In this document: one piece after another, positions 1-64,000 of the stretch
Position numbering within the stretch: position 1 is the first letter of the stretch
How the letters are laid out: the number at the start of each line of letters is the position of its first letter
NCBI RefSeq assembly: GCF_003201205.1
Contig: NZ_QICN01000012.1
Coordinates: 62,001 to 126,000, forward strand
DNA length: 64,000 nucleotides
From: Sinimarinibacterium flocculans
GTDB lineage: Bacteria; Pseudomonadota; Gammaproteobacteria; Nevskiales; Nevskiaceae
Direction of reading: 5' to 3'
The notes under the pieces: model-generated
Told to the model about the DNA's origin: nothing
What the model saw: the letters and a program-made list of their open reading frames with translations, nothing else
The model's database searches: none
Position numbers and translations under genes: made by a program

Positions 1-1710
1 GCCAGCCTCGCCCACCACCGCTACGGCTTCGACGGCGACGCCCAGCCCAACCGCGAGGACGTGATCCTCGAATGCGGCTGGGGAAAGCTGATCCTCGCGC
101 ACACCTTCGAGCGCCCAGAGGATGTCGCCACGGCCGTTCAGGACGAACGTCTGGGCTCGCGCAACATCGCCATCTACGTGCGCGATCCGCATGTGATCCT
201 GGCGCAGTCGCCGCTGCACCTGTTCCTGGACCCTTCGCACACCTTCCGTCTGCCGCTGCCGTCGTTCGACGCGCCGGCGCTGCCGCCGGGGCTGCGCATC
301 CGGCCGCTGGAAACGCTGGAGGACGCCGAGGCGATCAACCGCATCTACCTGTCGCGCCAGATGGTGCCGGCCGATCCCGGCTTTCTGTGGACGCATCGCC
401 ACTCACCCAACATCGTCTACCTCGTCGCCGAGGACACCGTGGGCGGGCGTATCGTCGGTACCGTGACCGGCGTCGATCACGTGAACGCCTTCGGCGACCC
501 CGAGGCGGGGTCGAGCCTGTGGTGCCTGGCGGTCGACCCGGGGGCCCCGCAACCCGGCATCGGTCAGGCACTGGCCTGCGATCTGGCCACGCGCTTCAAG
601 GATCGCGGACGCGCCTTCATGGACCTGTCGGTGATGCACGACAACGAGCAGGCGATCGCGCTGTACGAGAAGCTCGGCTTCGAGCGCGTGCCGGTGTTCG
701 CGATCAAGCGCAAGAACGCGATCAATGAGCGCCTGTTCACCGGCCCCGACCTGCCGGACGATGGCCTGAACATCTATGCACGCATCATCGTCGATCAGGC
801 GCGCCGCCGCGGCATCCGCGTCGAGATCCTCGATGCGGAAAGCGGCTACTTCCGGCTGACGTTCGGGGGGCGCTCGATCACCTGCCGCGAATCGCTCTCG
901 CAGCTGACCACTGCGGTCGCCATGTCGCGCTGCCAGGACAAGCGCATCACGCGGCGCATCCTGCGCGGCGCCGGCCTGAACACACCGGACCAGCGGCAGG
1001 CCGACGGCAGCGATGCCGATACCGCGTTCCTGCACGAGCACGGCGCCGTTGTCGTCAAGCCGGCCGATGGCGAACAGGGCCAGGGCATCTCGGTCGACAT
1101 CCGCGATGCCGAGGGCCTGCGCGCTGCCATCGATGCCGCGCGCCGCTACGACGAAACCGTGCTGATCGAGCGCTACTGCCCGGGAGAGGACCTGCGCATC
1201 GTCGTCATCGGCTACAAGGTCGTCGCGGCCGCGGTGCGCAAGCCGCCAGTCATCACCGGCGACAGTCGGCGCAGCATCCGCGAACTCATCGAGAAACTGT
1301 CCCGGCGCAGGGAGGCCGCAACCGGCGGTGAGTCGCGCATCCCGATGGATGCGGAAACCGAACGCTGCGTGCGCCTCGCCGGCCATGCGATGGACGAGGT
1401 GCTCGAGCAGGGTGTCCAGCTCGCCGTGCGCAAAACCGCCAATCTCCACACCGGCGGGACGCTGCACGACGTGACCCACGTGCTGCACCCCCAGCTTTGC
1501 GCTGCCGCGGTCGAGGCCGCAAAGGCGCTGGAGATTCCGGTGACCGGACTCGACCTGCTGGTCGCGGCGCCGACCAAACCGGACTACGTGATCATCGAGG
1601 CCAACGAGCGCCCGGGCCTCGCCAATCACGAGCCGCAACCCACCGCTGAGCGCTTTCTCGACTTTCTTTTCCCGTTCAGCGTCACGCGCGAAGCGCCGGA
1701 GACCTACTGA
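1..1710 (+). CDS. ngg: N-acetylglutaminylglutamine synthetase, 5' partial
   Basis: Builds the osmoprotectant N-acetylglutaminylglutamine amide backbone. The visible part has an N-terminal GNAT acetyltransferase region (about residues 100-225 of the visible frame) with the typical tail MHDNEQAIALYEKLGFERV, followed by an ATP-grasp ligase region containing VVVKPADGEQGQGISVD and a C-terminal EANERPGLANHEP metal/ATP-binding segment. The frame is open from base 1. The GTG at 61 lies inside the conserved ECGWGKLI/AHTF region, so the true start is upstream of the window. It overlaps the next gene, the NAGGN-system M42 peptidase, by one base. The usual third member, an asparagine-synthase-like amidotransferase, should lie just upstream. 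Family identity is strong; activity is from family knowledge. Confidence 0.93.
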   Translation, partial: ASLAHHRYGFDGDAQPNREDVILECGWGKLILAHTFERPEDVATAVQDERLGSRNIAIYVRDPHVILAQSPLHLFLDPSHTFRLPLPSFDAPALPPGLRIRPLETLEDAEAINRIYLSRQMVPADPGFLWTHRHSPNIVYLVAEDTVGGRIVGTVTGVDHVNAFGDPEAGSSLWCLAVDPGAPQPGIGQALACDLATRFKDRGRAFMDLSVMHDNEQAIALYEKLGFERVPVFAIKRKNAINERLFTGPDLPDDGLNIYARIIVDQARRRGIRVEILDAESGYFRLTFGGRSITCRESLSQLTTAVAMSRCQDKRITRRILRGAGLNTPDQRQADGSDADTAFLHEHGAVVVKPADGEQGQGISVDIRDAEGLRAAIDAARRYDETVLIERYCPGEDLRIVVIGYKVVAAAVRKPPVITGDSRRSIRELIEKLSRRREAATGGESRIPMDAETERCVRLAGHAMDEVLEQGVQLAVRKTANLHTGGTLHDVTHVLHPQLCAAAVEAAKALEIPVTGLDLLVAAPTKPDYVIIEANERPGLANHEPQPTAERFLDFLFPFSVTREAPETY

Positions 1711-2870
1711 TGCAGAAGCTCGCGATCGATACCGATTTCCTTCGCAACACGATGCTCGAGCTGCTGTCGATTCCGAGTCCGGTCGGCTTCACCGACGAGG
1801 TCGTGCACTACACCTGCAGCAAGCTGACCGAACTCGGCGTGCCGTTCGAACTGACCCGCCGCGGCGCGATCCGGGCGACGCTCAAGGGCGAGACCGACCG
1901 GCCGGCCTGCGCAGTCGTGGCGCATCTGGACACGATCGGCGCGATCGTGCGCGCGCTCAAGCCCAACGGGCGGATCACCATGCTGCCGCTCGGCACCTGG
2001 TCGAGCCGCTTCGCTGAGGGTGCGCGGGTAACGCTGTTCACCGACCGCGGCGCATACCGCGGCACCATCCTGCCGCTGCTCGCCTCGGGACACGCCTACA
2101 ACGAGGCGGTCGACACGCAGCCGGTCGGATGGGAGCACGTCGAACTACGCATCGACGAGGACGCTCAGTCGGTCGAGCAGCTGCGGAATCTCGGCGTCAA
2201 CATCGGCGACTTCATCGCCGTCGATGCTCAGCCGGAGCTGCACGAGAACGGCTACATCGCTTCGCGCCACCTCGACGACAAGGCCGGCGTGGCAGCGCTG
2301 CTCGCCGCCCTCAAGGCATTGATCGAGTCAAAGATCAGCCTGCCGGTGCACTTTCATCCGATGTTCACCGTCACCGAGGAAGTCGGTTTCGGCGCCTCGG
2401 CGATTCTCGACGAACGCATCAGCGAGATGGTCGGCATCGACATCGCGATTCCCGCCACCGGGCAGAACTCTCGCGAGCACGGCGTCACCGTCGCGATCTG
2501 CGACTCCTCCGGTCCGTTCGACTACCACCTCACGCGCGAGCTGATCGGCCTGTGCGAGCGTCACAACATCCAGCACCAGCGCGACGTGTTTCCGTACTAC
2601 TTCTCGGATTCCGCGGCGGCGCTGCGGGCGGGTTTCGACATCCGACATGCTCTGATCGGGTTCGGCGGCGATTCCTCCCATGGCTATGAGCGCACCCACC
2701 TGTCGGCGCTGGTCGCGGTGGCCGAGCTGATCTCGCTCTACGCCCAGAACGGCCCGGTCATTGCCCGCGACCGCAAGGCCATCGGCCCGATCGAAGGCTT
2801 TCCCCACCAGTACAAGCCTGAGGACCTCGAACCGCCGGCGCCGCTGCCGCATCCGAAGGAGTTCCTGTAG
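1710..2870 (+). CDS. osmoprotectant NAGGN system M42 family peptidase
   Basis: A 386-residue M42 (glutamyl aminopeptidase-like) metallopeptidase of the subfamily that travels with NAGGN synthesis. Metal ligands are visible in order: VAHLDT, SRHLDDKAGVAAL, the TEEVGFGA glutamate pair and the C-terminal GGDSSHGYERTH histidine. The start codon shares its A with the stop of the synthetase (tga/atg overlap), indicating translational coupling. The role in the osmolyte pathway (processing or turnover of NAGGN) is not settled in the family, so I assign only the system. No terminator-like T-run hairpin was seen directly after it. Confidence 0.92.
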   Translation: MQKLAIDTDFLRNTMLELLSIPSPVGFTDEVVHYTCSKLTELGVPFELTRRGAIRATLKGETDRPACAVVAHLDTIGAIVRALKPNGRITMLPLGTWSSRFAEGARVTLFTDRGAYRGTILPLLASGHAYNEAVDTQPVGWEHVELRIDEDAQSVEQLRNLGVNIGDFIAVDAQPELHENGYIASRHLDDKAGVAALLAALKALIESKISLPVHFHPMFTVTEEVGFGASAILDERISEMVGIDIAIPATGQNSREHGVTVAICDSSGPFDYHLTRELIGLCERHNIQHQRDVFPYYFSDSAAALRAGFDIRHALIGFGGDSSHGYERTHLSALVAVAELISLYAQNGPVIARDRKAIGPIEGFPHQYKPEDLEPPAPLPHPKEFL

Positions 2871-2968
2871 GAAAACGGCGTGTCGCCGGCCGCCATGCCG
2901 CAGACGCGCGCCGGCGACCCTGTTGCGCAGGGCGAACCGAGAACTGCGACACATCGCCGACCGGCGCC

Positions 2969-2998
2969 TTGCGGTTACGTTCGCGGCGGACTTAGTAT
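2969..2998 (+). promoter_or_regulatory. candidate sigma-70 promoter for the DUF3015 gene
   Basis: TTGCGG at 2969-2974 and TAGTAT at 2993-2998 are separated by 18 bases and lie 55 bases upstream of the ATG at 3054. The placement is sensible, but the -35 is imperfect. Confidence 0.4.
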
Positions 2999-3053
2999 CG
3001 GGCGCGGCTTGCGGTCGATGTCCATTCATTCCGTACACCACTGGGAGACGTAC

Positions 3054-3530
3054 ATGAAGAAGCTGATGACTGGCGCGGTTCTGCTCGCGGTTTCGTCGGT
3101 TGCCTTTGCCGAGGCCCCGGGCGGCCCGAACTGCGGTTGGGGCAACATGTTGATGAAGGGCAAGTCGGGCATGGGTCCGCACTTCCTGGCCAGCACCACC
3201 AACGGCACCTCCGGCAATGCCACCTTCGGCATGACCTCGGGCACCAATGGCTGCTCGGTCAATGGCACCCTGACCTACGGCGGCAAGGCCATGGTCAACG
3301 CAATGCTCGACGAGTTCTCGACCGACGTCGCCGTCGGCCACGGCAATGCGCTGACCGCCGTTGCGGTCGCATACGGCGTCGCCGAAGAAGATCGCGAGGC
3401 GTTCGCGGCGCTGACGCACCAGAACTTCGCCGTGCTGTTCCCGAACGAGAGCGTGACCGCCGATGAAGTGGTTGCCCAACTCGAGACGCTGATGAAGGCT
3501 GACATGCAGCTGTCGCAGTACGTGATCTGA
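3054..3530 (+). CDS. DUF3015 family secreted protein
   Basis: A 158-residue protein with a clear signal peptide (MKKLMTGAVLLAVSSVAFA, cleavage expected after AFA) followed by the DUF3015 pattern: GPNCGWGNMLMKGKSG, a Gly/Thr/Asn-rich middle with NGCSVNGTLTYGGK, and a helical C-terminus. I chose the ATG at 3054 rather than longer upstream starts because it begins the signal peptide and follows a GGGAGA ribosome site. Biochemical role is unknown. It sits directly upstream of a DUF4105 protein, a pairing I recall as recurrent in gammaproteobacteria; shared function in the cell envelope is inference. Confidence 0.9.
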   Translation: MKKLMTGAVLLAVSSVAFAEAPGGPNCGWGNMLMKGKSGMGPHFLASTTNGTSGNATFGMTSGTNGCSVNGTLTYGGKAMVNAMLDEFSTDVAVGHGNALTAVAVAYGVAEEDREAFAALTHQNFAVLFPNESVTADEVVAQLETLMKADMQLSQYVI

Positions 3531-3577
3531 TCCGCCGCGACTGCCGCCTCGTCGCGGCAGCCCGGTCGCATCATCGG

Positions 3578-3607
3578 GCCCGGTATCGTCGAGATGCCGG
3601 GCTTTTT
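3578..3607 (+). terminator. rho-independent terminator after the DUF3015 gene
   Basis: Stem GCCCGGTAT (3578-3586) pairs with ATGCCGGGC (3594-3602), with one G-T wobble and a short loop, and is followed directly by TTTTT (3603-3607). A second perfect hairpin, CTGCCGC/GCGGCAG, lies just upstream at 3541-3560. Confidence 0.75.
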
Positions 3608-3631
3608 GTTGGCGCCTGAACCCCGGATCCG

Positions 3632-5503
3632 ATGCGCGCACCCGTTGCGGTCCTGATGTCGTTGCTGATCCTGCTGATGCCGGCCGCTGCGCGATCGGCG
3701 GATGACGCGTGGACGCAGGCACAGGCCAAGTCCCTGTGGCAGCACGACGTGTGGCTCAAGCTCGGCCACTACAAGGCCGGCGCGTGGCCCGGCACCTGGG
3801 CGAGCGATGCAGACGACGCGCGTTTCTTCCTCGACGAACGCGGTCACGAAGATCCCCGCGCCGAACTCGAAGCGACGCTGGCCGCATTCGCGGCGCCGGC
3901 CGAGCTGGGCGATGCCCATGCGCAGTGCCGTTTCGTCGCCCGCCTGCACTGGCTGCGTACCGAGCTCGAATTGCCCGAGCTGCCGCAGCCGGACTGTGCG
4001 GAGTACCGCGAGTTTCGCGCGCTGGTCCAGGCCACGCGCGTCGTCCTGGTGTTTCCGTCGTACTACCTCAACAGCCCGTCGTCGATGTTCGGCCACACGC
4101 TGCTGCGCCTCGACCGCGGCGCTGCCGACGGCGGCTCCGAGTACCTGTCGTTCGCGGTCAACTTCGGCGCGCTGGTCGACGCCGACGACAACGGCCTGTT
4201 CTATGCCTTCAAGGGCCTCGCCGGCGGTTACTCGGGCCAGTTCGAAGTCGATCACTACTACAAGAAAATCCAGGAATACAACCGCAGCGAGAACCGCGAC
4301 ATCTGGGAATATCCGCTCAATCTCAACGAAGAAGAGACCGAGCGCCTGATCCGGCACCTGTGGGAGCTGCGGCAGATCAATTTCGCCTACTACTTCTTCG
4401 ACGAGAACTGCTCGTACCGCGTGCTCGAACTGCTGGAGGTGGCGCGTCCGGGCGTTGACCTGACCAGCGGCTTTCCGCTGACCGCAATTCCGATCGATAC
4501 CGTACGCGCGGTGCAAGGGGCCGGCATGGTCGACGACAAGTCGTTCCGCCCGGCGCAAGGCACGGTCCTCAAGCAGCGTATCGACGCGCTGCCGGAGAAC
4601 CTGCGCGCTGCGGTCGTCGAGCTCGGCGAGGCTCCGCAGCGTCTCGACGACGCCGACCTGCAGACCATGCCGGCCACCGATCGCGCACGCCTGATCGAGG
4701 CGGCGTACCGCTACCTGCGCTATTCGCAGGACAAGACCACGCGCGATCCGGACATTGCGCGGCGCAGCTACCAGCTGCTGCAGGCCCTGCAGCAGCAGGC
4801 CGCGGCGCTGCCGCCGGACACAGCGCTGGCCGACCCCGGCACGTCGCCGGACCTCAGCCACGGCAGCCGCCGCCTCGCGATCGGTGCCTGGAGCGAGGAG
4901 AACCAGGAGTACCTGAGCCTGGGTTTGCGCATGTCGCTGCACAGCCTCGAGGAGAATCGCAACGGCTTTCCGATGGGCGCACAGATCAACCTCGGCAACT
5001 TCGACCTGCGCATCGACGAGGACGGCGATGTCGACCTGAACCGCCTCGACATCGTCGATATCGTCTCGCTGAGCCCGCGCGACCGCTTCTTCAAGCCGCT
5101 GTCCTGGGCCGTGACCACCGGCATCGAGCGCCAGTGGACCGCGGGCAGCGAACATCGCGTCGCGCACGTCAACGGCGGCGCCGGCGTCAGCCGCACGCCG
5201 TGGTCCGGCAGCCTCGCCTATGCGCTGGCGACGGCGCGGCTCGAATACAACCACGGTTTCGCCGATCCCCTGCAGCCGGCTGCGGGACTGCGTGCCGGCT
5301 GGCTCCAGGACCTCGGGCCGGTAACGATGCACTGGGGCCTCGGCGCGGAACGCTTCGCCAACGGCCACACGCGCCTGCGTGCGGAGCTGCGCCACAATCT
5401 GCGCCTGTCGCGCCAGCAGGCGCTGCATCTGGAAGTGCTGTGGCGCGATCAGCAGCCCGAGGACACGCTGGCCATCGGGGTGCGCTACCAGCACTACTAC
5501 TGA
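3632..5503 (+). CDS. DUF4105 (Lnb N-terminal-like) protein with barrel-like C-terminus
   Basis: A 623-residue exported protein: signal peptide over the first ~22 residues, then a DUF4105 domain (about 30-330). The domain carries the expected catalytic-type residues, a His in SSMFGHTLLRLD (His155) and a Cys in FDENCSYRVLELL (Cys260). In Gram-positive Lnb this domain transfers an acyl chain to lipoprotein N-termini. Here the second half (about 400-623) is strand-rich, with alternating hydrophobic residues, and ends in RYQHYY. That aromatic end is the type recognised by the BAM machinery, so an outer-membrane beta-barrel is likely. Substrate unknown. A hydrolase lipoprotein follows 14 bases downstream. 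Confidence 0.85.
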   Translation: MRAPVAVLMSLLILLMPAAARSADDAWTQAQAKSLWQHDVWLKLGHYKAGAWPGTWASDADDARFFLDERGHEDPRAELEATLAAFAAPAELGDAHAQCRFVARLHWLRTELELPELPQPDCAEYREFRALVQATRVVLVFPSYYLNSPSSMFGHTLLRLDRGAADGGSEYLSFAVNFGALVDADDNGLFYAFKGLAGGYSGQFEVDHYYKKIQEYNRSENRDIWEYPLNLNEEETERLIRHLWELRQINFAYYFFDENCSYRVLELLEVARPGVDLTSGFPLTAIPIDTVRAVQGAGMVDDKSFRPAQGTVLKQRIDALPENLRAAVVELGEAPQRLDDADLQTMPATDRARLIEAAYRYLRYSQDKTTRDPDIARRSYQLLQALQQQAAALPPDTALADPGTSPDLSHGSRRLAIGAWSEENQEYLSLGLRMSLHSLEENRNGFPMGAQINLGNFDLRIDEDGDVDLNRLDIVDIVSLSPRDRFFKPLSWAVTTGIERQWTAGSEHRVAHVNGGAGVSRTPWSGSLAYALATARLEYNHGFADPLQPAAGLRAGWLQDLGPVTMHWGLGAERFANGHTRLRAELRHNLRLSRQQALHLEVLWRDQQPEDTLAIGVRYQHYY

Positions 5504-5517
5504 GGCGGAGACTCGAC

Positions 5518-6354
5518 ATGCGTCGATACGCGCGGCTGGGTCTGGCGCTGCTCGGCATCCTGCTGAGCGGCTGCACCTCGGTGTTCCTGTACCCGGATCG
5601 CGTGCAGCACCTGGCGGACCGCCCGCTCGGCACGCATGCCGAGGATGTCTGGATCGACGCGCGCGACGGCAGTCGCCTGCACGCCCTGCACCTGCCGACA
5701 CAGGGCACGCCCAGGGCGACACTGCTGCACCTGCACGGCAACGCCGAGAACCTCAGCTCCCACGTGCATCTGGTGAGCTGGCTGCCGGCACGCGGCTACG
5801 CCGTGCTCGCGCTCGACCCACGCGGCTACGGCCGCTCGGAAGGGGACGCCGGCGTCGACGCGCTGCACGAGGACGCCGAGGCCGCGCTGGCCTGGCTCGT
5901 CGGGCGCGGCACCGCCCGGACCGGCCCGCTGGTCGTCTTCGGCCAGAGCATCGGCGGCTCGGTGGCGATCCGTACCGTCGCCACCTCGCCGCTGCGCGAG
6001 CACGTGAGTGCGGTGATCGCCGACAGTGCGTTCTCGGCCTACCGGCGCATTGCGCGCGAAAAGCTCGCCGAGCCCTGGCTGACCTGGCCACTGCAATGGC
6101 CGCTGTCGCTGCTGATCTCCGATCGCTTCGCCGCGGTCGACGTCGTTGCCGACATCAGCCCCATCCCGTTGCTGCTGATCCACGGCGGGCGCGACGTCAT
6201 CGTCGACGCCCGGCACTCACAGCGCCTGTACGACGCCGCGCGCGAGCCGAAGACCTTCTGGCGCATTCCGGACGGCGATCACATCGACGCCCTGCGTCGC
6301 AGGGCGGTACAGGACCGGCTGATCGAATACCTGCACCGTACCCTGGGCGGCTGA
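5518..6354 (+). CDS. alpha/beta hydrolase lipoprotein
   Basis: A 278-residue alpha/beta-hydrolase with a lipoprotein signal: hydrophobic stretch then LLSG-Cys, Cys19 being the predicted lipidation site. Fold landmarks are LLHLHGNAEN (oxyanion region), GQSIGG (nucleophile elbow), LIHGGRDVIV (acid) and DGDHID (histidine). It resembles the YfhR/BEM46-type family. The ATG at 5518 was preferred because it begins the lipoprotein signal; longer upstream starts run back into the preceding gene. It follows the DUF4105 gene by 14 bases and is probably co-transcribed. Substrate is unknown. Confidence 0.88.
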   Translation: MRRYARLGLALLGILLSGCTSVFLYPDRVQHLADRPLGTHAEDVWIDARDGSRLHALHLPTQGTPRATLLHLHGNAENLSSHVHLVSWLPARGYAVLALDPRGYGRSEGDAGVDALHEDAEAALAWLVGRGTARTGPLVVFGQSIGGSVAIRTVATSPLREHVSAVIADSAFSAYRRIAREKLAEPWLTWPLQWPLSLLISDRFAAVDVVADISPIPLLLIHGGRDVIVDARHSQRLYDAAREPKTFWRIPDGDHIDALRRRAVQDRLIEYLHRTLGG

Positions 6355-6598
6355 ACCGCATTGCCCGCGATGTTGCGGCATCATTGGGTCAGGGTTTGGG
6401 GCCGCTGATGCACAGCTTCCGTTACCACGATTTCCTCGTCGCCGGCATGGGTGAGCCGCGCTGCTTCGCAAGCACGGCTTGCGAGCGCGGCGAACGCCAA
6501 GGGCAGCGGATGCCCCTGGCCGGATCCACTTGGCGAGGCATGGATGCCGAGCCTGGTGGACCGCGACCCGTTATTGCTTCGATAAAGACGAATTGCTG
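6355..6598 (+). repeat. decayed duplicate of the yhhQ 5' end with hairpin
   Basis: Bases 6408-6450 repeat the first ~14 codons of yhhQ (6599-6641) with only scattered, mostly third-position differences; the translation MHSFRYHDFLVAGM versus MHSFRYYDFLVAGM shows one amino-acid change. Similarity stops abruptly after the GGCATGG. Downstream is an inverted repeat TTCGCAAGC/GCTTGCGAG (6465-6473 / 6477-6485). The reading frame after the match encodes no recognisable transporter sequence. This looks like a remnant of a duplicated or replaced gene start. Confidence 0.7.
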
Positions 6599-7327
6599 AT
6601 GCACAGCTTCCGCTACTACGACTTTCTCGTCGCCGGCATGGTCGCGGTTCTGCTGTGCTCGAATCTGATCGGGCCGGGCAAGGTCGGCGTGATCGAGCTG
6701 CCGGTGATCGGCGCGTTCGCCTTCGGCGCCGGCAACCTGTTCTTCCCGGTCGCCTACATCTTCGGCGATGTGCTCACCGAGGTGTATGGCTACGCCCGCG
6801 CTCGCCGCGCGATCTGGGCGGGCTTCGGCGCCATGATCTTCGCGACGATCATGTCGGCGATCGTGCTGGCGATTCCCGCGCATCCGGACGAACCCTGGAA
6901 CGCGACGCTGCAGCCTGCGCTCGAGATCGTCTTCGGCAACACCTGGCGCATCGTCGCCGCCAGCATCCTCGCCTACTGGGTGGGCGACTTCGTCAATTCC
7001 TACGTGATGGCGAAGATGAAGCTGTGGACGCAGGGACGCTTCCTGTGGACGCGCACGATCGGCTCGACGATCTGCGGGCAGGGCGCAGACTCGCTGCTGT
7101 TCTACCCGATCGCCTTCTACGGCATCTGGACCAACGATGCGCTGATCGCGGTGATCGCGTTCAACTTCACGATGAAGGTGGCCGTCGAGGTCGTCATGAC
7201 GCCGGTGACCTATGTGGTCGTCAACGGACTCAAGCGTGCGGAAGGCGTGGACGTCTACGACACCGACACCCACTTCACACCGTTCTCGTTGCGTGACGAA
7301 GGCCGCGTTCGCCGTCCACGCGACTGA
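6599..7327 (+). CDS. yhhQ: queuosine precursor transporter
   Basis: A 242-residue inner-membrane protein of the VUT/DUF165 family (YhhQ), which imports queuine precursors for tRNA modification. About six membrane segments are visible, with family features FPVAYIFGDVLTEVYGYARARRAIW, the conserved ADSLLFYPIAFYG and FNFTMKVAVEVVMTPV. The start at 6599 is set by homology of the N-terminus; a longer frame begins upstream at 6479 within the duplicated stretch and is rejected. The AtoE-like transporter starts 21 bases downstream on the same strand. Confidence 0.9.
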   Translation: MHSFRYYDFLVAGMVAVLLCSNLIGPGKVGVIELPVIGAFAFGAGNLFFPVAYIFGDVLTEVYGYARARRAIWAGFGAMIFATIMSAIVLAIPAHPDEPWNATLQPALEIVFGNTWRIVAASILAYWVGDFVNSYVMAKMKLWTQGRFLWTRTIGSTICGQGADSLLFYPIAFYGIWTNDALIAVIAFNFTMKVAVEVVMTPVTYVVVNGLKRAEGVDVYDTDTHFTPFSLRDEGRVRRPRD

Positions 7328-7348
7328 ATACATCCGGGGGAGCTTGCG

Positions 7349-8695
7349 ATGAATACGGCGATCGGACTGCTGGTGCGCTTCTTCGAGCGCTGGGTCCCGG
7401 ACTCCCTGGTCATCGCCGTCTGCCTGACCCTGCTCACCTTCGTGCTGGCGATCACCGTCAGCGGCATGGCGCCGCTGGCCGCCGTCGATCTGTGGGGCGA
7501 CAGCTTCTGGACGCTGCTGTCCTTCACCAACCAGATCGCCCTGACGCTGCTGTTCGGGTACGCGCTCGCGAGCGCCGCGATCGTGCGCCGGCTGCTGCTG
7601 CGCATCGCCGGGCACGTGCGCTCCGCACGCATGGCCTACGCCATCGTCTCGGTCGTCACCGGCGTACTGGCACTGCTGTCGTGGTCGCTTGCGCTGGTGG
7701 CTGCAGGCATCCTGTCGCGCGCGGTGGGCGAGGCATGCAAGCGACGCGGCGTGCGCGTGCACTACCCGCTGCTGGTGGCGTCGGCATTCTCGGGCTTCGT
7801 CGTCTGGCACCAGGGCCTGTCCGGATCGATTCCCCTCACGCTGGCGACGCCCGGTCATTTTCTGGAGTCGCAGGTCGGCATCATCGCCACCTCGCAGACG
7901 CTGTTCTCGCGGTGGAGCCTGATCACCGCGCTGCTGGTCATCGTCAGCCTTCCATGGGTGATGGGGCGCCTGCACCCGGGCTCCGACGACGCGATCCGTG
8001 AAGCGCCGGACCATCCGCTGGGCGAGCCGGAATCCACCCAACAGGTCACGGATGCCGATGCGTCCGCCGACGCACCTGCATCGAAGCTCGAACGTTCGCG
8101 CCTGCTCGCCGGAACCGTGGTCGCACTCGGACTGCTCGCCCTGGTCCGGTACTTCGCCGGCGACGGCCCCGGGCTGACGCTGAATTCGGTCAACTTCACC
8201 CTGCTGATGCTCGGCATCCTGTGCGCCGGCTCGCTGCGCACGTACGCGCAGAACGTCGTCGCCGGGGGCGGCATCGCCGTGCCCTTCCTGCTGCAGTACC
8301 CGTTCTATGCCGGCATCGCCGGACTCATCGCCGGCTCCGGGCTCGCCGGCTCGATCGTCGGCCTGTTCACGACGATCGCCGACACCGGATCGCTGCCGGT
8401 GCTCGGCTTCTTCAGCGCCGGCATCCTCAACATCTTCATCCCCTCCGGCGGCGCACAGTGGGCCGTACAGGGGCCGATCATGATGGGCGCCGCGCAGCAG
8501 CTCGGTGCCGACCTGCCGCTGGTGGCGATGAGCGTGGCACTGGGCGACCAGTGGACCAACCTGGTTCACCCGCTGATCCTGCTGCCGGTGCTGACCGTCG
8601 CCGGCATCGCCGCGCGCGCCGTCATCGGCTACTCGCTGATCGCGATGCTGTGGAGCGGTCTGATCTTCGTGGCGGCCCTGCTGCTGGCCGCCTAG
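7349..8695 (+). CDS. atoE: short-chain fatty acid transporter, AtoE family (TIGR00366)
   Basis: A 448-residue polytopic membrane protein (about 10-12 segments) with the AtoE pattern: FFERWVPDSLVIAVCLTLL at the start, GFVVWHQGLSGSIPLT in the middle, NIFIPSGGAQWAVQGPIMM and GDQWTNLVHPLILLPVL near the end. AtoE proteins are linked to acetoacetate and short-chain fatty acid uptake. A hydrophilic loop at about 220-250 is the only divergent part. No ato enzymes are adjacent, so the substrate is inferred from the family only. Confidence 0.85.
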   Translation: MNTAIGLLVRFFERWVPDSLVIAVCLTLLTFVLAITVSGMAPLAAVDLWGDSFWTLLSFTNQIALTLLFGYALASAAIVRRLLLRIAGHVRSARMAYAIVSVVTGVLALLSWSLALVAAGILSRAVGEACKRRGVRVHYPLLVASAFSGFVVWHQGLSGSIPLTLATPGHFLESQVGIIATSQTLFSRWSLITALLVIVSLPWVMGRLHPGSDDAIREAPDHPLGEPESTQQVTDADASADAPASKLERSRLLAGTVVALGLLALVRYFAGDGPGLTLNSVNFTLLMLGILCAGSLRTYAQNVVAGGGIAVPFLLQYPFYAGIAGLIAGSGLAGSIVGLFTTIADTGSLPVLGFFSAGILNIFIPSGGAQWAVQGPIMMGAAQQLGADLPLVAMSVALGDQWTNLVHPLILLPVLTVAGIAARAVIGYSLIAMLWSGLIFVAALLLAA

Positions 8696-8698
8696 CCT

Positions 8699-8714
8699 GC
8701 CGGCCTCAGCCGGC
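8699..8714. terminator. hairpin between convergent genes
   Basis: GCCGGC-CTCA-GCCGGC at 8699-8714 spans the 10-base gap between the convergent transporter and decarboxylase genes. There is no T-run, so it may act only as an mRNA 3' end structure. Confidence 0.35.
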
Positions 8715-10061
8715 CGCGTCGCGGCGGGCCGCCGCAAGCACGGCAATGGCGCGGTCGATGTGTTCGTCGCGCGTGCGCCAGGAGCTCACGCTCAGACGGA
8801 ACGCCGGCCGGCCCTGCCAGACGGTGGGGCCGAACCAGATCTCGCCCGATGCGATGGCCGAGTCGCGCACGCGGTGGGTCATGGCGTCGTCATCGCAACG
8901 GACCAGCACCTGATTGAGCGGCACCTGGTTGAGCACTTCGAATCCGGCGTCGCGCAGCCCGTCGGCCAGGCGGCGCGCCTGGTCACAGTGCCGCCCGACC
9001 ATTCCGGCGACGCCGTCACGCCCGAGCGTGCGCAGTGCGGCCCAGATGGCGACGCCGCGGGCGCGGCGCGAGAACTCCAGCGTCAGATTCTTCTGCGCAT
9101 CGCGGGCTGCCGTGGAATAGACGGCGTCCGCGTTCATCGCCGCGGCGAGCGCATCGGCGTCCCGGCAGATCGACAACGCGCCGTCATAGGGTGTGTTCAG
9201 CCACTTGTGCCCGTCGGTCGTCCAGCTGTCGGCCTGCTCGATTCCGCGGGTCAGCGCGGCATGCTGCGGTGAGGCGCGCGCCCACAGTCCGAAGGCCCCA
9301 TCGACGTGCACCCACGCACCGGCGGCCCGCGCCGCATCCACGAGCGGCTCGAAGGGGTCGAACTCGCCGGTATTCACCTCGCCGGCCTGCAGGCACAGGA
9401 TGGTGCGCCCGTCGAGCGGCGGCAGCCGCAGCGGATCGATGCGCCCGCGCGCATCGACCGGGGCGCGCACGACGCGACCCATGCCGAAACCGAGCAGGCG
9501 CAACGCCTTGAGCACAGTGATGTGCGCCAGCTCCGACACGACGACCCGCAGCTCCGGTGCGCCGGCGAGGCCATCCTGGTCGAAGTCCCAGCCGAGGCGC
9601 CCGAGCAGCGTGCGCTGCGCCGCGGCCAGGCACGCCAGCCCGCAGGCGGTGGCGCTGGTGCCGAAGCCGACGCCGCTGCCGCGCGGCAGGTCGAGGATCT
9701 CGAGCAGCCAGCGTGCGGCCGTGCTCTCGATGGCCGCCGCCGCGGGGGAGTTCACCGCAGACGACGCGCACTGATCCCAGCTCAGCGCGAGCCGGTCTGC
9801 CGCGGCGGCCACCGGCAGGCTCGCACCGATGACGAAGCCGAAGTAGCGCGGTCCGTTCGATGCCACCGTTGCCGGCGATCCGATCTCGTCGAGCAATGCC
9901 AATGTCGTCCCGGCGTCGTGGCCGACAGCGGGTAGCGGCTCGTCGAAAGCCGCCAAGGCCCGCACGGCGTCGTCCGACGGAAAGGCCGGACGCTCCTCGA
10001 CGCCGGCCAGATAGCGGCGGGCACGCTCGTCGGCCTTCGCGATCAGTTCCAGTTCGTTCAA
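8706..10061 (-). CDS. PLP-dependent group II decarboxylase family protein
   Basis: A 451-residue fold-type I PLP enzyme of the aromatic amino acid/glutamate decarboxylase group. The PLP-stacking His is in SELAHITVLKA (His180), the Asp binding the pyridine nitrogen in VHVDGAFG (Asp254), and the Schiff-base Lys in TTDGHKWLN (Lys286). Length is typical. Substrate cannot be read from sequence. It is the third gene of a minus-strand operon after a MBL-fold hydrolase and an ester-cyclase-like protein (gaps 61 and 67 bases). Confidence 0.88.
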   Translation of the reverse strand: MNELELIAKADERARRYLAGVEERPAFPSDDAVRALAAFDEPLPAVGHDAGTTLALLDEIGSPATVASNGPRYFGFVIGASLPVAAAADRLALSWDQCASSAVNSPAAAAIESTAARWLLEILDLPRGSGVGFGTSATACGLACLAAAQRTLLGRLGWDFDQDGLAGAPELRVVVSELAHITVLKALRLLGFGMGRVVRAPVDARGRIDPLRLPPLDGRTILCLQAGEVNTGEFDPFEPLVDAARAAGAWVHVDGAFGLWARASPQHAALTRGIEQADSWTTDGHKWLNTPYDGALSICRDADALAAAMNADAVYSTAARDAQKNLTLEFSRRARGVAIWAALRTLGRDGVAGMVGRHCDQARRLADGLRDAGFEVLNQVPLNQVLVRCDDDAMTHRVRDSAIASGEIWFGPTVWQGRPAFRLSVSSWRTRDEHIDRAIAVLAAARRDAAG

Positions 10062-10128
10062 CGGTGGTCCCCTCGTTTGCGTTCGCAGGATACCGGGGCG
10101 CGCCCGCGCCCCGGTACCGCGACGTGGA

Positions 10129-10581
10129 TCAGGCTGCGCGCGCCACCGGGACGGCGCCGATCTGCTGCAGCAGCGAGAGCTGGTCGATCTGCAGCCAGGT
10201 GCGGACGATGCGTCCGTCCTTCATGCCGTAGAGCGCCATGCCTTCGAAGACGACCCGGCGCCCGTCCGGCTGGATACCGGCGAACGGCGCCACGTGATCC
10301 ACGTGGACCTCGAAGCGTGCCGCAACGTGATGCGCGTCGGCCACCAGCGAATGAATCTTGAACGTCATGTTGCCGAAGGCGCCGCGGAAGACGCGGAAAA
10401 ACTGCTTGTAGCTTTCGAGGTCGACGGGATCCAGACCGCCGGGGAATCCGTAGCCGCGGATCGACGGATCGACGGTCTCGTCGATGACCGACAGGCCGGA
10501 GAGATCCGGTGCGTGGGTACCGGCAAGGAAGTGCTCGACGACGCGGCGGTTGTGTTCGGCGATGGCGGGAATGTCATTCAT
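10129..10581 (-). CDS. SnoaL-like ester cyclase family protein
   Basis: A 150-residue NTF2-fold protein of the SnoaL/ester cyclase type, seen from the hydrophobic pocket pattern RVFRGAFGNMTFKIHSLVADAH, the VHVDHVAPFAGI strand and the GRIVRTWLQIDQLSLLQQIG C-terminus. The start at 10581 is chosen because GGAGAACGAC precedes the ATG; an upstream start at 10683 would add a non-conserved arginine/proline-rich tail overlapping the upstream gene. These proteins catalyse aldol cyclisations or act as small-molecule isomerases or hydrolases; here the function is unknown. Confidence 0.82.
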   Translation of the reverse strand: MNDIPAIAEHNRRVVEHFLAGTHAPDLSGLSVIDETVDPSIRGYGFPGGLDPVDLESYKQFFRVFRGAFGNMTFKIHSLVADAHHVAARFEVHVDHVAPFAGIQPDGRRVVFEGMALYGMKDGRIVRTWLQIDQLSLLQQIGAVPVARAA

Positions 10582-10642
10582 GTCGTTCTCCAGAAGAAAG
10601 GTTTGAGAGGGGAGTGAAACGGGGAAGGCGGCGCCGCACCGG

Positions 10643-11431
10643 TCACGCGGCGCGGCCGACGACGGATGCCGTTGCGGCGTCATACGCGTTCATCACGTGC
10701 CGGCACAGCGCAGCCGTGTCGGCCGCCGGCGGCAGATGTGCGGACAGCAGCCGCCGCGCTTGCAGGCGGGTCATGGCATCGAGTGCACGCTGGAGCGCAT
10801 CGCGCCGCGCCAGCGCGAGCCATGGTGCGTCGAGCGCAGACCACTGCGCGAGCCCGTGACGCAAGGTCACCGGCGCGATCGCTTCGGCACTCGCCGGTAC
10901 CTCCGGCAGGACGGCGCCGAAGGCGTCGGCGACGAACAGACTGCCGCTTGCGCGATCGAGAAAACCCAAGGTCTCGGGTGCGTCGTAGTACGGCGGACGC
11001 AGCGGCAACAGCTCGCGTTCGCCGATGCGCACCGGAACGCCGTCCTCGACCACCTGCACACGGTCGACCGGCAGCCCGGCCAGCATCATCTTTCCCTGGC
11101 CGAGGAACGAGGTCAGGACCTTCGCGCGAGGTGCGGCCTCGAGCAGCGCTACGAGATTGCCGGTGTGATCGGCATCCATGTGGCTGATCCAGATCCAGCA
11201 CAGCGCAGCCGGATCGCAGCGCGTCGCCAGTTCGTCGACGAAGTTCTCGTGCAGCGCGGCAAGACCGGTATCGACCAGCAGCGGCTCGGTGCCGTCGAAG
11301 ACAAAGGCGTTGACCGCGAGCCGGCCCAGTCCCGGGACCGGCAGCACGGCGGGCAGCACGGCAATGCCGTCTCCCAGCGTCCGCGCTTCGGTCTGCCGTG
11401 GCGGCTCGGGGATATCGTCGAGTTCGGACAT
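10643..11431 (-). CDS. MBL-fold metallo-hydrolase, flavodiiron-like motif
   Basis: A metallo-beta-lactamase-fold protein whose metal motif reads SHMDADHTGN, that is H-x-D-x-D-H rather than the classical H-x-H-x-D-H. This is closer to the H-x-E-x-D motif of flavodiiron (ODP-type) proteins. No flavodoxin domain is present. The start at 11431 (262 residues) is favoured because GGAG lies 7 bases before it; in-frame alternatives are 11437 and 11467. It is the first gene of the minus-strand operon with an ester cyclase and a PLP decarboxylase, and is transcribed away from a TetR gene, its likely regulator. Confidence 0.83.
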   Translation of the reverse strand: MSELDDIPEPPRQTEARTLGDGIAVLPAVLPVPGLGRLAVNAFVFDGTEPLLVDTGLAALHENFVDELATRCDPAALCWIWISHMDADHTGNLVALLEAAPRAKVLTSFLGQGKMMLAGLPVDRVQVVEDGVPVRIGERELLPLRPPYYDAPETLGFLDRASGSLFVADAFGAVLPEVPASAEAIAPVTLRHGLAQWSALDAPWLALARRDALQRALDAMTRLQARRLLSAHLPPAADTAALCRHVMNAYDAATASVVGRAA

Positions 11432-11461
11432 CTGCATCTCCAATCGTCGGATTAATTCATG

Positions 11462-11537
11462 GAACATTGTTGTTCACTGAATGTGACTGTACGGCGGCGA
11501 CGCCTCGTTGTCAATTTCGGTATACACTGATGTTCAC
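11462..11537. promoter_or_regulatory. candidate TetR operator region
   Basis: Between the divergent MBL-hydrolase and TetR genes, the heptamer TGTTCAC occurs twice (11471-11477 and 11531-11537, 60 bases apart). The first copy is also part of a perfect short inverted repeat, GAACA-TTGT-TGTTC (11462-11475). The elements flank the minus-strand promoter. Autoregulation is inferred from position. Confidence 0.4.
11486..11514 (-). promoter_or_regulatory. sigma-70 promoter of the MBL-hydrolase operon
   Basis: On the minus strand, TTGACA (11514-11509) and TACAGT (11491-11486) are separated by exactly 17 bases and point into the MBL-hydrolase gene. This is the best consensus match in the intergenic region. 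Confidence 0.7.
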
Positions 11538-12125
11538 ATGAGCAAACGACCCTACGTCCAGAAAAAGCGCGCCGAGAGCCGAGACGAAACCCATGCGCGC
11601 ATCGTCGAGGCGACGATGCGCCTGCACGAGGAACTGGGCCCGCGCGCAGCGACGATCTCCGCGATCGCGGAACGCGCCGGCGTGCAGCGCCTGACCGTCT
11701 ACCGGCACTTCACCGACGAAAGCGAGCTGTTCCAGGCCTGCACCTCGCGCTGGCTCGGCGAGCATCCACCGCCGGACCCCGCGCAGTGGCAGGACGAACC
11801 CGACCCGCGGCGGCGGGTGACGAGCGGACTCGGTGCGCTATACGCGTACTACCGCGCGACGCAGCGCATGTGGACGGTCTCGCATCGCGACGAAGCCGAC
11901 GTGCCGGGCCTGCAGGCGCCAATGGCCGCCTTCCACGCCTATACCGAGCGACTGGCCGACAGCCTGCTCGCCGGCTGGCGCGGCGCGGCACGCGTGCGCA
12001 GGCAGCGGGCGGCAACGCTGCGCCACGCCGTCCGCTTTGCGACCTGGACATCGCTGGCACGCGAAGGCCTGTCCGACGGCGAGGCCGCCGCGCTGGTGCT
12101 GCGCTGGCTCGACGGCATCGACTGA
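11538..12125 (+). CDS. TetR/AcrR family transcriptional regulator
   Basis: A 195-residue repressor-type protein: N-terminal helix-turn-helix at about residues 17-65 with ATISAIAERAGVQRLTVYRHFTDESELF, then an all-helical ligand domain. ATG 11538 is preferred over an upstream TTG at 11508, which lies inside the divergent promoter region. It is divergent from the MBL-hydrolase operon, making that operon the probable target. Ligand unknown. Confidence 0.9.
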   Translation: MSKRPYVQKKRAESRDETHARIVEATMRLHEELGPRAATISAIAERAGVQRLTVYRHFTDESELFQACTSRWLGEHPPPDPAQWQDEPDPRRRVTSGLGALYAYYRATQRMWTVSHRDEADVPGLQAPMAAFHAYTERLADSLLAGWRGAARVRRQRAATLRHAVRFATWTSLAREGLSDGEAAALVLRWLDGID

Positions 12126-12202
12126 CCTACTCCGAATCAGGGAGGGCACGAGCGCTCCGCGTGCACACACTGCGCCGGTACGGTCGCGGACGGAGCGCAG
12201 GC

Positions 12203-12619
12203 ATGACGACACCGGGCAGCAACAAGCGACAGGTCGAAGCCTTCTTCGACGCCCTCAATCGCGGCGACGTCGCCGCCCTGCTGGACCTGTACGCCGAGGA
12301 CGGGCGCTGCGTGACGATGGGACGCACGCTGATCTCCGGCACGTTCTCCAAGGCGCAGATCACGGCGGCCGCCGGCGCGATCTTCGAGGCCTTCCCCACC
12401 GGCATCCGCTTCCACATCCGCACGATGACCGCCGAGGACGACCGCGTCGCCGTCGAGGCGGAATCCGAGGGCGGACACGCCTCCGGCCAGCATTACACCA
12501 ACGAGTACCACTTCCTGTTCCGCTTCCGCGACGGCAAGGTCGTGGAATTCAAGGAATACATGGACACCGAGCGCGTCACTGCCATTCTCTGCGGCGGCCA
12601 GCGCCCGCCGGCGGCCTGA
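12203..12619 (+). CDS. nuclear transport factor 2-like (SnoaL) protein
   Basis: A 138-residue NTF2-fold protein: KRQVEAFFDALNRGDVAALLDLYAEDG at the start, then GHASGQHYTNEYHFLFRFRDGKVVEFKEYMDTE, the usual SnoaL_2 pattern where His/Asp residues line a cone-shaped pocket. The start at 12203 begins the conserved helix and sits 77 bases after the TetR gene. It lies 4 bases from the downstream epimerase-like gene, so the two are probably co-translated. Enzymatic activity not assignable. Confidence 0.8.
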   Translation: MTTPGSNKRQVEAFFDALNRGDVAALLDLYAEDGRCVTMGRTLISGTFSKAQITAAAGAIFEAFPTGIRFHIRTMTAEDDRVAVEAESEGGHASGQHYTNEYHFLFRFRDGKVVEFKEYMDTERVTAILCGGQRPPAA

Positions 12620-12623
12620 GACG

Positions 12624-13535
12624 ATGGCCTTGCGCATTCTCGTCGTCGGCGGCACCGGACTGATCGGCGGCCACGCCGCACTGCACCTGCGGACACTCGG
12701 GCACACGGTGCACATTGCGGCGCGCCATCCGCCGCCAGCGGCCACGCCGATGGCGGCGCTGCCGTTCGCGCCGCTGGACTATCTCCACGCGGAGGCGGAC
12801 GCACTCGCCGGGTTCGACGCGCTGGTGTTCTGCGCCGGCAACGACATCCGCCACGTGCCGCCCGACGCAGATGCCGACGCGCACTGGCAGCGCGCAAACG
12901 CCGAGGGCGTGCCGCGCTTCTTCTCGCAGGCACGCGACGCCGGAATCCGGCGCGCGGTTCTCGTCGGCAGCTTCTATCCGCAGGCCATGCCGGCCCTCGT
13001 CGATCGCGACGCCTATGTGCGGGGGCGCAAGCTCGCGGACGACGGTGCCCGCGCGCTGGCCGGCGACGACTTTGCGGTGTGCAGCGTCAACGCACCCTTC
13101 GTCGCGGGCACCGTTCCGGGGCTCGTGGTGCCGGGGCTGGCGGCGCACGCGGCCTACGCACTGGGGCGCCTGCCGCAGATCCCGCCGTTCGCGATTCCCG
13201 GTGGCGTCAACTTCATGTCCACCCGCAGCCTGTCGGAAGCCATCGCCGGTGCACTGCAGCGCGGCGCGCCGGGCCACGCCTATCTCGTGGGCGACGAGAA
13301 CCTCGGTTTTGCAGACTACTTCGGCGCCCTGTTCCGCGCCGCCGGCAGAAACGATCCGCTGCCGGTGCTGGACCGCGAGCACCCGCTGCTGCCGGACGCC
13401 ATCCTCTACGCCGGTCGCGGCGGCACGATCCACTACGAGCCGGACGCCGCCGAAACCGCCCTGCTCGGCTACCGCCGCGGCGACATGCAGGCGACGCTGT
13501 CCGAGATCGTCGCCTTCTATCGCGACGCGACCTGA
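12624..13535 (+). CDS. NAD(P)-binding epimerase/dehydrogenase-like protein
   Basis: A 303-residue extended short-chain dehydrogenase-like protein. The nucleotide motif VVGGTGLIGGHAALHL (G-x-x-G-x-x-G) is intact at residues 7-22. The active-site Tyr/Lys pair reads DAYVRGRK, with Lys at +5 from Tyr instead of the canonical +4, and the Ser before it is in LVGSFYPQ. The spacing change could mean altered catalysis or a non-catalytic role. It sits 4 bases after an NTF2-like gene; substrate unknown. Confidence 0.75.
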   Translation: MALRILVVGGTGLIGGHAALHLRTLGHTVHIAARHPPPAATPMAALPFAPLDYLHAEADALAGFDALVFCAGNDIRHVPPDADADAHWQRANAEGVPRFFSQARDAGIRRAVLVGSFYPQAMPALVDRDAYVRGRKLADDGARALAGDDFAVCSVNAPFVAGTVPGLVVPGLAAHAAYALGRLPQIPPFAIPGGVNFMSTRSLSEAIAGALQRGAPGHAYLVGDENLGFADYFGALFRAAGRNDPLPVLDREHPLLPDAILYAGRGGTIHYEPDAAETALLGYRRGDMQATLSEIVAFYRDAT

Positions 13536-13607
13536 GGTCGCATCCCGCATACGCCCGCCGTCGGCGCGACGCTTGCCGGCGCCGGTGCGGACCGCTTTAA
13601 TCCGCGG

Positions 13608-14264
13608 ATGCGCCCGGAGCCGGCATCAACGGATGACAACAGCGCGGCGCGTATCGACGCGTTCACCGATGCCGCCTTCGCGTTCGCGGTGACGCTGCTG
13701 GTCATCGGCGGCGGTGACGCCCCGGCGAGCTTCGACGCGCTGCGCCAGGCCGTCTGGGACATTCCCGCCTTCGCGGTCGGCTTCGCCCTGATCGGCATGT
13801 TCTGGCATGCGCACCTGCGCTGGCGCCGTCTCTGCGGCAGCGGCGACACCGCATCGGTGCTGCTGACCTTCTCGCTGGTCTTCCTCGTGCTGGTCTACGT
13901 CTATCCGCTGCGCATCATGGCGGGATCGATGGTCGACTACTTCCGCGGCCAGCCGTCCGGGCTCGGCGGCGCCGATCTCGCCGGACTGTTCACCCTCTAC
14001 GGCCTCGGCTTCGCGGCGATGTCGGCCGCGGTGCTGGGTCTCTTCGCCAATGGCCTGCGTCAGCTCGCCGGGGCCGGGCCCACCCGATCCGCGGTGATCG
14101 GCGAGTGCGTCATCTGGAGCCTGCTCTGCGGCAGCGGACTGGCGTCGGCGGCGCTGGCGCAGTTCCGCGCCACGGCGCCGTTCTCGCCCTGGGTCTACTC
14201 GCTGCTGCCGGTCCTGATCGGCCTGTTCGCCGCCCGGCACGACTGGACGGGCGAACGCGCCTGA
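13608..14264 (+). CDS. TMEM175 (DUF1211) family channel-like protein
   Basis: A 218-residue membrane protein with about six hydrophobic segments. The first one carries the family hallmark RIDAFTDAAFAFAVTLLV, corresponding to the R-x-x-x-F-S-D pore motif with Thr in place of Ser. A second landmark is GFALIGMFWHAHLRWRR. Bacterial TMEM175 proteins form potassium-permeable tetrameric channels; selectivity here is inferred from the family. Start at ATG 13608; alternatives are not evident. Confidence 0.85.
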   Translation: MRPEPASTDDNSAARIDAFTDAAFAFAVTLLVIGGGDAPASFDALRQAVWDIPAFAVGFALIGMFWHAHLRWRRLCGSGDTASVLLTFSLVFLVLVYVYPLRIMAGSMVDYFRGQPSGLGGADLAGLFTLYGLGFAAMSAAVLGLFANGLRQLAGAGPTRSAVIGECVIWSLLCGSGLASAALAQFRATAPFSPWVYSLLPVLIGLFAARHDWTGERA

Positions 14265-14312
14265 TTCGCCCTGCCGCAGCGGGGCCTGCGCCCGCGCGTG
14301 TCACCGCGGACC

Positions 14313-14843
14313 TCAGCCGCCGTTACAGCCGTTGACCGGTCCGATGGTGCCGCAGGGCAGCACGCATTGGCCGTCGATGCAGAGAATGCCGCCCTGAGCA
14401 TCGTCATCGTCGTCGGTTTCACCCGGCTGCGGGCCGAGGCCCTCGGCCAGCGCCTCGCCGACCTTGTCGATCGCCACGACCCAGACGCCGGCGGCCACAG
14501 CGACACCGATGCCGATGCGCAGCGGCCAGTTCGGCCCGGAGGATTCGGTCGCGTCCAGCGCCAGTCCGCCCAGATGCCAGCGCGACGTGCCGCCGATCTG
14601 CAGGCCCAGGAGCTCCGGGCGGGGAGACCGTTCCGCGAGTTCGCGCATACCCAGGTCCGCGCATATCCGCCGCCACGCCAGATCGCCGGGATACAGGCCC
14701 AGTCGCCATTGCGGCGCGGCCGACATCGCGCGCGATCCGAACTGCCAGTTCATCTGCAGGGCCGGCTCGAGCACCTGCGGCTCGCCGGCGGACGCCGCCG
14801 CCGTACCCAGCACGACCAGAACCGCACACAGTGCCGATCTCAT
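14313..14843 (-). CDS. exported hypothetical protein with C-terminal membrane segment
   Basis: I do not recognise a family. The 176-residue protein has a signal peptide (MRSALCAVLVVLGTAAASA), a soluble region rich in Trp/Arg/Leu, one predicted membrane segment (PLRIGIGVAVAAGVWVVAI, about 128-146), a run of five Asp and a Cys-rich tail with four Cys in the last ~25 residues (CIDGQC, LPC, NGC). The tail could form disulfides or bind metal. It has its own intergenic space on both sides and lies downstream of the DMT exporter on the same strand. Confidence 0.6.
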   Translation of the reverse strand: MRSALCAVLVVLGTAAASAGEPQVLEPALQMNWQFGSRAMSAAPQWRLGLYPGDLAWRRICADLGMRELAERSPRPELLGLQIGGTSRWHLGGLALDATESSGPNWPLRIGIGVAVAAGVWVVAIDKVGEALAEGLGPQPGETDDDDDAQGGILCIDGQCVLPCGTIGPVNGCNGG

Positions 14844-14894
14844 CTGCCTGCCTCTCTCGTTCCGGGCGTCTTCGGGCGCCCTGCGCGGCCGATG

Positions 14895-15809
14895 CTATCC
14901 CGGCGGGGATTTCGCCGTCATGACGCCGGCAGGGCGCAGCATCGCCAGGCGGCACAGCAGGATGCCGCCGAGCACGATGGCGCCGCCCAGCGCCTGCAGC
15001 GGACCGAAGACCTCGGCCAGCAGCAGCCAGGCGAACAGCGTCGCGGCGACCGGCTGCACGAGCAGGCTGACCGACGAGAACGCGGCCGGCAGATGGGCGA
15101 GCGCATAGGCGATCAGGCCCTGGCCGCCGACATGCGACAGCAGCGCCAGGCCGACGAGCAAGGCCCAGTCGCGCGCCGACGTCGGCCAGATCGTCTCGCC
15201 GAGGGCGAGCGCCAGCGGCAGCGTGACGAGCACGCCCGCCGCCGTGGTCCAGAACATGACCTGCGCGGTATCGAACACGCGACGCTGGCGACTCACGCCG
15301 ATGATGTAGCCGGCATAGAACATCGCCGCGAGCACGCCGAGCAGATCGCCGAAAGCCGTCTGCCGGCTCACGCTGAGGCTGTCGGCCACCAGGCAGGCGG
15401 CGCCGGCGAGCGCCAGCGCGAGGCCCAGGGCGAACCCGCGGCTGATGCGCTCGCCGTAGAGCAGCCACGCCGCCAGGGTGACGAAGACCGGCGCCATGTT
15501 CGCGAGCAACGTGGCGTTGGCCACCGACGTGAACTCGATCGACTGGTGCCAGACCGCAAGATCGCCGGCAAAGAACAGGCCGGCGAGCCAGAGCCAGCGC
15601 AGCGACCGCAGGGACCCGCCGGGTCCGGCACCGTCCCGATCGCCGGACCGGGCCGCCAGCAGCAGCCCGAGCAGCGGCAGCGCGAGAGCCAGACGCCAGA
15701 AGGCAGCGGCGCTGGGACCGACCTCCACCAGCCGCACGAAGATCGGCGCCAGGCCGATCAGCACGGCGCCGAGGATCAGCGCCGGCAGCGCACGCGCGGC
15801 GGGACTCAC
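14895..15809 (-). CDS. DMT superfamily EamA-type transporter
   Basis: A membrane protein with ten hydrophobic segments in two EamA repeats: the first begins LILGAVLIGLAPIFVRLVEVGPSAAAFWR, and the second includes GDLLGVLAAMFYAGYIIGVSRQR. Members export amino acids or other metabolites; the substrate here is unknown. I start it at GTG 15809 (304 residues, family-typical). The frame remains open to another GTG at 15983, but that extension is hydrophilic and unlike EamA proteins. A promoter-like pair lies further upstream at 16008-16035. Confidence 0.8.
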   Translation of the reverse strand: MSPAARALPALILGAVLIGLAPIFVRLVEVGPSAAAFWRLALALPLLGLLLAARSGDRDGAGPGGSLRSLRWLWLAGLFFAGDLAVWHQSIEFTSVANATLLANMAPVFVTLAAWLLYGERISRGFALGLALALAGAACLVADSLSVSRQTAFGDLLGVLAAMFYAGYIIGVSRQRRVFDTAQVMFWTTAAGVLVTLPLALALGETIWPTSARDWALLVGLALLSHVGGQGLIAYALAHLPAAFSSVSLLVQPVAATLFAWLLLAEVFGPLQALGGAIVLGGILLCRLAMLRPAGVMTAKSPPG

Positions 15810-16180
15810 GTCGCGCGCCCGCGCCCTCCCGCCGGCCGGGCCGGACGGGTGAGCGGTGCTCCGGATCGACGGCCGAAGGGGGGATTCATGGCGCGCAAGA
15901 CTAGCAGTCCACCCGGTCTGCGGACCGGGTTTCGCACCGATATGATGCGGGTCCGCACATGTGACCGGGCGTTCCTTATGCACAACGCAGCAGGATCACG
16001 GGCGGCCGACATAATCAAGTCCGACTTCCGTCAAAATCTCGTCATGTTCTTGCAAGCCAATGATTGTGATGATGATATTCCGGGAACTCGGACGATGATG
16101 GCGCGCTTGGGCCGCGCGGCCGATAAAGGCCACTCCGGCGACGGATCGCGCATCCACACAGTTATCCACAGGCTCTGAGC
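15810..16180. promoter_or_regulatory. divergent control region of the DMT exporter and priA with two DnaA boxes
   Basis: This 371-base gap is visibly AT-richer than its surroundings at 16005-16085. It contains two exact matches to the DnaA box TTATNCACA: TTATGCACA at 15976-15984 and TTATCCACA at 16162-16170, the second ending 10 bases before the priA ATG. On the minus strand TTGACG (16035-16030) and TATGTC (16013-16008), 16 bases apart, could drive the exporter. No RNA gene was recognised. Confidence 0.55.
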
Positions 16181-18337
16181 ATGCTGGCCGCGGCAATCTG
16201 CCTGCCGGTTCCGCTGCGTCGCAGCTTCGACTACCGGGTCGACGCGGCGCTGGCTGGCCGGCTGCGCCGCGGCTGCCGCGTACGGGTGCCGTTCGGGCGG
16301 CGCACGCTGGTGGGTGTCGTCGTCGGCGCACCGCGCGAGTTGCCCGAAGGCGCCGACGAACTGCGCGACATCGAGGCGGTGCTCGATGACGAGCCGCCGA
16401 TCCCGGCGGAACTGCTCGCGCTGTGCGAGTGGGCCGCCGACTACTACCTGCACCCGCTGGGCGAGGTGCTCGCTGCCGCCCTGCCGGCGGCGCTGCGCCG
16501 CGGCGCGATGCCGGCCACCGCGCAGACCGAGGGCTACGCGCTGACCGCGGCCGGACGCGCGGCGCTCGAGACCCTGCCGCCGCGACACCGCGCGCAGCGC
16601 AGCCTGCTGCAGGCCCTGAGCACCGCGCCGCGGTCCCGCGCCGATCTGGTCGCCACGGCGGCGGTGCTGCGCCGCGCACTCGACGCCGGCTGGATCGAAG
16701 CCGCCGACGCGCCGGCGGCGACGCCCGCAAGTGGGACGCCGACACCCACGCCCGAGCAGGCGGCAGCGCTCGACCGGCTGGCCGCCGGCGATGCCGGCTT
16801 TGCCGTCCACCTGCTGGAAGGCGTGACCGGCAGCGGCAAGACCGAGCTCTACCTGCGGCGGATCGAGGCCGCGCTCGCCGAGGGCCGCCAGGCGCTGCTG
16901 CTGGCGCCGGAGATCAGCCTGACCCCGCAGCTCGATGCGCGGCTGCGCGAGCGCTTCGGCGACGGCGTCCACCGCTTCCACTCGACGCTGACCGATCGCG
17001 CGCGCGAGCAGGTGTGGCTGCGCGCCCGCGACGGGCGCGCGCGCATCGTCGTCGGCACGCGATCCGCCGTATGGCTGCCGTTCGCACGGCTCGGGCTGAT
17101 CGTCGTCGACGAGGAACACGACACCTCGTACAAGCAGCAGGACGGCTTCCGCTACTCGGCGCGCGACGTCGCCATCCTGCGCGCGCAGCGGCTCGACGTG
17201 CCGGTGCTGCTCGGCACCGCGACGCCGTCGCTGGAGAGCCTGCACAACGCCCGCAGCGGACGCTATCGCCACATCCGCCTGCAGCGCCGCGTCCACGACA
17301 CGCCGCCGCCGCAGGTGCGGGTGCTCGACGTCCGCGGCCTGCCGCTGGATCACGGCCTGTCCCCGCCGCTGCTGCAGGCTGTCGACCGTCATCTCGACCA
17401 GGGCGGGCAGGCGCTGCTGTTTCTCAACCGGCGCGGCTATGCGCCGGTGCTGCTGTGCCATGCCTGCGGATGGAACGCCCCGTGCACGCACTGCGACGCC
17501 CACCTGACCCTGCACCGGGGACGCAACCGCCTGATCTGTCATCACTGCGGTGCGCAGCAGGCGGTGCCGCGCCACTGCCCGTCATGCTCGGCGACCAGCC
17601 TGATCGCCGTCGGCGCGGGGACCGAACGCATCGAACAGGCGCTGGCCAACCGCTTCCCGCAGTACCGCGTCGCGCGCTTCGACTCGGACCGCATCACCAG
17701 CCACGAGGCGCTCGAACGCCAGCTCGCCGACATCCGCGACGGCCGGACGCAGATCCTCGTCGGCACGCAGATCCTCGCCAAGGGGCACGACTTTCCCGGC
17801 CTGTCGCTGGTCGGCATCGTCTCCGCCGACCAGGCGCTGTACGGCACCGATTTCCGTGCCGTGGAGCGCATGGGCCAGCTCGTGACCCAGGTGGCTGGGC
17901 GCGCCGGACGTGCCGGCCAGCCGGGCGAGGTCTGGCTGCAGACGCACGAGCCCGAACACCCGCTGCTGCAGACGCTGGCCCGGGACGGTTACGGCGCGCT
18001 GTGCGACGCATTGCTGGCCGAGCGGCGCGACACCGGCCTGCCGCCGTACGCACACCTGGCCCTGCTGCGGGCGGAGGCGCGCGAAGCAGGGCAGGCGCTG
18101 CGCTTCCTGCAGCTCGTTCGCCCCTGCTTCGAGGCGCCCGACGTCACCGTCTACGAGCCGCTGCCGTCGGGCATGGAACGGCGCGCCGGCCTGGCGCGCG
18201 CCCAGCTGCTGCTGCAGTCCGCCAGCCGCGCCGCGCTGCACCGCAGCCTCGGCGCGGCGGTGGCGAGGCTCCAGCAGATGCCGGAGGCGCGCCGCCTGCG
18301 CTGGTCGGTGGACGTGGACCCCTACGATCTGATGTGA
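16181..18337 (+). CDS. priA: primosomal protein N' (replication restart helicase)
   Basis: A 718-residue superfamily 2 helicase that reloads DnaB at stalled forks. Order: N-terminal 3' DNA-binding domain (SFDYRVDAAL...VPFGRRTLVGVVVG), Walker A GVTGSGKTELYLR, Walker B DEEHD, and the Zn-binding insertion with four Cys pairs (CHACGWNAPCTHC, ICHHC, HCPSC). Helicase motifs V-VI follow in QILVGTQILAKGHDFPG and QVAGRAGRAG. Length is family-typical. A perfect DnaA box overlaps the region where a ribosome site would be expected, so DnaA could influence its expression. Confidence 0.97.
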   Translation: MLAAAICLPVPLRRSFDYRVDAALAGRLRRGCRVRVPFGRRTLVGVVVGAPRELPEGADELRDIEAVLDDEPPIPAELLALCEWAADYYLHPLGEVLAAALPAALRRGAMPATAQTEGYALTAAGRAALETLPPRHRAQRSLLQALSTAPRSRADLVATAAVLRRALDAGWIEAADAPAATPASGTPTPTPEQAAALDRLAAGDAGFAVHLLEGVTGSGKTELYLRRIEAALAEGRQALLLAPEISLTPQLDARLRERFGDGVHRFHSTLTDRAREQVWLRARDGRARIVVGTRSAVWLPFARLGLIVVDEEHDTSYKQQDGFRYSARDVAILRAQRLDVPVLLGTATPSLESLHNARSGRYRHIRLQRRVHDTPPPQVRVLDVRGLPLDHGLSPPLLQAVDRHLDQGGQALLFLNRRGYAPVLLCHACGWNAPCTHCDAHLTLHRGRNRLICHHCGAQQAVPRHCPSCSATSLIAVGAGTERIEQALANRFPQYRVARFDSDRITSHEALERQLADIRDGRTQILVGTQILAKGHDFPGLSLVGIVSADQALYGTDFRAVERMGQLVTQVAGRAGRAGQPGEVWLQTHEPEHPLLQTLARDGYGALCDALLAERRDTGLPPYAHLALLRAEAREAGQALRFLQLVRPCFEAPDVTVYEPLPSGMERRAGLARAQLLLQSASRAALHRSLGAAVARLQQMPEARRLRWSVDVDPYDLM

Positions 18338-18344
18338 CGCCGCC

Positions 18345-20150
18345 TCAGGTTCCGGTCAGCTCGCGCAGCGCCTGCAGGTAGACCTCCACCGGCAGATCCT
18401 CCGGCGCGACCGAGGTGGCCGTCATCAGCGCCTGCTGCTGATGCGCATTGAACGCGGCGATGCTCGGGTGCAGGCTGAGCAGCGACGGCAGCAGCGCCGG
18501 CGGCGCGCGGTGATGCGTGGCCTGCTCGTAGTCGTAGGCGATGCCGATGCCGGTGCCCTCGTCGAAGCGGCGCACGAAAATCTCCATGCCGCGCGGTACG
18601 CCGACCGTCTCGTCGAAGCCCACCGGCACGACGATCGACCCCATCTGCGTCGTCGAGCCGAAATCGCAGGTGCGTCCGCCGGTCGGGCCCGGCGACAGCA
18701 GCAGCGCATCGAGCCGCACCGGCGCGCCGCTGTCGTCGAGCACCGGTTCGCCGTCGGCGTCGACCAGCGCGTCCATGACGCCGGTGACGTAGGCGCGCAT
18801 GTCGACGATGGCCTGCAGTTCGGCCTCGGTCGGCTCCTGGTCGGGATCGGAGAGGGCCACCGTGCCCATGATGCCGGCCGAGCGGGCATCGACCAGCAGC
18901 GTCTCGACGATGCCGTCGCGCAGCAGGCAGGACTCGCGACCGTTGGCCGAGGTGGCGAAGGTGCTGCTGACGCAGTGGCGCGCGCTGTGCCCGCCTTCGA
19001 GTTCGAACTGGCGGAAGTAGTCGTTCATGTCGAAATGCCGCGAACCGGCGCCCAGGCTGGCGAAGTCCGGCAACCAGACGTCATGGATGATCGCGCCCAT
19101 GTCCGCGAGCTGCTCGACCGCCGCGGCGATCAACGCACCCTGCGCATCGGTACCGGCCGGACTGGTGTTGCTGCCGAGCTGGCGCAGCACGCCGATGTGC
19201 CGGCCGGCAACGCCGTGCGTCGCGCGGTCGAGGTACCGGGCGTAGGACGCCGGACGCGCCTCGGCCGGGTAGTCGAGGGTTTTGGGGTCGCGCGGGTCCA
19301 CGCCGGCCATCGCCGTGAGCATCAGTGCCGCGTCGCGCACGGTGCGCGTCATCGGCCCGCCGGTGTCGCGCTGGTGCGACAGCGGAAAGATGCCGTGCTG
19401 CGAGATCACGCCGAGGCTCGGGCGGATGCCGACCAGACCGTTGACCGAACTCGGATGCCGGATCGACTGGCAGGTATCCGAGCCGGTGCCGCCGAGCGCG
19501 AAATTGGCGGCGATGGACGCGCCGGTGCCCGACGACGATCCGGCCGGACTCTGGCTGGTGTTGTACGGGTTCGTCACCTGGATCGCGCGACCGGAAAAGC
19601 CGGTGGTGAAGAACGCGAACTCGTCCTGGTTCGCCTTGCCGAGAATCACCGCGCCGGCCTTGCGCAGACCGGCCACCGAATGCGCATCGACGCCGGCCTG
19701 ATGTCCGAGCATCGCGTACGAGCCCTGCGTGGACGGATGGTCGTAGGTGTCGTAGTTGTCCTTGAGCAGCACCGGCATGCAGTGCAGCGCGCGTTCGCCG
19801 ATGCCGCCGTCGCGCGCATACAGCGCGTCCAGCGCGGCGGCCTCGTCGAGCGCATGCGGATTGATCATCAGCACGCCGCGCACCGGCAGCAGGCCGCTCG
19901 GTTGCGGCGCGTCGTTGTAGGCGAAGATGCGGTCGATGTACATCTGCGTGAGACCGACGCAACTCAGCGTGCTGCCGTCGGCCAGCGTTCGCCTTCCGGC
20001 CAGTGCGTCGTGGACCTGCAACAGGTCGGCCTCGATCAGTGCGAAGGGCTCGGCCTCGCTCGTGGGAAGCGCCGGGCCGGGCCGGTCGCTGCCGCCACAG
20101 GCGGCCAGCGCCAGCACCGCCGCGAGCGGCAGTGGACTACGGATCGTCAT
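18345..20150 (-). CDS. amidase signature family lipoprotein
   Basis: A 601-residue exported amidase. The N-terminus (MTIRSPLPLAAVLALAA-Cys) is a lipoprotein signal. The Ser-Ser-Lys triad regions are present: VLLKDNYDTYD (Lys), SPAGSSSGTGASIAANFALG (cis-Ser) and GGTGSDTCQSIRHPSSVNG (nucleophile Ser). The length and an insertion around 370-460 exceed typical GatA-like amidases. ATG 20150 was chosen for the signal and the GGGAGAG upstream; a longer frame to 20648 is spurious. It ends 7 bases from priA, convergent. Substrate unknown. Confidence 0.88.
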   Translation of the reverse strand: MTIRSPLPLAAVLALAACGGSDRPGPALPTSEAEPFALIEADLLQVHDALAGRRTLADGSTLSCVGLTQMYIDRIFAYNDAPQPSGLLPVRGVLMINPHALDEAAALDALYARDGGIGERALHCMPVLLKDNYDTYDHPSTQGSYAMLGHQAGVDAHSVAGLRKAGAVILGKANQDEFAFFTTGFSGRAIQVTNPYNTSQSPAGSSSGTGASIAANFALGGTGSDTCQSIRHPSSVNGLVGIRPSLGVISQHGIFPLSHQRDTGGPMTRTVRDAALMLTAMAGVDPRDPKTLDYPAEARPASYARYLDRATHGVAGRHIGVLRQLGSNTSPAGTDAQGALIAAAVEQLADMGAIIHDVWLPDFASLGAGSRHFDMNDYFRQFELEGGHSARHCVSSTFATSANGRESCLLRDGIVETLLVDARSAGIMGTVALSDPDQEPTEAELQAIVDMRAYVTGVMDALVDADGEPVLDDSGAPVRLDALLLSPGPTGGRTCDFGSTTQMGSIVVPVGFDETVGVPRGMEIFVRRFDEGTGIGIAYDYEQATHHRAPPALLPSLLSLHPSIAAFNAHQQQALMTATSVAPEDLPVEVYLQALRELTGT

Positions 20151-20291
20151 GGTGTTTTCTCTCCCGCGCGGCCCGATCGGCCACGTCTGACAGGCGTGGA
20201 CGCACGATCCGCGCCAGAGACGGGCGAATGTCGTGCCCACCGATCGTCCATGCGCGCTACAGTGGCGGCGGACCCCGTCAAGGAACGCATC

Positions 20292-20543
20292 GTGACGCCG
20301 CAACAGATCCAGCAGGCCGAGTGGGAAAACCCCGCCAACTGGAGCACGCGCGGGCCGCTCGGCGTCTATTTCAGCAAGGCCGACCCGCGCATCTGGGTGC
20401 CCAAGACACGGCCCGGCCTCGGCTGGACCGTCAACCTCGCGCACCCCGCCGGCGTCGCCTGGATGTTCGGCCTGCTGCTGTTGCCGACGGCGGTGCTGAT
20501 CGGCGTGCTGGCCTTCGCATGTCCCTGCGCCGGCGCGGGCTGA
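20292..20543 (+). CDS. small DUF5808-type membrane protein
   Basis: An 83-residue protein: NWSTRGPLGVYFSKADPRIWVPK, then GLGWTVNLAHP and one or two hydrophobic segments (VAWMFGLLLLPTAVLIGVLAF). The Y-F-x-x-x-D-P-R-I-W-V-P-K pattern is that of the DUF5808 domain. I start at GTG 20292 because AAGGA precedes it; ATG 20250 is an in-frame alternative adding 14 residues. It overlaps the next hydrolase gene by 25 bases, suggesting translational coupling. Function unknown. Confidence 0.75.
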   Translation: MTPQQIQQAEWENPANWSTRGPLGVYFSKADPRIWVPKTRPGLGWTVNLAHPAGVAWMFGLLLLPTAVLIGVLAFACPCAGAG

Positions 20544-21232
20544 TCGCCGGCCGCGGCCTCGCGGCGGCGCTGCTGCTGGCCGGGGGTGCCGCCGCGGGCG
20601 CCGGGCCCGTGCTCGATTCGCTGCCGATGACCGTCGACCCGTCGGCAACCTACCTGCTCTACCTGCACGGACGGATCATCGAGGATCGCGGCCCGCGGGC
20701 GATGCACCCGCAGTGGGGACTCTACGACCTGGAAGCGGTGAGCCGCGCGCTGGCGGCGCGCGATGCGATCGTGGTCGCGCGACAGCGCGCACCCGGCAGC
20801 CGCGTGCGCGAGGACGCCGAAGCGGTGCAGGAGCAGGTGCGCGCCCTGCTCGCCGCCGGCGTGCCGGCGCCGCGCATCGTCGTCGTCGGCTTCTCCAAGG
20901 GGGCGGCCATTGCGATGCTCGCCGCCGCCGGTCTGCCCGAGCCGCTGCGGCTGGTCGTGCTGGCCGGCTGCGCACCCGGCATGCGCGGGCCGCTGACGCT
21001 CTCCGCCCATGTGCTGTCGATCCACGAGCGTTCGGACCCGCTCGGCGAAAGCTGCGCGGCGCTGCTGTCCGGCGGCGGCGAGGCGTCCTTCACCGAAATC
21101 GCCATCGCCACCGGCCGCAGCCACGGCGCCTTCTTCCTGCCGCAGGACGAATGGGTCGTTCCGCTGCTGGATTGGGTGCACGGCACCGACCCGGCCGGCG
21201 CGCAACCGGCAGAACCGCGCCCCGCCCCGTGA
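20519..21232 (+). CDS. exported alpha/beta hydrolase-like protein
   Basis: A 237-residue protein with an N-terminal export signal (RRRGLIAGRGLAAALLLAGGAAAGA; the RR could be Tat-like). It has a hydrolase core: YLLYLHGRIIED, a nucleophile-elbow-like VVVGFSKGAAIAMLAA, a late acid in HERSDPLG, and GRSHGAFF. The nucleophile motif G-F-S-K-G fits G-x-S-x-G. The start lies within the upstream DUF5808 gene. argS begins 51 bases downstream. Substrate unknown. Confidence 0.75.
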   Translation: MSLRRRGLIAGRGLAAALLLAGGAAAGAGPVLDSLPMTVDPSATYLLYLHGRIIEDRGPRAMHPQWGLYDLEAVSRALAARDAIVVARQRAPGSRVREDAEAVQEQVRALLAAGVPAPRIVVVGFSKGAAIAMLAAAGLPEPLRLVVLAGCAPGMRGPLTLSAHVLSIHERSDPLGESCAALLSGGGEASFTEIAIATGRSHGAFFLPQDEWVVPLLDWVHGTDPAGAQPAEPRPAP

Positions 21233-21249
21233 CGGCCTGCCGTAAGGGG

Positions 21250-21255
21250 TAGAAT
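21250..21255 (+). promoter_or_regulatory. candidate -10 element for argS
   Basis: TAGAAT at 21250-21255, preceded by a G-rich run, lies about 29 bases before the argS ATG. No convincing -35 hexamer is placed 17 bases upstream, so this is a weak call. Confidence 0.3.
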
Positions 21256-21283
21256 TCGCGGCCTTTTGCTGCGAGCGGTATCG

Positions 21284-23080
21284 ATGAAAGAACACCTGCA
21301 GGAGCTGCTGGCCACGGCGCTCAAGCGCACCCTGGCCGACGCCGGCGCCGATCTGGCGCCGACGATCCAGCTCGACGCGACGCGCGACGCGAAGTTCGGC
21401 GACTTCCAGACCAACCTGGCCCTGCAGATCGCCAAGCCGCTGGGCAAGCCGCCGCGCGCCATCGCCGAAATCCTGATGCGCCACCTGCCGGAGTCGACGC
21501 GCGTGGCCAAGGTCGAGGTTGCCGGCCCCGGCTTCATCAACTTCTTTCTCGCGCAGGCGGCATTCCAGTCGGTGGTGTCCGAGGTGCTCGCCCAGGGCGA
21601 GACCTACGGCTGCGACGATTCGGGGCGCAAGGGGCGGATCAACGTCGAGTACGTCTCGGCGAATCCCACCGGACCGATGCACGTCGGCCACGGCCGCGGC
21701 GCCGCCTACGGCGACTCCATGGCCAAGCTGCTCGCCGCCACCGGCTGGACGGTGTGGCGCGAGTACTACATCAACGACGCCGGCCGCCAGGTGGACGTGC
21801 TCGCGACCAGCGTGTGGACGCGCTACCTGCAGGCCTGCGGCGAGACCCTCGAAATTGCCCGCCGCGGCTACCCGGCGGACTACATCAGGCAGACCGCGGC
21901 GACGCTCATCGATCAGCACGGCGAGGCCTTCCGCAAGCCGGCCGCCGAAGTGCTGGCCGGCCTGCCGCCCGACCCGGCGACGCCGGACAATGCGACCGAC
22001 GCGCAGAAGGACGAGGCCAAGACGCAGCAGGAGCGCTATCTCGACGCGCTGATCGAGCGCGCGAAATCGCTGCTCGGTGACGGCTACGCGCAGATCCAGG
22101 CCGCCGCACTCGCCGACCAGCTCGCGACCATCCGCAAGACGCTCGCGGACTTCAACGTGAGCTTCGACCAGTGGACCTCGGAGAAGACCCTGGTCGACAG
22201 CGGCTTCGTCGCCAAGGCGCTGGCGCAGCTCGCGGACAAGGGCCTCACCTACGAGAAGGACGGCGCGCTGTGGATGCGCACCGAGGCTTTCGGTGACGAA
22301 AAGGACCGCGTGCTGGTCAAGGCCGACGGCGCCGCGACCTATTTCTGCAACGATCTCGCGTACCACATCGACAAGCTCGCGCGCACGCAGGGCGAGAGCA
22401 GCGTGCCGCCGGTGCTGATGGACGTCTGGGGCGCCGACCACCACGGCTACATCGCGCGGGTGCGCGCCGCCATCGAGGCGCTCACCGGCCGCAAGGACGC
22501 GCTCAACGTGCAGCTCATCCAGTTCGTCACGCTGTCGAGCGGCCGCATGGGCAAGCGCAGCGGCAACTTCGTCACGCTGCAGGACCTCATCGACGAGGCC
22601 GGCGCCGATGCGACGCGCTTCTTCTTCCTGATGCGCTCGCACGACCAGCACCTGGAGTTCGACATCGACCTCGCGCGCTCGCAGTCGAACGACAACCCGG
22701 TCTACTACGTGCAGTACGCGCATGCGCGCATCTGCAGCGTGTTCCAGCAGCTCGCCGACAAGAACGGGCAGTGGGACGCGGATACCGCGCGCCTGACCCT
22801 GCACCGGCTGACCAACGAGCACGAGAAGGCGCTGCTGACGCTGCTCGCGCGCTATCCGGAGATGCTCGAGCGCGCAGCGGCGGCGTACACGCCGCATACC
22901 GTCGTGTTCTTCCTCAAGGACGTCGCCGAGGCCCTGCACAGCTACTACAACGTGCACCGCTTCCTCGTCGAGGACGATCCGGAGCTGCAGGCCGCCCGCC
23001 TCGCGCTGATCCAGGCCACCGGCCAGGTGATCCGCAACGGCCTCGCAATCCTCGGCGTGTCCGCGCCGGAGAAGATGTAA
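21284..23080 (+). CDS. argS: arginyl-tRNA synthetase
   Basis: A 598-residue class I tRNA synthetase that charges tRNA-Arg. The HIGH motif appears as ANPTGPMHVGHGRG and the KMSK-like loop as SSGRMGKRSGNF. The N-terminal Add-1 domain (KFGDFQTNLALQIAKPLGKPP) and C-terminal anticodon domain (RYPEMLERAAAAYTPHTVVFFLKDVAEALHSYYN) are both complete. The start at ATG 21284 matches the family N-terminus. A SPOR-domain protein follows after 2 bases, an arrangement common in gammaproteobacteria. Confidence 0.97.
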   Translation: MKEHLQELLATALKRTLADAGADLAPTIQLDATRDAKFGDFQTNLALQIAKPLGKPPRAIAEILMRHLPESTRVAKVEVAGPGFINFFLAQAAFQSVVSEVLAQGETYGCDDSGRKGRINVEYVSANPTGPMHVGHGRGAAYGDSMAKLLAATGWTVWREYYINDAGRQVDVLATSVWTRYLQACGETLEIARRGYPADYIRQTAATLIDQHGEAFRKPAAEVLAGLPPDPATPDNATDAQKDEAKTQQERYLDALIERAKSLLGDGYAQIQAAALADQLATIRKTLADFNVSFDQWTSEKTLVDSGFVAKALAQLADKGLTYEKDGALWMRTEAFGDEKDRVLVKADGAATYFCNDLAYHIDKLARTQGESSVPPVLMDVWGADHHGYIARVRAAIEALTGRKDALNVQLIQFVTLSSGRMGKRSGNFVTLQDLIDEAGADATRFFFLMRSHDQHLEFDIDLARSQSNDNPVYYVQYAHARICSVFQQLADKNGQWDADTARLTLHRLTNEHEKALLTLLARYPEMLERAAAAYTPHTVVFFLKDVAEALHSYYNVHRFLVEDDPELQAARLALIQATGQVIRNGLAILGVSAPEKM

Positions 23081-23082
23081 CC

Positions 23083-23676
23083 ATGGCCCGCGACTACGCA
23101 CAGCGCGGCCGCAGCAGCGGCCGGCATCAGGCCCGGGGCCGCGGATCGTCCGCCCGCAGCGGGCTGCCGGGATGGATCTGGATGGTCGTCGGCCTCTCGG
23201 CCGGCCTGGTCGTCGCCGCCTTCGTCTACATCTCGCGGCCGGTCGAGCAGAAGACCATTGTGCGCACCGAGCCGGCGGTCGTGCCGGCCAAGCCGAACAA
23301 GAACGCGCCGATCCCGCTGCCGCCGAAGGAGAAGGCGCGCTTCACCTTCTACGAGATCCTCAAGAGCCAGGAAGTCGTCGTGCCCAAGGAACAGGCGCGC
23401 GACCCGGATGCCCCCGCGCCCGGCGCCGCGCCGGCCGGCAGCGACCGCTACATCATCCAGGTGGCCTCGTTCCGCGCGCAGGACGATGCCGAGCGGCAGA
23501 AGGCCAGCCTTGCGCTGATCGGCATCGAGTCACGCATCGAAAGCGTGACCATCGACGACAAGGACACCTACTACCGCGTACGCGTCGGCCCGGAGAACGA
23601 CTGGCGCAAGGTGCAGTCGACGATGGCGCGCCTCGACGAGAACGGCATCGAGGCCTTGTTGATCAAGCTGCAGTAA
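23083..23676 (+). CDS. SPOR domain cell-division protein (FtsN-like)
   Basis: A 197-residue single-pass inner-membrane protein: basic cytoplasmic N-terminus, one membrane segment (WIWMVVGLSAGLVVAAFVYIS, about 28-48), a Pro/Lys-rich periplasmic linker with FTFYEILKSQEVVVPKE, and a C-terminal SPOR domain (about 125-195) beginning YIIQVASFRAQDDAERQKA. SPOR domains bind denuded septal peptidoglycan. Its position directly after argS supports an FtsN-type assignment. The FYxxL motif before the linker is also typical of this group. Confidence 0.9.
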   Translation: MARDYAQRGRSSGRHQARGRGSSARSGLPGWIWMVVGLSAGLVVAAFVYISRPVEQKTIVRTEPAVVPAKPNKNAPIPLPPKEKARFTFYEILKSQEVVVPKEQARDPDAPAPGAAPAGSDRYIIQVASFRAQDDAERQKASLALIGIESRIESVTIDDKDTYYRVRVGPENDWRKVQSTMARLDENGIEALLIKLQ

Positions 23677-23752
23677 GGCGCGGCTCAAGCCGCAGCCATG
23701 ACGCTTCGCTCAAGCCATCCGTGGCGCAACCGCAGCGCCGACCGAAGCCCCT

Positions 23753-23808
23753 GCCCGGCCATCCTTGGCCGGGCGTTCGGGATCGCTGCGAGTGCCATCG
23801 GCACTCGC
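23753..23808. terminator. two tandem perfect hairpins between convergent genes
   Basis: GCCCGGCC-ATCCTT-GGCCGGGC (23753-23774) is followed by GCGAGTGCC-ATC-GGCACTCGC (23788-23808); both stems are perfect. The second is further flanked by GGGATCG / CGATCCC. They sit in the 146-base gap between the SPOR gene and the convergent SDR gene. No T-run follows, so the pair may be a bidirectional mRNA 3' end or a repeat element. Confidence 0.5.
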
Positions 23809-23822
23809 AAAGACACGATCCC

Positions 23823-24626
23823 TCACCCCAACAACTGCTTCGCGATCAGGCTGCGATACGCCCCGTCCGGCACGACGCGGCGCATCGCCAGCAGGCCCTT
23901 GGCGTCGTTGCCGATGACGTAGCGCAGCCGCGAGGAGCCGTCGGTCGCGGCCTTCCAGATCGCATCGGCCACGGCGTCGGCCTCCGCCCCCTTGTTCACC
24001 GCGTTGCCCATGCGCCGCATGCCCTTGTCGACGATGGCGTTGTACGCACTCAGCTCGCGGTCGTGGACGAAATCCGCGGAGCGCTCGTAGAAGTCGGTCT
24101 TGATCGCACCCGGTTCGATCAGCTTCACGCGGATGCCCAGCGGCGCGAGTTCGAAGGCCAGCGACTCGGTGAAACCGTCGACCGCCCACTTGGTCGCGTG
24201 GTAGACGCTGTAGAACGGGAACGTGAGCCGCCCACCCATGCTGGCGACATTGACCAGCGTGCCCTCGCCCTGCTCGCGGAACTGCGGGATCAGCGCGCGA
24301 CACATGCGCATCAGGCCGAAGACATTGGTCTCGAACTGGCGCTGGATGCGGTCCTCATCCATCGACTCGAAGGTGCCGACGAGGCTGTAGCCGGCGTTGT
24401 TTACCAGCACGTCGATGCGGCCGAAACGCTCGTTGGCGGCCTTGATCGCGGCGGCGATCGAATCGGCATCGGTCACGTCCAGCCGCGTCACCAGCCAGCG
24501 GCCGTCCTCTCGTTCGGACTTGGGCGTGCGCATGGTCGCAACCACGTTCCAGCCGCGCGCGAAGAACAGCTCCGCGGTCGCCCTGCCGATGCCGGTGCTG
24601 GCGCCGGTGATGAGGATGGTCTTCAT
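23823..24626 (-). CDS. short-chain dehydrogenase/reductase
   Basis: A 267-residue classical SDR: coenzyme motif TGASTGIG near the N-terminus, NNAGYS, catalytic Ser in NVASMGGR, and YxxxK in YHATK, all intact. The pattern resembles SDRs annotated as oxidoreductases of lipid or aromatic ketone substrates; the substrate is not readable. I start at ATG 24626, seven bases after a GGGGG ribosome site; ATG 24632 is an alternative. It is divergent from a DUF839 lipoprotein. Confidence 0.9.
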   Translation of the reverse strand: MKTILITGASTGIGRATAELFFARGWNVVATMRTPKSEREDGRWLVTRLDVTDADSIAAAIKAANERFGRIDVLVNNAGYSLVGTFESMDEDRIQRQFETNVFGLMRMCRALIPQFREQGEGTLVNVASMGGRLTFPFYSVYHATKWAVDGFTESLAFELAPLGIRVKLIEPGAIKTDFYERSADFVHDRELSAYNAIVDKGMRRMGNAVNKGAEADAVADAIWKAATDGSSRLRYVIGNDAKGLLAMRRVVPDGAYRSLIAKQLLG

Positions 24627-24757
24627 GGTCATGCCCCCGTCGTCGATGTCCGGGCAGTGTATCGGCCGCAGGCCGGGTGCGGGCATCGCCCACTTCATCG
24701 GCGTGTCGCAATCGGCGACTATGCTGGTGCGTTCCTTCCCGCACCCTGCCGCCCGCC

Positions 24758-26047
24758 ATGCTGCTCCGATCCGCCTCGCCCTGGAAACGTCCGATCTCCC
24801 GCCGCCAGCTGCTCAGCGGCGGCGCACAGGCTGTCGGCTACTTCGCGCTGGCGCGCGCGCTGACCGGCTGCGGATCGAGCAGCAATGGCAGCGGCGCGGG
24901 CGGCGCCGGCCGGCTCGGCAACATCGGCCCGCTCGGCGAACCGCTGGATATCGGCATCCGCATTCCCGAAGGCTTCACCGCCCGCGTGATCGCCGAGGCC
25001 AACCGCATCGTGCCCAACACCAGCCTGCTGTGGCACACCGACCCGGACGGCGCAGCCACCTACGCCACCGACGACGGTGGCTGGATCTACGTCTCCAACC
25101 GCGAGTTCCTGCCGGGCGGCGCCAACGCGCTGCGCTTCGATGCCAGCGGCGAGATCGTCGACGGCTACAACGTGCTGTCGGGCCTGGTCTCGCGCATCAA
25201 CTGCGGCGGCGGCATCTCGCCGTGGAACACCTGGTTCTCCGGCGAGGAATACGAGCTGGGCCTGATCTGGGAGTGCGATCCCTTCGGCAACGCGCTCGCG
25301 CGCCCGCTGCGCGCGCTCGGCACCTTCGCCCACGAAGCCGCCGCGGTCGACCCGCGCACGAACTACGTCTACGAAACCGAGGACGAGTCCGACGGCCGCT
25401 TCTACCGCTTCGTGCCGGACACGCCCAACGTCGGCGGCCGCGCCGACCTGACCGCCGGCACGCTGCAGGTCATGCGCGTGCTCGCCACCCAGGACGAGGT
25501 CGATGCCCCCGGCACCTTCGGCCCGCTGCCGGTCGAATGGCTAACCGTGCCCAACCCGAATCCCGTACTCGGCGGCGTGCTCACCGGCGATCCGACGCGC
25601 CTGCAGGTGCCCGAGAGCACCGCCTTCGACGGCGGCGAAGGCATCTGGTATCACGACGGCATCGTCTACTTCGGTACCAAGGGCGACCGCCGCATCTGGG
25701 CGCACGACCCGGTCGCGCAGACCGTCGAATGCATCTACGACGACGCGATGTTCGCCGAACCGATCCTCGACTCCGTCGACAACATCGTCATCACCCCGGG
25801 CGGCGACCTCATCGTCGTCGAGGACAAGTCCGAAGCCAACCAGCAGGCCGTCGCCATCACCCGCGACAACCGCATCCTGCCGATGATCGAACTCGCCGGG
25901 CAGGAAGGCAGCGAAGTCACCGGCCCCGCGTTCTCGCCGGACGGCCGCCACTTCTACTTCAGCTCCCAGCGCGGCCCCGGCGCCAACGGCGTCACCGGAT
26001 TCGCCGGCATCACCTATTGCGTCAGTGGGCCCTGGTTTGCGGCATGA
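24758..26047 (+). CDS. Tat-exported DUF839 (PhoX-like) lipoprotein
   Basis: A 429-residue protein of the DUF839 beta-propeller family related to PhoX phosphatases. The N-terminus has a twin-arginine motif (ISRRQLLSGG) followed by a hydrophobic stretch and LTG-Cys, so it is predicted to be a Tat-exported lipoprotein. Propeller landmarks include GGWIYVSNREFLPGGANALRF, the acidic VYETEDESDGRFYRFVP, which in the family binds calcium, and the C-terminal GPAFSPDGRHFYFSSQRG. Phosphatase activity is not proven by these motifs. Confidence 0.87.
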   Translation: MLLRSASPWKRPISRRQLLSGGAQAVGYFALARALTGCGSSSNGSGAGGAGRLGNIGPLGEPLDIGIRIPEGFTARVIAEANRIVPNTSLLWHTDPDGAATYATDDGGWIYVSNREFLPGGANALRFDASGEIVDGYNVLSGLVSRINCGGGISPWNTWFSGEEYELGLIWECDPFGNALARPLRALGTFAHEAAAVDPRTNYVYETEDESDGRFYRFVPDTPNVGGRADLTAGTLQVMRVLATQDEVDAPGTFGPLPVEWLTVPNPNPVLGGVLTGDPTRLQVPESTAFDGGEGIWYHDGIVYFGTKGDRRIWAHDPVAQTVECIYDDAMFAEPILDSVDNIVITPGGDLIVVEDKSEANQQAVAITRDNRILPMIELAGQEGSEVTGPAFSPDGRHFYFSSQRGPGANGVTGFAGITYCVSGPWFAA

Positions 26048-26084
26048 CCTGCCTTGTGCGGGCTCGCCGCTGAACCTGCGCGAC

Positions 26085-26113
26085 TTGCCCATCTCGAAGT
26101 GCCACTTTAGTAT
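26085..26113 (+). promoter_or_regulatory. promoter/operator of the Phd-RelE pair
   Basis: TTGCCC (26085-26090) and TAGTAT (26108-26113) are 17 bases apart. A perfect palindrome AAGTG-C-CACTT (26097-26107) lies in the spacer, where an autorepressing antitoxin would bind. The expected transcription start falls at about 26120, the A of the antitoxin ATG. Confidence 0.55.
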
Positions 26114-26119
26114 CACTTC

Positions 26120-26377
26120 ATGCGCACTGAACTCGTTACTACCCTCAAACGCCAAGCGACCGAGCTTCTGTCCGAGATCGAGCAGAGCCGGGAGCCCATC
26201 CTCATTACCCAGCACGGCCTGCCCAGCGCCTATCTCGTCGACGTCGAGACGTATGAAGCCTTGCAGCAGCGAATGGGCTTGCTGGAAGGTATCGCCAGAG
26301 GAGAGAAGGCCATCGAGGAAGGTCGTACCGTTTCTCATGCCGAAGCGAAGAAGCGCATGGCCAGATGGCTCAGGTAG
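26120..26377 (+). CDS. Phd/YefM family antitoxin
   Basis: An 85-residue type II antitoxin: the N-terminal half has the Phd/YefM DNA-binding pattern ATELLSEIEQSREPILITQHGLPSAYLVDVETYEALQQR, and the C-terminal half (LLEGIARGEKAIEEGRTVSHAEAKKRMARWL) is the toxin-binding helix. It overlaps the toxin gene by 13 bases. Local base composition is less GC-rich than the neighbours, consistent with acquired DNA. Autorepression is expected from the family and the palindrome just upstream. Confidence 0.88.
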   Translation: MRTELVTTLKRQATELLSEIEQSREPILITQHGLPSAYLVDVETYEALQQRMGLLEGIARGEKAIEEGRTVSHAEAKKRMARWLR

Positions 26378-26733
26378 TCTGGACCGAGCCGGCGCTCACC
26401 GATCTCGACGCCATTGCCGACTACATTGCGCTGGAGAATCCCGAGGCGGCTCGGGCGCTGGTGCAAAAGGTGTTTCGGCATGTCGAGCAGCTCGCGCGAC
26501 ACCCCAAGAGCGGACCCAAGCCTCCCGAACTGAAAGGTTGGCGCTACCGGCAGATAATCGAACCTCCCTGCCGTGTCTTCTATCGAGAGGACGGCGAGCG
26601 CGTCTACATCCTGTACGTGATGAGGGCCGAGCGGCTGCTGAAACCGAAGCAGCTGACAGCCCGTGCTCGCAGCGTCGAAACGACAACTACTGGTTCGAGG
26701 GGACATCCTCGCCTTCGGCGGAAACGTCCTTGA
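26365..26733 (+). CDS. RelE/ParE superfamily toxin
   Basis: A 122-residue toxin: WTEPALTDLDAIADYIALENPEAA, then LARHPKSGPKPPELKGWRYRQIIEPPCRVFYRE and VYILYVMRAERLL, the usual RelE/ParE order of two helices and an antiparallel sheet. The last ~20 residues (TTTTGSRGHPRLRRKRP) exceed the family length and look like read-through past the ancestral end. The target (ribosome-bound mRNA or gyrase) cannot be decided. It follows its antitoxin with overlapping frames. Confidence 0.87.
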   Translation: MAQVVWTEPALTDLDAIADYIALENPEAARALVQKVFRHVEQLARHPKSGPKPPELKGWRYRQIIEPPCRVFYREDGERVYILYVMRAERLLKPKQLTARARSVETTTTGSRGHPRLRRKRP

Positions 26734-26867
26734 ACCTCGCATGCGTTCGACCATGTCAATGTCAGCCGCCAGTCACGCAGGTCGCGGGTACGGCAGCTTC
26801 CTGAGGCATTGAAGCTGTAAACGATTCTGTCATTGTGCGTGTCCGGTGGTCCGCAGCCCCCGGCGGT

Positions 26868-26873
26868 TAAAAT
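26868..26873 (+). promoter_or_regulatory. -10 element placed for a leaderless uvrD transcript
   Basis: TAAAAT at 26868-26873 ends six bases before the uvrD ATG at 26880, which would put the transcription start on the start codon. No good -35 is visible. Confidence 0.4.
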
Positions 26874-26879
26874 CGCCCG

Positions 26880-29159
26880 ATGCGTCTCTCCTCGTTCGAT
26901 ACCTCCCCCCTCGTCGCCTCGCTCAATCCCGCCCAGCGTGACGCCGTGATGGCGCCGCCGGAGCACCGGCTGGTGCTCGCCGGGGCCGGGTCCGGCAAGA
27001 CGCGGGTGCTGACGCACCGCGTGGCCTGGCTGATTGCGGCGGAGGGCGTCTCGCCGCTGTCGATTCTCGCGGTCACCTTCACCAACAAGGCGGCGGCGGA
27101 GATGCGTTCGCGCATCGAGCAGCTGGTGGATGTGCCGATCCGGGCGATGTGGGTGGGCACGTTCCACGGCATCGCGCATCGCATGCTGCGCATGCACTAT
27201 CGCGAAGCCGATCTGCCGCAGAACTTCCAGATTCTCGACGCCGACGACCAGGTAAGACTGGTCAAGCGCGTGCTCAAGGGACTGGACCTGCCGGACGACC
27301 AGTGGCCGCCGAAGACCGTGGCGGGCTGGATCAATGCGCAGAAGGAGGAGGCGCGCCGACCGCAGCACTTCGCCGACGAAGGCGACTACACGCAGCGCCA
27401 GTTCGTGCGCATCTACACCGCCTACGAGACGGCCTGCCAGCGTCAGGGCGTGGTCGACTTTGCCGAGCTGCTGCTGCGCGCCTACGAGCTGACGCGCGAC
27501 GTGGAGGAGATCCAGGTGCACTACCGGCGCCGCTTCCGCCACATCCTCGTCGACGAGTTCCAGGACACCAACACGCTGCAGTACCGCTGGCTGCGCACAC
27601 TGGCCGGACCGACGGGTGTGCTGTTCGCGGTGGGTGATGACGACCAGAGCGTGTACTCCTGGCGCGGTGCCCGCGTCGAGAACATGATGCGGCTGCCGAC
27701 GGATTTTCCCGGCTGCGAGATCGTGCGGCTGGAGCAGAACTACCGATCCACCGGCGCGATCCTCAACGCTGCCAATGGCCTGATCGCGCGCAATACCTCG
27801 CGGCTCGGCAAGGAGCTGTGGACGGACACCGGCGCCGGCGAGCCGGTGCAGCTCTATGCGGCCTACAACGAGTACGACGAGGCGGAGTTCGTCATCAACC
27901 GCATCCGCGAGCACGTGGATGGCGGCCACCGCTACGACGATACCGCCGTGCTGTACCGCATGGGCGCGCAGTCGCGCGTGCTCGAAGAGACGCTGATCCG
28001 TGCGCGCATGCCGTACCGCATCTACGGCGGCCTGCGCTTCTTCGAACGCCAGGAGATCAAGGACGCGCTTGCCTACCTGCGGCTGCTGCACAACCGTGAC
28101 GACGACAGCGGTTTCGAGCGCGTGGTGAACGTGCCGACACGCGGTATCGGCAGCACGACGGTGGAGAAGCTGCGCGACTACGCGCGCAGTCACAACCTGT
28201 CGCTGTGGGCGGCGGCGCGCGTCGGCGGCGATGCGGCGCTGGGCCGATCCGCGGCGCGCGTGCGCGAATTCGTCGCGCTGATCGAGTCGATGGCGACGGA
28301 GACGAAGGAGCTGTCGCTGTCGAAGACGACGGAGCGCGTGATCGAGCGTTCCGGCCTGCGCGGTCACTACGAGAAAGGGGCACTGTCCGAATCCCGCGCT
28401 ACGCGCGGGGGCGGCGAACAGGCCGAAGCACGCCTGGAGAACCTCGACGAACTGATCTCGGCGACGCGCAGCTTCGAGCTATCCATCGAACCGCCGGCCG
28501 AAGGACAGCCGGAACTCGACCCGCTGACGAACTTCCTGACGCATGCCGCGCTCGAGGCCGGCGAGCAGCAGGCCGGCCCGGGCGAGGACTGCGTGCAGCT
28601 GATGACCCTGCACGCGGCCAAGGGCCTGGAGTTTCCGGTGGTGTTCATGGTGGGCATGGAGAACGGGCTGTTCCCGCATGCGCGCGCGACCGACGAGGGC
28701 AACCTCGAGGAAGAGCGGCGCCTGTGCTACGTCGGCATTACGCGCGCGCGCCGCCGGCTGTACATGAGCCATGCCGAGCTGCGCCGCCTGCATGGCGTGG
28801 AGCAGATCAGCGCGCCGTCGCAGTTCCTGCGCGAGATTCCGGCCGAGGCGATCGTCGAGCTGCGGCCGCGCGCGCACGTCTCGCGCCCCGCATTCGCGCC
28901 CGGTGTGCGCGAGCCATATCGCCGGAAATGGGGTGCGGCATCGGCACCGATCAGCCGCACGCGACTGCCGCAGAGCATGCGTCAGACCAGCGGCCCGCAG
29001 GGGCTGAACCTCGGCCAGCGCGTGCGCCACGCACGCTTCGGCGAGGGCACGATCCTGCAGTTCGACGGCGATGGCGAGCGCACGCGTGTGGAAGTGCGTT
29101 TCGAATCCGCCGGCAGCAAGTGGCTGATGCTGTCGGTCGCCAATCTGGTGCCGGCCTAG
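26880..29159 (+). CDS. uvrD: DNA helicase II
   Basis: A 759-residue superfamily 1A helicase for excision and mismatch repair. Motifs in order: Q motif LNPAQRDAV, Walker A LAGAGSGKTR, Ib TFTNKAAAEMR, Walker B VDEFQDTN, III GDDDQSVYSWRGA, IV EQNYRS, V TLHAAKGLEFP, VI VGITRARRRLYM, and a C-terminal Tudor-like part LGQRVRHARFGEGTI. Similarity to E. coli UvrD is clear from the N-terminus. An unusual ~12-residue insertion (about 500-512) is encoded by a palindromic repeat. Confidence 0.96.
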   Translation: MRLSSFDTSPLVASLNPAQRDAVMAPPEHRLVLAGAGSGKTRVLTHRVAWLIAAEGVSPLSILAVTFTNKAAAEMRSRIEQLVDVPIRAMWVGTFHGIAHRMLRMHYREADLPQNFQILDADDQVRLVKRVLKGLDLPDDQWPPKTVAGWINAQKEEARRPQHFADEGDYTQRQFVRIYTAYETACQRQGVVDFAELLLRAYELTRDVEEIQVHYRRRFRHILVDEFQDTNTLQYRWLRTLAGPTGVLFAVGDDDQSVYSWRGARVENMMRLPTDFPGCEIVRLEQNYRSTGAILNAANGLIARNTSRLGKELWTDTGAGEPVQLYAAYNEYDEAEFVINRIREHVDGGHRYDDTAVLYRMGAQSRVLEETLIRARMPYRIYGGLRFFERQEIKDALAYLRLLHNRDDDSGFERVVNVPTRGIGSTTVEKLRDYARSHNLSLWAAARVGGDAALGRSAARVREFVALIESMATETKELSLSKTTERVIERSGLRGHYEKGALSESRATRGGGEQAEARLENLDELISATRSFELSIEPPAEGQPELDPLTNFLTHAALEAGEQQAGPGEDCVQLMTLHAAKGLEFPVVFMVGMENGLFPHARATDEGNLEEERRLCYVGITRARRRLYMSHAELRRLHGVEQISAPSQFLREIPAEAIVELRPRAHVSRPAFAPGVREPYRRKWGAASAPISRTRLPQSMRQTSGPQGLNLGQRVRHARFGEGTILQFDGDGERTRVEVRFESAGSKWLMLSVANLVPA
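28393..28409. repeat. palindrome within uvrD shared with the 3' intergenic REP-like cluster
   Basis: CCCGCGC-TAC-GCGCGGG is a perfect 7-base stem with a 3-base loop inside the uvrD frame (residues ~505-510). Its core CCGCGCTACGCGCGG recurs exactly at 29209-29223 downstream of the gene. Confidence 0.7.
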
Positions 29160-29179
29160 ATTTGTGCCCGGTAATCACG

Positions 29180-29275
29180 CATTGGCGGGAGGGACGGCTC
29201 AGCCGTCACCGCGCTACGCGCGGCCCTCTCCCGCCCCTTCGGGGCACCCTCTCCCGCAAGCGGGCGAGGGGATCG
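29180..29275. repeat. REP-like cluster of palindromes between uvrD and mtfA
   Basis: Four stems lie side by side: GGCT/AGCC near 29196-29204; CCGCGC-TAC-GCGCGG at 29209-29223; GCCCC-TTC-GGGGC at 29233-29245; and CCCTCTCCCGC-AA-GCGGGCGAGGG at 29247-29270 (one mismatch). The last resembles the widely dispersed CCCTCTCCCGC-type repeats of proteobacteria. The cluster may also end the uvrD transcript. Confidence 0.65.
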
Positions 29276-29294
29276 GTGCGGCGAGCGCATTGAA

Positions 29295-30119
29295 TTGAGC
29301 AACGTCGCTCCCGAGGCCGTCGTCGCACTGGCGATTGCGCTGGCGCTGTTGCTGCGCTGGATGTTCCGGTCGCGCCCGCCGCGCGTCGTCGCCGCGGAAC
29401 CGGCTGGCTGGCGCGAACGCATCGACACGCTGGTCCCGCAGGCGGCGCTTGTGCCCGATGAGCGGAAGGACCGGTATCGGAACGCGGTCGGCCGCTTCCT
29501 GCGCGAGAAGCGCTTCGTCGGCTGCAACGGCCTGGAGGTCACCGACGACATGCGCATCGCCGTTGCCGGCCTCGCCTGCCTGCTGCTGCTGCGCGACGGC
29601 GCAAGGCTGTTCCCGATGGTGCGCGCGGTGCTGCTGTACCCGGATCGCTTCTATGTGCGCCACGAGGAACCGGACGAGTTCGGGCTCGTCAGCGACGAGC
29701 CGGTCGAGCAGCTCGGGGAGTCCTGGGAGGGCGACCGCGTGATCCTGTCGTGGGCGGACGTGCAGGCAGCGCTGGACGGGGACGAAGTCAACGTCGTGCT
29801 TCATGAGTTCGCACACCAGCTCGACGACGAGAACCCGGAAACGGAAGGCGCGCCGGCGATGCGCGACTACGCGCGCTGGTCGGAGATCATGGATCGCGAG
29901 TTCAAGCGCCTGCAGCGCCACCGCCGTCCGCCGGTGCTCGACCCCTACGGCGCCGAAAGTCCGGGCGAGTTCTTTGGCGTGGTCACCGAGGCCTTCTTCC
30001 AGCGCGGGCCGGCGCTGGCGCGTCACCACGCCGAGCTGTACGCACTGCTCCGCGACTACTATGGCGTGGAGACGGCGCACCGCGCGCTGTGGCCGGAACA
30101 CGCAGGGGACGACCGATGA
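29295..30119 (+). CDS. mtfA: MtfA/M90 family zinc peptidase
   Basis: A 274-residue protein with an N-terminal hydrophobic segment (VVALAIALALLLRWMF) and the zinc signature HEFAHQLD (His170-His174). A distal Glu lies in GEFFGVVTEAFFQ. In E. coli MtfA binds the glucose repressor Mlc and has aminopeptidase activity. The frame opens at TTG 29295; no better start is available before the stop-rich repeat region upstream. Its stop overlaps the next start as ATGA, so the L7/L12-like protein is translationally coupled. Confidence 0.88.
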   Translation: MSNVAPEAVVALAIALALLLRWMFRSRPPRVVAAEPAGWRERIDTLVPQAALVPDERKDRYRNAVGRFLREKRFVGCNGLEVTDDMRIAVAGLACLLLLRDGARLFPMVRAVLLYPDRFYVRHEEPDEFGLVSDEPVEQLGESWEGDRVILSWADVQAALDGDEVNVVLHEFAHQLDDENPETEGAPAMRDYARWSEIMDREFKRLQRHRRPPVLDPYGAESPGEFFGVVTEAFFQRGPALARHHAELYALLRDYYGVETAHRALWPEHAGDDR

Positions 30120-30511
30120 CGGCGAACGATGATGACGTGCTCGGCCTGATCGCCCGCGACCGCAAACTCGACGCGATCAAGCTGCTGCGCGAGACCCGTG
30201 GCCTGGGCTTGGCCGAGGCCAAGGCGGAAGTCGAGCGCCTGTCCGGCACCTTGACGTCGATGCGTCCGCCGCCGTCACCCTCGACGCCGCAGTCGCGGCA
30301 CGTGGATCAGGAAGTGCGCCAGCTCGCGCAGTCGGGCCAGCGCATCGCGGCGATCAAGCTGCTGCGCGAACGCAACCGGCTCGGCCTGAAGCAGGCCAAG
30401 GAACTGCTTGACGCCACGGTGCCGCCTGCGCCGGGCCGCCCGCTGTCTGCGTGGGTTTTCGTGGCCGCCGTGATCGCCGCGGCGGCCGCGGTGGCCTGGT
30501 TCGCGCGCTGA
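30116..30511 (+). CDS. membrane protein with two ribosomal L7/L12 C-terminal-like motifs
   Basis: A 131-residue protein containing two copies of an L7/L12 C-terminal-like helix-turn: KLDAIKLLRETRGLGLAEAK (about 16-35) and RIAAIKLLRERNRLGLKQAK (about 74-93), separated by a Pro/Ser linker, then one C-terminal membrane anchor (WVFVAAVIAAAAAVAWFA). In L7/L12 this surface recruits translation GTPases. The start overlaps the mtfA stop by four bases. It is not a ribosomal stalk protein, because it lacks the dimerisation domain. Function unknown. Confidence 0.75.
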   Translation: MTANDDDVLGLIARDRKLDAIKLLRETRGLGLAEAKAEVERLSGTLTSMRPPPSPSTPQSRHVDQEVRQLAQSGQRIAAIKLLRERNRLGLKQAKELLDATVPPAPGRPLSAWVFVAAVIAAAAAVAWFAR

Positions 30512-30575
30512 GCATTCAAACCCGCGCGGCCGGCCAGGCGTCAAAGCGCGGTTCATCGACTGCAGGGAGCCCGCC

Positions 30576-31235
30576 ATGTCTCGTCTTCGACCGTTCGCCT
30601 TCGCGGCGCTGCTCGCACTGCCGCTGGCCGCCTGCGCCGACATCAACGTCGGGCGCATCGACTCGCCCGGCTCGAGCTTCGACACCGTCAACGGCAGCAT
30701 CCGGGTGGGCGCGAACTCGGTCGTCGGCGACCTGGAGACGGTCAATGGCTCGGTGTTTCTCGGCGACGACAGCCGCGGCGAGGACCTGGAAACGGTCAAC
30801 GGCGACATTCACGTCGGCGACAACGTGCGCATCGACAGTGCCGAGACGGTGAACGGCGACATCGTCGCCGGTGTCGAGTTGCGCTGCAGCGGCGACCTGG
30901 AGACGGTCAATGGCGACATCCGCCTCGGCCGCGGCGCCGACGTCGACGAGAGCGTGGTCACCGTCAATGGCCGCATCCTGCTCGACGGCGCGCGCGTGCG
31001 CGGCGCGCTGGAGATCGTTTCCGGCGAGATCGAGACCGGGCGCGGCTCGAAGATCGGCGCGATCACCGTGCATGAGGCGCGCGGATCGAAGACCTCAAAA
31101 GGCAAGCCGCGCGTGACCGTCGGGGCCGACAGCGTCGTCGGGCCGATCGTGTTCGAGCAAGCCGGCGAGCTGCGCGTGCACCGCAGCGCCCGCGTCGGAA
31201 AGATCAGCGGCGTGGAGCCGGTCTACTTCGACTGA
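30576..31235 (+). CDS. repeat-rich lipoprotein, predicted beta-solenoid
   Basis: A 219-residue lipoprotein (signal ending LAA-Cys) built almost wholly of a ~20-24 residue repeat whose core reads ETVNGDI-hydrophobic-G. I count six T-V-N-G units plus a degenerate E-I-V-S-G unit, before a Lys-rich loop and a shorter second solenoid part. Regular V/I alternation and conserved Asn/Gly fit a right-handed beta-helix like bactofilin or DUF4097-type proteins. Its 3' end overlaps the convergent AraC gene by 13 bases. Role unknown; envelope location is inferred from the signal. Confidence 0.75.
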   Translation: MSRLRPFAFAALLALPLAACADINVGRIDSPGSSFDTVNGSIRVGANSVVGDLETVNGSVFLGDDSRGEDLETVNGDIHVGDNVRIDSAETVNGDIVAGVELRCSGDLETVNGDIRLGRGADVDESVVTVNGRILLDGARVRGALEIVSGEIETGRGSKIGAITVHEARGSKTSKGKPRVTVGADSVVGPIVFEQAGELRVHRSARVGKISGVEPVYFD

Positions 31236-32206
31236 GCCGCAGACGCAGCGCGATAGCCGCGCGGCGAGGCGTCGTAGCGCTGGCGGAACAGGCGCGCGAA
31301 GTGCCCCGGATCGTCGAAGCCCCAGTGCGCGGCGATCTCGGTGATCGAGTAGTGCGCCAGCGCCGGGTTCACCAGCGCCTGCCGGCAGCGCTCCAGGCGC
31401 TCGCCGCGCACGAAGTCGGCAACGCTGTGCGGCTGCTCCGCGAACAGCGCATGCAGGTAGCGCAGCGAGATGCGGTGTGCGGCCGCGATGCGCGCTGGCG
31501 TGAGTTCCGGATCGGCGAGGTGACCGCGGATGAAATCGCAGACCTGCTGGCGCAGCAGCTCGCGGCCCTGCGGCCGGCGCCGGCCGTCGCGATGCAGGCA
31601 GGACTGCGCGAACAGTTCCAGCGTGGGCGCGACGATGCCGCAGGCCTCGGAATCCGGCAGCGTCCACACCTCGCGGGTCAGGTTGCGCAGATGCCCGGCG
31701 AACAGTGCGCCGAGCCCGCTGCGGCCGTCCTGTGCCACGCCGACGTAATCGGCAGCGTTCGGCAGCACGGCGCGCAAGGCTGCTTCCGGCACCATCAGCG
31801 TGAGCTTGTCGAGCGGGCGTAGCACCTCGAAGTCCATGCGCCGCGCCGAGTCCCACAGCACAAACTGCCCGGCGCGCAGCGACACCTCGCGCCCGTCGAG
31901 GCGCAGGCGCTCGGCGCCGGAGGCGACGTAGAGGATGTTGTAGAAGTCGCCGGGCGTGCGCGCCAGTTCGGTGGCGGCCCGGTAGCCCGACAGCGGTTCG
32001 CAGCGGCAGCGCAGGAACCGCGCATCGCCGATGCGGCGCTGGCGCACACGTGCGCGAAAGTCCGGCTGGGCCCGCGTCTGCACCGACCACGGCAGGAAGT
32101 ATTCGCCGAGCACGCCGGCCCAGGCGTCGTAGCGCTGCTGCATCGGATGCTGCGTCGACGACCATTCCGACAGGGCGGCACCCGTCTGTGGGCTTGTGGC
32201 AGCCAT
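31223..32206 (-). CDS. AraC family transcriptional regulator (AraC-binding-like type)
   Basis: A 327-residue activator with an N-terminal cupin-like sensor (about 60-200, the AraC_binding_2 style, containing LRAGQFVLWDSARRMDFEV) and a C-terminal double helix-turn-helix (ELTPARIAAAHRISLRYLHALF, then YSITEIAAHWGFDDPGHFARLFRQRY). ATG 32206 follows a GGAGGAG site; an upstream start at 32455 would run into the divergent operon. It is divergent from the cupin/E1/lipoyl operon and probably controls it. Confidence 0.9.
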   Translation of the reverse strand: MAATSPQTGAALSEWSSTQHPMQQRYDAWAGVLGEYFLPWSVQTRAQPDFRARVRQRRIGDARFLRCRCEPLSGYRAATELARTPGDFYNILYVASGAERLRLDGREVSLRAGQFVLWDSARRMDFEVLRPLDKLTLMVPEAALRAVLPNAADYVGVAQDGRSGLGALFAGHLRNLTREVWTLPDSEACGIVAPTLELFAQSCLHRDGRRRPQGRELLRQQVCDFIRGHLADPELTPARIAAAHRISLRYLHALFAEQPHSVADFVRGERLERCRQALVNPALAHYSITEIAAHWGFDDPGHFARLFRQRYDASPRGYRAASAAQSK

Positions 32207-32262
32207 TGTCTCCTCCGGGACTCGCACCGGTGCCCGCAGTCTACACGCGCCCCGTCGCGGCG

Positions 32263-32291
32263 CCATGCACGCGTGTCGCCATGCGCGTGCA
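32263..32291. promoter_or_regulatory. candidate AraC operator between divergent genes
   Basis: A perfect inverted repeat TGCACGCG / CGCGTGCA (32266-32273 and 32284-32291, 10-base gap) is embedded in two direct copies of GCCATGC (starting 32263 and 32279, 16 apart). It lies between the AraC gene and the cupin operon. Confidence 0.4.
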
Positions 32292-32360
32292 CGCAAATCC
32301 AAGAACGCCGCCGCACCGGCGCCGTAGCCTTCGCCGACGGTGCGTACGAGGAGCCAGCCG

Positions 32361-32798
32361 ATGAGCGAGAACCTGACCGACGAAATGCTGCGCGAGACCG
32401 CGGCCCTGCCCTGGCACGCAGTCGTGCCCGGCATCGACTTTCGTCTGCTGTTCACCAGCGCCGAGACCGGCCGCTGGACCGTGATGTTCCGCTGCCAGCC
32501 CGGCAGCTTCTTTCCGCGTCACCGCCACTTCGGCGCCGGCGAGTACTACGTGCTCAAGGGCCGCATGGAGTACCGCATGGGCCGCGCACTCGCCGGTACC
32601 TGGGGCTACGAGCCGCTGGGCGCGATCCACGATCACACGGCCTTTCCCGAGTACACCGAGCTGCTGTTCACCAACCACGGGCCGGTGGCCTTCCTCGGCG
32701 AGAACGACGCGGTGACGGCGATGCTCGACCACAGCTATCTTGAAGGACTCGCCGCGGCAGGGGCGGCCGGGAACACGGAGGCACGCGATGCAGCCTGA
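32361..32798 (+). CDS. cupin domain protein (dihydroxyacetophenone dioxygenase-like)
   Basis: A 145-residue single-domain cupin. Motif 1 FFPRHRHFGAGEYYVLKGRMEY supplies two His and a Glu; motif 2 around IHDHTAFPEYTELLFTNHG supplies further His, so metal binding is likely. The pattern resembles cupins annotated as 2,4'-dihydroxyacetophenone dioxygenase-like, which cleave C-C bonds, but that activity is not proven. ATG 32361 follows GAGGAG. It overlaps the E1-alpha gene by 11 bases, so it is the first gene of the operon. Confidence 0.82.
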   Translation: MSENLTDEMLRETAALPWHAVVPGIDFRLLFTSAETGRWTVMFRCQPGSFFPRHRHFGAGEYYVLKGRMEYRMGRALAGTWGYEPLGAIHDHTAFPEYTELLFTNHGPVAFLGENDAVTAMLDHSYLEGLAAAGAAGNTEARDAA

Positions 32799-33771
32799 CG
32801 CGCGCCAGCGCCTGTGGATGTACCGGACCATGGTCAAGAGCCGCTGCTACGAGGACGCGATCAAGCCCGCCTACCTCGAAGGCAAGCAGCCGCTGTTCAA
32901 CATGGCCAAGGGCCCGATTCCCGGCGAGATGCACCTGTCGAGCGGACAGGAACCCTGCGCGGTTGGCGTCTGCGCACATTTGCGCACCGACGATGCGGTC
33001 ACGGCGACGCACCGCCCGCATCACGTCGCCATCGCCAAGGGCGTGAAACTGGACGCGATGACCGCGGAGATCTTCGGCAAGCGCCACGGGCTGTCCGGCG
33101 GTCGCGGCGGCCACATGCACTTGTTCGATCCGGAGGTGAACTTCTGCTGCTCCGGCATCATCGCGCAGGGCATGGGCCCGGCGGTGGGCGCCGCGCTGGC
33201 GGCCAGGCTGCGCGGGCGCGACGGCGTGGCGGTGTCGTTCATCGGCGAGGGCGCCGCCAACCAGGGCGCGTTCCACGAATCGCTCAATCTCGCTGCACTG
33301 TGGCAGGTGCCGGCGGTCTTCGTCATCGAGGACAACGCCTGGGGCATCTCGGTGGCGAAGAACGCCTCGACCGCGGTGCAGCGCAATGCCGAACGCGCCG
33401 CCGCCTACGGCATGCCCGGCGTCTTTGTGCCGGGCAATGACGCGGACGCGATCTTCGCCGCCGCGGGCGAGGCCATTGCCCGCGCGCGCCGCGGCGGCGG
33501 ACCGACGCTGATCGAGATCGAGACCGACCGTCTCGAAGGCCACTTCATGGGCGATGGCGAGCAGTACCGCCCCAGCGGTGAACTCGAACGCCTGCGCGCG
33601 CGCGACCCGATTCCGGCCTACCGCGAGCGCCTGCTGGCCGCCGGCCACGACGCCGGCGCCCTGGATCGCGCCGAGGACGAGGCGCGCGCCGAGGTCGAAC
33701 GCGCGTTCGCGTTCGCGCGTAACGACGTCTACCCGGAGGCCGCGGATGCGCTGACCGCGGTGTTCGCATGA
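32788..33771 (+). CDS. thiamine pyrophosphate-dependent dehydrogenase E1 alpha subunit
   Basis: A 327-residue TPP enzyme subunit of the acetoin/2-oxoacid dehydrogenase type. TPP/Mg motif: GEGAANQGAFHESLNLAAL and the distal Asn in VFVIEDNAWG. Other landmarks are MHLSSGQEPCAVG and GLSGGRGGHMHLFD. The start at ATG 32788 (QPDARQRLWMYRTMVKSR) matches the family N-terminus. It overlaps both the cupin gene and, through an ATGA, the E1-beta gene. No dihydrolipoamide acyltransferase catalytic domain or E3 is in the operon. Confidence 0.92.
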   Translation: MQPDARQRLWMYRTMVKSRCYEDAIKPAYLEGKQPLFNMAKGPIPGEMHLSSGQEPCAVGVCAHLRTDDAVTATHRPHHVAIAKGVKLDAMTAEIFGKRHGLSGGRGGHMHLFDPEVNFCCSGIIAQGMGPAVGAALAARLRGRDGVAVSFIGEGAANQGAFHESLNLAALWQVPAVFVIEDNAWGISVAKNASTAVQRNAERAAAYGMPGVFVPGNDADAIFAAAGEAIARARRGGGPTLIEIETDRLEGHFMGDGEQYRPSGELERLRARDPIPAYRERLLAAGHDAGALDRAEDEARAEVERAFAFARNDVYPEAADALTAVFA

Positions 33772-34799
33772 GTGCCCCGCACGCTTCGCCGCGCAGGTTG
33801 ACGATCGCCAAGGCGATCAGCGAGGCGCTGTCGCAGGCGATGAGCGACGATCCCTCGGTGCTGGTCATGGGCGAGGACATCGCCCAGCTCGGCGGCGTGT
33901 TCGGTACGACGCAGGGCCTGCTCGCCGCGCACGGACCGGAGCGCGTGCGCGACACGCCGATTTCCGAGACCGGCTTCATCGGTGCCGCGGTGGGCCTCGC
34001 GGCATCGGGCATGCGGCCGGTCGTGGAGCTGATGTTCGTCGACTTCTTCGGCGTCTGCTTCGACGCGATTTACAACCTCGCCGCCAAGCAGTCGTACTTC
34101 TCCGGCGGCCGCGTGCGCTGCCCGATGGTGCTGATGACCTCGGTCGGCGGCGGCTACGGCGATGCCGGTCAGCACTCGCAATGCCTGTACGCGAGCTTCG
34201 CGCACATGCCGGGCCTCAAGGTGGTGATGCCGTCGAATGCGCACGACGCCAAGGGCCTGATGCTCGCGGCGATCGCCGACGACAACCCGGTGGTGTTCAT
34301 GTTCCACAAGGCGTTGCAGGGCATGGGCTGGCTCGGCACGGTGCCGGGCTCGATCGTGCATGTGCCGCAGGAACGCTACACGCTCGACATCGGCCGTGCC
34401 GCGGTCGTGCGCGAAGGCGGCGACCTCACGCTCGTGGGCTGGGGTGCGACACTGCATCACGCACTCGACGCCGCGGGGCAGCTCGCACAGGACGGCATCG
34501 AGGCCGAGGTCATCGACCTGCGCACGCTCGCGCCGCTCGACCGCGACACGGTCTGCGCCTCGGTGGCACGCACCGGCCGGCTGCTGGTGGTCGACGACGA
34601 CTACCGCAGCTGCGGCGTCGCCGCCGAACTGATCGCCAGCGTCTGCGAACGCGGCGTCGCGCTGCGCATGGCGCCGCAGCGCGTCACCCACCCGAACGTG
34701 CCGATCCCGTTCTCGCCGGCGCTGGAGCATCCGCTGCTGCCGGACGCAGCGAAGATCGTCGCGCAGGTGCGCGCATCGATGAAGGCGGAGGTCGTATGA
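33768..34799 (+). CDS. 2-oxoacid/acetoin dehydrogenase E1 beta subunit
   Basis: A 343-residue partner of the upstream alpha subunit. It has the N-terminal MTIAKAISEAL-like helix, the catalytic-loop region VLVMGEDIAQLGGVFG with its Glu, GGGYGDAGQHSQ, and the C-terminal transketolase domain (LTLVGWGATLHHALDAA...DLRTLAPLDRDTV). Complete by length. Start and stop are both joined by ATGA overlaps to the alpha subunit and the lipoyl protein, so stoichiometric synthesis is expected. Substrate unknown. Confidence 0.92.
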   Translation: MSAPHASPRRLTIAKAISEALSQAMSDDPSVLVMGEDIAQLGGVFGTTQGLLAAHGPERVRDTPISETGFIGAAVGLAASGMRPVVELMFVDFFGVCFDAIYNLAAKQSYFSGGRVRCPMVLMTSVGGGYGDAGQHSQCLYASFAHMPGLKVVMPSNAHDAKGLMLAAIADDNPVVFMFHKALQGMGWLGTVPGSIVHVPQERYTLDIGRAAVVREGGDLTLVGWGATLHHALDAAGQLAQDGIEAEVIDLRTLAPLDRDTVCASVARTGRLLVVDDDYRSCGVAAELIASVCERGVALRMAPQRVTHPNVPIPFSPALEHPLLPDAAKIVAQVRASMKAEVV

Positions 34800-35032
34800 G
34801 CGAGGTGCGGATTCCGATGGAGGCCTTCGGCGACGACGGCGATGCGGTGATCTCCACCTGGCTGGTGCACGACGGCGAGACCGTGCAGCAGGGCGTGGTC
34901 ATCGCCGAGCTGATGGAGTCCAAGGCGATCGTCGAACTGATCGCGCCGGCGAGTGGCGTGCTGCGCATCGAAGTGGCGGCAGAGCAACCGGTCACGCGCG
35001 GCATGCGCGTCGCGAGGATCGAGCCGTCATGA
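34796..35032 (+). CDS. free-standing lipoyl-domain protein
   Basis: A 78-residue protein consisting only of a biotinyl/lipoyl domain: IPMEAFGDDGDAVISTWLVHDGETVQQG, then the modification hairpin AELMESKAIVEL with the acceptor Lys in E-S-K-A instead of the usual D-K-A, and the second half GVLRIEVAAEQPVTRGMRVARIE. There is no peripheral-subunit-binding or acyltransferase domain. It is coupled by ATGA overlaps to the E1-beta gene and to the LuxR-type gene. It may serve as a mobile acyl carrier for the E1 pair. Confidence 0.88.
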   Translation: MSEVRIPMEAFGDDGDAVISTWLVHDGETVQQGVVIAELMESKAIVELIAPASGVLRIEVAAEQPVTRGMRVARIEPS

Positions 35033-35307
35033 TCGACCGCGGCACACAGGGAGCGGACTGGCCGGAGACCGCTGCAGACAACTGGGCGGGGCGCGAACCG
35101 CTGACCGACCGCGAACTCGAGGTGCTGCGCTACGTCGCCGGCGGCTGGTCGAATCGCGAGATCGCCCGCGCGCTGGCGCTCACCGATCACACCATCAAGT
35201 GGCACCTGAAGAACATCTACGGCAAGCTCGGCGTCAACGGCCGCGTCTGCGCCGTGCTCGCGGTACGCGAGCAGGCGCAGCGCACGGCAACGGCTACAGG
35301 GTCTTGA
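35029..35307 (+). CDS. LuxR-type helix-turn-helix stub protein
   Basis: A 92-residue protein containing just a GerE/LuxR DNA-binding domain: PLTDRELEVLRYVAGGWSNREIARALALTDHTIKWHLKNIYGKLGVNGRVCAVL. The first ~25 residues are not a receiver or ligand domain. It starts inside the lipoyl gene stop (ATGA overlap), so it is part of the same operon. Its 3' end overlaps the convergent cytochrome gene by 14 bases. Probably a transcription regulator acting without its own sensor; target unknown. Confidence 0.85.
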   Translation: MIDRGTQGADWPETAADNWAGREPLTDRELEVLRYVAGGWSNREIARALALTDHTIKWHLKNIYGKLGVNGRVCAVLAVREQAQRTATATGS

Positions 35308-37756
35308 GGTACTCGATGATCGCGCGCCGTTCGGCATCGGTGAGCGCATCGGAGAACGTGTGCCCGCCGTTGCCGTTGCCGAGGATGCGCGTGTCGTAGA
35401 CCAGGCGCTTGTCGACGGCGCCCGGCAGCGGGTCCGGAATGTTGACGATGCCGGTCCAGCTCACCAGTCCGTTGAGGAAGTTCTGCGTCATCTGCACCAG
35501 CGACGGCCCCTCGTCGTCGACCGGATTGCAGTTGGCCACCGCACTGCCCGGAATATCGGTGCAGGCCAGCGCCGTGTGCTTCCAGCCGATGGCTTCGGTA
35601 TCGAAGGCCTGGGCAAACCGCTGGTCGAAGCCCCTGATGCCCTGATCCTCCTGCAACTGGCGCTGCCAGATCGCCGGGCGTTGCGACGAATCGAGCACCT
35701 GCTCCAGTGTCGGCACCGAGCCGTTGTGGAAGTACGGCGCCGTGGCCCACACGCCGTACAGCGGCGGCGCCTGGTAGCCGATCACGCCCTTCTCCCAGCC
35801 GCAGACGCCCATCGGCCGCAGTTCGAGCGGATACATGTCGTCGAGCAGTTCGGTCAGCGGATCCTTGTCGCCGGGCGCGACATAGCCTTCGGCGCCGTCG
35901 TTGTAGCCCCAGAAGGTCGTGTCCCAGCGCTCGCGCAGCGTCGGCGTGAGCATGTCGGAACGCGCCGCATCGGTGCCAATGACGTCCAGCGGCGAGATGT
36001 GCCCGGCCACGCCTTCGAGTTCCGGCGTCTGCAGGTAGGCCGGGTCCTCGACGTAGCGCGGCGAGTAGGCGCCGTGGCAGCTCGCGCAGGAGCCGTTGCC
36101 GCCCAGCGGCGCCGGAGCGCCGGCATTGGCCTCCTCGGCCCACAGGTCTTTGGTGTGGAACAGCACCGCGCCCTGTTCGGCCAGCGCAGTGTCGATCTCG
36201 CCCGGCCACTGGGGCGAGCGCAGCGACAGGAAGAAGGCTTCGAGATCCTGGTCGTACTGCTCGATGCGATTGCGATAGAGATCGCCGCTGGCCGACACCA
36301 GCTCCTCGAACTCACCGGGACCGGCGGCCATGATAATGCGCGTGGAGTCGTTGGAGACGCCGGCGTCGAAGAACTTGCGCGGCCGCGAACCCATGTTCCA
36401 CCACGGCGGCGTGTCCTGCGTGTGCGCGAGGGGATGGGCGACATCGACGACACCGGTGACGCCGACGATGGTCTTCAGCGGATTCGGATTCAGGCCGAGC
36501 GAATCGAGGTCGAGCACGGTGACGAGAAACTCGAACGCGCCGACGGCGTTGTTCTGCCCTCGCTGCTTGATGCCGATGTTGAACAGCGAATCCACCGACA
36601 GCGGCGGCAGCAGCGTCGAGAAGTAGGTGCCGGCGAACGGCGACGCATCCTGGCCGGAGATGACCACGTCGTAGTTGTTGTTGCCGAGCCCGAGATTGTC
36701 GAGGCCGATCAGGTTCTCGCCCTGCGCCGGCTCGCCGATCTGCCCGCCATGGCACTGGAAGCAGGCCGAGGTGCCGATCTCGCCGGTCCACTGGCCGTTG
36801 TCGTCCTTGAGCTGGCGCAGCCCCAGCGGCAGCTGCCCGGAACCGCCGTCCGTCGCCATCGGGTCTTCGCCGGGTAGCGGGTAGGGGTTGTCGAACGGCG
36901 CATGGTTGAGGCCGTAGCGCAGCGTGTAGAGCTGGTCGAAGTTGTCCGGGCGCCCGGGCAGGCCCCACTTCTGCCAGGTGTTGTTGTAGTCCTCGGCGCT
37001 CGTCGCGCCGACCGGCAGCTCGTCGATGAGGAACGCGAGGCCGCGATCGCGCCGCGCGCGGTATTCGCCGCAGGTCTGCGCCTGCCGCTCGGCCTCGGGC
37101 ATGTGCGCGTGGCAGTCCTGCCAGTAGGCGTTGTAGAACACCGCGAGGTCGGTCGCGATGGTGCCCGGCTGCACCAGGGTGCGCGGGTCGCGCGGCAGCA
37201 GCGCGCTGTCGTCCTTGCCTTCGCAGTAGCGGGCCCAGACGTGCTGCGCGCGCTTGCTGCCGAGCAGCGGGGCATCCTCGGTGACCGGGCCGCCGCCGGC
37301 ACCGTCGAGACAGCCGGCCGGGTCCTCGAAACAGTCGAGCATCACGGCCATGTCCTTGTAGGCCGCGCTGCCGGCCGGCCACGGATAGCCGCCGGAATGG
37401 GACTTCTCGTCCTGCTGCGAGGGCATCAGCAGGATGCGGGATACCGGGTTGTTGCCGCCGAGCGCTTCCCACGACGCGCGCAGCAGGGCGTAGTCGTTGC
37501 CGGGCTCGGGACCGAGCATCAGCAGTCGCCCGTCATCGACGTCGGCGACGCCGCCGGGGACGTGGCAGGTGCGGCAGAACGCGAGCCGCGGCTCGATGCG
37601 CTTGGCGTAGAAGTCCTGCGGGCCGGAGTAGCTGCCGCCTCCGGGCGCCGGGCCTTCGCCGCCGCCACCGGCCTGGCCATCGTATTCCCCGGCGCAGCCG
37701 GCCACGGCGATGGCCAGCGCGGCGACAGCCGGGCGCAGACAGCGGCTCAGTTTCAT
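35294..37756 (-). CDS. triheme c-type cytochrome lipoprotein, RoxA-like layout (copy 1)
   Basis: An 820-residue exported lipoprotein (AVAG-Cys, Cys21) with three heme c sites: CRTCH (61-65), CFQCH (332-336) and CASCH (557-561). Other features are PPWWNMG, NGSCASCHGAYSPRYV and GYQAPPLYGVWATAPYFHNGS, a layout reminiscent of RoxA/di-heme peroxidase-related oxygenases. Those usually have two hemes and ~680 residues, so this is a larger relative. ATG 37756 is used; GTG 37762 is an alternative with better ribosome-site spacing. A paralogue lies at 43994-46396. Substrate unknown. Confidence 0.85.
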   Translation of the reverse strand: MKLSRCLRPAVAALAIAVAGCAGEYDGQAGGGGEGPAPGGGSYSGPQDFYAKRIEPRLAFCRTCHVPGGVADVDDGRLLMLGPEPGNDYALLRASWEALGGNNPVSRILLMPSQQDEKSHSGGYPWPAGSAAYKDMAVMLDCFEDPAGCLDGAGGGPVTEDAPLLGSKRAQHVWARYCEGKDDSALLPRDPRTLVQPGTIATDLAVFYNAYWQDCHAHMPEAERQAQTCGEYRARRDRGLAFLIDELPVGATSAEDYNNTWQKWGLPGRPDNFDQLYTLRYGLNHAPFDNPYPLPGEDPMATDGGSGQLPLGLRQLKDDNGQWTGEIGTSACFQCHGGQIGEPAQGENLIGLDNLGLGNNNYDVVISGQDASPFAGTYFSTLLPPLSVDSLFNIGIKQRGQNNAVGAFEFLVTVLDLDSLGLNPNPLKTIVGVTGVVDVAHPLAHTQDTPPWWNMGSRPRKFFDAGVSNDSTRIIMAAGPGEFEELVSASGDLYRNRIEQYDQDLEAFFLSLRSPQWPGEIDTALAEQGAVLFHTKDLWAEEANAGAPAPLGGNGSCASCHGAYSPRYVEDPAYLQTPELEGVAGHISPLDVIGTDAARSDMLTPTLRERWDTTFWGYNDGAEGYVAPGDKDPLTELLDDMYPLELRPMGVCGWEKGVIGYQAPPLYGVWATAPYFHNGSVPTLEQVLDSSQRPAIWQRQLQEDQGIRGFDQRFAQAFDTEAIGWKHTALACTDIPGSAVANCNPVDDEGPSLVQMTQNFLNGLVSWTGIVNIPDPLPGAVDKRLVYDTRILGNGNGGHTFSDALTDAERRAIIEYLKTL

Positions 37757-38072
37757 GTTCACGTTGTCGGACTCTCCTCCGCACTCGGCGCCCGCACCGA
37801 GGGGCACAGGCCTGCGGCGTATGCGCCGCTCTCATCGTGGCCCTACGTTACCTGCGCCGACCCCTCCGTTCCACTCGGATTGCCGGACGCCGGCGCGCAG
37901 CCGCAAGCGGATGAATTGCCAAGAACAATCCGCCCGCGGCCGTGCGGATCGCGCCGGCCTACTCGTGAAAGCGATGGTGACCTTTCCCGGCGACGCGGCG
38001 GGTGGATATAGTCGCCCCTGTCCGGCATGCCCGTGCCGGTAGTCCAATCGCGAGCAGGAGGAGAATCTGCCG
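37757..38072. promoter_or_regulatory. divergent control region, cytochrome copy 1 and acyl-CoA ligase
   Basis: This 316-base gap holds no credible gene. A -10-like TATAGT lies at 38007-38012 in front of the ligase, and AGGAGGAGA precedes its start. On the minus side, GGAGGAGAG sits before the cytochrome. I see no clear -35, operator palindrome or RNA. Confidence 0.4.
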
Positions 38073-39752
38073 ATGACCGCCGCACAAGCGCCGCGTACGC
38101 CGCTGGCGTGCCTCTATCACTGGGAGCGCACACGCCCCGACACCGTCCACCTCACGCAGCCCGTCGGCGGCGGCAAGGCCGTCGAGTACACCTGGAAGCA
38201 GATTCTGGATCAGGTGCGGCGGATGGCCACGCACCTGCAGTCGCTGAACCTGCCGCCGAAGAGCAACGTCGCCATCCTCGGCAAGAACAGCGCGCACTGG
38301 ATGATGACCGACTGGGCGATCTGGATGGCGGGCCACGTGTCGGTGCCGCTGTACCCCACGCTGGCGGCCGACACCGTGCGTTACATCCTCACGCACAGCG
38401 AGGCGAAGGTCCTGTTCGTCGGCAAGCTCGACGGCTGGGAGACGATGAAGCCGGGCGTGCCCGACGGCCTGCCGGTGATCACGCTGCCGCTGGCGCCGCA
38501 GACCGAAGGCGAGAAGTGGGACGACATCGTCGCGCGCACGGCGCCGCTGCAGGGCACGCCCGACCGCGACCTCGACGAGCTGGCCACGGTGGTCTACACC
38601 TCCGGCAGCACCGGGCAGCCCAAGGGCGTGATGCAGAGCTTCCGCTCGTTCTACGTCTGCGGTACGAAGATGGTCGACATCATGCCTTCGAGCCCGGACG
38701 ACCGCATGATCTCCTACCTGCCGCTCGCCCACGTCGCCGAGCGCGTGGTCGTGCAGACGCAGTCCACCTATCACGGTTTCCACGTCTTCTTCGCCGAGTC
38801 GCTCGATACCTTCGTCGCCGACGTGCAGCGAGCACGCCCGACGATCTTCTTCTCGGTGCCGCGGCTATGGACCAAGTTCCAGCTCGGCGTCGAGGCCAAG
38901 CTGCCGAAGAAGAAGCAGAACGTCCTGTTCCGCATCCCGATCCTCGGCCGCAAGATCAAGCACAAGATCCTGCAGGGCCTGGGGCTGGACCACGTGCGCA
39001 TCGCGCTGACCGGCGCCGCGCCGCTGCCGCCGCCGACGATCGCGTGGTACCGCAGCCTCGGCCTCGAACTGCTCGAGGCCTACGGCATGACCGAGAACAT
39101 GGCGTACTCGCATTTCACCCGGCCGAGTTCGGCGCGCATCGGCTACGTCGGGCAGGCGAACGTCGGCGTGGAGTGCCGCATCGACCCGGAGACGCGCGAA
39201 GTGCTGGTGAAGAGCCCCGGCCAGATGATGGGCTACTACAAGGAGCCGGAGAAGACCGCCGAGTGCTACACGCCGGACGGTTTCTTCAAGACCGGCGACA
39301 TGGGCGAGATCGACGAGCAGGGCCGGCTGCGCATCACCGGTCGCGTCAAGGAGCTGTTCAAGACGTCCAAGGGCAAGTACGTGGCGCCGGTGCCGATCGA
39401 GAACAAGCTCGGCGCGCATCCGAAGGTCGAGGCGGTCTGCGTCGGCGGCGCCAACCAGCAGGCCACGTTCGCACTGATGCTGCTGTCGGAAGACACGCGC
39501 AAGCTGATCGTGGCCGATGCCGAACAGAAGTCGGCACTCGAGGGCGAACTCAAATCGCTGCTCGACGAAGTCAATGCCGGCATCGACCCGCACGAGCAGC
39601 TCGCCTTCGCCGTGGTCATGAAGGAGCCGTGGACCATCGACAACGGCGCGCTCACGCCGACGATGAAGATCCGCCGCAACATCATCGAGGAACGCACCGC
39701 GCCCAAGATCGACGGCTGGTTCGCCGCACGCAAGGCGGTGATCTGGGAGTGA
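38073..39752 (+). CDS. AMP-binding acyl-CoA synthetase
   Basis: A 559-residue ANL-superfamily ligase that activates carboxylic acids as CoA thioesters. The P-loop YTSGSTGQPKGV, the A5 motif EAYGMTEN, the A7 Asp in FFKTGDMGEID, the A8 region RITGRVKELFKTSKGKYVAP and the C-terminal MKIRRN segment are present. The pattern is that of long-chain/FadD-like synthetases. It begins after a strong AGGAGGAGA site and stands alone between cytochrome copy 1 and a toxin-antitoxin pair. Chain-length preference cannot be read from sequence. Confidence 0.92.
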   Translation: MTAAQAPRTPLACLYHWERTRPDTVHLTQPVGGGKAVEYTWKQILDQVRRMATHLQSLNLPPKSNVAILGKNSAHWMMTDWAIWMAGHVSVPLYPTLAADTVRYILTHSEAKVLFVGKLDGWETMKPGVPDGLPVITLPLAPQTEGEKWDDIVARTAPLQGTPDRDLDELATVVYTSGSTGQPKGVMQSFRSFYVCGTKMVDIMPSSPDDRMISYLPLAHVAERVVVQTQSTYHGFHVFFAESLDTFVADVQRARPTIFFSVPRLWTKFQLGVEAKLPKKKQNVLFRIPILGRKIKHKILQGLGLDHVRIALTGAAPLPPPTIAWYRSLGLELLEAYGMTENMAYSHFTRPSSARIGYVGQANVGVECRIDPETREVLVKSPGQMMGYYKEPEKTAECYTPDGFFKTGDMGEIDEQGRLRITGRVKELFKTSKGKYVAPVPIENKLGAHPKVEAVCVGGANQQATFALMLLSEDTRKLIVADAEQKSALEGELKSLLDEVNAGIDPHEQLAFAVVMKEPWTIDNGALTPTMKIRRNIIEERTAPKIDGWFAARKAVIWE

Positions 39753-39762
39753 GCCCGTCGAG

Positions 39763-39810
39763 ATGTGAACTGTAGTTGACGGCCTTCGGATTGTCAGTTA
39801 CAGTTCACAT
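39763..39810 (+). promoter_or_regulatory. inverted-repeat operator and promoter of the HigBA-like pair
   Basis: Arms ATGTGAACTGTAGTTGAC (39763-39780) and GTCAGTTACAGTTCACAT (39793-39810) are complementary over 18 bases with two mismatches; the outer 12 bases are perfect. TTGACG (39776-39781) and TACAGT (39799-39804), 17 apart, form a promoter inside the repeat. The right arm abuts the toxin ATG at 39811. Confidence 0.8.
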
Positions 39811-40107
39811 ATGGTCGAGCTCATCAGGAGCGCCACCTTCGACGCTTGGCTTACCGGACTGCGTGACGCGCAAACCCGTGCTCGCACCCTGACGCGGCTG
39901 GATCGTCTGGCGACCGGCAATCCCGGTGACGTCAAGCCAATCGGCGAAGGCCTCTCCGAGATGCGCATCGATTTCGGCTCCGGATACCGGGTGTACTTCA
40001 TGCGACGCGGCTCGCTCGTGATCGTCCTGCTCTGCGGCGGCGACAAGGCCTCCCAGCCACGAGACATCAAGCTGGCCAGGCGCATTGCTGCCGACTGGAA
40101 GGACTGA
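39811..40107 (+). CDS. RelE/HigB-type killer protein
   Basis: A 98-residue toxin of the phage-derived Gp49/HigB-like addiction killer group: TFDAWLTGLRDAQTRARTLTRLDRLATGNPGDVKPIGEGLSEMRIDFGSGYRVYF. The R-I-D-F-G-x-G-Y-R-V-Y-F strand and a late CGGDK loop are typical. The toxin precedes its antitoxin, the order usual for this group. The promoter upstream predicts a leaderless mRNA starting at this ATG. Base composition is a little less GC-rich than the flanks. Confidence 0.9.
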   Translation: MVELIRSATFDAWLTGLRDAQTRARTLTRLDRLATGNPGDVKPIGEGLSEMRIDFGSGYRVYFMRRGSLVIVLLCGGDKASQPRDIKLARRIAADWKD

Positions 40108-40110
40108 GGC

Positions 40111-40404
40111 ATGGTCAAGGAAACATTCAGCCGCTACGACAGCGCCGACTATCTGAAGACCGAGGAAGACATCGTCGCTTACCTCGACGCGGTGATGGAG
40201 GAGGGCGGCGACGACCCGGCTTACATCGCCCATGCGCTCGGCGTGATCGCGCGCGCGCGCAACATGAGCCAACTGGCGCGCGATACAGGCCTGACCCGAG
40301 AAGGCCTGTACAAGGCGCTGTCGGGCGAAGGCAATCCGAGTTTCGCGACCGTGCTCAAGGTCGCTCGCGCGCTAGGCCTGAAGCTGAAGCTGGCTCCAGC
40401 CTGA
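40111..40404 (+). CDS. helix-turn-helix addiction antidote protein
   Basis: A 97-residue antitoxin: acidic N-terminal half (YLKTEEDIVAYLDAVMEEGGDDPAYIAHALGVIARA) and a Cro/CI-like helix-turn-helix (MSQLARDTGLTREGLYKALSGEGNPSFATVLKVARALGLKL). It starts three bases after the toxin stop. It is the probable protein that binds the 18-base inverted repeat at 39763-39810. Confidence 0.9.
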   Translation: MVKETFSRYDSADYLKTEEDIVAYLDAVMEEGGDDPAYIAHALGVIARARNMSQLARDTGLTREGLYKALSGEGNPSFATVLKVARALGLKLKLAPA

Positions 40405-40494
40405 GCGACGGACATGCCGCGTCTAGGAGTCTGGGCGGTAGGAAGCTGGCAGGCGAGTCAAAGCGGTTTCGAGGCGGGTTTCGCGTTGGTTTGA

Positions 40495-40518
40495 GGCCAA
40501 TAGCGGGTTCTATTGGCC
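40495..40518. terminator. hairpin between the antitoxin and the convergent decarboxylase-like gene
   Basis: GGCCAATAG-CGGGTT-CTATTGGCC is a perfect 9-base stem (40495-40503 / 40510-40518) in the gap between convergent genes. There is no T-run, so it is probably a bidirectional 3' structure. Confidence 0.5.
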
Positions 40519-40583
40519 GAGAAGCAACGCGCAAGATGCCCGAAACGGCGAAGCCGCAGCCGCCTGCGTTTCTACCGCCCAGA

Positions 40584-41276
40584 CTACTCGATGGACAGCG
40601 GCAGCACCGTCGACACCGGAAACGTCATCGCAAAACGCGGCACCGCGACCGACAGCGGCGACGAGGCGCCGGCGAGATCCGGGAACAGTGCGGGATTCGA
40701 ACGCGCCTCGAGCAGACGCGCCGGCCTGATCCAGCCGTTTGCCGACGGCGTGTAGATGAAGCTGCTGCCGTCGCGGTGCTGGCCGAGCGTTCGCCAGGCA
40801 CGCGGCACCAGCGCAGTCGAAAACGGCAGCGGCAGCGGCCAGCTGCGGTAGCGCAGCCCGGCGATCAGCTCGCCGTCCTGGCGCACGGTGACTTCGTCGA
40901 TGCCGTCGTCGCCGTAGCGCACGTCGAACCGGGCGAGATCCTTGGGAATGCCCCAGTTGCGCTGGCCGTTGACGACGCTGTCCATCGACGACACGAAGAT
41001 GCGGCTGATCGACAGGTGACGTCGGCCGTCCTCGAAGGGGAAGCTGCCGGGAATGAACAGCAGCTCGTGGTACGGCCCGACATCCGAGTGCGCGTAGTCG
41101 ACGAACATCATCCACGCCGTACGCGAACCCGAGCGCCGGCCGGCGAGGCTGGGCGGCACGAAGGCGTCCTGCGCCGTGCTGTTCCCGGGAAAGCGCAGCA
41201 GGCTGATGTAGCCGCGACCCCGCAGCCGCCAGGGCGCTGGCGCATCGGTGATCTGGGCGGGCGGGCGGGCGTGCAT
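40584..41276 (-). CDS. acetoacetate decarboxylase-like protein
   Basis: A 230-residue ADC-fold protein: WRLRGRGYISLLRFP, YHELLFIPGSFPF, ISRIFVSSMDSVVNGQRNWGIPKDLARFDV and an aromatic/Pro-rich second half. In true acetoacetate decarboxylases the active site reads P-K-K; here it is P-K-D, so one Lys remains and its neighbour is Asp. A decarboxylase or a related aldol/hydratase activity are both possible. It lies 79 bases downstream of the flavin monooxygenase on the same strand. Confidence 0.78.
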   Translation of the reverse strand: MHARPPAQITDAPAPWRLRGRGYISLLRFPGNSTAQDAFVPPSLAGRRSGSRTAWMMFVDYAHSDVGPYHELLFIPGSFPFEDGRRHLSISRIFVSSMDSVVNGQRNWGIPKDLARFDVRYGDDGIDEVTVRQDGELIAGLRYRSWPLPLPFSTALVPRAWRTLGQHRDGSSFIYTPSANGWIRPARLLEARSNPALFPDLAGASSPLSVAVPRFAMTFPVSTVLPLSIE

Positions 41277-41355
41277 CGGCGTGCGCTCGTTCGTCAGGTG
41301 GATGCGCAGTGTGTCGCGATCACTGCGAGAAATGGGGTTTACCGCTCCGGGCGGA

Positions 41356-42855
41356 TCAGGCTGCCTTGGGCACGGCCACCGGTCGCGTGACCCCGCGGTA
41401 GTCCTCGAGCACGGGCTGTCTGAGCCGCCGCGAGAATTCCGTCATCGAGCCGACCCAGTTGTTGGTGTTGCGACCGTCCGCGGTCTTGTACCAGCTCTGG
41501 CAGTCGCCGCTGTAGGTCGTGCCTTCGCTGCGTCGCTGCATCTCGGCGGCATAGGCCGCCTGTGCTTCGGCGCGCACGTCGAGCCAGTCCCAGCCGTGCG
41601 CCTCGCGCGCCTTGAGCAACCGCGTCACATAGCGCTGCTGGCGTTCGAGCATGTAGATGATCGAACCCGAGCCGACATTGGTGTTCGGCCCATAGAGCAT
41701 GTAGAAGTTCGGGAAGCCCGACACCGCCATGCCGTAGTAGGCCTCGGCGCCGTGATTCCAGACCTGGTGCAGATCCTTGCCGCCGAGGCCGCGCACGCGC
41801 ATCGGCGTCAGGAACTGCGTGGCCTTGAAGCCGGTGCCGTAGATGATGGCGTCGACCTCGCGCAGCCTGCCGTCAGCCGTGCGTACACCGCTCTCGGTGA
41901 TCTCGCTGATCGCGTCGTCCACGACCTCGACGTTCGGGCGCGCCAGCGCCGGCAGCCAGGCATTGGTCAGCAGGATGCGCTTGCAGCCGATGGGGAAGTC
42001 CGGGCGCAGCTTGGCGCGCAGGGCCGGATCGCGCACCTGCCACCAAGCCTGCAGCTTGGAGATCGACGTCACCAGCCAGGCGAGCGGCCGGTTGCCGTTG
42101 TACGCCGCCGCGAGCAGCTCGCAGATGAGGAAGATGCGCAGCCGGTCGAGGTCGTGAACGAAGGGCACGGTGTCGAGCAGCCAGCGCTCGAAGCGCGAGA
42201 ACTGCTTTTCCACCTTCGGGAAGGTCCAGCCCGGCGAGCGCTGGAACAGGTGCATCCGGCCGACCTGTCTGGCGATCTCCGGCACGAACTGCACGGCGCT
42301 GGCGCCGGTACCGATCACGGCGACGGTCTTGCCGTTCAGATCGTAGTCGTGATCCCAGTGGGACGAGTGGAAGGTCTTGCCGGCAAAGCGCTCGCGTCCG
42401 GGGATGTCCGGATACGCCGGCTGGTGCAGCTGTCCGACCGCGCTGACGACGCTTTCGGCCTCGACCGTGCTGCCGTCGGCGAAGGTCACCGTCCACAGGC
42501 CGAGCGCCTCGTCGAACGTCATCGCGGTGGCTTCCATGCCGTAGCGCACATGCCGCTCGAAGTCGTACTTCTTCGCCACGTGATGCTGGTAGGCGAGGAT
42601 CTCGCCCTGCCGGGCGTAGCGCCACGCCCAGGGGTAGTGCGGCTCGAAAGAGTACGAGTAGAAGTGCGAGGGCACGTCGCAGCCGCAGCCCGGATAGGTG
42701 TTCTCGCGCCAGGTGCCGCCGAGGTCCTGCGCCTTCTCGAAGATCGCGAAGTGCTCGATGCCGGACTGCTTGAGCGAGTACGCCATGCCCAGGCCGCCGA
42801 AGCCGCTGCCGATGATCGCGACCTTCAGGACCGCCTTGTTGCTGCCGTCGGCCAT
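41356..42855 (-). CDS. flavin-containing monooxygenase, Baeyer-Villiger type
   Basis: A 499-residue FAD/NADPH enzyme. First Rossmann motif IIGSGFGGLGMAYSL, Baeyer-Villiger fingerprint FAGKTFHSSHW (F-x-G-x-x-x-H-x-x-x-W), second Rossmann VIGTGASAVQFVPEIA. Also typical are LGGTWRENTYPGCGCDVPSH and the late TGFKAT. Such enzymes insert oxygen next to ketones to give esters. ATG 42855 follows GGAGGAG; the frame continues upstream to 43191, overlapping the divergent regulator, and is rejected. The downstream partner is an ADC-like protein. Confidence 0.92.
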   Translation of the reverse strand: MADGSNKAVLKVAIIGSGFGGLGMAYSLKQSGIEHFAIFEKAQDLGGTWRENTYPGCGCDVPSHFYSYSFEPHYPWAWRYARQGEILAYQHHVAKKYDFERHVRYGMEATAMTFDEALGLWTVTFADGSTVEAESVVSAVGQLHQPAYPDIPGRERFAGKTFHSSHWDHDYDLNGKTVAVIGTGASAVQFVPEIARQVGRMHLFQRSPGWTFPKVEKQFSRFERWLLDTVPFVHDLDRLRIFLICELLAAAYNGNRPLAWLVTSISKLQAWWQVRDPALRAKLRPDFPIGCKRILLTNAWLPALARPNVEVVDDAISEITESGVRTADGRLREVDAIIYGTGFKATQFLTPMRVRGLGGKDLHQVWNHGAEAYYGMAVSGFPNFYMLYGPNTNVGSGSIIYMLERQQRYVTRLLKAREAHGWDWLDVRAEAQAAYAAEMQRRSEGTTYSGDCQSWYKTADGRNTNNWVGSMTEFSRRLRQPVLEDYRGVTRPVAVPKAA

Positions 42856-42918
42856 GTTCTCCTCCACCTGTACCAGGGTTGCCGTGCCGCATCTTGTCAG
42901 CTCGACGCCCGCTGCGGG

Positions 42919-42947
42919 ATGACGGCGCTGGCCAATCGATTGATAAT
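42919..42947 (+). promoter_or_regulatory. promoter of the AraC gene, leaderless placement
   Basis: ATGACG (42919-42924) and GATAAT (42942-42947) are 17 bases apart. The predicted start of transcription falls at 42954-42955, the AraC start codon. The -35 overlaps an alternative upstream ATG, arguing against that start. Confidence 0.5.
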
Positions 42948-42954
42948 TCCGGCC

Positions 42955-44007
42955 ATGCCGCACAACGTCGTCCGCCGCACCGTCGTCAGCGCACAGCTGC
43001 TCGTGCAGCTCGCGGCCGAACACGGCCTGGCGCACGAGGCCGCGCTGCGGGACACCGGCATCGATGGACCGACGCTGATCGACCCGAACGCCGAGATCGC
43101 GCCGGCGCAGGAACTGCAACTCGTGCGCAATCTCGTCGCGCACCTGGGTCATGTCCCGGGCCTGGGGCTCGACGCCGGTCTGCGCTACCACCTGTCCGCC
43201 TACGGCATCTGGGGCTTCGCGCTGCTGAGCAGCCCGAATTTCCGCGCCGTGGCCGACGTCGTGTCGCGCTTTCTCGATCTGTCCTACGCCTTCGTGCGCT
43301 TTCGTCTCGGCGACGACGGCAGCGCCTTCTGGGTCGACATGGACGACGACGAGATTCCCGGCGACGTCCGTCAGTTCCTGCTGGAACGCGACTTCGCCGC
43401 CTGCTGCAACGTCATCCGCGAACTGCGGCCCGGCGGCCTGCCGATCCGCGAGCTGCGTTTTCGCTGCGCGGCGCCGGACTATGCCGCGCGCTTTGCCGAG
43501 ATTGGCGGCGTCGTGCCGGTCTTCGGCGCCGAGCGCAACGGCGCCCGCTTCGATCTCGCGGACGTCGACGCGCCGCTGCCGCAGGCCAATCCGCTGATGT
43601 CGCGCATGTGCCTGGAACAGTGCGGGCAGTTGCTCTCACGCCGGCAGGCGCGTACCGGCCTCGCCGGCCAGGTGCGCGAACGCCTGCTGCAGACACCCGG
43701 CGTGCTGCCCGATGCCACCACCGTCGCCCGCGATCTGCTGATGTCGGAGCGCAGCCTGCGCCGGCGGCTCGAGGCCGAGGGCACGGCGTTCCGCGCGCTG
43801 AGCGACGAGGTACGCCAGACCTTGGCCGAGGAACTGCTGACCACCGCCGACCTCAAGCTAGAAGAAGTCGCCCAGCGCCTCGGCTACTCGGAACCCGCCA
43901 GCCTGATTCACGCCTTCAAGCGCTGGAAGGGCATGACACCGACCGCGTATCGCGCACAGCGGCGCACCTCGGGACAGGACGGGCCTCCGCGCACTACAGC
44001 GTCTTGA
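42955..44007 (+). CDS. AraC family regulator with arabinose-binding-like N-terminus
   Basis: A 350-residue regulator of the OruR/Arabinose_bd type: long N-terminal sensor (about 1-210, including RYHLSAYGIWGFALLSSPNF) and a C-terminal double helix-turn-helix with LPDATTVARDLLMSERSLRRRLEAEG and LKLEEVAQRLGYSEPASLIHAFKRWKG. It is divergent from the monooxygenase/ADC-like pair, its likely target. ATG 42955 is preferred because its promoter overlaps the in-frame ATG 42919. Its 3' end overlaps cytochrome copy 2 by 14 bases. Confidence 0.9.
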   Translation: MPHNVVRRTVVSAQLLVQLAAEHGLAHEAALRDTGIDGPTLIDPNAEIAPAQELQLVRNLVAHLGHVPGLGLDAGLRYHLSAYGIWGFALLSSPNFRAVADVVSRFLDLSYAFVRFRLGDDGSAFWVDMDDDEIPGDVRQFLLERDFAACCNVIRELRPGGLPIRELRFRCAAPDYAARFAEIGGVVPVFGAERNGARFDLADVDAPLPQANPLMSRMCLEQCGQLLSRRQARTGLAGQVRERLLQTPGVLPDATTVARDLLMSERSLRRRLEAEGTAFRALSDEVRQTLAEELLTTADLKLEEVAQRLGYSEPASLIHAFKRWKGMTPTAYRAQRRTSGQDGPPRTTAS

Positions 44008-46396
44008 GGTACTCGATGAGCGCGCGGCGCTCCTGATCGGTGAGCACGGCGGTGAAGTCGTGGCCCTGGTTGCCCTGGCCATACATCGCCGTGTTGTAGA
44101 TCTTGCGGTCCTCGAGCTGTTCGTTGCGCGTGGCGCCGAAGCCGACGTACCAGGTGTAGGGGTTGCTGCCGCTGAGCAGGTTCAGCAGCAGCGACAGGTT
44201 CGGGTCGTCCGGATGGTTCGACGGATTGCAATCGAGGTAGGGCGTGGTGCCTTCGTCGCCGCAGGCGAGCACGTCGTACTTCCAGCCCAGCCGCTCGCGG
44301 TCGTAGGCGCGCGCGAAACGCGTGTCGTAGCCCATCACCACCTGGCCGAACTGGTCCGGCCGCGTCGGCGTCGACACGCGCCGCCAGATCGTCGGGCGAT
44401 CGGCAGGCTGGAGCACGCCCCAGACGGTGGGCACCGCGCCGTTGTGGAAGTACGGCGCACTGGCCCAGACGCCGTACAGCGGCGGCGCGAGATAGCCGAC
44501 CTCGCGGCCCTGGCGGATCTCGGCACGGTTCTGGGTGCTGCAGTCGAGATCCGGATCGGCGTTGATCGTTTCCGGATAGGCGAAGAAGTTGTCCTTGCCG
44601 TGCTGCTCGGCCGCCTCGCTGTCGCTGTCGACGCGCGCCGGATCGGTGCCGATCAGGTCGCGCGGCACGATGTAGCTGGCGATGCCTTCGAGCGCCGGCG
44701 TGTCGAGAAAGGCCGGATCGTTGACGTAGCGCGGCGCATAGGCGCCGTGGCAGCTCGCACAGGAGCCGTTGCCGGCCTCGGGGCGCGGCACCGGGTTGTT
44801 CAGCTCCGCGGCCCACAGGTCCTTGGCGTGGAACAGCACCGCCCCCTGTTCGGCCAGCGCGGTATCGACCGCTTGCGGCCACGCCGGCGCCTTCAGCGAA
44901 CTGATGTAGGTATCGCCGGCACGCACATGCTGCCTGACCCAGTCGAAGCCGCCGGGCCCCGGACCCGGCAGGTAGAAGCCGAAGTCCGAGCGCAGCGCGT
45001 CCATCGCCAGGAAGCCGTCCTGGAACTTCACCGGACGATGACCCATGTTCCACCATGCAGGCGCGTCGATCGAACCGCCGTTGGGCGTGAGCAGCGCGAA
45101 GCCGAGGAAGTCCGGATCGAGCGGCCGGATGTCCTGCGCGATCAGGAACACGATGATCTGCAGCGCCAGTGCGTTGTTGGTGCCGCGCGTCTTGCCGACG
45201 ACCACCGGGAGCGGCAGCGGCACGCCGGGCACCGCGCTGCCGCCGAGATCGATGTCGATCTGGCCGAACTCGCTGAGGCTGTTGCTGCCACCGAAGACCA
45301 CGCCCAGACCTTCGCCCTCGTCGGGATCACCGACCTTGCCGCTGTGGCACACATGGCAGTTCACGCCGATGTTGCCGGTCCAGGTGCCGTCGCTGCCGCG
45401 CAGCTGCGTGAAGCCGACCGGCAACTGGCCGCTGCCGCCGTCGCTCGCGTCCGGATTTTCGCCGGGCATCGGATACGGATTGCGCGCAGTGCCCAGCGCC
45501 ATGCCGTAACGCTCGGCGGCAAGCTGATCGAAGTTGTCCGGCCGCCCCGGCAGGCCCCAGGCCTGCCACAGCAGGTTGTAGTCGGCGGCGCTGAAGTTGC
45601 CGTCGAGGCCGCTGCCGCCGAAGTACCAGCCGGCGCCGATCGCGCCGTCGCCCTTGATCAGCGCCTCGCCGCGCGCCCACTGGTCGCGCAGTTCGCCGCA
45701 GGTCGTCGGTGCGTCTTCCTCCCCGACCGGGACGTCCTCGCGATGGCAGTCCTTCCAGTACGCATTGAAGAACACCGCCTTGCCGGCGTTGACGCCGGGC
45801 ACGACCAGCGAGCGCGGGTCGGGCGGCAAGGCGACGGAATCGTCCCGGCCTTCGCAGAAGTCGAACCAGGCGTGACCGCCGCGAGCGCTGCCGAGCAGCG
45901 GCGCGTCCGCCACCACCGGCCCGCCGCCGGTGCCGTCCAGACATCCCGCGGGATGCTCGAAACACGCCAGCATCACCGCCATGTCCGCATAGGCGGCGCT
46001 GTCGACCGGCCACGGCGCGCCGCCACTGTGGCTGCGCGCGTCGCGGCCCGACGGCATCAACAGGATGCGCGACTCGGCCTGATCGCCGACGCCGTTGCCG
46101 CCGAGTGCTTCCCACGAGGCGCGCAGCAGCGGCTGGTCGTTGCCGGGTTCGACGCCCAGCATGAACAGGCGCCCGTCCTCGACGTCGGCGACGCCGCCGG
46201 GCACGTGGCAGGTGCGGCAGAACGCCAGCCGCGGTTCGATGCGCTGCTTGTAGAACGCGTCGATGCTGCCCGCGTTGCCGCCGGGCGCCGGGCCGCCGCT
46301 GCCGGCGCCGGGGGCACCCTCGTAGTCGCCGGCGCAGCCTGCCGCCATCAGGGCGATCAGCAGTGCGGCCGTGCGCCGCGCGATGCTGCGCGTCAT
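43994..46396 (-). CDS. triheme c-type cytochrome lipoprotein, RoxA-like layout (copy 2)
   Basis: An 800-residue paralogue of the protein at 35294-37756, with the same order: lipoprotein signal (MAAG-Cys, Cys21), CRTCH (60-64), CHVCH (347-351), CASCH (546-550), PAWWNMGHRP, GYLAPPLYGVWASAPYFHNG and the same last residues EYLKTL. Central parts diverge (different insertions between hemes 2 and 3), so the two copies are old duplicates or have different substrates. GGGAGAGAC precedes the ATG. It ends inside the AraC gene and is divergent from a TetR gene. Confidence 0.85.
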   Translation of the reverse strand: MTRSIARRTAALLIALMAAGCAGDYEGAPGAGSGGPAPGGNAGSIDAFYKQRIEPRLAFCRTCHVPGGVADVEDGRLFMLGVEPGNDQPLLRASWEALGGNGVGDQAESRILLMPSGRDARSHSGGAPWPVDSAAYADMAVMLACFEHPAGCLDGTGGGPVVADAPLLGSARGGHAWFDFCEGRDDSVALPPDPRSLVVPGVNAGKAVFFNAYWKDCHREDVPVGEEDAPTTCGELRDQWARGEALIKGDGAIGAGWYFGGSGLDGNFSAADYNLLWQAWGLPGRPDNFDQLAAERYGMALGTARNPYPMPGENPDASDGGSGQLPVGFTQLRGSDGTWTGNIGVNCHVCHSGKVGDPDEGEGLGVVFGGSNSLSEFGQIDIDLGGSAVPGVPLPLPVVVGKTRGTNNALALQIIVFLIAQDIRPLDPDFLGFALLTPNGGSIDAPAWWNMGHRPVKFQDGFLAMDALRSDFGFYLPGPGPGGFDWVRQHVRAGDTYISSLKAPAWPQAVDTALAEQGAVLFHAKDLWAAELNNPVPRPEAGNGSCASCHGAYAPRYVNDPAFLDTPALEGIASYIVPRDLIGTDPARVDSDSEAAEQHGKDNFFAYPETINADPDLDCSTQNRAEIRQGREVGYLAPPLYGVWASAPYFHNGAVPTVWGVLQPADRPTIWRRVSTPTRPDQFGQVVMGYDTRFARAYDRERLGWKYDVLACGDEGTTPYLDCNPSNHPDDPNLSLLLNLLSGSNPYTWYVGFGATRNEQLEDRKIYNTAMYGQGNQGHDFTAVLTDQERRALIEYLKTL

Positions 46397-46478
46397 GTGT
46401 CTCTCCCAGATCCCGGCCGCGCCACCGGATGTACTGCCCGATTGACGACCAAGGCGCTAAGCTTATCCCGAATAAAAG

Positions 46479-46496
46479 CTCGGAAATACTCGGAAA
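46479..46496. promoter_or_regulatory. direct repeat upstream of cytochrome copy 2 and tetR
   Basis: CTCGGAAA occurs at 46479-46486 and again at 46489-46496, spaced exactly 10 bases, i.e. one helical turn. It lies between the divergent cytochrome and TetR genes. On the plus strand TTGACG (46442-46447) and TATCCC, 16 apart, could be a promoter. Operator role is inference. Confidence 0.4.
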
Positions 46497-46510
46497 CCCG
46501 CGTCCCCTGC

Positions 46511-47143
46511 ATGACCGCCGACAGCCACCGTCAAGCACTTGAGCTGCAGCCGAAAAAGCAGCCCCGGCAGGCCCGCGCACGGGCGACGTTCGACGCCATC
46601 GTCGAGAGCGCGGCTCGGCTTCTCGCGGCGGAGGGGTATGCCGCGGTCTCGACCAACCGCGTCGCCGAGGTCGCCGGCGTCAGCATCGGCTCGCTGTACG
46701 AGTACTTCCCGAACAAGCAGTCGATCGTGGCCACGGCGCTGGCGCGCGTGATGCGCGAGATCGCCGAGGAGGTTTCCGAGAGCATGCGCGTCGCGCTGGC
46801 CCTGGACGACCAGCCGCGCGGCGGCATCGACTACTGGATGCGGGCAATGACCGCGGCGCTGGAAAAACGCGGGCCGCTGTTGCGCGTGGCCCTGCGCGAG
46901 GTGCCATTTCTCTGGGACATCCCGGAGGTCCGCGACCTGTCGGACACGCTGCAGCACATCGCCCGCGAGGGCGGTCACAAGAGCCAGCGCGTGATCCACT
47001 TCGACGACCTCGAAGCCAGCACCTACCTGCTGATGACGATGGTCTGGTCGGCGATCCTGCAGAGCGTGCTGTACCGGCCGGCGCATCTGTCGCGCGAGCG
47101 GCTCACGCGCACGCTGGTCGACATGGTGATCAAGCTGCTGTAG
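46511..47143 (+). CDS. TetR family transcriptional regulator
   Basis: A 210-residue regulator: N-terminal helix-turn-helix ARATFDAIVESAARLLAAEGYAAVSTNRVAEVAGVSIGSLYEYFPNKQSIV, then a helical ligand domain with WDIPEVRDLSDTLQHIA. The ATG at 46511 begins the basic N-terminal arm; the long upstream frame antisense to the cytochrome is spurious. It is divergent from cytochrome copy 2 and so a candidate regulator of it. It ends 10 bases from the convergent LysR gene. Confidence 0.9.
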   Translation: MTADSHRQALELQPKKQPRQARARATFDAIVESAARLLAAEGYAAVSTNRVAEVAGVSIGSLYEYFPNKQSIVATALARVMREIAEEVSESMRVALALDDQPRGGIDYWMRAMTAALEKRGPLLRVALREVPFLWDIPEVRDLSDTLQHIAREGGHKSQRVIHFDDLEASTYLLMTMVWSAILQSVLYRPAHLSRERLTRTLVDMVIKLL

Positions 47144-47153
47144 CGCGGCCGGC

Positions 47154-48101
47154 TCAGCGGCGTCGCGCGGCAACCGGGGCATTGGCCGGCAGATCGAGCG
47201 TGTCCCAGTACGGCGGATCGCCGATGGTCTCGACGAGAAAGTCGACGAAGGCGCGCAGCTTCGGCGAGCCATAGCGGTTCGGCAGGTAGGCCGCGTAGAG
47301 CGTGGACTCGTTGAAGCCGCGCCAGTCCGGCAGCGGCGCGACCAGCCGGCCGTCGCGCAGGTACTTGCCGACGGCGAAACTCGGCAGCAAGGCGACGCCG
47401 ACGCCGGCCAGGGCGTTGTAGCGCAGCGCATCGACGTTGTTGATGTCGAGGCTGCCGCCGACGTTCACCGCCACCTGCTCGCCGCCGCGCGTGAAACGCC
47501 ACACGTGCTCGGCCACGCTCAGCGGAAAGCCGAGGCAGTTGTGCCGGGCGAGGTCGGACGGCGTCTCCGGCATGCCGTGCCGCGCGAAGTATTCCGGCGT
47601 GCCGACGACCAGGAAGCGCACCTCGGTGATGCGCCGTGCCACCAGGTTCGGCTGCGGCGATCCGGTGATGCGCAGCGCAAGGTCGAAACCCTCTTCGGCC
47701 AGGTCGATCATGCGGTCGCTGGTCACGATCTCCAGCGCGATCTTCGGGTAGCGCTCGAAGAACGCCGGCAGCATCGGCGCGATCACCCAGCCGGCGAAGG
47801 AGTTGATGCAGGTCACCCGCAGGCGGCCACCCGGTTCGGCCTGCAGGCTCGCAACCGCCGCGCGCGACTGCTCCAGTTCCTCGACGATGCGTGCGCAGTG
47901 CTCGTAGTACGCGCGCCCGGCCTCGGTCAGCGAGAGCTTGCGGGTCGAGCGCTGCAGCAGGCGCGCGCCCAGCGCGCGCTCGAGCTTGGCGACGTGCTTG
48001 CTCGCAACCGATGGCGCAATGCCCAGCCGTTCGGCAGCGGCAGCGAAGCTGCCGGCCTGGGCCACGCGCGCAAAGGTCAGCACGTGATTGAGATCGTCCA
48101 T
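47154..48101 (-). CDS. LysR family transcriptional regulator
   Basis: A 315-residue LysR-type protein: winged helix-turn-helix (LNHVLTFARVAQAGSFAAAAERLGIAPSVASKHVAKLERALGARLLQRSTRKLSLTEAG region at 4-62) and the two-lobed effector domain (GRLRVTCINSFAGWVIAPML onward). The start at ATG 48101 follows GTGGAG; GTG 48116 is an alternative. It is divergent from a small secreted protein gene and has a palindrome upstream, typical of LysR autoregulation. Effector unknown. Confidence 0.9.
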   Translation of the reverse strand: MDDLNHVLTFARVAQAGSFAAAAERLGIAPSVASKHVAKLERALGARLLQRSTRKLSLTEAGRAYYEHCARIVEELEQSRAAVASLQAEPGGRLRVTCINSFAGWVIAPMLPAFFERYPKIALEIVTSDRMIDLAEEGFDLALRITGSPQPNLVARRITEVRFLVVGTPEYFARHGMPETPSDLARHNCLGFPLSVAEHVWRFTRGGEQVAVNVGGSLDINNVDALRYNALAGVGVALLPSFAVGKYLRDGRLVAPLPDWRGFNESTLYAAYLPNRYGSPKLRAFVDFLVETIGDPPYWDTLDLPANAPVAARRR

Positions 48102-48137
48102 CGCGGCTCCACTCACGCCTCATTCGTTCTTCTATTC

Positions 48138-48152
48138 ATTCCACTATGGAAT
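48138..48152. promoter_or_regulatory. LysR-type operator palindrome
   Basis: ATTCCA-CTA-TGGAAT is a perfect 15-base palindrome containing T-N11-A, located 37 bases upstream of the LysR start and 82 bases before the divergent small gene. Confidence 0.6.
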
Positions 48153-48233
48153 TAATCATTTGCCTTTTGCCCAGCTTATCAACTTCTCCGACAGGAATAG
48201 TCTGGCTCCGTCCCTCTGACCCCGGAGTCCGCC

Positions 48234-48509
48234 ATGAGCCTCATCCCCCCGTCCCGGTTCGCGGCCGCCGTCCTGACCGTCGCCATCCTCGCGCCTTCGG
48301 CAGCCGCCCAGGCCTACGGATCGGCAGCGCCGATGAGCGTCAGCACGATCGAGGCGCAGGCCCCGGTCGCCAACGTGAGCGCCACGCCGACCGCGCCCGC
48401 CGAAACACGCACATCGCGCCCGTCGGCGCCTCCGCAGTCGCCGGTGCGCAAGTGGATCGCCGAGGTGCGCCGACGCATCGATGGCGCCGTCGAAGTCGCC
48501 CTGCACTGA
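48234..48509 (+). CDS. small exported hypothetical protein
   Basis: A 91-residue protein with a signal peptide (MSLIPPSRFAAAVLTVAILAPSAAAQA), a low-complexity Ala/Pro/Ser/Thr middle and a basic amphipathic end (SPVRKWIAEVRRRIDGAVEVALH). I recognise no family. It lies divergent from the LysR gene and 21 bases upstream of the alpha/beta hydrolase, so the two are probably an operon under LysR control. Coding status rests on signal peptide, codon pattern and spacing. Confidence 0.6.
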   Translation: MSLIPPSRFAAAVLTVAILAPSAAAQAYGSAAPMSVSTIEAQAPVANVSATPTAPAETRTSRPSAPPQSPVRKWIAEVRRRIDGAVEVALH

Positions 48510-48530
48510 CTCGCCCCACCGGAGAACCCC

Positions 48531-49373
48531 ATGAACCTGCTCAATTCCCTGCGCCGCTTCAACGCCGTCACTGGCCGTCTGGCACCGGGTATCAGCGCCC
48601 GCGTCTCGCGACGCGTGCTGATGCGGCCGCGCGCCCATGCGCCGAAAGCCTGGGAGGCGGATGCGCTCGCCCGCGCCGAGCGCGTCGGCTTCCGCTTCGG
48701 GCTCTCGGCCCTGCGCTGGGGCGAGCGCGACGCACCCGTGGTGCTGATGCTGCACGGCTGGGAAGGCCGGCCGACACAGTTCGCGCATTTCATCGATCCG
48801 CTGCTGCAGGCCGGTCGCCAGGTCGTCGCGCTCGACGCGCCGGGTCACGGCGAATCGCCCGGCAACGAGTCCAACGCGATCCTGTTCACGCACGCGCTGC
48901 TCGAGGCTGCGGTCGAGATCCCGAATCTCGAAGCGGTGGTCGGCCACTCGATGGGTGCCGGCGCGATCGGCTACGCCCTCAGCCTGGGCCTGTCGCCGCA
49001 GCGCGCGGTGCTGCTCGGCGGGCCGTCGAGCCTGCGCAGCGTGCTCGAACAGTACGCCGACGGCGTCAACCTGCAGCCACGCGCACGGACGCGTTTCTTC
49101 GACGTGATCGCGCGCCACACCGGCGTGCATCCGGACGAGGTCGACATCCGCCACCTCTCCCGCGATTACCAGGTGCCGGCACTGATCGTGCACGACCGCA
49201 ACGACGTGCTCGTGCCGTTCGAGCATGGCGAGCGCATGGCGGCAGCCTGGCCCGGCGCCGAGTTCCTGGCCACCGAAGGGCTCGGCCATTGGCGCATCCT
49301 CACCGACCCGCGCGTGGTCGGACGGGCAAGCGACTTCCTCGTCAACGCCGAACCGCTGCGCCGGGTGGCCTGA
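48531..49373 (+). CDS. alpha/beta hydrolase
   Basis: A 280-residue serine hydrolase without an export signal. Core: VVLMLHGWEGRPTQF (oxyanion region), VVGHSMGAGAIGYAL (nucleophile G-H-S-M-G), PALIVHDRNDVLVP (acid) and GLGHWRILTDPRVV (His). It resembles esterases of the YheT/carboxylesterase-like group. It follows the small exported gene by 21 bases with GGAG before its ATG. Substrate unknown. Confidence 0.87.
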   Translation: MNLLNSLRRFNAVTGRLAPGISARVSRRVLMRPRAHAPKAWEADALARAERVGFRFGLSALRWGERDAPVVLMLHGWEGRPTQFAHFIDPLLQAGRQVVALDAPGHGESPGNESNAILFTHALLEAAVEIPNLEAVVGHSMGAGAIGYALSLGLSPQRAVLLGGPSSLRSVLEQYADGVNLQPRARTRFFDVIARHTGVHPDEVDIRHLSRDYQVPALIVHDRNDVLVPFEHGERMAAAWPGAEFLATEGLGHWRILTDPRVVGRASDFLVNAEPLRRVA

Positions 49374-49416
49374 CCAGGAGTCGGGCAGCCGAACCTTCTA
49401 CATGAATATCGGTGAT

Positions 49417-49442
49417 GTCATGACGGTTTTTCATGGTACATT
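49417..49442 (+). promoter_or_regulatory. candidate regulatory elements upstream of the DUF4143 gene
   Basis: An 8-base palindrome GTCATGAC lies at 49417-49424 and a TACATT -10-like hexamer at 49437-49442, 8 bases before the ATG at 49451. The -35 is poor, so this is tentative. Confidence 0.3.
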
Positions 49443-49450
49443 CAGCGCCG

Positions 49451-50614
49451 ATGATCAAACGCACCGCCATTCACGGCGCGCTGTCGGCAGCACTCAGGCG
49501 AAGCCGCGTCGTCGTGCTCGTGGGACCGCGCCAGTGCGGCAAGACCACACTGGCGCGCGAGCTCGTCGACGAAAGCTCGCCCAATTATTTCGATCTGGAG
49601 GACCCGGCCAGTCTCGCGCGCCTTGACGAACCGATGACGGCACTCGCCCCGCTCGAGGGTCTGGTCGTCATCGACGAAGTGCAGCGCCGTCCGGAGCTTT
49701 TTCCGGTCCTGCGGGTGCTGGCCGACCGCCGCCCCGCACCGGCACGCTTCCTGATTCTCGGCAGCGCGTCGGGCGACCTGCTGCGGCAAAGCTCCGAAAC
49801 ACTGGCCGGGCGCATGGAGCGCATCGTCATCGGCGGTTTCACGCTGAGCGAGCTCGGCGAGAAGGCCGAGCCCACGCTGTGGCGCCGCGGCGGCTTCCCG
49901 CTGGCCTTTCTGGCTCGCGGCGAGGCGGCCAGCACGGCGTGGCGCAAGAGCTTCATCCAGACCCTCCTGGAGCGCGATCTGCCGCAATGGGGCGTACGCG
50001 TGCCGGCCATCGCACTGCAACGGTTCTGGACGATGCTCGCGCACTATCACGGACAGACCTGGAACGCGGCGGAGCCCGCGCGCGCGCTGGGTGTCAGCGA
50101 GTCGACCGCAAGACGCTATCTGGACCTGCTGACCGACGCGTTGATGATCCGCCAGCTCCAGCCCTGGCACGCCAACATCGGCAAGCGGCAGGTCAAATCA
50201 CCCAAGGTCTACGTGCGCGACAGCGGCCTGCTGCATCTGCTCCTCGGCATCGATTCCGAGAAAGCGCTGCTCAGCCACCCCAAGCTCGGTGCGTCCTGGG
50301 AGGGCTTCGTCATCGAACAGGTGCTGGCCGCGGAACCGCACGACGAGGCCTGGTTCTGGGCCACGCATCAGGGCGCCGAGATCGATCTGATTCTGCGCCG
50401 CGGAGACAGCCTGCTCGGCGTCGAATGCAAGCGCGCGGACGCGCCGCGGCTGACGCCGTCGCTGCGCATCGCGCGCCAGGATCTCGGCCTGCGTCGCATC
50501 GCCGTGATCTACCCCGGCGACAAGGGCTACGCGCTCGCCGAGGGGATCGACGCCGTACCGCTGAAGCAGCTGGCCCGCAGCGAACCGCTGTTCGGCAAGT
50601 CCGGCCGCCACTGA
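49451..50614 (+). CDS. ATP-binding protein, AAA_14/DUF4143 family
   Basis: A 387-residue ATPase: Walker A VGPRQCGKTTLA near residue 25, Walker B LVVIDEVQRRPEL, an arginine-rich sensor region (LGSASGDLLRQSSETLAGR), then the DUF4143 C-terminal part with a winged-helix-like ALGVSESTARRYLDLL and a nuclease-like strand pattern GAEIDLILRRGDSLLGVECK. The E-I-D-x(n)-E-C-K pattern resembles the PD-(D/E)XK fold core. Found in many bacteria and archaea with unknown role. No partner gene is adjacent. Confidence 0.88.
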   Translation: MIKRTAIHGALSAALRRSRVVVLVGPRQCGKTTLARELVDESSPNYFDLEDPASLARLDEPMTALAPLEGLVVIDEVQRRPELFPVLRVLADRRPAPARFLILGSASGDLLRQSSETLAGRMERIVIGGFTLSELGEKAEPTLWRRGGFPLAFLARGEAASTAWRKSFIQTLLERDLPQWGVRVPAIALQRFWTMLAHYHGQTWNAAEPARALGVSESTARRYLDLLTDALMIRQLQPWHANIGKRQVKSPKVYVRDSGLLHLLLGIDSEKALLSHPKLGASWEGFVIEQVLAAEPHDEAWFWATHQGAEIDLILRRGDSLLGVECKRADAPRLTPSLRIARQDLGLRRIAVIYPGDKGYALAEGIDAVPLKQLARSEPLFGKSGRH

Positions 50615-50622
50615 GCGGCCGG
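50601..50622. terminator. hairpin between convergent genes
   Basis: CCGGCCGC-CACTGA-GCGGCCGG is a perfect 8-base stem; the DUF4143 stop codon (TGA) lies in its loop. It sits between the convergent DUF4143 and ABC permease genes. Confidence 0.5.
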
Positions 50623-50624
50623 CT

Positions 50625-51406
50625 TCAGCGCTTGATCTTGTAGCCGCTGCGGAAAATCCAGGTGATGCCGCCCAGGCATAGGGCGAGGAAGATGCCGATC
50701 ATCGCCAGGCTCATGCCGACACCAACATCGGAAACGCCGTAGAAGCTCCAGCGGAATCCGCTGATCAGGTAGACCACGGGATTGAACAGCGCGATCTCGC
50801 GCCAGATGCCGGGCAGCATCTCGATCGAGTAGAAACTGCCGCCGAGAAAGGCCAGCGGCGTGACGATCATCAGCGGCACGATCTGCAGCTTCTCCCAGCT
50901 CTCGGCCCAGATGCCGATGATGAAGCCGAACAGGCTGAAGCTGACCGCGGTCAGCACCAGGAAGGCCAGCATCCACAGCGGGTGCTCGATGCCGTAGGGC
51001 ACGAACACGCGCGCGGTCGCGAGAATCAGGCAGCCGAGCAGCACCGACTTGGTCGCCGCGGCACCAACGTAGCCGATGACGATCTCGGCGGTCGACACCG
51101 GCGCCGACAGCACCTCGTAGATCGTGCCGGACCACTTGGGCATGAAGATGCCGAAGGCGGCGTTGGAGATGCTCTCGGTCAGCAGGGTCAGCATCACCAG
51201 ACCCGGAATGATGAAGGCGCCATACGGCACACCGCCGATGTCGCCCATGCGCGAGCCGATGGCAGCGCCGAAGACGACGAAGTACAGCGAGGTCGAAATC
51301 ACCGGCGAGGCGATGCTCGACAGCAGCGTGCGGAACCAGCGCGCCATCTCGAAGCGGTAGATGGCCCGGACGCCGTGAATGTTGAAGTGCATCGGAGACG
51401 CAGCCA

Positions 51407-51407
<1 letters not shown>
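50625..51407 (-). CDS. ABC-2 type transporter permease
   Basis: A 260-residue membrane protein with six hydrophobic segments and the ABC2 family features [26 protein letters not shown] near the start and the conserved [17 protein letters not shown] before the last segments. Its ATG shares one base with the stop of the ATP-binding subunit gene upstream (TAATG), so the pair is translationally coupled. The pair is an exporter of the ABC-2/DrrAB-NodIJ type; substrate unknown. Confidence 0.92.
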
Positions 51408-52333
<926 letters not shown>

Positions 52334-52392
52334 GAAGGCTCCTGCACGGGCGCAGCGGATGGTCGACAGGCGCGAGCGGATTTCGACCGTGG

Positions 52393-53598
52393 TCAGCGCA
52401 AAGGTTCCGCAACCGGCTGCACACGCCGGCGGCCGGCGATTGTAAGCGCCAGCGCCGTCAGCGCCATGACTCCGAGCAGTCCGCCCACCGCGCTGAAGGT
52501 CGCATCGAAGCCGATCCCGGCGATCATCGGCTGGCTGAGCAGCGGCGACAGGAAGTGGCCGAGAAAGATGGCTGTCGTCAGCATGCCGGCCACGCGACCG
52601 CGCAGCGCCGGTGGCGCCAGGTGCATGGCCGTGCCCATCAGGTTCGGCATCACCGTACCCAGACCGAAGCCGAGCGTCGCCAGTGCCCCGGTCAGCGCGG
52701 CGAAGTCCGGCGCGCGCGACAGCAGCACGAATCCCGCCGCCATCAGACCGAAGCCGAAGGTGAAGCTGCCGGTCATGCCCAGGCGCGGGCGCAGGCGCGT
52801 GTAGGCGAGCCCGGCGAGTGCCGAGACCAGGGTCATCGTGCCGATCGCAAGCCCGGTGCGACTGGGGGCATCGATCCCCAGACTCGGCAGATGGAAGGGC
52901 AGTTGCGTCGGGACCAGGTAGAACGCCGCGCTATTGAGCACGGCCGCGGCCAGCAGCAGGCTCAGGGCGCTCCAGGTGCCGGGCGGCACGCGCGACGGCA
53001 CCGCGCCCGGCGGTGTGCCGGGCGACGGCGTCGATGCCGGACGATCCGGCTCCGCGAGCTGCCAGAGCACGGCCGGCCACAGCAGGAATGCCAGTGCGTA
53101 CACCGCGAACGGCGCGCGCCAGTGCCATTCGGCAAGCACGCCGCCGGCAGCGAGGAACAGCAGGCCGCCGAAGCCGGTGAACGCCGCCTGCAGCCCCATG
53201 AAGCGTTCGCGTGCCGCGCCGACGTAGTAGTCGCCGGCCAGTGCTGTCACCGCCGTCATGATGCCGGCGACGGCAACGCCGAGCAGCGCGCGCCCGGCGA
53301 GGATCGCGTGCAGGGAATCCAGCATCAGACCGGACATGCCGGCGACGCCGTAGAGCAGCACCGAGACGAGCAGCAGCGGCCGCCGGCCGAACCGGTCGGC
53401 GATCATGCCGGCGAGCGGTGCGCACAGCGCGATCCACAGCGCCGGGAACGTGACGACGAGTCGGGTCAGCAGGGCCGACTGCGGGGTGCCGGCGAAGTGC
53501 GACTCGATGGCCGGCAAGGCCGGCGACAGCGTCGCCGCCGCCATGATCGTCAGGGCACTGGCACTCAGCAGGGTCGGCGTGCGCCACCGCATGTTCAT
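52393..53598 (-). CDS. MFS transporter, drug-efflux-like
   Basis: A 401-residue permease with twelve predicted segments. MFS signature A is [14 protein letters not shown]; the pattern of the N-half ([23 protein letters not shown]) is that of drug:proton antiporters. It overlaps the FMN reductase stop by an ATGA (53595-53598) and is the third gene of the SoxR-facing operon: N-acetyltransferase, FMN reductase, MFS. ATG 53598 chosen; 53592 is an in-frame alternative. Efflux of redox-active or arylamine-type compounds is inferred from context. Confidence 0.9.
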
Positions 53599-54143
53599 GC
53601 GAGCGCCTCCGCGTACGGTCGCGCGCGCCGTGCCTCGCGCAGGACCGCCGCCCACCAGTGCAGGCGCGCCAGCATCGTCGCCGCACTGCGCCGCGCACGG
53701 GCCGGATTGCGCAGGCAGCCATGCTCGTCGAACTGTTCGGCGGCGTTGGCGAAGCTGACCGCATCGCGCACGCCGACCGCGTGCAGTTCGGCGAACACCT
53801 GCCGCAACTGCTCGACGGCGCGGATACCGCCGGAGATGCCGCCATACGACACGAAGGCCACCGGCTTGGCTTGCCATTCGTCGTAGTGCGTGTCGATCAG
53901 GGCCTTCAGCGGCGCCGGATAGCCGTGGTTGTATTCGGGCACCAGCACGACGAAGGCATCGGCCGCGGCCAGCGACGCCGCGACATCGTCTTCGGCGGTG
54001 CGCGCGGGGTCGATCACGTCGACGGCGAAGCCGCCGTGGCGCGCGATCTCGCCGCGCGTCCAGTCCGCGATCGTGTCGCAGAAGCGGCCGGCGCGGGTGC
54101 TGCCGTAGATCAGTGCCAGCCGCAGCGTCTTGCGGGCGTTCAT
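53595..54143 (-). CDS. NADPH-dependent FMN reductase
   Basis: A 182-residue flavodoxin-like reductase. FMN phosphate-binding GSTRAGRFC near the N-terminus, VPEYNHGYPAPLKALID (the conserved P-E-Y-N) and VSYGGISGGIRAVEQLRQVF are all present. Such enzymes reduce flavins, quinones or azo compounds. It overlaps both neighbours by four bases (ATGA), so acetyltransferase, reductase and MFS exporter are made together. Confidence 0.92.
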   Translation of the reverse strand: MNARKTLRLALIYGSTRAGRFCDTIADWTRGEIARHGGFAVDVIDPARTAEDDVAASLAAADAFVVLVPEYNHGYPAPLKALIDTHYDEWQAKPVAFVSYGGISGGIRAVEQLRQVFAELHAVGVRDAVSFANAAEQFDEHGCLRNPARARRSAATMLARLHWWAAVLREARRARPYAEALA

Positions 54144-54994
54144 TGCCGTTCTCCTGTGGCGGTGCGCTCGATCATCGCGCGCCAGGACGGTTCGACCCTC
54201 AGCCCGAAGACCTCGGCCAGGGCCTGCTCGATCCCGTCGGCGTCGAGGCGATGGCGGGACAGCTCGCCGCCGCTACGCCGCACCGAAAGCGTCGCGTCGC
54301 GCAAGGCGTAGCGCGCTTCGGAAGTGACGCGCGCGACGATCAGCTGGTGACGGAAATGCGATTGCGGATGCGTCGAAGTGTGCCAGTTGTACAGCGCGTA
54401 GTCGGCGTCGAGCTGCGGCTCTTCGGTGAACTCGTAGACCGGCACCCAGTGTTCGTCGATGCGCGCCTGCAACAGCGTGCCGTGCGAGCCGTCGACGAAG
54501 CGATAGGCTTCGTGCGCACTGCGCTGCGCCGCGCGCGAGCGCAGGTTCAGCGGCGTCGTCGGTGTGCAGCTGCCGAAGCCGGCGTCGACCAGCCAGGCCT
54601 CGCCGTCGACGATCACCTTCAGAACCATGTGCGTGCGCGGCGTCGGCGGTGCATCGTCCGCCAGCAGCCAGCGCACGCGGGCGGCCAGACCCGTGACCTC
54701 GAAGCCCAGGGCCAGGAGCACGCGCCGCAGCAGGCCGTTCTGTTCGAAGCAGTAGCCGCCGCGACCGGCGTGCAGGAGCTTGGCATCGACCGCCGCGGGG
54801 TCGAGATCGACGCCGCGACCGAGCCGCACGTCGATCGCCTCGAAGGGAATCCGTGCGGGCTGGCGTTCGGCCAGCGCACACAGCGTCGCGAGCGTCGGCA
54901 CATGGGCGCCGGTGTAGCCGATGCGCGCAACGTAGGCGTCGAGATTCACGCTCGGCGGGAGAGCAGCGACAGGCGCCTGGAGTGCAGCGGCCAT
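54140..54994 (-). CDS. nat: arylamine N-acetyltransferase
   Basis: A 284-residue acetyl-CoA-dependent enzyme that acetylates arylamines and hydrazines. The Cys-His-Asp triad is visible: RGGYCFEQN (Cys82), THMVL (His122) and VDAGFG (Asp137). The conserved P-F-E-N near residue 50 reads P-F-E-A. Length is normal. It is the first gene after the SoxR-type promoter, with GGAGG before its ATG, and is translationally coupled to an FMN reductase. SoxR control is predicted from the DNA site. Confidence 0.92.
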
Positions 54995-55031
54995 GAGACC
55001 TCCGGGTCGGATTTGCGAATGGACGGCCGCG

Positions 55032-55062
55032 ACTGTAGAACCTCAACTTAAGTTGAGGTCAA
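55032..55062 (-). promoter_or_regulatory. SoxR-type promoter with 19-base spacer and soxbox
   Basis: On the minus strand TTGACC (55062-55057) and TACAGT (55037-55032) are separated by 19 bases, the over-long spacing characteristic of MerR/SoxR-activated promoters. The spacer holds most of a perfect 18-base palindrome CCTCAACTTAAGTTGAGG (55041-55058), matching the known SoxR site pattern. It drives the nat operon and lies just upstream of soxR. Confidence 0.9.
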
Positions 55063-55073
55063 CGGGTGTGGCG

Positions 55074-55532
55074 ATGAAAAGAATCGATCCCGAGGATTGG
55101 GGAAAGGAATTGACCGTCGGCGAGGTGGCGCGCCGCAGCGGCGTGGCCGTCTCCGCGCTGCACTTCTACGAAACGCGCGGGCTGATCCGCAGCCACCGCA
55201 ACCGCGGCAACCAGCGCCGCTATCCGCGCGAAGTGCTGCGCCGCGTGGCCGTGATCAAGGTCGCACAGCGTGTCGGCGTGCCGCTGGCGTCGATCAAGGC
55301 GGCGCTGGACTCGCTCCCCGACGGGCGTTCGCCCACCGCAGCCGACTGGGCGCGGCTGTCGCGGATCTGGCGCGACGAACTCGATGCGCGCATCGGCCAG
55401 CTGCAGCGCCTGCGCGACCAGCTCGACGGCTGCATCGGCTGCGGCTGCCTGTCGATCAAGGCCTGCCGTCTGCGAAATCCCTGGGACGAACTCGCCGAGC
55501 ACGGGCCGGGCGCTCACCTGCTCGAACCCTGA
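55074..55532 (+). CDS. soxR: redox-sensitive transcriptional activator SoxR
   Basis: A 152-residue MerR-family sensor. The helix-turn-helix and Y-E-T-R-G-L signature are at [26 protein letters not shown]; the [2Fe-2S] ligands are Cys120, Cys123, Cys125 and Cys131 in the exact C-x2-C-x-C-x5-C spacing. Oxidation of this cluster switches SoxR to an activator. ATG 55074 is chosen because it lies just after the soxbox; an upstream frame to 54993 would cover the operator. It is divergent from the nat operon; no soxS is present. Confidence 0.96.
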
Positions 55533-55678
55533 GCGGTCGCGCCACGCCGACAGGCGGCACCGGCCTGCGCCGCAGCCGACGACCGCCACGCATCGGCGGA
55601 GCAGTGGTGCCCGCAGCGCGGTGCCGGGCAGGCAAGGTATCGCCGTCCTTTTTCGTCTCGCGCCGGGAGCGCTGATCC

Positions 55679-56962
55679 ATGACCCCCGCCTATCTCGTCG
55701 GCCAGTTCGATCCGGCCCTGGTGCTGCTGTCCTATCTCGTTGCGGTGCTCGCCGCATACACCGCGATCGACCTCGTGCATCGCATCAGCCAGAACCGTGC
55801 CCGCGAAAAGCTGTGGCTGGCGCTCGGTGCACTGGCGATGGGGATCGGCATCTGGGGCATGCACTTCATCGGCATGCAGTCCTTCACCCTGCCGATCGCG
55901 CTGGGCTTCGATCCGGCGAAGACCGTGGTCTCGCTGCTCGCCGCCATCGCCGCCGCCGGTTTCGCGCTGTGGACGTCGAGCCGCGAGCGCATGGACAGGC
56001 GGGCGGCCGTCGTCGGCACCGTGCTGGTGGGTGCCGGCATCTGCGCGATGCACTACGTCGGCATGTTCGCGATGGAGATGCGGCCGGGGATCGACTGGCA
56101 CGCGGGTCTAGTGGTCGCGTCGGTCGCCGTTGCCGTCGCGGCATCGGGCGCAACACTCTGGGTCCTGTTCAGGCTGCGAGGCATCGCTCGCCGGCATCAG
56201 CTTCTGGCACGCTTCGGCGCCGCACTGGCCATCGGCCTCGCGGTCGTCGCCATGCACTACACCGGCATGGCAGCCGCCCGGTTTCCGGTCGGCGGCAGCA
56301 GCGGCGCGCTCGGCAGCCTGACCGGCCTGTGGGTGGTCTGGCCGCTGGCCGGCTTCGCGGCGGCGCTGGCGCTGATGGTCATGGCGCTGGCGGCCTACGA
56401 CATCCGTGCCCAGGCACGGGCCGCGGAGGCCCTGCGCCAGCGTGCGCTGGACGAGCGCGCGCGCATGCTCGCGCTCTACGACGAGCGCACGATGATGCGC
56501 AACCGCGCGTCGTTCCAGCAGGAGATCGTCGGCCTGATCCAGAACTGCAGCCGCAGCGACGGTCAGTTCGACCTGTTCTACGGCAGGCTGCGTTTTCCCG
56601 CCCTGCAGGACGACGAGTCCGTGCACGAGGCCATGCGCGTGATCGCCGAGCGGCTGCAGCCGTTGACGCGGTCGACCGATCTGCTCGCGCGCTACAGCAA
56701 GACCGAGTTCACGCTGCTGCGCCCGCGCCTGCATCAGGCCGACATCCCGCGTGCACTGCGCGATCAGTTGATGGCCGCCTGCAACCTGCCGCTGCAGGTG
56801 GGCGATCAGGTGGTGCAGGCGCAGGCCCATGTCGGCACCGGTAACTTTCCTGCCGACGGTCGCCATTCGCGCCTGCTGTTGCAGGCCGCCGCACGCAGCG
56901 ACGTGAACGCCACGCAGCTGCTGCCGGCGGTTCTCATCACGCGCGAGGAGGTCGCGGCCTGA
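55679..56962 (+). CDS. MHYT sensor protein with degenerate GGDEF domain
   Basis: A 427-residue membrane protein. The N-terminal MHYT domain shows the three hallmark repeats MHFIGM, MHYVGM and MHYTGM on successive membrane helices, thought to bind copper and sense diatomic gases. After a coiled linker (DERARMLALYDERTMMRNRASFQQEI) comes a GGDEF-like fold in which the signature is replaced by Y-S-K-T-E-F, so cyclic-di-GMP synthesis is not expected. No EAL domain follows. Probably a receptor or partner-binding protein. Confidence 0.87.
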   Translation: MTPAYLVGQFDPALVLLSYLVAVLAAYTAIDLVHRISQNRAREKLWLALGALAMGIGIWGMHFIGMQSFTLPIALGFDPAKTVVSLLAAIAAAGFALWTSSRERMDRRAAVVGTVLVGAGICAMHYVGMFAMEMRPGIDWHAGLVVASVAVAVAASGATLWVLFRLRGIARRHQLLARFGAALAIGLAVVAMHYTGMAAARFPVGGSSGALGSLTGLWVVWPLAGFAAALALMVMALAAYDIRAQARAAEALRQRALDERARMLALYDERTMMRNRASFQQEIVGLIQNCSRSDGQFDLFYGRLRFPALQDDESVHEAMRVIAERLQPLTRSTDLLARYSKTEFTLLRPRLHQADIPRALRDQLMAACNLPLQVGDQVVQAQAHVGTGNFPADGRHSRLLLQAAARSDVNATQLLPAVLITREEVAA

Positions 56963-56972
56963 GCCGCTCAGG
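56958..56972. terminator. short hairpin spanning both convergent stop codons
   Basis: CCTGAG-CCG-CTCAGG (56958-56972) contains the stop codon of the MHYT gene and that of the convergent apbE gene in its two arms. Confidence 0.35.
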
Positions 56973-57855
56973 ACCTGGCGATACTGCCGCCCAGCCGTAG
57001 CTGCGCGTCGACGATCAGGTAAGGCAGCCCCAGCGCCGCGAGCCATGCCGGGCCTCGTTCGGCACCGAGCAGCATTGCGCAGGTGGCGGCGGTGCCGGCG
57101 ATCAGACACTGGTCCGCCAGGACGCTGACGGCGGCGAGGCCGTCCACGGGCCAGCCGCTGCGCGGATCGAGAATGTGGCTGTAGCGGCGGCCGTCGCGCA
57201 CGAAACCCCGCTCGTAGTCGCCGCTCGAGGCGATCGCCCCGCGCACCAGCGGCACCGTCGCGATCGCCCCTCCGGCACGCGGATGCTGCACGCCGATCTG
57301 CCACGGCGAACCGTCGGCATGCGGTCCGACCACGTGGATGTCGCCGGACAGGTCGACCAGACCGTGGCGGACGCCGTGGGCCGCGAGCACGGCGGCGACA
57401 CGGTCGGCCGCGTACTCCTTGCCGAAACCGCCGAAGTCGATCTGCATCCCGGCCTGCGGCAAACGCAGGTACGGCCGCGACCACGTCACCCGATGCCAGC
57501 CGATCAGCGGCAGCAGCGCGTCGATCTCGGCCTGCGCCGGCACGCGCTGCGCCTTGAAGTCCCAGGCCCGCCTCAGGACACCGGACGTGATGTCGAACAG
57601 GCCGCCGCTCTGTTCGTAGGCGGTCGCGGCGTAGTCGAGCAGCGCGGCGGTCTCGTCGTCGACCTCGACCGCCTCGGTGCCGGCGGCGGTATTGATGCGG
57701 GAGACGATGCTGTCGTCGCGATACCGCGAATACTTGGTTTCGATGCGCAGCACCTCGGCCTCGCCGGCGCGCACGGCTTCGTCGCCGTCGGCCTGGACGT
57801 GCAGCGCGCACGGCCCGCCGAGCGCGGTGAAACGGTGGACGCGCAGCGGCGGCAC
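56968..57855 (-). CDS. apbE: FAD:protein FMN transferase (ApbE family)
   Basis: A 295-residue ApbE-type flavin transferase: KYSRYRDDSIVSRIN, GGLFDITSGVLRRAWDF, IDFGGFGKEYAADR, ASSGDYERGF, HILDPRSGWPV and the late AGTAATCAMLLG. ApbE attaches FMN through phosphodiester bonds to Ser/Thr of extracytoplasmic redox proteins. This copy has no visible signal peptide or lipobox, unlike most ApbE, so its location is unclear. It starts 7 bases after the DUF3570 gene and is last in the TlpA/DUF4266/DUF3570/ApbE operon. Confidence 0.9.
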   Translation of the reverse strand: MPPLRVHRFTALGGPCALHVQADGDEAVRAGEAEVLRIETKYSRYRDDSIVSRINTAAGTEAVEVDDETAALLDYAATAYEQSGGLFDITSGVLRRAWDFKAQRVPAQAEIDALLPLIGWHRVTWSRPYLRLPQAGMQIDFGGFGKEYAADRVAAVLAAHGVRHGLVDLSGDIHVVGPHADGSPWQIGVQHPRAGGAIATVPLVRGAIASSGDYERGFVRDGRRYSHILDPRSGWPVDGLAAVSVLADQCLIAGTAATCAMLLGAERGPAWLAALGLPYLIVDAQLRLGGSIARS

Positions 57856-57862
57856 CGCTCCC

Positions 57863-59068
57863 TCAGAACCGCTTGCCGAGCCGCAGGTTGAGGATCAGGA
57901 ACTCGACCAGCCCCGGGTTCTCGACCTCGACCGTGTCGATCGCGTAGCTGCCGTCGGCCTCGTACCACTCCGCGCCACCGCCGATCTCCCAGTCGCCCGG
58001 CAGCGCCTTGCGCAGATCGACGCGCACCGCGACCGCGCCGTACGGCGACAGCCGGTAGTCGCTCGACGCCAGGCCATCGCTGCGCAGGCTCTGGTAGTAC
58101 GGCGCGTAAAACGACGCCTGCGACTGGCTGTACCAGCGCAGCGACGGGGTCAGGCGCCAGCTCTCGGCCAGCATCTGGTGCCAGGCCAGTTCCAGCGTGT
58201 GCGCCTCGATGTCCCAGTCGTCGCGGTAGAAGCGGTAGTCGGCGTGCAGGGCCGCACCGATGCCGGAGAGATAGCGGCGCAGGCGCGCGCTGACGGTGAA
58301 CTGCTCGCGCTCGCCGGGCCGGCTGTCGGCGACCAGCGTCGGGCCGTCGGCGACGTACGCCCGCTTGTACGGGTCACTCAGGAAGCCGTCGTGCAGGCCG
58401 TAACTGATCGCGGTCTGCAGCACCGTCTTTGCATTGAGCACCCAGGACACGCCGGCGAACGCGCTGAGGCTGTCCTTGTCCGCCTCGGCGATCACGTCCG
58501 GACTGCTGGCGCCGCGCTCGGGCTCGATCTTGTCGTAGGAATAGCCGATGCCGCCGCTGATCGTGTGCGCCACACCCTGCGGCGTGTACTCGAACTCGAT
58601 GCCGCCGCTGGTGGCCCGGTAGTCGTCTTCCGTCGAGTAGCCGAGCGTCACGCCCCAGTCGATGCCCGCCAGCGGCAGGGCCCAGGACAGCTGCACGTCG
58701 GTGCGCTGTTCGCGGATGCTGGCACCGCTCATGACCTGCACCGGCGTGTCGTCGACGCCGGGCTGACGCGGCTGCACGTACCACGGCGACGCGCCGCTGA
58801 GCGTCTCGTAGGTCACGTTGGCGACGAAGGCCTGATCGCCCAGCGGTGCCGCCAGGCGGAACAGGTAGGTGTCGATCTCGTAGCGTTCGCTGTCCTGGCC
58901 GTTCGCCTCGCGGCTGCCAGGCAGGTCGGCCTCCTCGTAGCGCGAATACAGCAGATCGGTCTCGACCTGCGCCTGTGCGAGCCCCGGCAGCGCCAGCGCC
59001 GCGGCCGTCAGCGCCGACAGCGACGGTCCGGCTGCCGCCGGCCGCGTCCTGCGTTCGTCGTTCTTCAT
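57863..59068 (-). CDS. DUF3570 family outer-membrane-like protein
   Basis: A 401-residue exported protein: signal peptide (ALTAAALALPGLAQAQ end), then repeated amphipathic strands and an LGKRF terminal Phe, all consistent with an outer-membrane beta-barrel of the DUF3570 family. The segment MSGASIREQRTDVQLSW (about residue 113) is conserved-looking and includes an S-G-A-S tetrad resembling ApbE flavinylation sites (S/T-G-A-T/S). The upstream partner is a DUF4266 lipoprotein. Function is not established. Confidence 0.85.
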   Translation of the reverse strand: MKNDERRTRPAAAGPSLSALTAAALALPGLAQAQVETDLLYSRYEEADLPGSREANGQDSERYEIDTYLFRLAAPLGDQAFVANVTYETLSGASPWYVQPRQPGVDDTPVQVMSGASIREQRTDVQLSWALPLAGIDWGVTLGYSTEDDYRATSGGIEFEYTPQGVAHTISGGIGYSYDKIEPERGASSPDVIAEADKDSLSAFAGVSWVLNAKTVLQTAISYGLHDGFLSDPYKRAYVADGPTLVADSRPGEREQFTVSARLRRYLSGIGAALHADYRFYRDDWDIEAHTLELAWHQMLAESWRLTPSLRWYSQSQASFYAPYYQSLRSDGLASSDYRLSPYGAVAVRVDLRKALPGDWEIGGGAEWYEADGSYAIDTVEVENPGLVEFLILNLRLGKRF

Positions 59069-59135
59069 CGTCTCCCCACTGGATCGGACCCTTGCCTCAC
59101 CGCATCCCCACCGCCGCCCCGCAAGCGTCCGTGGC

Positions 59136-59363
59136 TCAGTTGCAGCCGCAGCCGCCGCCGCTCAGGGTGGCGCCGCCGCTGGCGGCCTCCTTGCTGAACT
59201 CGACGTGGCGCCGGTACGCGGCCTGCACCGGATCCGGCTCGAAGGCCATCTCCGCCCGTGCAAGATCGCCGCGTTGCCACGGCTGCACCGGCTCGATCGT
59301 CACGCAGGCGCTGCAGACCAGCGCGAGCGGCACCGTCATGGCACCGAGTATTGTCCGCTTCAT
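59136..59363 (-). CDS. DUF4266 family lipoprotein
   Basis: A 75-residue lipoprotein: signal with VCSA-Cys, then ARAEMAFEPDPVQAAYRRHVEFSKEAASGG and a glycine-rich end finishing G-G-G-C-G-C-N, the DUF4266 hallmark. I start at 59363, six bases after GGGGG; the ATG at 59369 overlaps the TlpA stop (ATGA) and is an alternative. It accompanies DUF3570, a thioredoxin and ApbE, a set I recall as recurrent. The Cys-x-Cys end could be a thioredoxin target or metal site. Confidence 0.83.
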   Translation of the reverse strand: MKRTILGAMTVPLALVCSACVTIEPVQPWQRGDLARAEMAFEPDPVQAAYRRHVEFSKEAASGGATLSGGGCGCN

Positions 59364-59365
59364 CC

Positions 59366-59887
59366 TCATCCCCCTGGTTGCCGCTTCAGCTCGCGCTGCA
59401 CCGCCGCCTCGATCAGCGGCAGATCCTTGGTCCGGTATCCCGTCTTGACGAAGCGCACGACACCCTCGCGGTCCAGCAGATAGCCGCTCGGCATCGCGGG
59501 CAGCGCGAAGGCCTGCGGCCAGACCCCCTGCGGGTCGAGCACGATGTCGAAATCCACGGCGACCCGTTCCAGCATCTTCACGGCCGCGGCGCGCTCGGTA
59601 TCGACGTTCACGCCGATCACCGTGAAACCCTCGGCGCCGTAGCGGTCCTGCAGCGCGTCGAGCGCCGGCATCGCCTGCAGGCAGGGCGCGCACCACGACG
59701 CCCAGAAATCGACGTAGACGACCTGGCCACGACGCGTCGCCAGTGCCAGCTCGCTGCCGTCGAGCCGCGGCGCGCTCAGCGCCGGCGGCGCGTCGCCCGG
59801 CTGCAGTGCCATGGCCGGCGGCACCGCACAGAGCAGCGCAAGGGCCATCAGGCAAGACCTTCGTCTTCCCGTCATCTCGATTCGCAT
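59366..59887 (-). CDS. TlpA/ResA-like periplasmic thioredoxin
   Basis: A 173-residue thioredoxin-fold protein with an export signal (RRRSCLMALALLCAVPPAMA) and the active site FWASWCAPCLQAMP. The downstream fold includes FTVIGVNVD, FDIVLDPQGVWPQAFALPAMPSGYLLD with the conserved cis-Pro, typical of TlpA/AhpC-TSA proteins that reduce periplasmic disulfides. It is the first gene of the DUF4266/DUF3570/ApbE operon and overlaps the DUF4266 start by four bases. Confidence 0.9.
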   Translation of the reverse strand: MRIEMTGRRRSCLMALALLCAVPPAMALQPGDAPPALSAPRLDGSELALATRRGQVVYVDFWASWCAPCLQAMPALDALQDRYGAEGFTVIGVNVDTERAAAVKMLERVAVDFDIVLDPQGVWPQAFALPAMPSGYLLDREGVVRFVKTGYRTKDLPLIEAAVQRELKRQPGG

Positions 59888-60015
59888 GCCGGCAGCTTAA
59901 CCGCAAGCGCCGCGGGGTTCGTACTCGGTTTTGGCCGACCGGGGCGGCGGTCGCGCACCTCCGGGCCGGCGACTGCAACAAAAGCTTCGCCGTACCGTCA
60001 TGTCACCGGCATCTG

Positions 60016-60043
60016 CCGTTCATAGGGTGCGGCCCATGAACGG
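60016..60043. promoter_or_regulatory. inverted repeat upstream of the glycosyltransferase
   Basis: CCGTTCAT (60016-60023) and ATGAACGG (60036-60043) form perfect 8-base arms with a 12-base centre, 27 bases before the glycosyltransferase ATG. It may be an operator or a leader hairpin. Confidence 0.4.
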
Positions 60044-60070
60044 GCGACGACTGATCCGGGGGGCCGTCAG

Positions 60071-61195
60071 ATGCGCATCGCCTACGGTGTGATGGGCTAC
60101 GGGCGCGGCCACGCGATGCGCACGATGTCGGTGCTGCCGTCGCTGATGGCGCAGCACGAGGTCACGGTGTTCGCCGGCGGCGACGCCTTTGATGTGCTGG
60201 CGCCGCGGTTCCCGACGGTACGCATCCCGACCATCGGCTACCAGTACAACACCGCCGGCCGCCACTCGCTGCGACACACGCTGGTGCGCAACTTCGGACC
60301 GATGCGCGACCTGCTGTTCGGCGGCGAGGGCACCGCCGCGATCGAACGCGAGTTCCGCGAACGCGGCATCCAGCTGGTGATCTCCGACTCCGAGGCCTGG
60401 ACCCACCGGGTGTCGCAGAAGCTCGGCATCCCGCGCATCAGCTTCGATCACGTCGGCATCATCGCCTACTGCAAGCCGCACTTCCCGCCGGACCTGTGGG
60501 CGCTGGGCATGCGCGACGCCTGGGGCTATCGCACGTTGATGGGCGTGCCCGAGCGCATCCTGATCTCGAGCTTCTATCCGGCCGAGCCGGCGTACCCGCA
60601 GGTGCGCATCGTCGGCCCGATGCTGCGCGACGAGGTGCTGAACGCCAGGGCGTCGAACGGCGACTACCTGCTCGCCTACTTCAACAAGGGCGAGCACCAG
60701 TACCTGCCGCATGTCGACCGTGCGCTGCGCCTGCTCGACTGCAAGGTCGTGGTCTACGGCACCCGGTTGCGGGGCGTCGACGACAACCTCGACTTCCGCG
60801 CGCCGAGCGTCGACGGCTTCGTGCGCGATCTCGCCGGCTGCCACGCGGTGCTGTCGACCGCCGGCAACCAGCTCATCGGCGAGGCCATTCATTTCGGCAA
60901 GCCGCTGCTGGCGATGCCGGAGGATGCCTTCGAGCAGCGCCTCAACGCCTCGATGATCGAGCGCATGGGCGTGGGCATGCACGGCGACCTCAAGCGCCTG
61001 ACGCCCAGCGACATCGATCGCTTTCTCGGCAGCCATGACTGGTATGTGTCGAACATGCGCGAGCACGCCGGCAACGGTCGCGCCGAGGCCACCGAGATCC
61101 TGCACCGCTACATCGGCGACTTCGTGCAGACGCGCAAGCCGGCGCGGCGTGCCTCGCCGGTGCGGCGCGCCAGCGTGCGTGCGCGCAGCGCCTGA
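60071..61195 (+). CDS. MurG-like (GT28-type) glycosyltransferase family protein
   Basis: A 374-residue GT-B fold protein: N-terminal MRIAYGVMGYGRGHAMRTMSVLPSL, matching the glycine-rich start of MurG-like enzymes, VISDSEAWTHRVSQKLGIPRISFDH, and a C-terminal nucleotide-sugar region (CHAVLSTAGNQLIGEAIHFGKPLLAMPEDAFEQRLNA). Such proteins are often annotated only as glycosyltransferase family. ATG 60071 follows GGGGGG. The last ~25 residues are Arg-rich and unlike the core. Acceptor unknown. Confidence 0.85.
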   Translation: MRIAYGVMGYGRGHAMRTMSVLPSLMAQHEVTVFAGGDAFDVLAPRFPTVRIPTIGYQYNTAGRHSLRHTLVRNFGPMRDLLFGGEGTAAIEREFRERGIQLVISDSEAWTHRVSQKLGIPRISFDHVGIIAYCKPHFPPDLWALGMRDAWGYRTLMGVPERILISSFYPAEPAYPQVRIVGPMLRDEVLNARASNGDYLLAYFNKGEHQYLPHVDRALRLLDCKVVVYGTRLRGVDDNLDFRAPSVDGFVRDLAGCHAVLSTAGNQLIGEAIHFGKPLLAMPEDAFEQRLNASMIERMGVGMHGDLKRLTPSDIDRFLGSHDWYVSNMREHAGNGRAEATEILHRYIGDFVQTRKPARRASPVRRASVRARSA

Positions 61196-61227
61196 TCCCC
61201 TGCAGCGGCCGTCCGCTTCGCGGCGGC

Positions 61228-61545
61228 TCAGCGACCCTCGAGCCAGCGTTCGCGCGCGTAGTCGCGGCTGACGCGGTCGTAGTCCGCCAACCGGCGGAAT
61301 CGCTCGATGTCGACCGGCTGCATCGGCACGTCGTAGGGACCGGGCGTGCGGTCCAGGGCCGATGCCGACGGCTCCTGCCACGGCGCGACGAACAGGCCGA
61401 CGGCGGTATCGCGGTCGCCGACGATCGTCGTGCCGTCGACTTCGGGCGTCACCGCGGGCTGCTCGTCCTGCGCCGCCGCCGGCATCGCCAGCAGTCCCCA
61501 GACCAGTGCCGGGGCGCCGAACGCGCAGGCTCGATTTCGCCTCAT
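61228..61545 (-). CDS. small exported protein, paralogue A
   Basis: A 105-residue protein with a signal peptide (ALVWGLLAMPAAAQ) and a mature part built round VDGTTIVGDRDTAVGLFVAPWQE, then DRTPGPYDVPMQPVDIERF and DYDRVSRDYARERW. The same skeleton (T-T-I-V-G-[DE]-R-[DE]-x-A-V-G-L, A-P-W-Q, D-R-x-P-G-x-Y-D-V-P) occurs in the gene at 63258-63542, so they are paralogues. It overlaps the upstream TPR-like gene by four bases (ATGA). Function unknown. Confidence 0.8.
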   Translation of the reverse strand: MRRNRACAFGAPALVWGLLAMPAAAQDEQPAVTPEVDGTTIVGDRDTAVGLFVAPWQEPSASALDRTPGPYDVPMQPVDIERFRRLADYDRVSRDYARERWLEGR

Positions 61546-63188
61546 GGCATCGCTCCGTTGCCACCGGCCGGCGGCGGGTCGTAGATGCGCGCCAGCGCGA
61601 AACGCGCATCGACCAGATAGGCGTCGGTGCTGACCGCGATGCGCTGCAGCACGGCCAGCGCCGCCGCGCCGGCGCGGGCCGTCGCCTGGGCCAGCGGCCC
61701 GGCACTGCGCTGCTGCAGCTCGGCGATCCGCTGTTGCAGCGCGCGCACGCGGGCATCGTCCTGCGGCATCGCCGCGAGTGCCTCGGCATGCTGCGCGAGC
61801 AGGCGTACCTGGAACAGCAGCGGGCGCCGCGCTTCGATGGCATCGACGAAGTCCGTGTCCGTCGTCAGCAGCGGCATGTAACCGTTTTGGGCATCGGCAT
61901 CGAAGTCGGCGAGCCAGCGCCGCCAGCCATGTCCGGGGTCGGCGTCGATACGCTCGAACAACCGGCCGTCGCCGAGTTCGAGCAGCAGCTCGTCGAGCCG
62001 CGTGCGCACCCGTTCCAGGCGCGCGATGGTCGTTTCGTACTGCTGCTGGGCCTGCGCATGCGCGTCCAGGCGCTGCAGGGCATAGGCGACGACGAGCATG
62101 CCCTCCTGCACCACCGGGTCGAAGGGGTTGCGCAGGGCCAGCTCGTTCCACGCGGTCAGCGCCGCGCGCAGGCTGCGATCGCTGATGTCGACGCCCTGCG
62201 ACCAGTTGTAGCGCAGCGGGTCGCGCCGCCGCAGCTCGTCGGCCTGGTCCGGCGCCATGTCGGCCAGCCGGTCGGCGCCGCGTCCGCCGCGCGCGCGCGC
62301 GCCGGACGGCAGCAGTGCCGCCCAGCCCAGTCCGAGCAGTGCCGGGTTCGCATACGGGCCCGGACTGCGCACGCGGCCGAAGGCATCCTTCGCCGCCGCA
62401 CCGTTGCGCTCGCGCAGCATCTGGTAGCCGAGCGTGAGGTTGGCCAGATCGCGGACCAGTTGCTCGTCGGGCGTGTCGTCGTCGCCGGTGCCGATGCGTT
62501 CGAGCATGTCCAGCGCCTGCTCGCGACGACCGTTGCGGAACAGGATCAGCGAGGCGTTGAACAGGCCGACGTTCTGGCTCGGCGGCGCCGGATCGGGAAT
62601 CGCGGAGACCGGCGGGCCCTCGGCTGCGGCGACCCAGTTCACCCGTGCGTCCTCGGCATAGCGCGCCACGCGCTGGCGCAGGGCGTCGCTGCGGCCGTCG
62701 CTGCGCAGCACGCGCAGCGTCGCCGGCCCGCGGCCACCGGACTGCACCGCGAACTCCAGCGACATCGGCACGTTGCTCTTGTTGAACGTCTCGGTCAGCG
62801 TCAGCACGAAGCGCGGCGTGTCCGGCGTGGCACCGATGCGGCGCACGAAGAAGCGGGCGCGCAGGCGGTGGGCACCCGGCTCGACATCGGCGACCAGCAG
62901 CCGGTGCAGGCCGCCGCGGCGCAGCGCTTCCGCCTCGAAACTGCCGTACTCGTACTTGCGCACCGGCAGATCGTCGATCTGCACTTCGACGCGACGCAGG
63001 ATCAGGTCGTTGACGGCGGCGCCGACATAGACGCCCAGGGTCGACCGGTTCTGGCGCTGCAGCGCCTCGACCTGGTGATGGATGACCAGCGCCTCGCTGA
63101 ACAGGTCGTCCTGCGCCGGTGCCAGGGTCGGCAGCAGCAGCACGGCGGGCAGCAACAGGATGCGCAGCGGCCTCGGGATCACGGACAC
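61542..63188 (-). CDS. exported helical-repeat (TPR-like) protein
   Basis: A 548-residue exported protein: signal peptide (RILLLPAVLLLPTLAPAQ), a strand-rich part (about 45-170, with LGVYVGAAVNDLILRRVEVQIDDLPV and RFVLTLTETFNKSNVPMSLEFAVQ) and a long alpha-helical TPR-like part (VGLFNASLILFRNGRREQALDML onward, to ~380). The C-terminal third is helical and Gln/Ala-rich. It is flanked by the two paralogous small exported genes and linked to one by an ATGA overlap. Family not recognised; scaffold or envelope-assembly role is inference. Confidence 0.75.
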   Translation of the reverse strand: MSVIPRPLRILLLPAVLLLPTLAPAQDDLFSEALVIHHQVEALQRQNRSTLGVYVGAAVNDLILRRVEVQIDDLPVRKYEYGSFEAEALRRGGLHRLLVADVEPGAHRLRARFFVRRIGATPDTPRFVLTLTETFNKSNVPMSLEFAVQSGGRGPATLRVLRSDGRSDALRQRVARYAEDARVNWVAAAEGPPVSAIPDPAPPSQNVGLFNASLILFRNGRREQALDMLERIGTGDDDTPDEQLVRDLANLTLGYQMLRERNGAAAKDAFGRVRSPGPYANPALLGLGWAALLPSGARARGGRGADRLADMAPDQADELRRRDPLRYNWSQGVDISDRSLRAALTAWNELALRNPFDPVVQEGMLVVAYALQRLDAHAQAQQQYETTIARLERVRTRLDELLLELGDGRLFERIDADPGHGWRRWLADFDADAQNGYMPLLTTDTDFVDAIEARRPLLFQVRLLAQHAEALAAMPQDDARVRALQQRIAELQQRSAGPLAQATARAGAAALAVLQRIAVSTDAYLVDARFALARIYDPPPAGGNGAMP

Positions 63189-63257
63189 GCGGAAGCGGAT
63201 GTCGGGGAACGGTGGCGCGAGCCTACCGGCAGCGCGCCGCTTGTTCCAGTGCAGGCT

Positions 63258-63542
63258 TCAGCGGCTGCGGTACAGACGCTCGCGCCGGTAGTTGCGGATC
63301 GCCTCGTCGTAGTCGGCCTGCAGGCCGAAGCCGCGCGCGTCGAGTGCCTGCAGCGGCACGTCGTAGAGCCCCGGCGGACGGTCGAGATCGGAAGCCTGCT
63401 CGTCCTGCCATGGCGCCAGATACAGGCCGACCGCCGCCTCGCGTTCGCCGACGATCGTCGTGCCGACCGCCTCCGGCTCCTCGGCCGCGGCGATCGCCGG
63501 CAGGAGCAGCAGCAGGCCGGACACGAGGCCGCGCCGCATCAC
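63258..63542 (-). CDS. small exported protein, paralogue B
   Basis: A 94-residue protein with a signal peptide (RRGLVSGLLLLLPAIAAAEE) and the same mature core as the gene at 61228-61545: GTTIVGEREAAVGLYLAPWQDE, DRPPGLYDVPLQALDA and DYDEAIRNYRRERLYRS. Its start overlaps the upstream TPR gene stop by four bases. Two paralogues in one operon, each coupled after a TPR protein, suggest repeated pairing of a small partner with a TPR scaffold. Function unknown. Confidence 0.8.
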   Translation of the reverse strand: MMRRGLVSGLLLLLPAIAAAEEPEAVGTTIVGEREAAVGLYLAPWQDEQASDLDRPPGLYDVPLQALDARGFGLQADYDEAIRNYRRERLYRSR

Positions 63543-64000
63543 GGCGCGGCTCCGCTGAGCGCCGTGCGCGTGCCGTGCCGCCCTTCGATCTCGCGGATCC
63601 AGGCCTCGACGATGAGGTCCCCGCCGCCGGCCTCGCGGTAGCTGCGGTACGCCGCGACCGCATCGTGCGGACGCTGCAGGTAAAGGTCGTAGAGGATGCC
63701 GAGGTTGAGCTGCGCCGGCGCGTACTGCGGCTGGGCCGCGAGCGCGCGCCGGTAGGCCTGCTCGGCACGCGCATGGTCGCCGCTTTCGCGGTAGAGCACA
63801 CCGAGCCAGTTCAGCGCGACCGCATTGTCGGGATTGGCCTCGACCGCCCGCGAGAAACTCTGCAGCGCCGCGTCGCGGTCGCGCGCCTGCGCATGCAGGA
63901 TGCCGAGGTTGGTGAGGGCACCGGACAGGGCCGGGAAGTCGCGGGCGAGCGCGCTGAACGCCGCCTCCGCTTCCGCGAACTGCTGCGTCTTCATCAGTTC
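63539..64000 (-). CDS. tetratricopeptide repeat protein, 5' partial
   Basis: The visible ~154 residues consist of about three TPR units: FAEAEAAFSALARDFPALSGALTNLGILHAQA, DAALQSFSRAVEANPDNAVALNWLGVLYRES and ARAEQAYRRALAAQPQYAPAQLNLGILYD. The frame is open to the window edge (E-L precede the Met at 63994), so that Met is probably internal and the gene starts beyond 64000. It is translationally coupled to the downstream small exported gene. Confidence 0.88.
   Translation of the reverse strand, partial: ELMKTQQFAEAEAAFSALARDFPALSGALTNLGILHAQARDRDAALQSFSRAVEANPDNAVALNWLGVLYRESGDHARAEQAYRRALAAQPQYAPAQLNLGILYDLYLQRPHDAVAAYRSYREAGGGDLIVEAWIREIEGRHGTRTALSGAAP

What the first reader, a model, noticed from the sequence alone, without database searches (positions are those of the whole stretch)
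32206..35307. Compact E1 alpha/E1 beta/free lipoyl domain operon without E2 or E3
Seen: cupin, E1-alpha, E1-beta, a 78-residue lone lipoyl domain and a lone LuxR-type HTH, all with overlapping frames, divergent from an AraC gene. Known: acetoin and 2-oxoacid dehydrogenases need an E2 acyltransferase carrying its own lipoyl domain. Inference: the stand-alone lipoyl protein may act as an acyl carrier handing acyl groups to an external E2 or directly to another acceptor, with the cupin producing the 2-oxo or acyloin substrate. This could be a poorly described dehydrogenase variant.
Basis: partly seen in the sequence, partly recalled or inferred. Interest (0 to 1): 0.75.

Follow-up and report, generated by a model that had tools for sequence, protein, structure and literature searches.

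The report
Split dehydrogenase with free lipoyl carrier
This operon encodes the front half of a vitamin-dependent enzyme that breaks carbon bonds, plus a tiny free-standing carrier protein but no dedicated second enzyme; its relatives keep the parts of this machine as separate proteins, and some of them, like this one, seem to do without the second enzyme.

Summary
In detail: divergent AraC, cupin, E1-alpha, E1-beta, a 78-aa lipoyl protein (Lys43) and a lone LuxR HTH; the five co-directional frames overlap by 4-11 bp; no E2 or E3 in the operon. It is not a quirk of one genome. In 80 of the 80 best E1-beta relatives kept by the scan a free lipoyl domain follows E1-beta. In 55 of 80 a lone E2 catalytic core without lipoyl domain comes next, and 73 of 80 loci hold a lipoate-ligase-like gene: the E2 is split into separate proteins. 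In 25 of 80, and in the window, no core follows; the family's own E2-core profile found none in 26 distinct E2-less genomes, the window's included, against 335-354 bits in four positive controls. The E2 state changes at least three to four times on E1-beta trees; gain or loss is not resolved. The cupin is closest to acetylacetone dioxygenase and keeps its three metal histidines. Best reading: E1 loads an acyl group on the free carrier, which another complex's E2 unloads and shared E3 reoxidises; free-acid release without CoA is not excluded. New variant of a known kind; substrate unknown.

The parts
31223..32206 (-). AraC-type regulator (best NCBIfam match FeaR, below its cut-off), divergent from the operon
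   Evidence: an AraC gene of the same cluster lies in 10 of 24 loci without E2 core
32361..32798 (+). Cupin_7 protein, 145 aa, acetylacetone-dioxygenase-like; predicted metal ligands His54, His56, His90
32788..33771 (+). E1-alpha subunit, 327 aa, with ThDP-type motif GEG...EDN (motif name recalled)
33768..34799 (+). E1-beta subunit, 343 aa, invariant His136 in GQHSQ (catalytic role recalled from the family)
34796..35032 (+). Free-standing lipoyl protein, 78 aa
34922..34924 (+). Codon of the predicted lipoylation site Lys43
   Evidence: lysine kept in 81 of 81 rows
35029..35307 (+). Solitary LuxR/GerE helix-turn-helix protein, 92 aa, overlapping the lipoyl gene by 4 bp; no counterpart in the related loci

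Best explanation
The operon is a stripped-down form of a dispersed-domain lipoate system. In its fuller form E1-alpha/E1-beta, a free lipoyl carrier, a lone E2 acyltransferase core and a lipoate ligase are separate proteins (shown by gene content). Here the E2 core and the ligase are missing, so the lipoyl protein is presumably modified by the general LipB/LipA route (inferred; the genome's only PF21948 protein is LipB). ThDP-bound E1 cleaves an alpha-dicarbonyl, 2-oxo acid or acyloin produced upstream by the cupin and transfers the acyl group reductively to lipoyl-Lys43 of the free carrier (inferred from family and conserved residues); the acyl group is moved to CoA by the E2 of another complex acting in trans, and shared dihydrolipoamide dehydrogenase reoxidises the carrier (both inferred).
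For: Free lipoyl domain behind E1-beta in 80 of 80 relatives, lone E2 core right behind it in 55 of 80, ligase in 73 of 80 loci (first count by clustering; families by Pfam on representatives). RefSeq-derived annotation shows E1-alpha, E1-beta, lipoyl, E2 in a row on plasmids of Phaeobacter (with lipoate-protein ligase), Sphingomonas, Rhodococcus (with lipA), two Halobaculum and Natrialba. No family E2 core in 26 distinct E2-less genomes including the window's (best other score 176.5 bits, four controls 334.8-353.6). 104 invariant columns in 79 E1-alpha rows and 108 in 81 E1-beta rows. One PF21948 protein in the window's genome, LipB by NCBIfam, and two Lpd genes over the cut-off. An even draw of 397 Pseudomonadota genomes gave six further loci at E 1e-125: 6 of 6 with lipoyl and ligase, 3 of 6 with E2 core (one of the six, G437, is the genome of L104).
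Against: No experiment; lipoylation, substrate and acceptor are unknown. Trans-acylation by the E2 of PDH, OGDH or branched-chain complexes is not shown, and those E2s carry their own lipoyl domains. The window's genome also has a lone AceF-type E2 core that could be the partner. The window's lipoyl protein lacks the LW motif common near the N-terminus and has E-S-K where 18 of 25 rows of the E2-less group have V-E-K. Several E2-less genomes are MAGs or drafts, so absence of a core is not proof.
Confidence: 0.45

Rival explanations
1. The acylated carrier is not discharged to CoA at all: the acyl-lipoyl thioester is hydrolysed (or passed to a small thiol) to give a free carboxylic acid, which an acetate/propionate-CoA ligase then activates. 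E1 plus carrier plus E3 would act as an NAD-linked oxidase of a carbonyl compound.
For: The E2 state changes at least three to four times on E1-beta trees while E1 and lipoyl protein stay, and 21 of 25 E2-less operons' loci keep the ligase. An AMP-ligase of the PrpE/Acs type lies in 7 of 24 loci without E2 and 1 of 56 with E2 (type tested on L041 and L047 only). In the closest relative, L047, the genes run TonB receptor, SDR, SDR, cupin, PrpE/Acs-like ligase, E1-alpha, E1-beta, lipoyl.
Against: That ligase goes with the cupin rather than with the missing E2: none of the 12 E2-less loci without cupin has a member of its cluster in the stretch held, and two cupin loci with E2 (L045, L046) carry another AMP ligase. 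Six of the seven ligase loci are sphingomonads. No thioesterase was sought.
Confidence: 0.2
2. The lone AceF-type E2 core at G000:C1:376913-377653 is the physiological partner of the window's lipoyl protein.
For: It is the only complete E2 in the genome without a lipoyl domain in frame and keeps a DHRVING motif. One other E2-less genome, G110, also has a lone core of another type beside a second lipoyl ORF (L188), and G115 has one E2 without a lipoyl match (L178).
Against: In relative G003 this core's match lies 57 bp behind the lipoyl match of a different E1-alpha/E1-beta/lipoyl set, and in G008 in front of that set; the window's genome has that other set on contig C4. The window's lipoyl and E1-beta are absent, at E 1e-6 and 1e-110, from all 10 same-genus genomes searched, three of which (G003, G008, G010) have the core at 59-76% identity. 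It scores 159 bits with the window family's E2-core profile, like ordinary E2s.
Confidence: 0.15
3. A decaying import: a horizontally acquired operon that lacks E2 and ligase and no longer works.
For: Close E1-beta relatives are nearly absent from related genomes (2 of 100 at E 1e-110, the own genome being one); ligase and E2 are missing; the lipoyl protein is divergent.
Against: All five frames are intact, overlap tightly and keep the residues that are invariant in the family; the same E2-less state occurs in 25 other genomes.
Confidence: 0.08

Closest known systems
2-oxoacid dehydrogenase complexes (PDH, BCKDH) and acetoin dehydrogenase AcoABCL
   Same: Same E1-alpha and E1-beta families; lipoyl domain of E2 type; E3 presumably shared
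   Different: E2 is either a separate lipoyl protein plus a bare catalytic core, or missing; E1 scores lie below every NCBIfam cut-off shown; no AcoC-type E2 (NF011457) at E 1e-40 in the window's genome
LbpA of Hdr-like sulfur oxidation with its own lipoate ligase (PMC6067878, passages seen)
   Same: Small free lipoyl protein with a lipoate-ligase gene beside it in most relatives
   Different: LbpA is GcvH-like and most keep two cysteines; here the domain is E2-like, the neighbour is E1, and no cysteine position is shared by more than 5 of 81 rows
Glycine cleavage H protein
   Same: Precedent for a free lipoyl carrier between separate enzymes
   Different: Different partner and subfamily; GcvH is a weak PDB match (5.7e-4) behind E2 lipoyl domains
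Haloarchaeal E1/lipoyl clusters (Haloferax volcanii third 2-oxoacid dehydrogenase operon, van Ooyen and Soppa 2007)
   Same: From memory that operon encodes E1 subunits and an unattached lipoyl domain; Halobaculum and Natrialba plasmids show E1-alpha, E1-beta, lipoyl, E2 in a row
   Different: About 54-56% identity in E1-beta for those three plasmids; the paper itself was not held, only its title in reference lists
Acetylacetone dioxygenase Dke1 (cupin part)
   Same: 33% identity, TM-score 0.80, all three His ligands kept
   Different: Substrate unknown; 2,4'-dihydroxyacetophenone dioxygenase also lies close by fold (TM-score 0.76)

Membership tests
Classical 2-oxoacid dehydrogenase complex | E1 of the E1_dh / transketolase-type families with conserved ThDP-type motif and histidines | tested here: met
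   (motif names recalled)
Classical 2-oxoacid dehydrogenase complex | Dedicated E2 with lipoyl domain, binding domain and catalytic core in one chain | tested here: not met
   None in the operon; the lipoyl domain is a separate 78-aa protein
Acetoin dehydrogenase (AcoABCL) | AcoC E2 (NF011457) in the genome | tested here: not met
   No match at E 1e-40 in G000
Acetoin dehydrogenase (AcoABCL) | Cleavage of acetoin | not testable with these tools
   Needs purified enzyme
Dispersed E1/lipoyl/E2-core/ligase family described here | E1-alpha, E1-beta and free lipoyl gene together | tested here: met
   Window; lipoyl behind E1-beta in 80 of 80 and E1-alpha in 79 of 80 relatives
Dispersed E1/lipoyl/E2-core/ligase family described here | Lone E2 core | tested here: not met
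   No core of this family in the window's genome; right behind the lipoyl gene in 55 of 80 relatives
Dispersed E1/lipoyl/E2-core/ligase family described here | Lipoate ligase in the locus | tested here: not met
   The window genome's only PF21948 protein is LipB; 73 of 80 relatives have the ligase
LbpA lipoate-binding proteins | GcvH-like sequence with two conserved cysteines | tested here: not met
   feature from passages of PMC6067878
Acetylacetone dioxygenase (Dke1) | Three-histidine metal site (His62, His64, His104) | tested here: met
   His54, His56, His90 in 16 of 16 cupin rows, the window's included; residues from passages of PMC4019311
Acetylacetone dioxygenase (Dke1) | Oxygenolytic cleavage of a beta-diketone | not testable with these tools
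   Needs assay

The most novel reading that the evidence does not exclude
A lipoate-dependent carbon-bond oxidation that makes no acyl-CoA: a beta-diketone (or 1,3-diol oxidised by the SDRs) is cut by the Dke1-like cupin into an acid and a 2-oxoaldehyde; E1 cleaves the hydrated 2-oxoaldehyde or an acyloin equivalent, loads the acyl group on the free carrier, water or a thiol releases it as an acid, E3 recovers NADH, and a PrpE-like ligase activates the acids. E2 would then be dispensable, which would explain why it comes and goes in the family.
Probability: 0.15. Interest if true: 0.85.

Novelty: new variant of a known kind. Interest (0 to 1): 0.55.

Why it matters
Textbook 2-oxoacid and acetoin dehydrogenases tether the lipoyl arm to the E2 core so that it can swing between active sites. 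Here relatives from Pseudomonadota, an actinomycete and halophilic archaea keep lipoyl domain and E2 core as separate proteins, and members such as the window's have no core of their own family at all. That makes it directly testable whether tethering, or a dedicated E2, is needed, and it points to a catabolic system and a set of lipoate ligases for which I found no description in the searches made.

Tried and rejected
Rubber degradation: the neighbour is a RoxC homologue (NF051462, 1301 bits), but it converges on the operon from the other strand, no homologue of it lies in the 80 related loci, and the review of which I saw passages says that two RoxC proteins tested had no rubber activity (PMC10837239). 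Rejected as a functional link.

Acetoin dehydrogenase: considered because loci with an E2 core often carry sigma-54 regulators that I called AcoR-like (39 of 56), GMC oxidoreductases (37 of 56) and zinc dehydrogenases (18 of 56), whereas none of the 24 loci without E2 has any of these (families tested on single representatives; the name AcoR is mine). A canonical AcoB for comparison was sought near AcoC; the two AcoC-like places in G111 had no full-length E1-beta of this family in the stretches fetched (L240 held a short 26-bit match at its edge), so that comparison was not made.

Sulfur-type LbpA: rejected on sequence. Biotinyl protein: the fold cannot exclude it; the profile match to E2 lipoyl domains and the ligases beside relatives argue against it.

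The free-acid rival looked strong at first from the ligase counts; closer reading showed that the ligase follows the cupin, not the missing E2.

Repeated loss of E2: I can say only that the state changes. (with three distant outgroup rows, L049 labelled E2-containing) needs at least 8 changes, 4 forced by strongly supported branches; (no outgroup, L049 labelled E2-less) needs 7 and 3. Both are quick trees without bootstraps and with long branches, and warns that the window's join with L047 may be false. Direction is open: distant relatives in Halobaculum, Natrialba and Rhodococcus have the core, which favours loss, but the 56% relative in G031 shows neither core nor ligase in the roughly 1.2 kb held behind its lipoyl gene.

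Caveats on counts: genes were found mechanically. Two counts of E2 differ by design: 56 of 80 loci hold a core, but in L049 it belongs to a second set nearby, so 55 of 80 operons have it directly behind. The ligase count rose from 72 (clusters) to 73 (profile). Several mechanical lipoyl reading frames are longer than 77 aa (up to 136 aa, and 285 aa in L051 and L055). Of the 25 E2-less operons' genomes, 23 were given to (not those of L112 and L049; the genome of L049 does hold a family core, L191); to these were added the own genome, G403, G385 and G437, the last being the same genome as G113. In one search, L175 and L195 are cut by contig ends, L178 and L188 have no lipoyl match in frame, and L198 and L201-L204 are fragments.

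Full report
What is there. The window holds AraC (31223-32206, minus), then on the plus strand cupin (32361-32798), E1-alpha (32788-33771), E1-beta (33768-34799), a 78-aa lipoyl protein (34796-35032) and a 92-aa LuxR-type HTH protein (35029-35307); the plus-strand neighbours overlap by 11, 4, 4 and 4 bp. Pfam supports each assignment. NCBIfam places E1-alpha and E1-beta near pyruvate dehydrogenase subunits but below the cut-offs (274 of 394 bits; 312 of 454 bits; a subfamily at 315 of 321 bits). A model of the lipoyl protein (pLDDT 94) is a lipoyl/biotinyl-type barrel with Lys43 between two strands.

Relatives. A scan of one genome per species with E1-beta gave 518 confirmed relatives, of which the best 80 were kept. 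In 80 of 80 a lipoyl domain begins 3-163 bp behind the E1-beta match, never in one frame with an E2 core. The modified lysine is kept in 81 of 81 rows. Clustering the neighbours showed two more partners, tested on representatives and recounted with profiles: a lone E2 catalytic core of about 235 aa matching only PF00198, directly behind the lipoyl gene in 55 of 80, and a lipoate-ligase-like protein (PF21948) in 73 of 80 loci. So in most of these members the E2 is in separate pieces. Annotated plasmids show E1-alpha, E1-beta, lipoyl domain-containing protein and 2-oxo acid dehydrogenase subunit E2 in a row in Phaeobacter (lipoate-protein ligase next), Sphingomonas, Rhodococcus (lipA next), two Halobaculum and Natrialba (six hits chosen from 20 listed of 947 records).

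E2-less members. In 25 of 80 operons, as in the window, no core follows. Searching 28 genomes, 24 of them with such an operon, with PF00198 gave mostly E2s of ordinary size, nearly all with a lipoyl domain in frame (exceptions under Tried and rejected). A sharper test used the family's own E2-core profile: four positive controls scored 334.8-353.6 bits, while the best match in 26 distinct E2-less genomes, the window's included, was 176.5 bits, the level of ordinary E2s. On E1-beta trees the E2 state needs 7-8 changes at the fewest, 3-4 of them forced by strongly supported branches; whether these are gains or losses is open. The window lies nearest to L047, also E2-less (93% SH-aLRT with L047 and L037; possibly a long-branch join). 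In an even draw of 397 Pseudomonadota genomes the family appears in 7 at E 1e-125, the window's own being one; the six others all have lipoyl protein and ligase, three with and three without the E2 core.

The window's genome. It has five PF00198 places: three with a lipoyl domain in frame, one lone AceF-type core at C1:376913 and one fragment. The lone core seems to belong to a second, distantly related split set: the genome has another E1-alpha/E1-beta/lipoyl cluster on C4 (E1-beta 42% identical), and in relatives G003 and G008 that kind of set and the core are neighbours. The window's own set is absent from 10 of 10 same-genus genomes at the thresholds used, which suggests horizontal gain. 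There is one LplA/LipB-family protein, LipB by NCBIfam, so the ligase usual in the family is missing too; two Lpd genes exceed the cut-off.

The cupin branch. 15 of 80 loci have the cupin: 12 without and 3 with E2 (L045, L046, L091). The order AraC (divergent), cupin, E1-alpha, E1-beta, lipoyl of the window recurs in two loci filed as Dongia mobilis and in Rhodospirillaceae R-7. The closest relative, L047, runs TonB receptor, SDR, SDR, cupin, propionate/acetate-CoA-ligase-like, E1-alpha, E1-beta, lipoyl. The cupin's best solved relative is acetylacetone dioxygenase 3bal (2.7e-20; TM-score 0.80), with 2,4'-dihydroxyacetophenone dioxygenase close by fold; the three histidines that bind metal in Dke1 (PMC4019311, passages seen) are invariant in 16 of 16 cupin rows. 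Dke1 makes acetate and methylglyoxal from acetylacetone (same passages). This fits, but does not show, a pathway in which a diketone is cut and the two halves go to the CoA ligase and to E1.

Mechanism. Shown: gene content, invariance of ThDP-type motif, E1 histidines and lipoyl lysine, E2 in separate pieces or missing. Inferred: lipoylation by LipB/LipA, reductive acylation of the free carrier by E1, discharge by an E2 of another complex, reoxidation by Lpd. Rivals are discharge as free acid, service by the lone C1 core, and decay.

Literature. The nearest precedent is LbpA with its own lipoate ligase in sulfur oxidation (PMC6067878, passages; lipoate assembly in PMC10332631, passages). PMC3904984 (passages) names single-domain lipoyl proteins as a class in archaea. 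PMC3543383 (passages) describes a classical acetoin dehydrogenase gene cluster. From memory, van Ooyen and Soppa 2007 reported an unattached lipoyl domain with E1 genes in Haloferax volcanii; only its title was seen. The listings of searches showed no description of the bacterial system; they cover open-licence PubMed Central papers, and some lists were cut (20 of 176, 17 of 19, 8 of 19).

Verdict. A real, conserved arrangement for which I found no description; the window is an E2-less, ligase-less member. New variant of a known kind, interest 0.55.

Noticed in passing
window 35294-37807 (-) and 43994-46396 (-): Two rubber-oxygenase-like haem proteins, the first a strong RoxC match (1301 bits), the second with a RoxA-like cytochrome domain; RoxC function is unknown (PMC10837239, passages).
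   Followed up: partly
window 39811-40404 (+): Gp49-like and HI1420-antidote-like pair, probably a toxin-antitoxin module.
   Followed up: no
window 40584-43152 (-): Acetoacetate-decarboxylase-like protein beside an FMO-like monooxygenase, possibly ketone catabolism.
   Followed up: no
L205/L022 (G000:C4 about 15050-17277) and L019 6914-7657 (G000:C1:376913-377653): A second split system in the same genome: E1-alpha/E1-beta/76-aa lipoyl protein beside a gene that looks Rieske-type (by eye), and an AceF-type lone E2 core on another contig; neighbours in G003 and G008.
   Followed up: partly
L206 (G000:C1:789385-789663): A fragment of a lone E2 core (122-aa frame) near a reading frame that looks P450-like by eye.
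   Followed up: no
L258 5017-7075 (Rhodococcus opacus pR1CP1): Lipoyl synthase lipA directly behind lipoyl protein and E2, a different lipoylation gene than the ligase of the proteobacteria.
   Followed up: no
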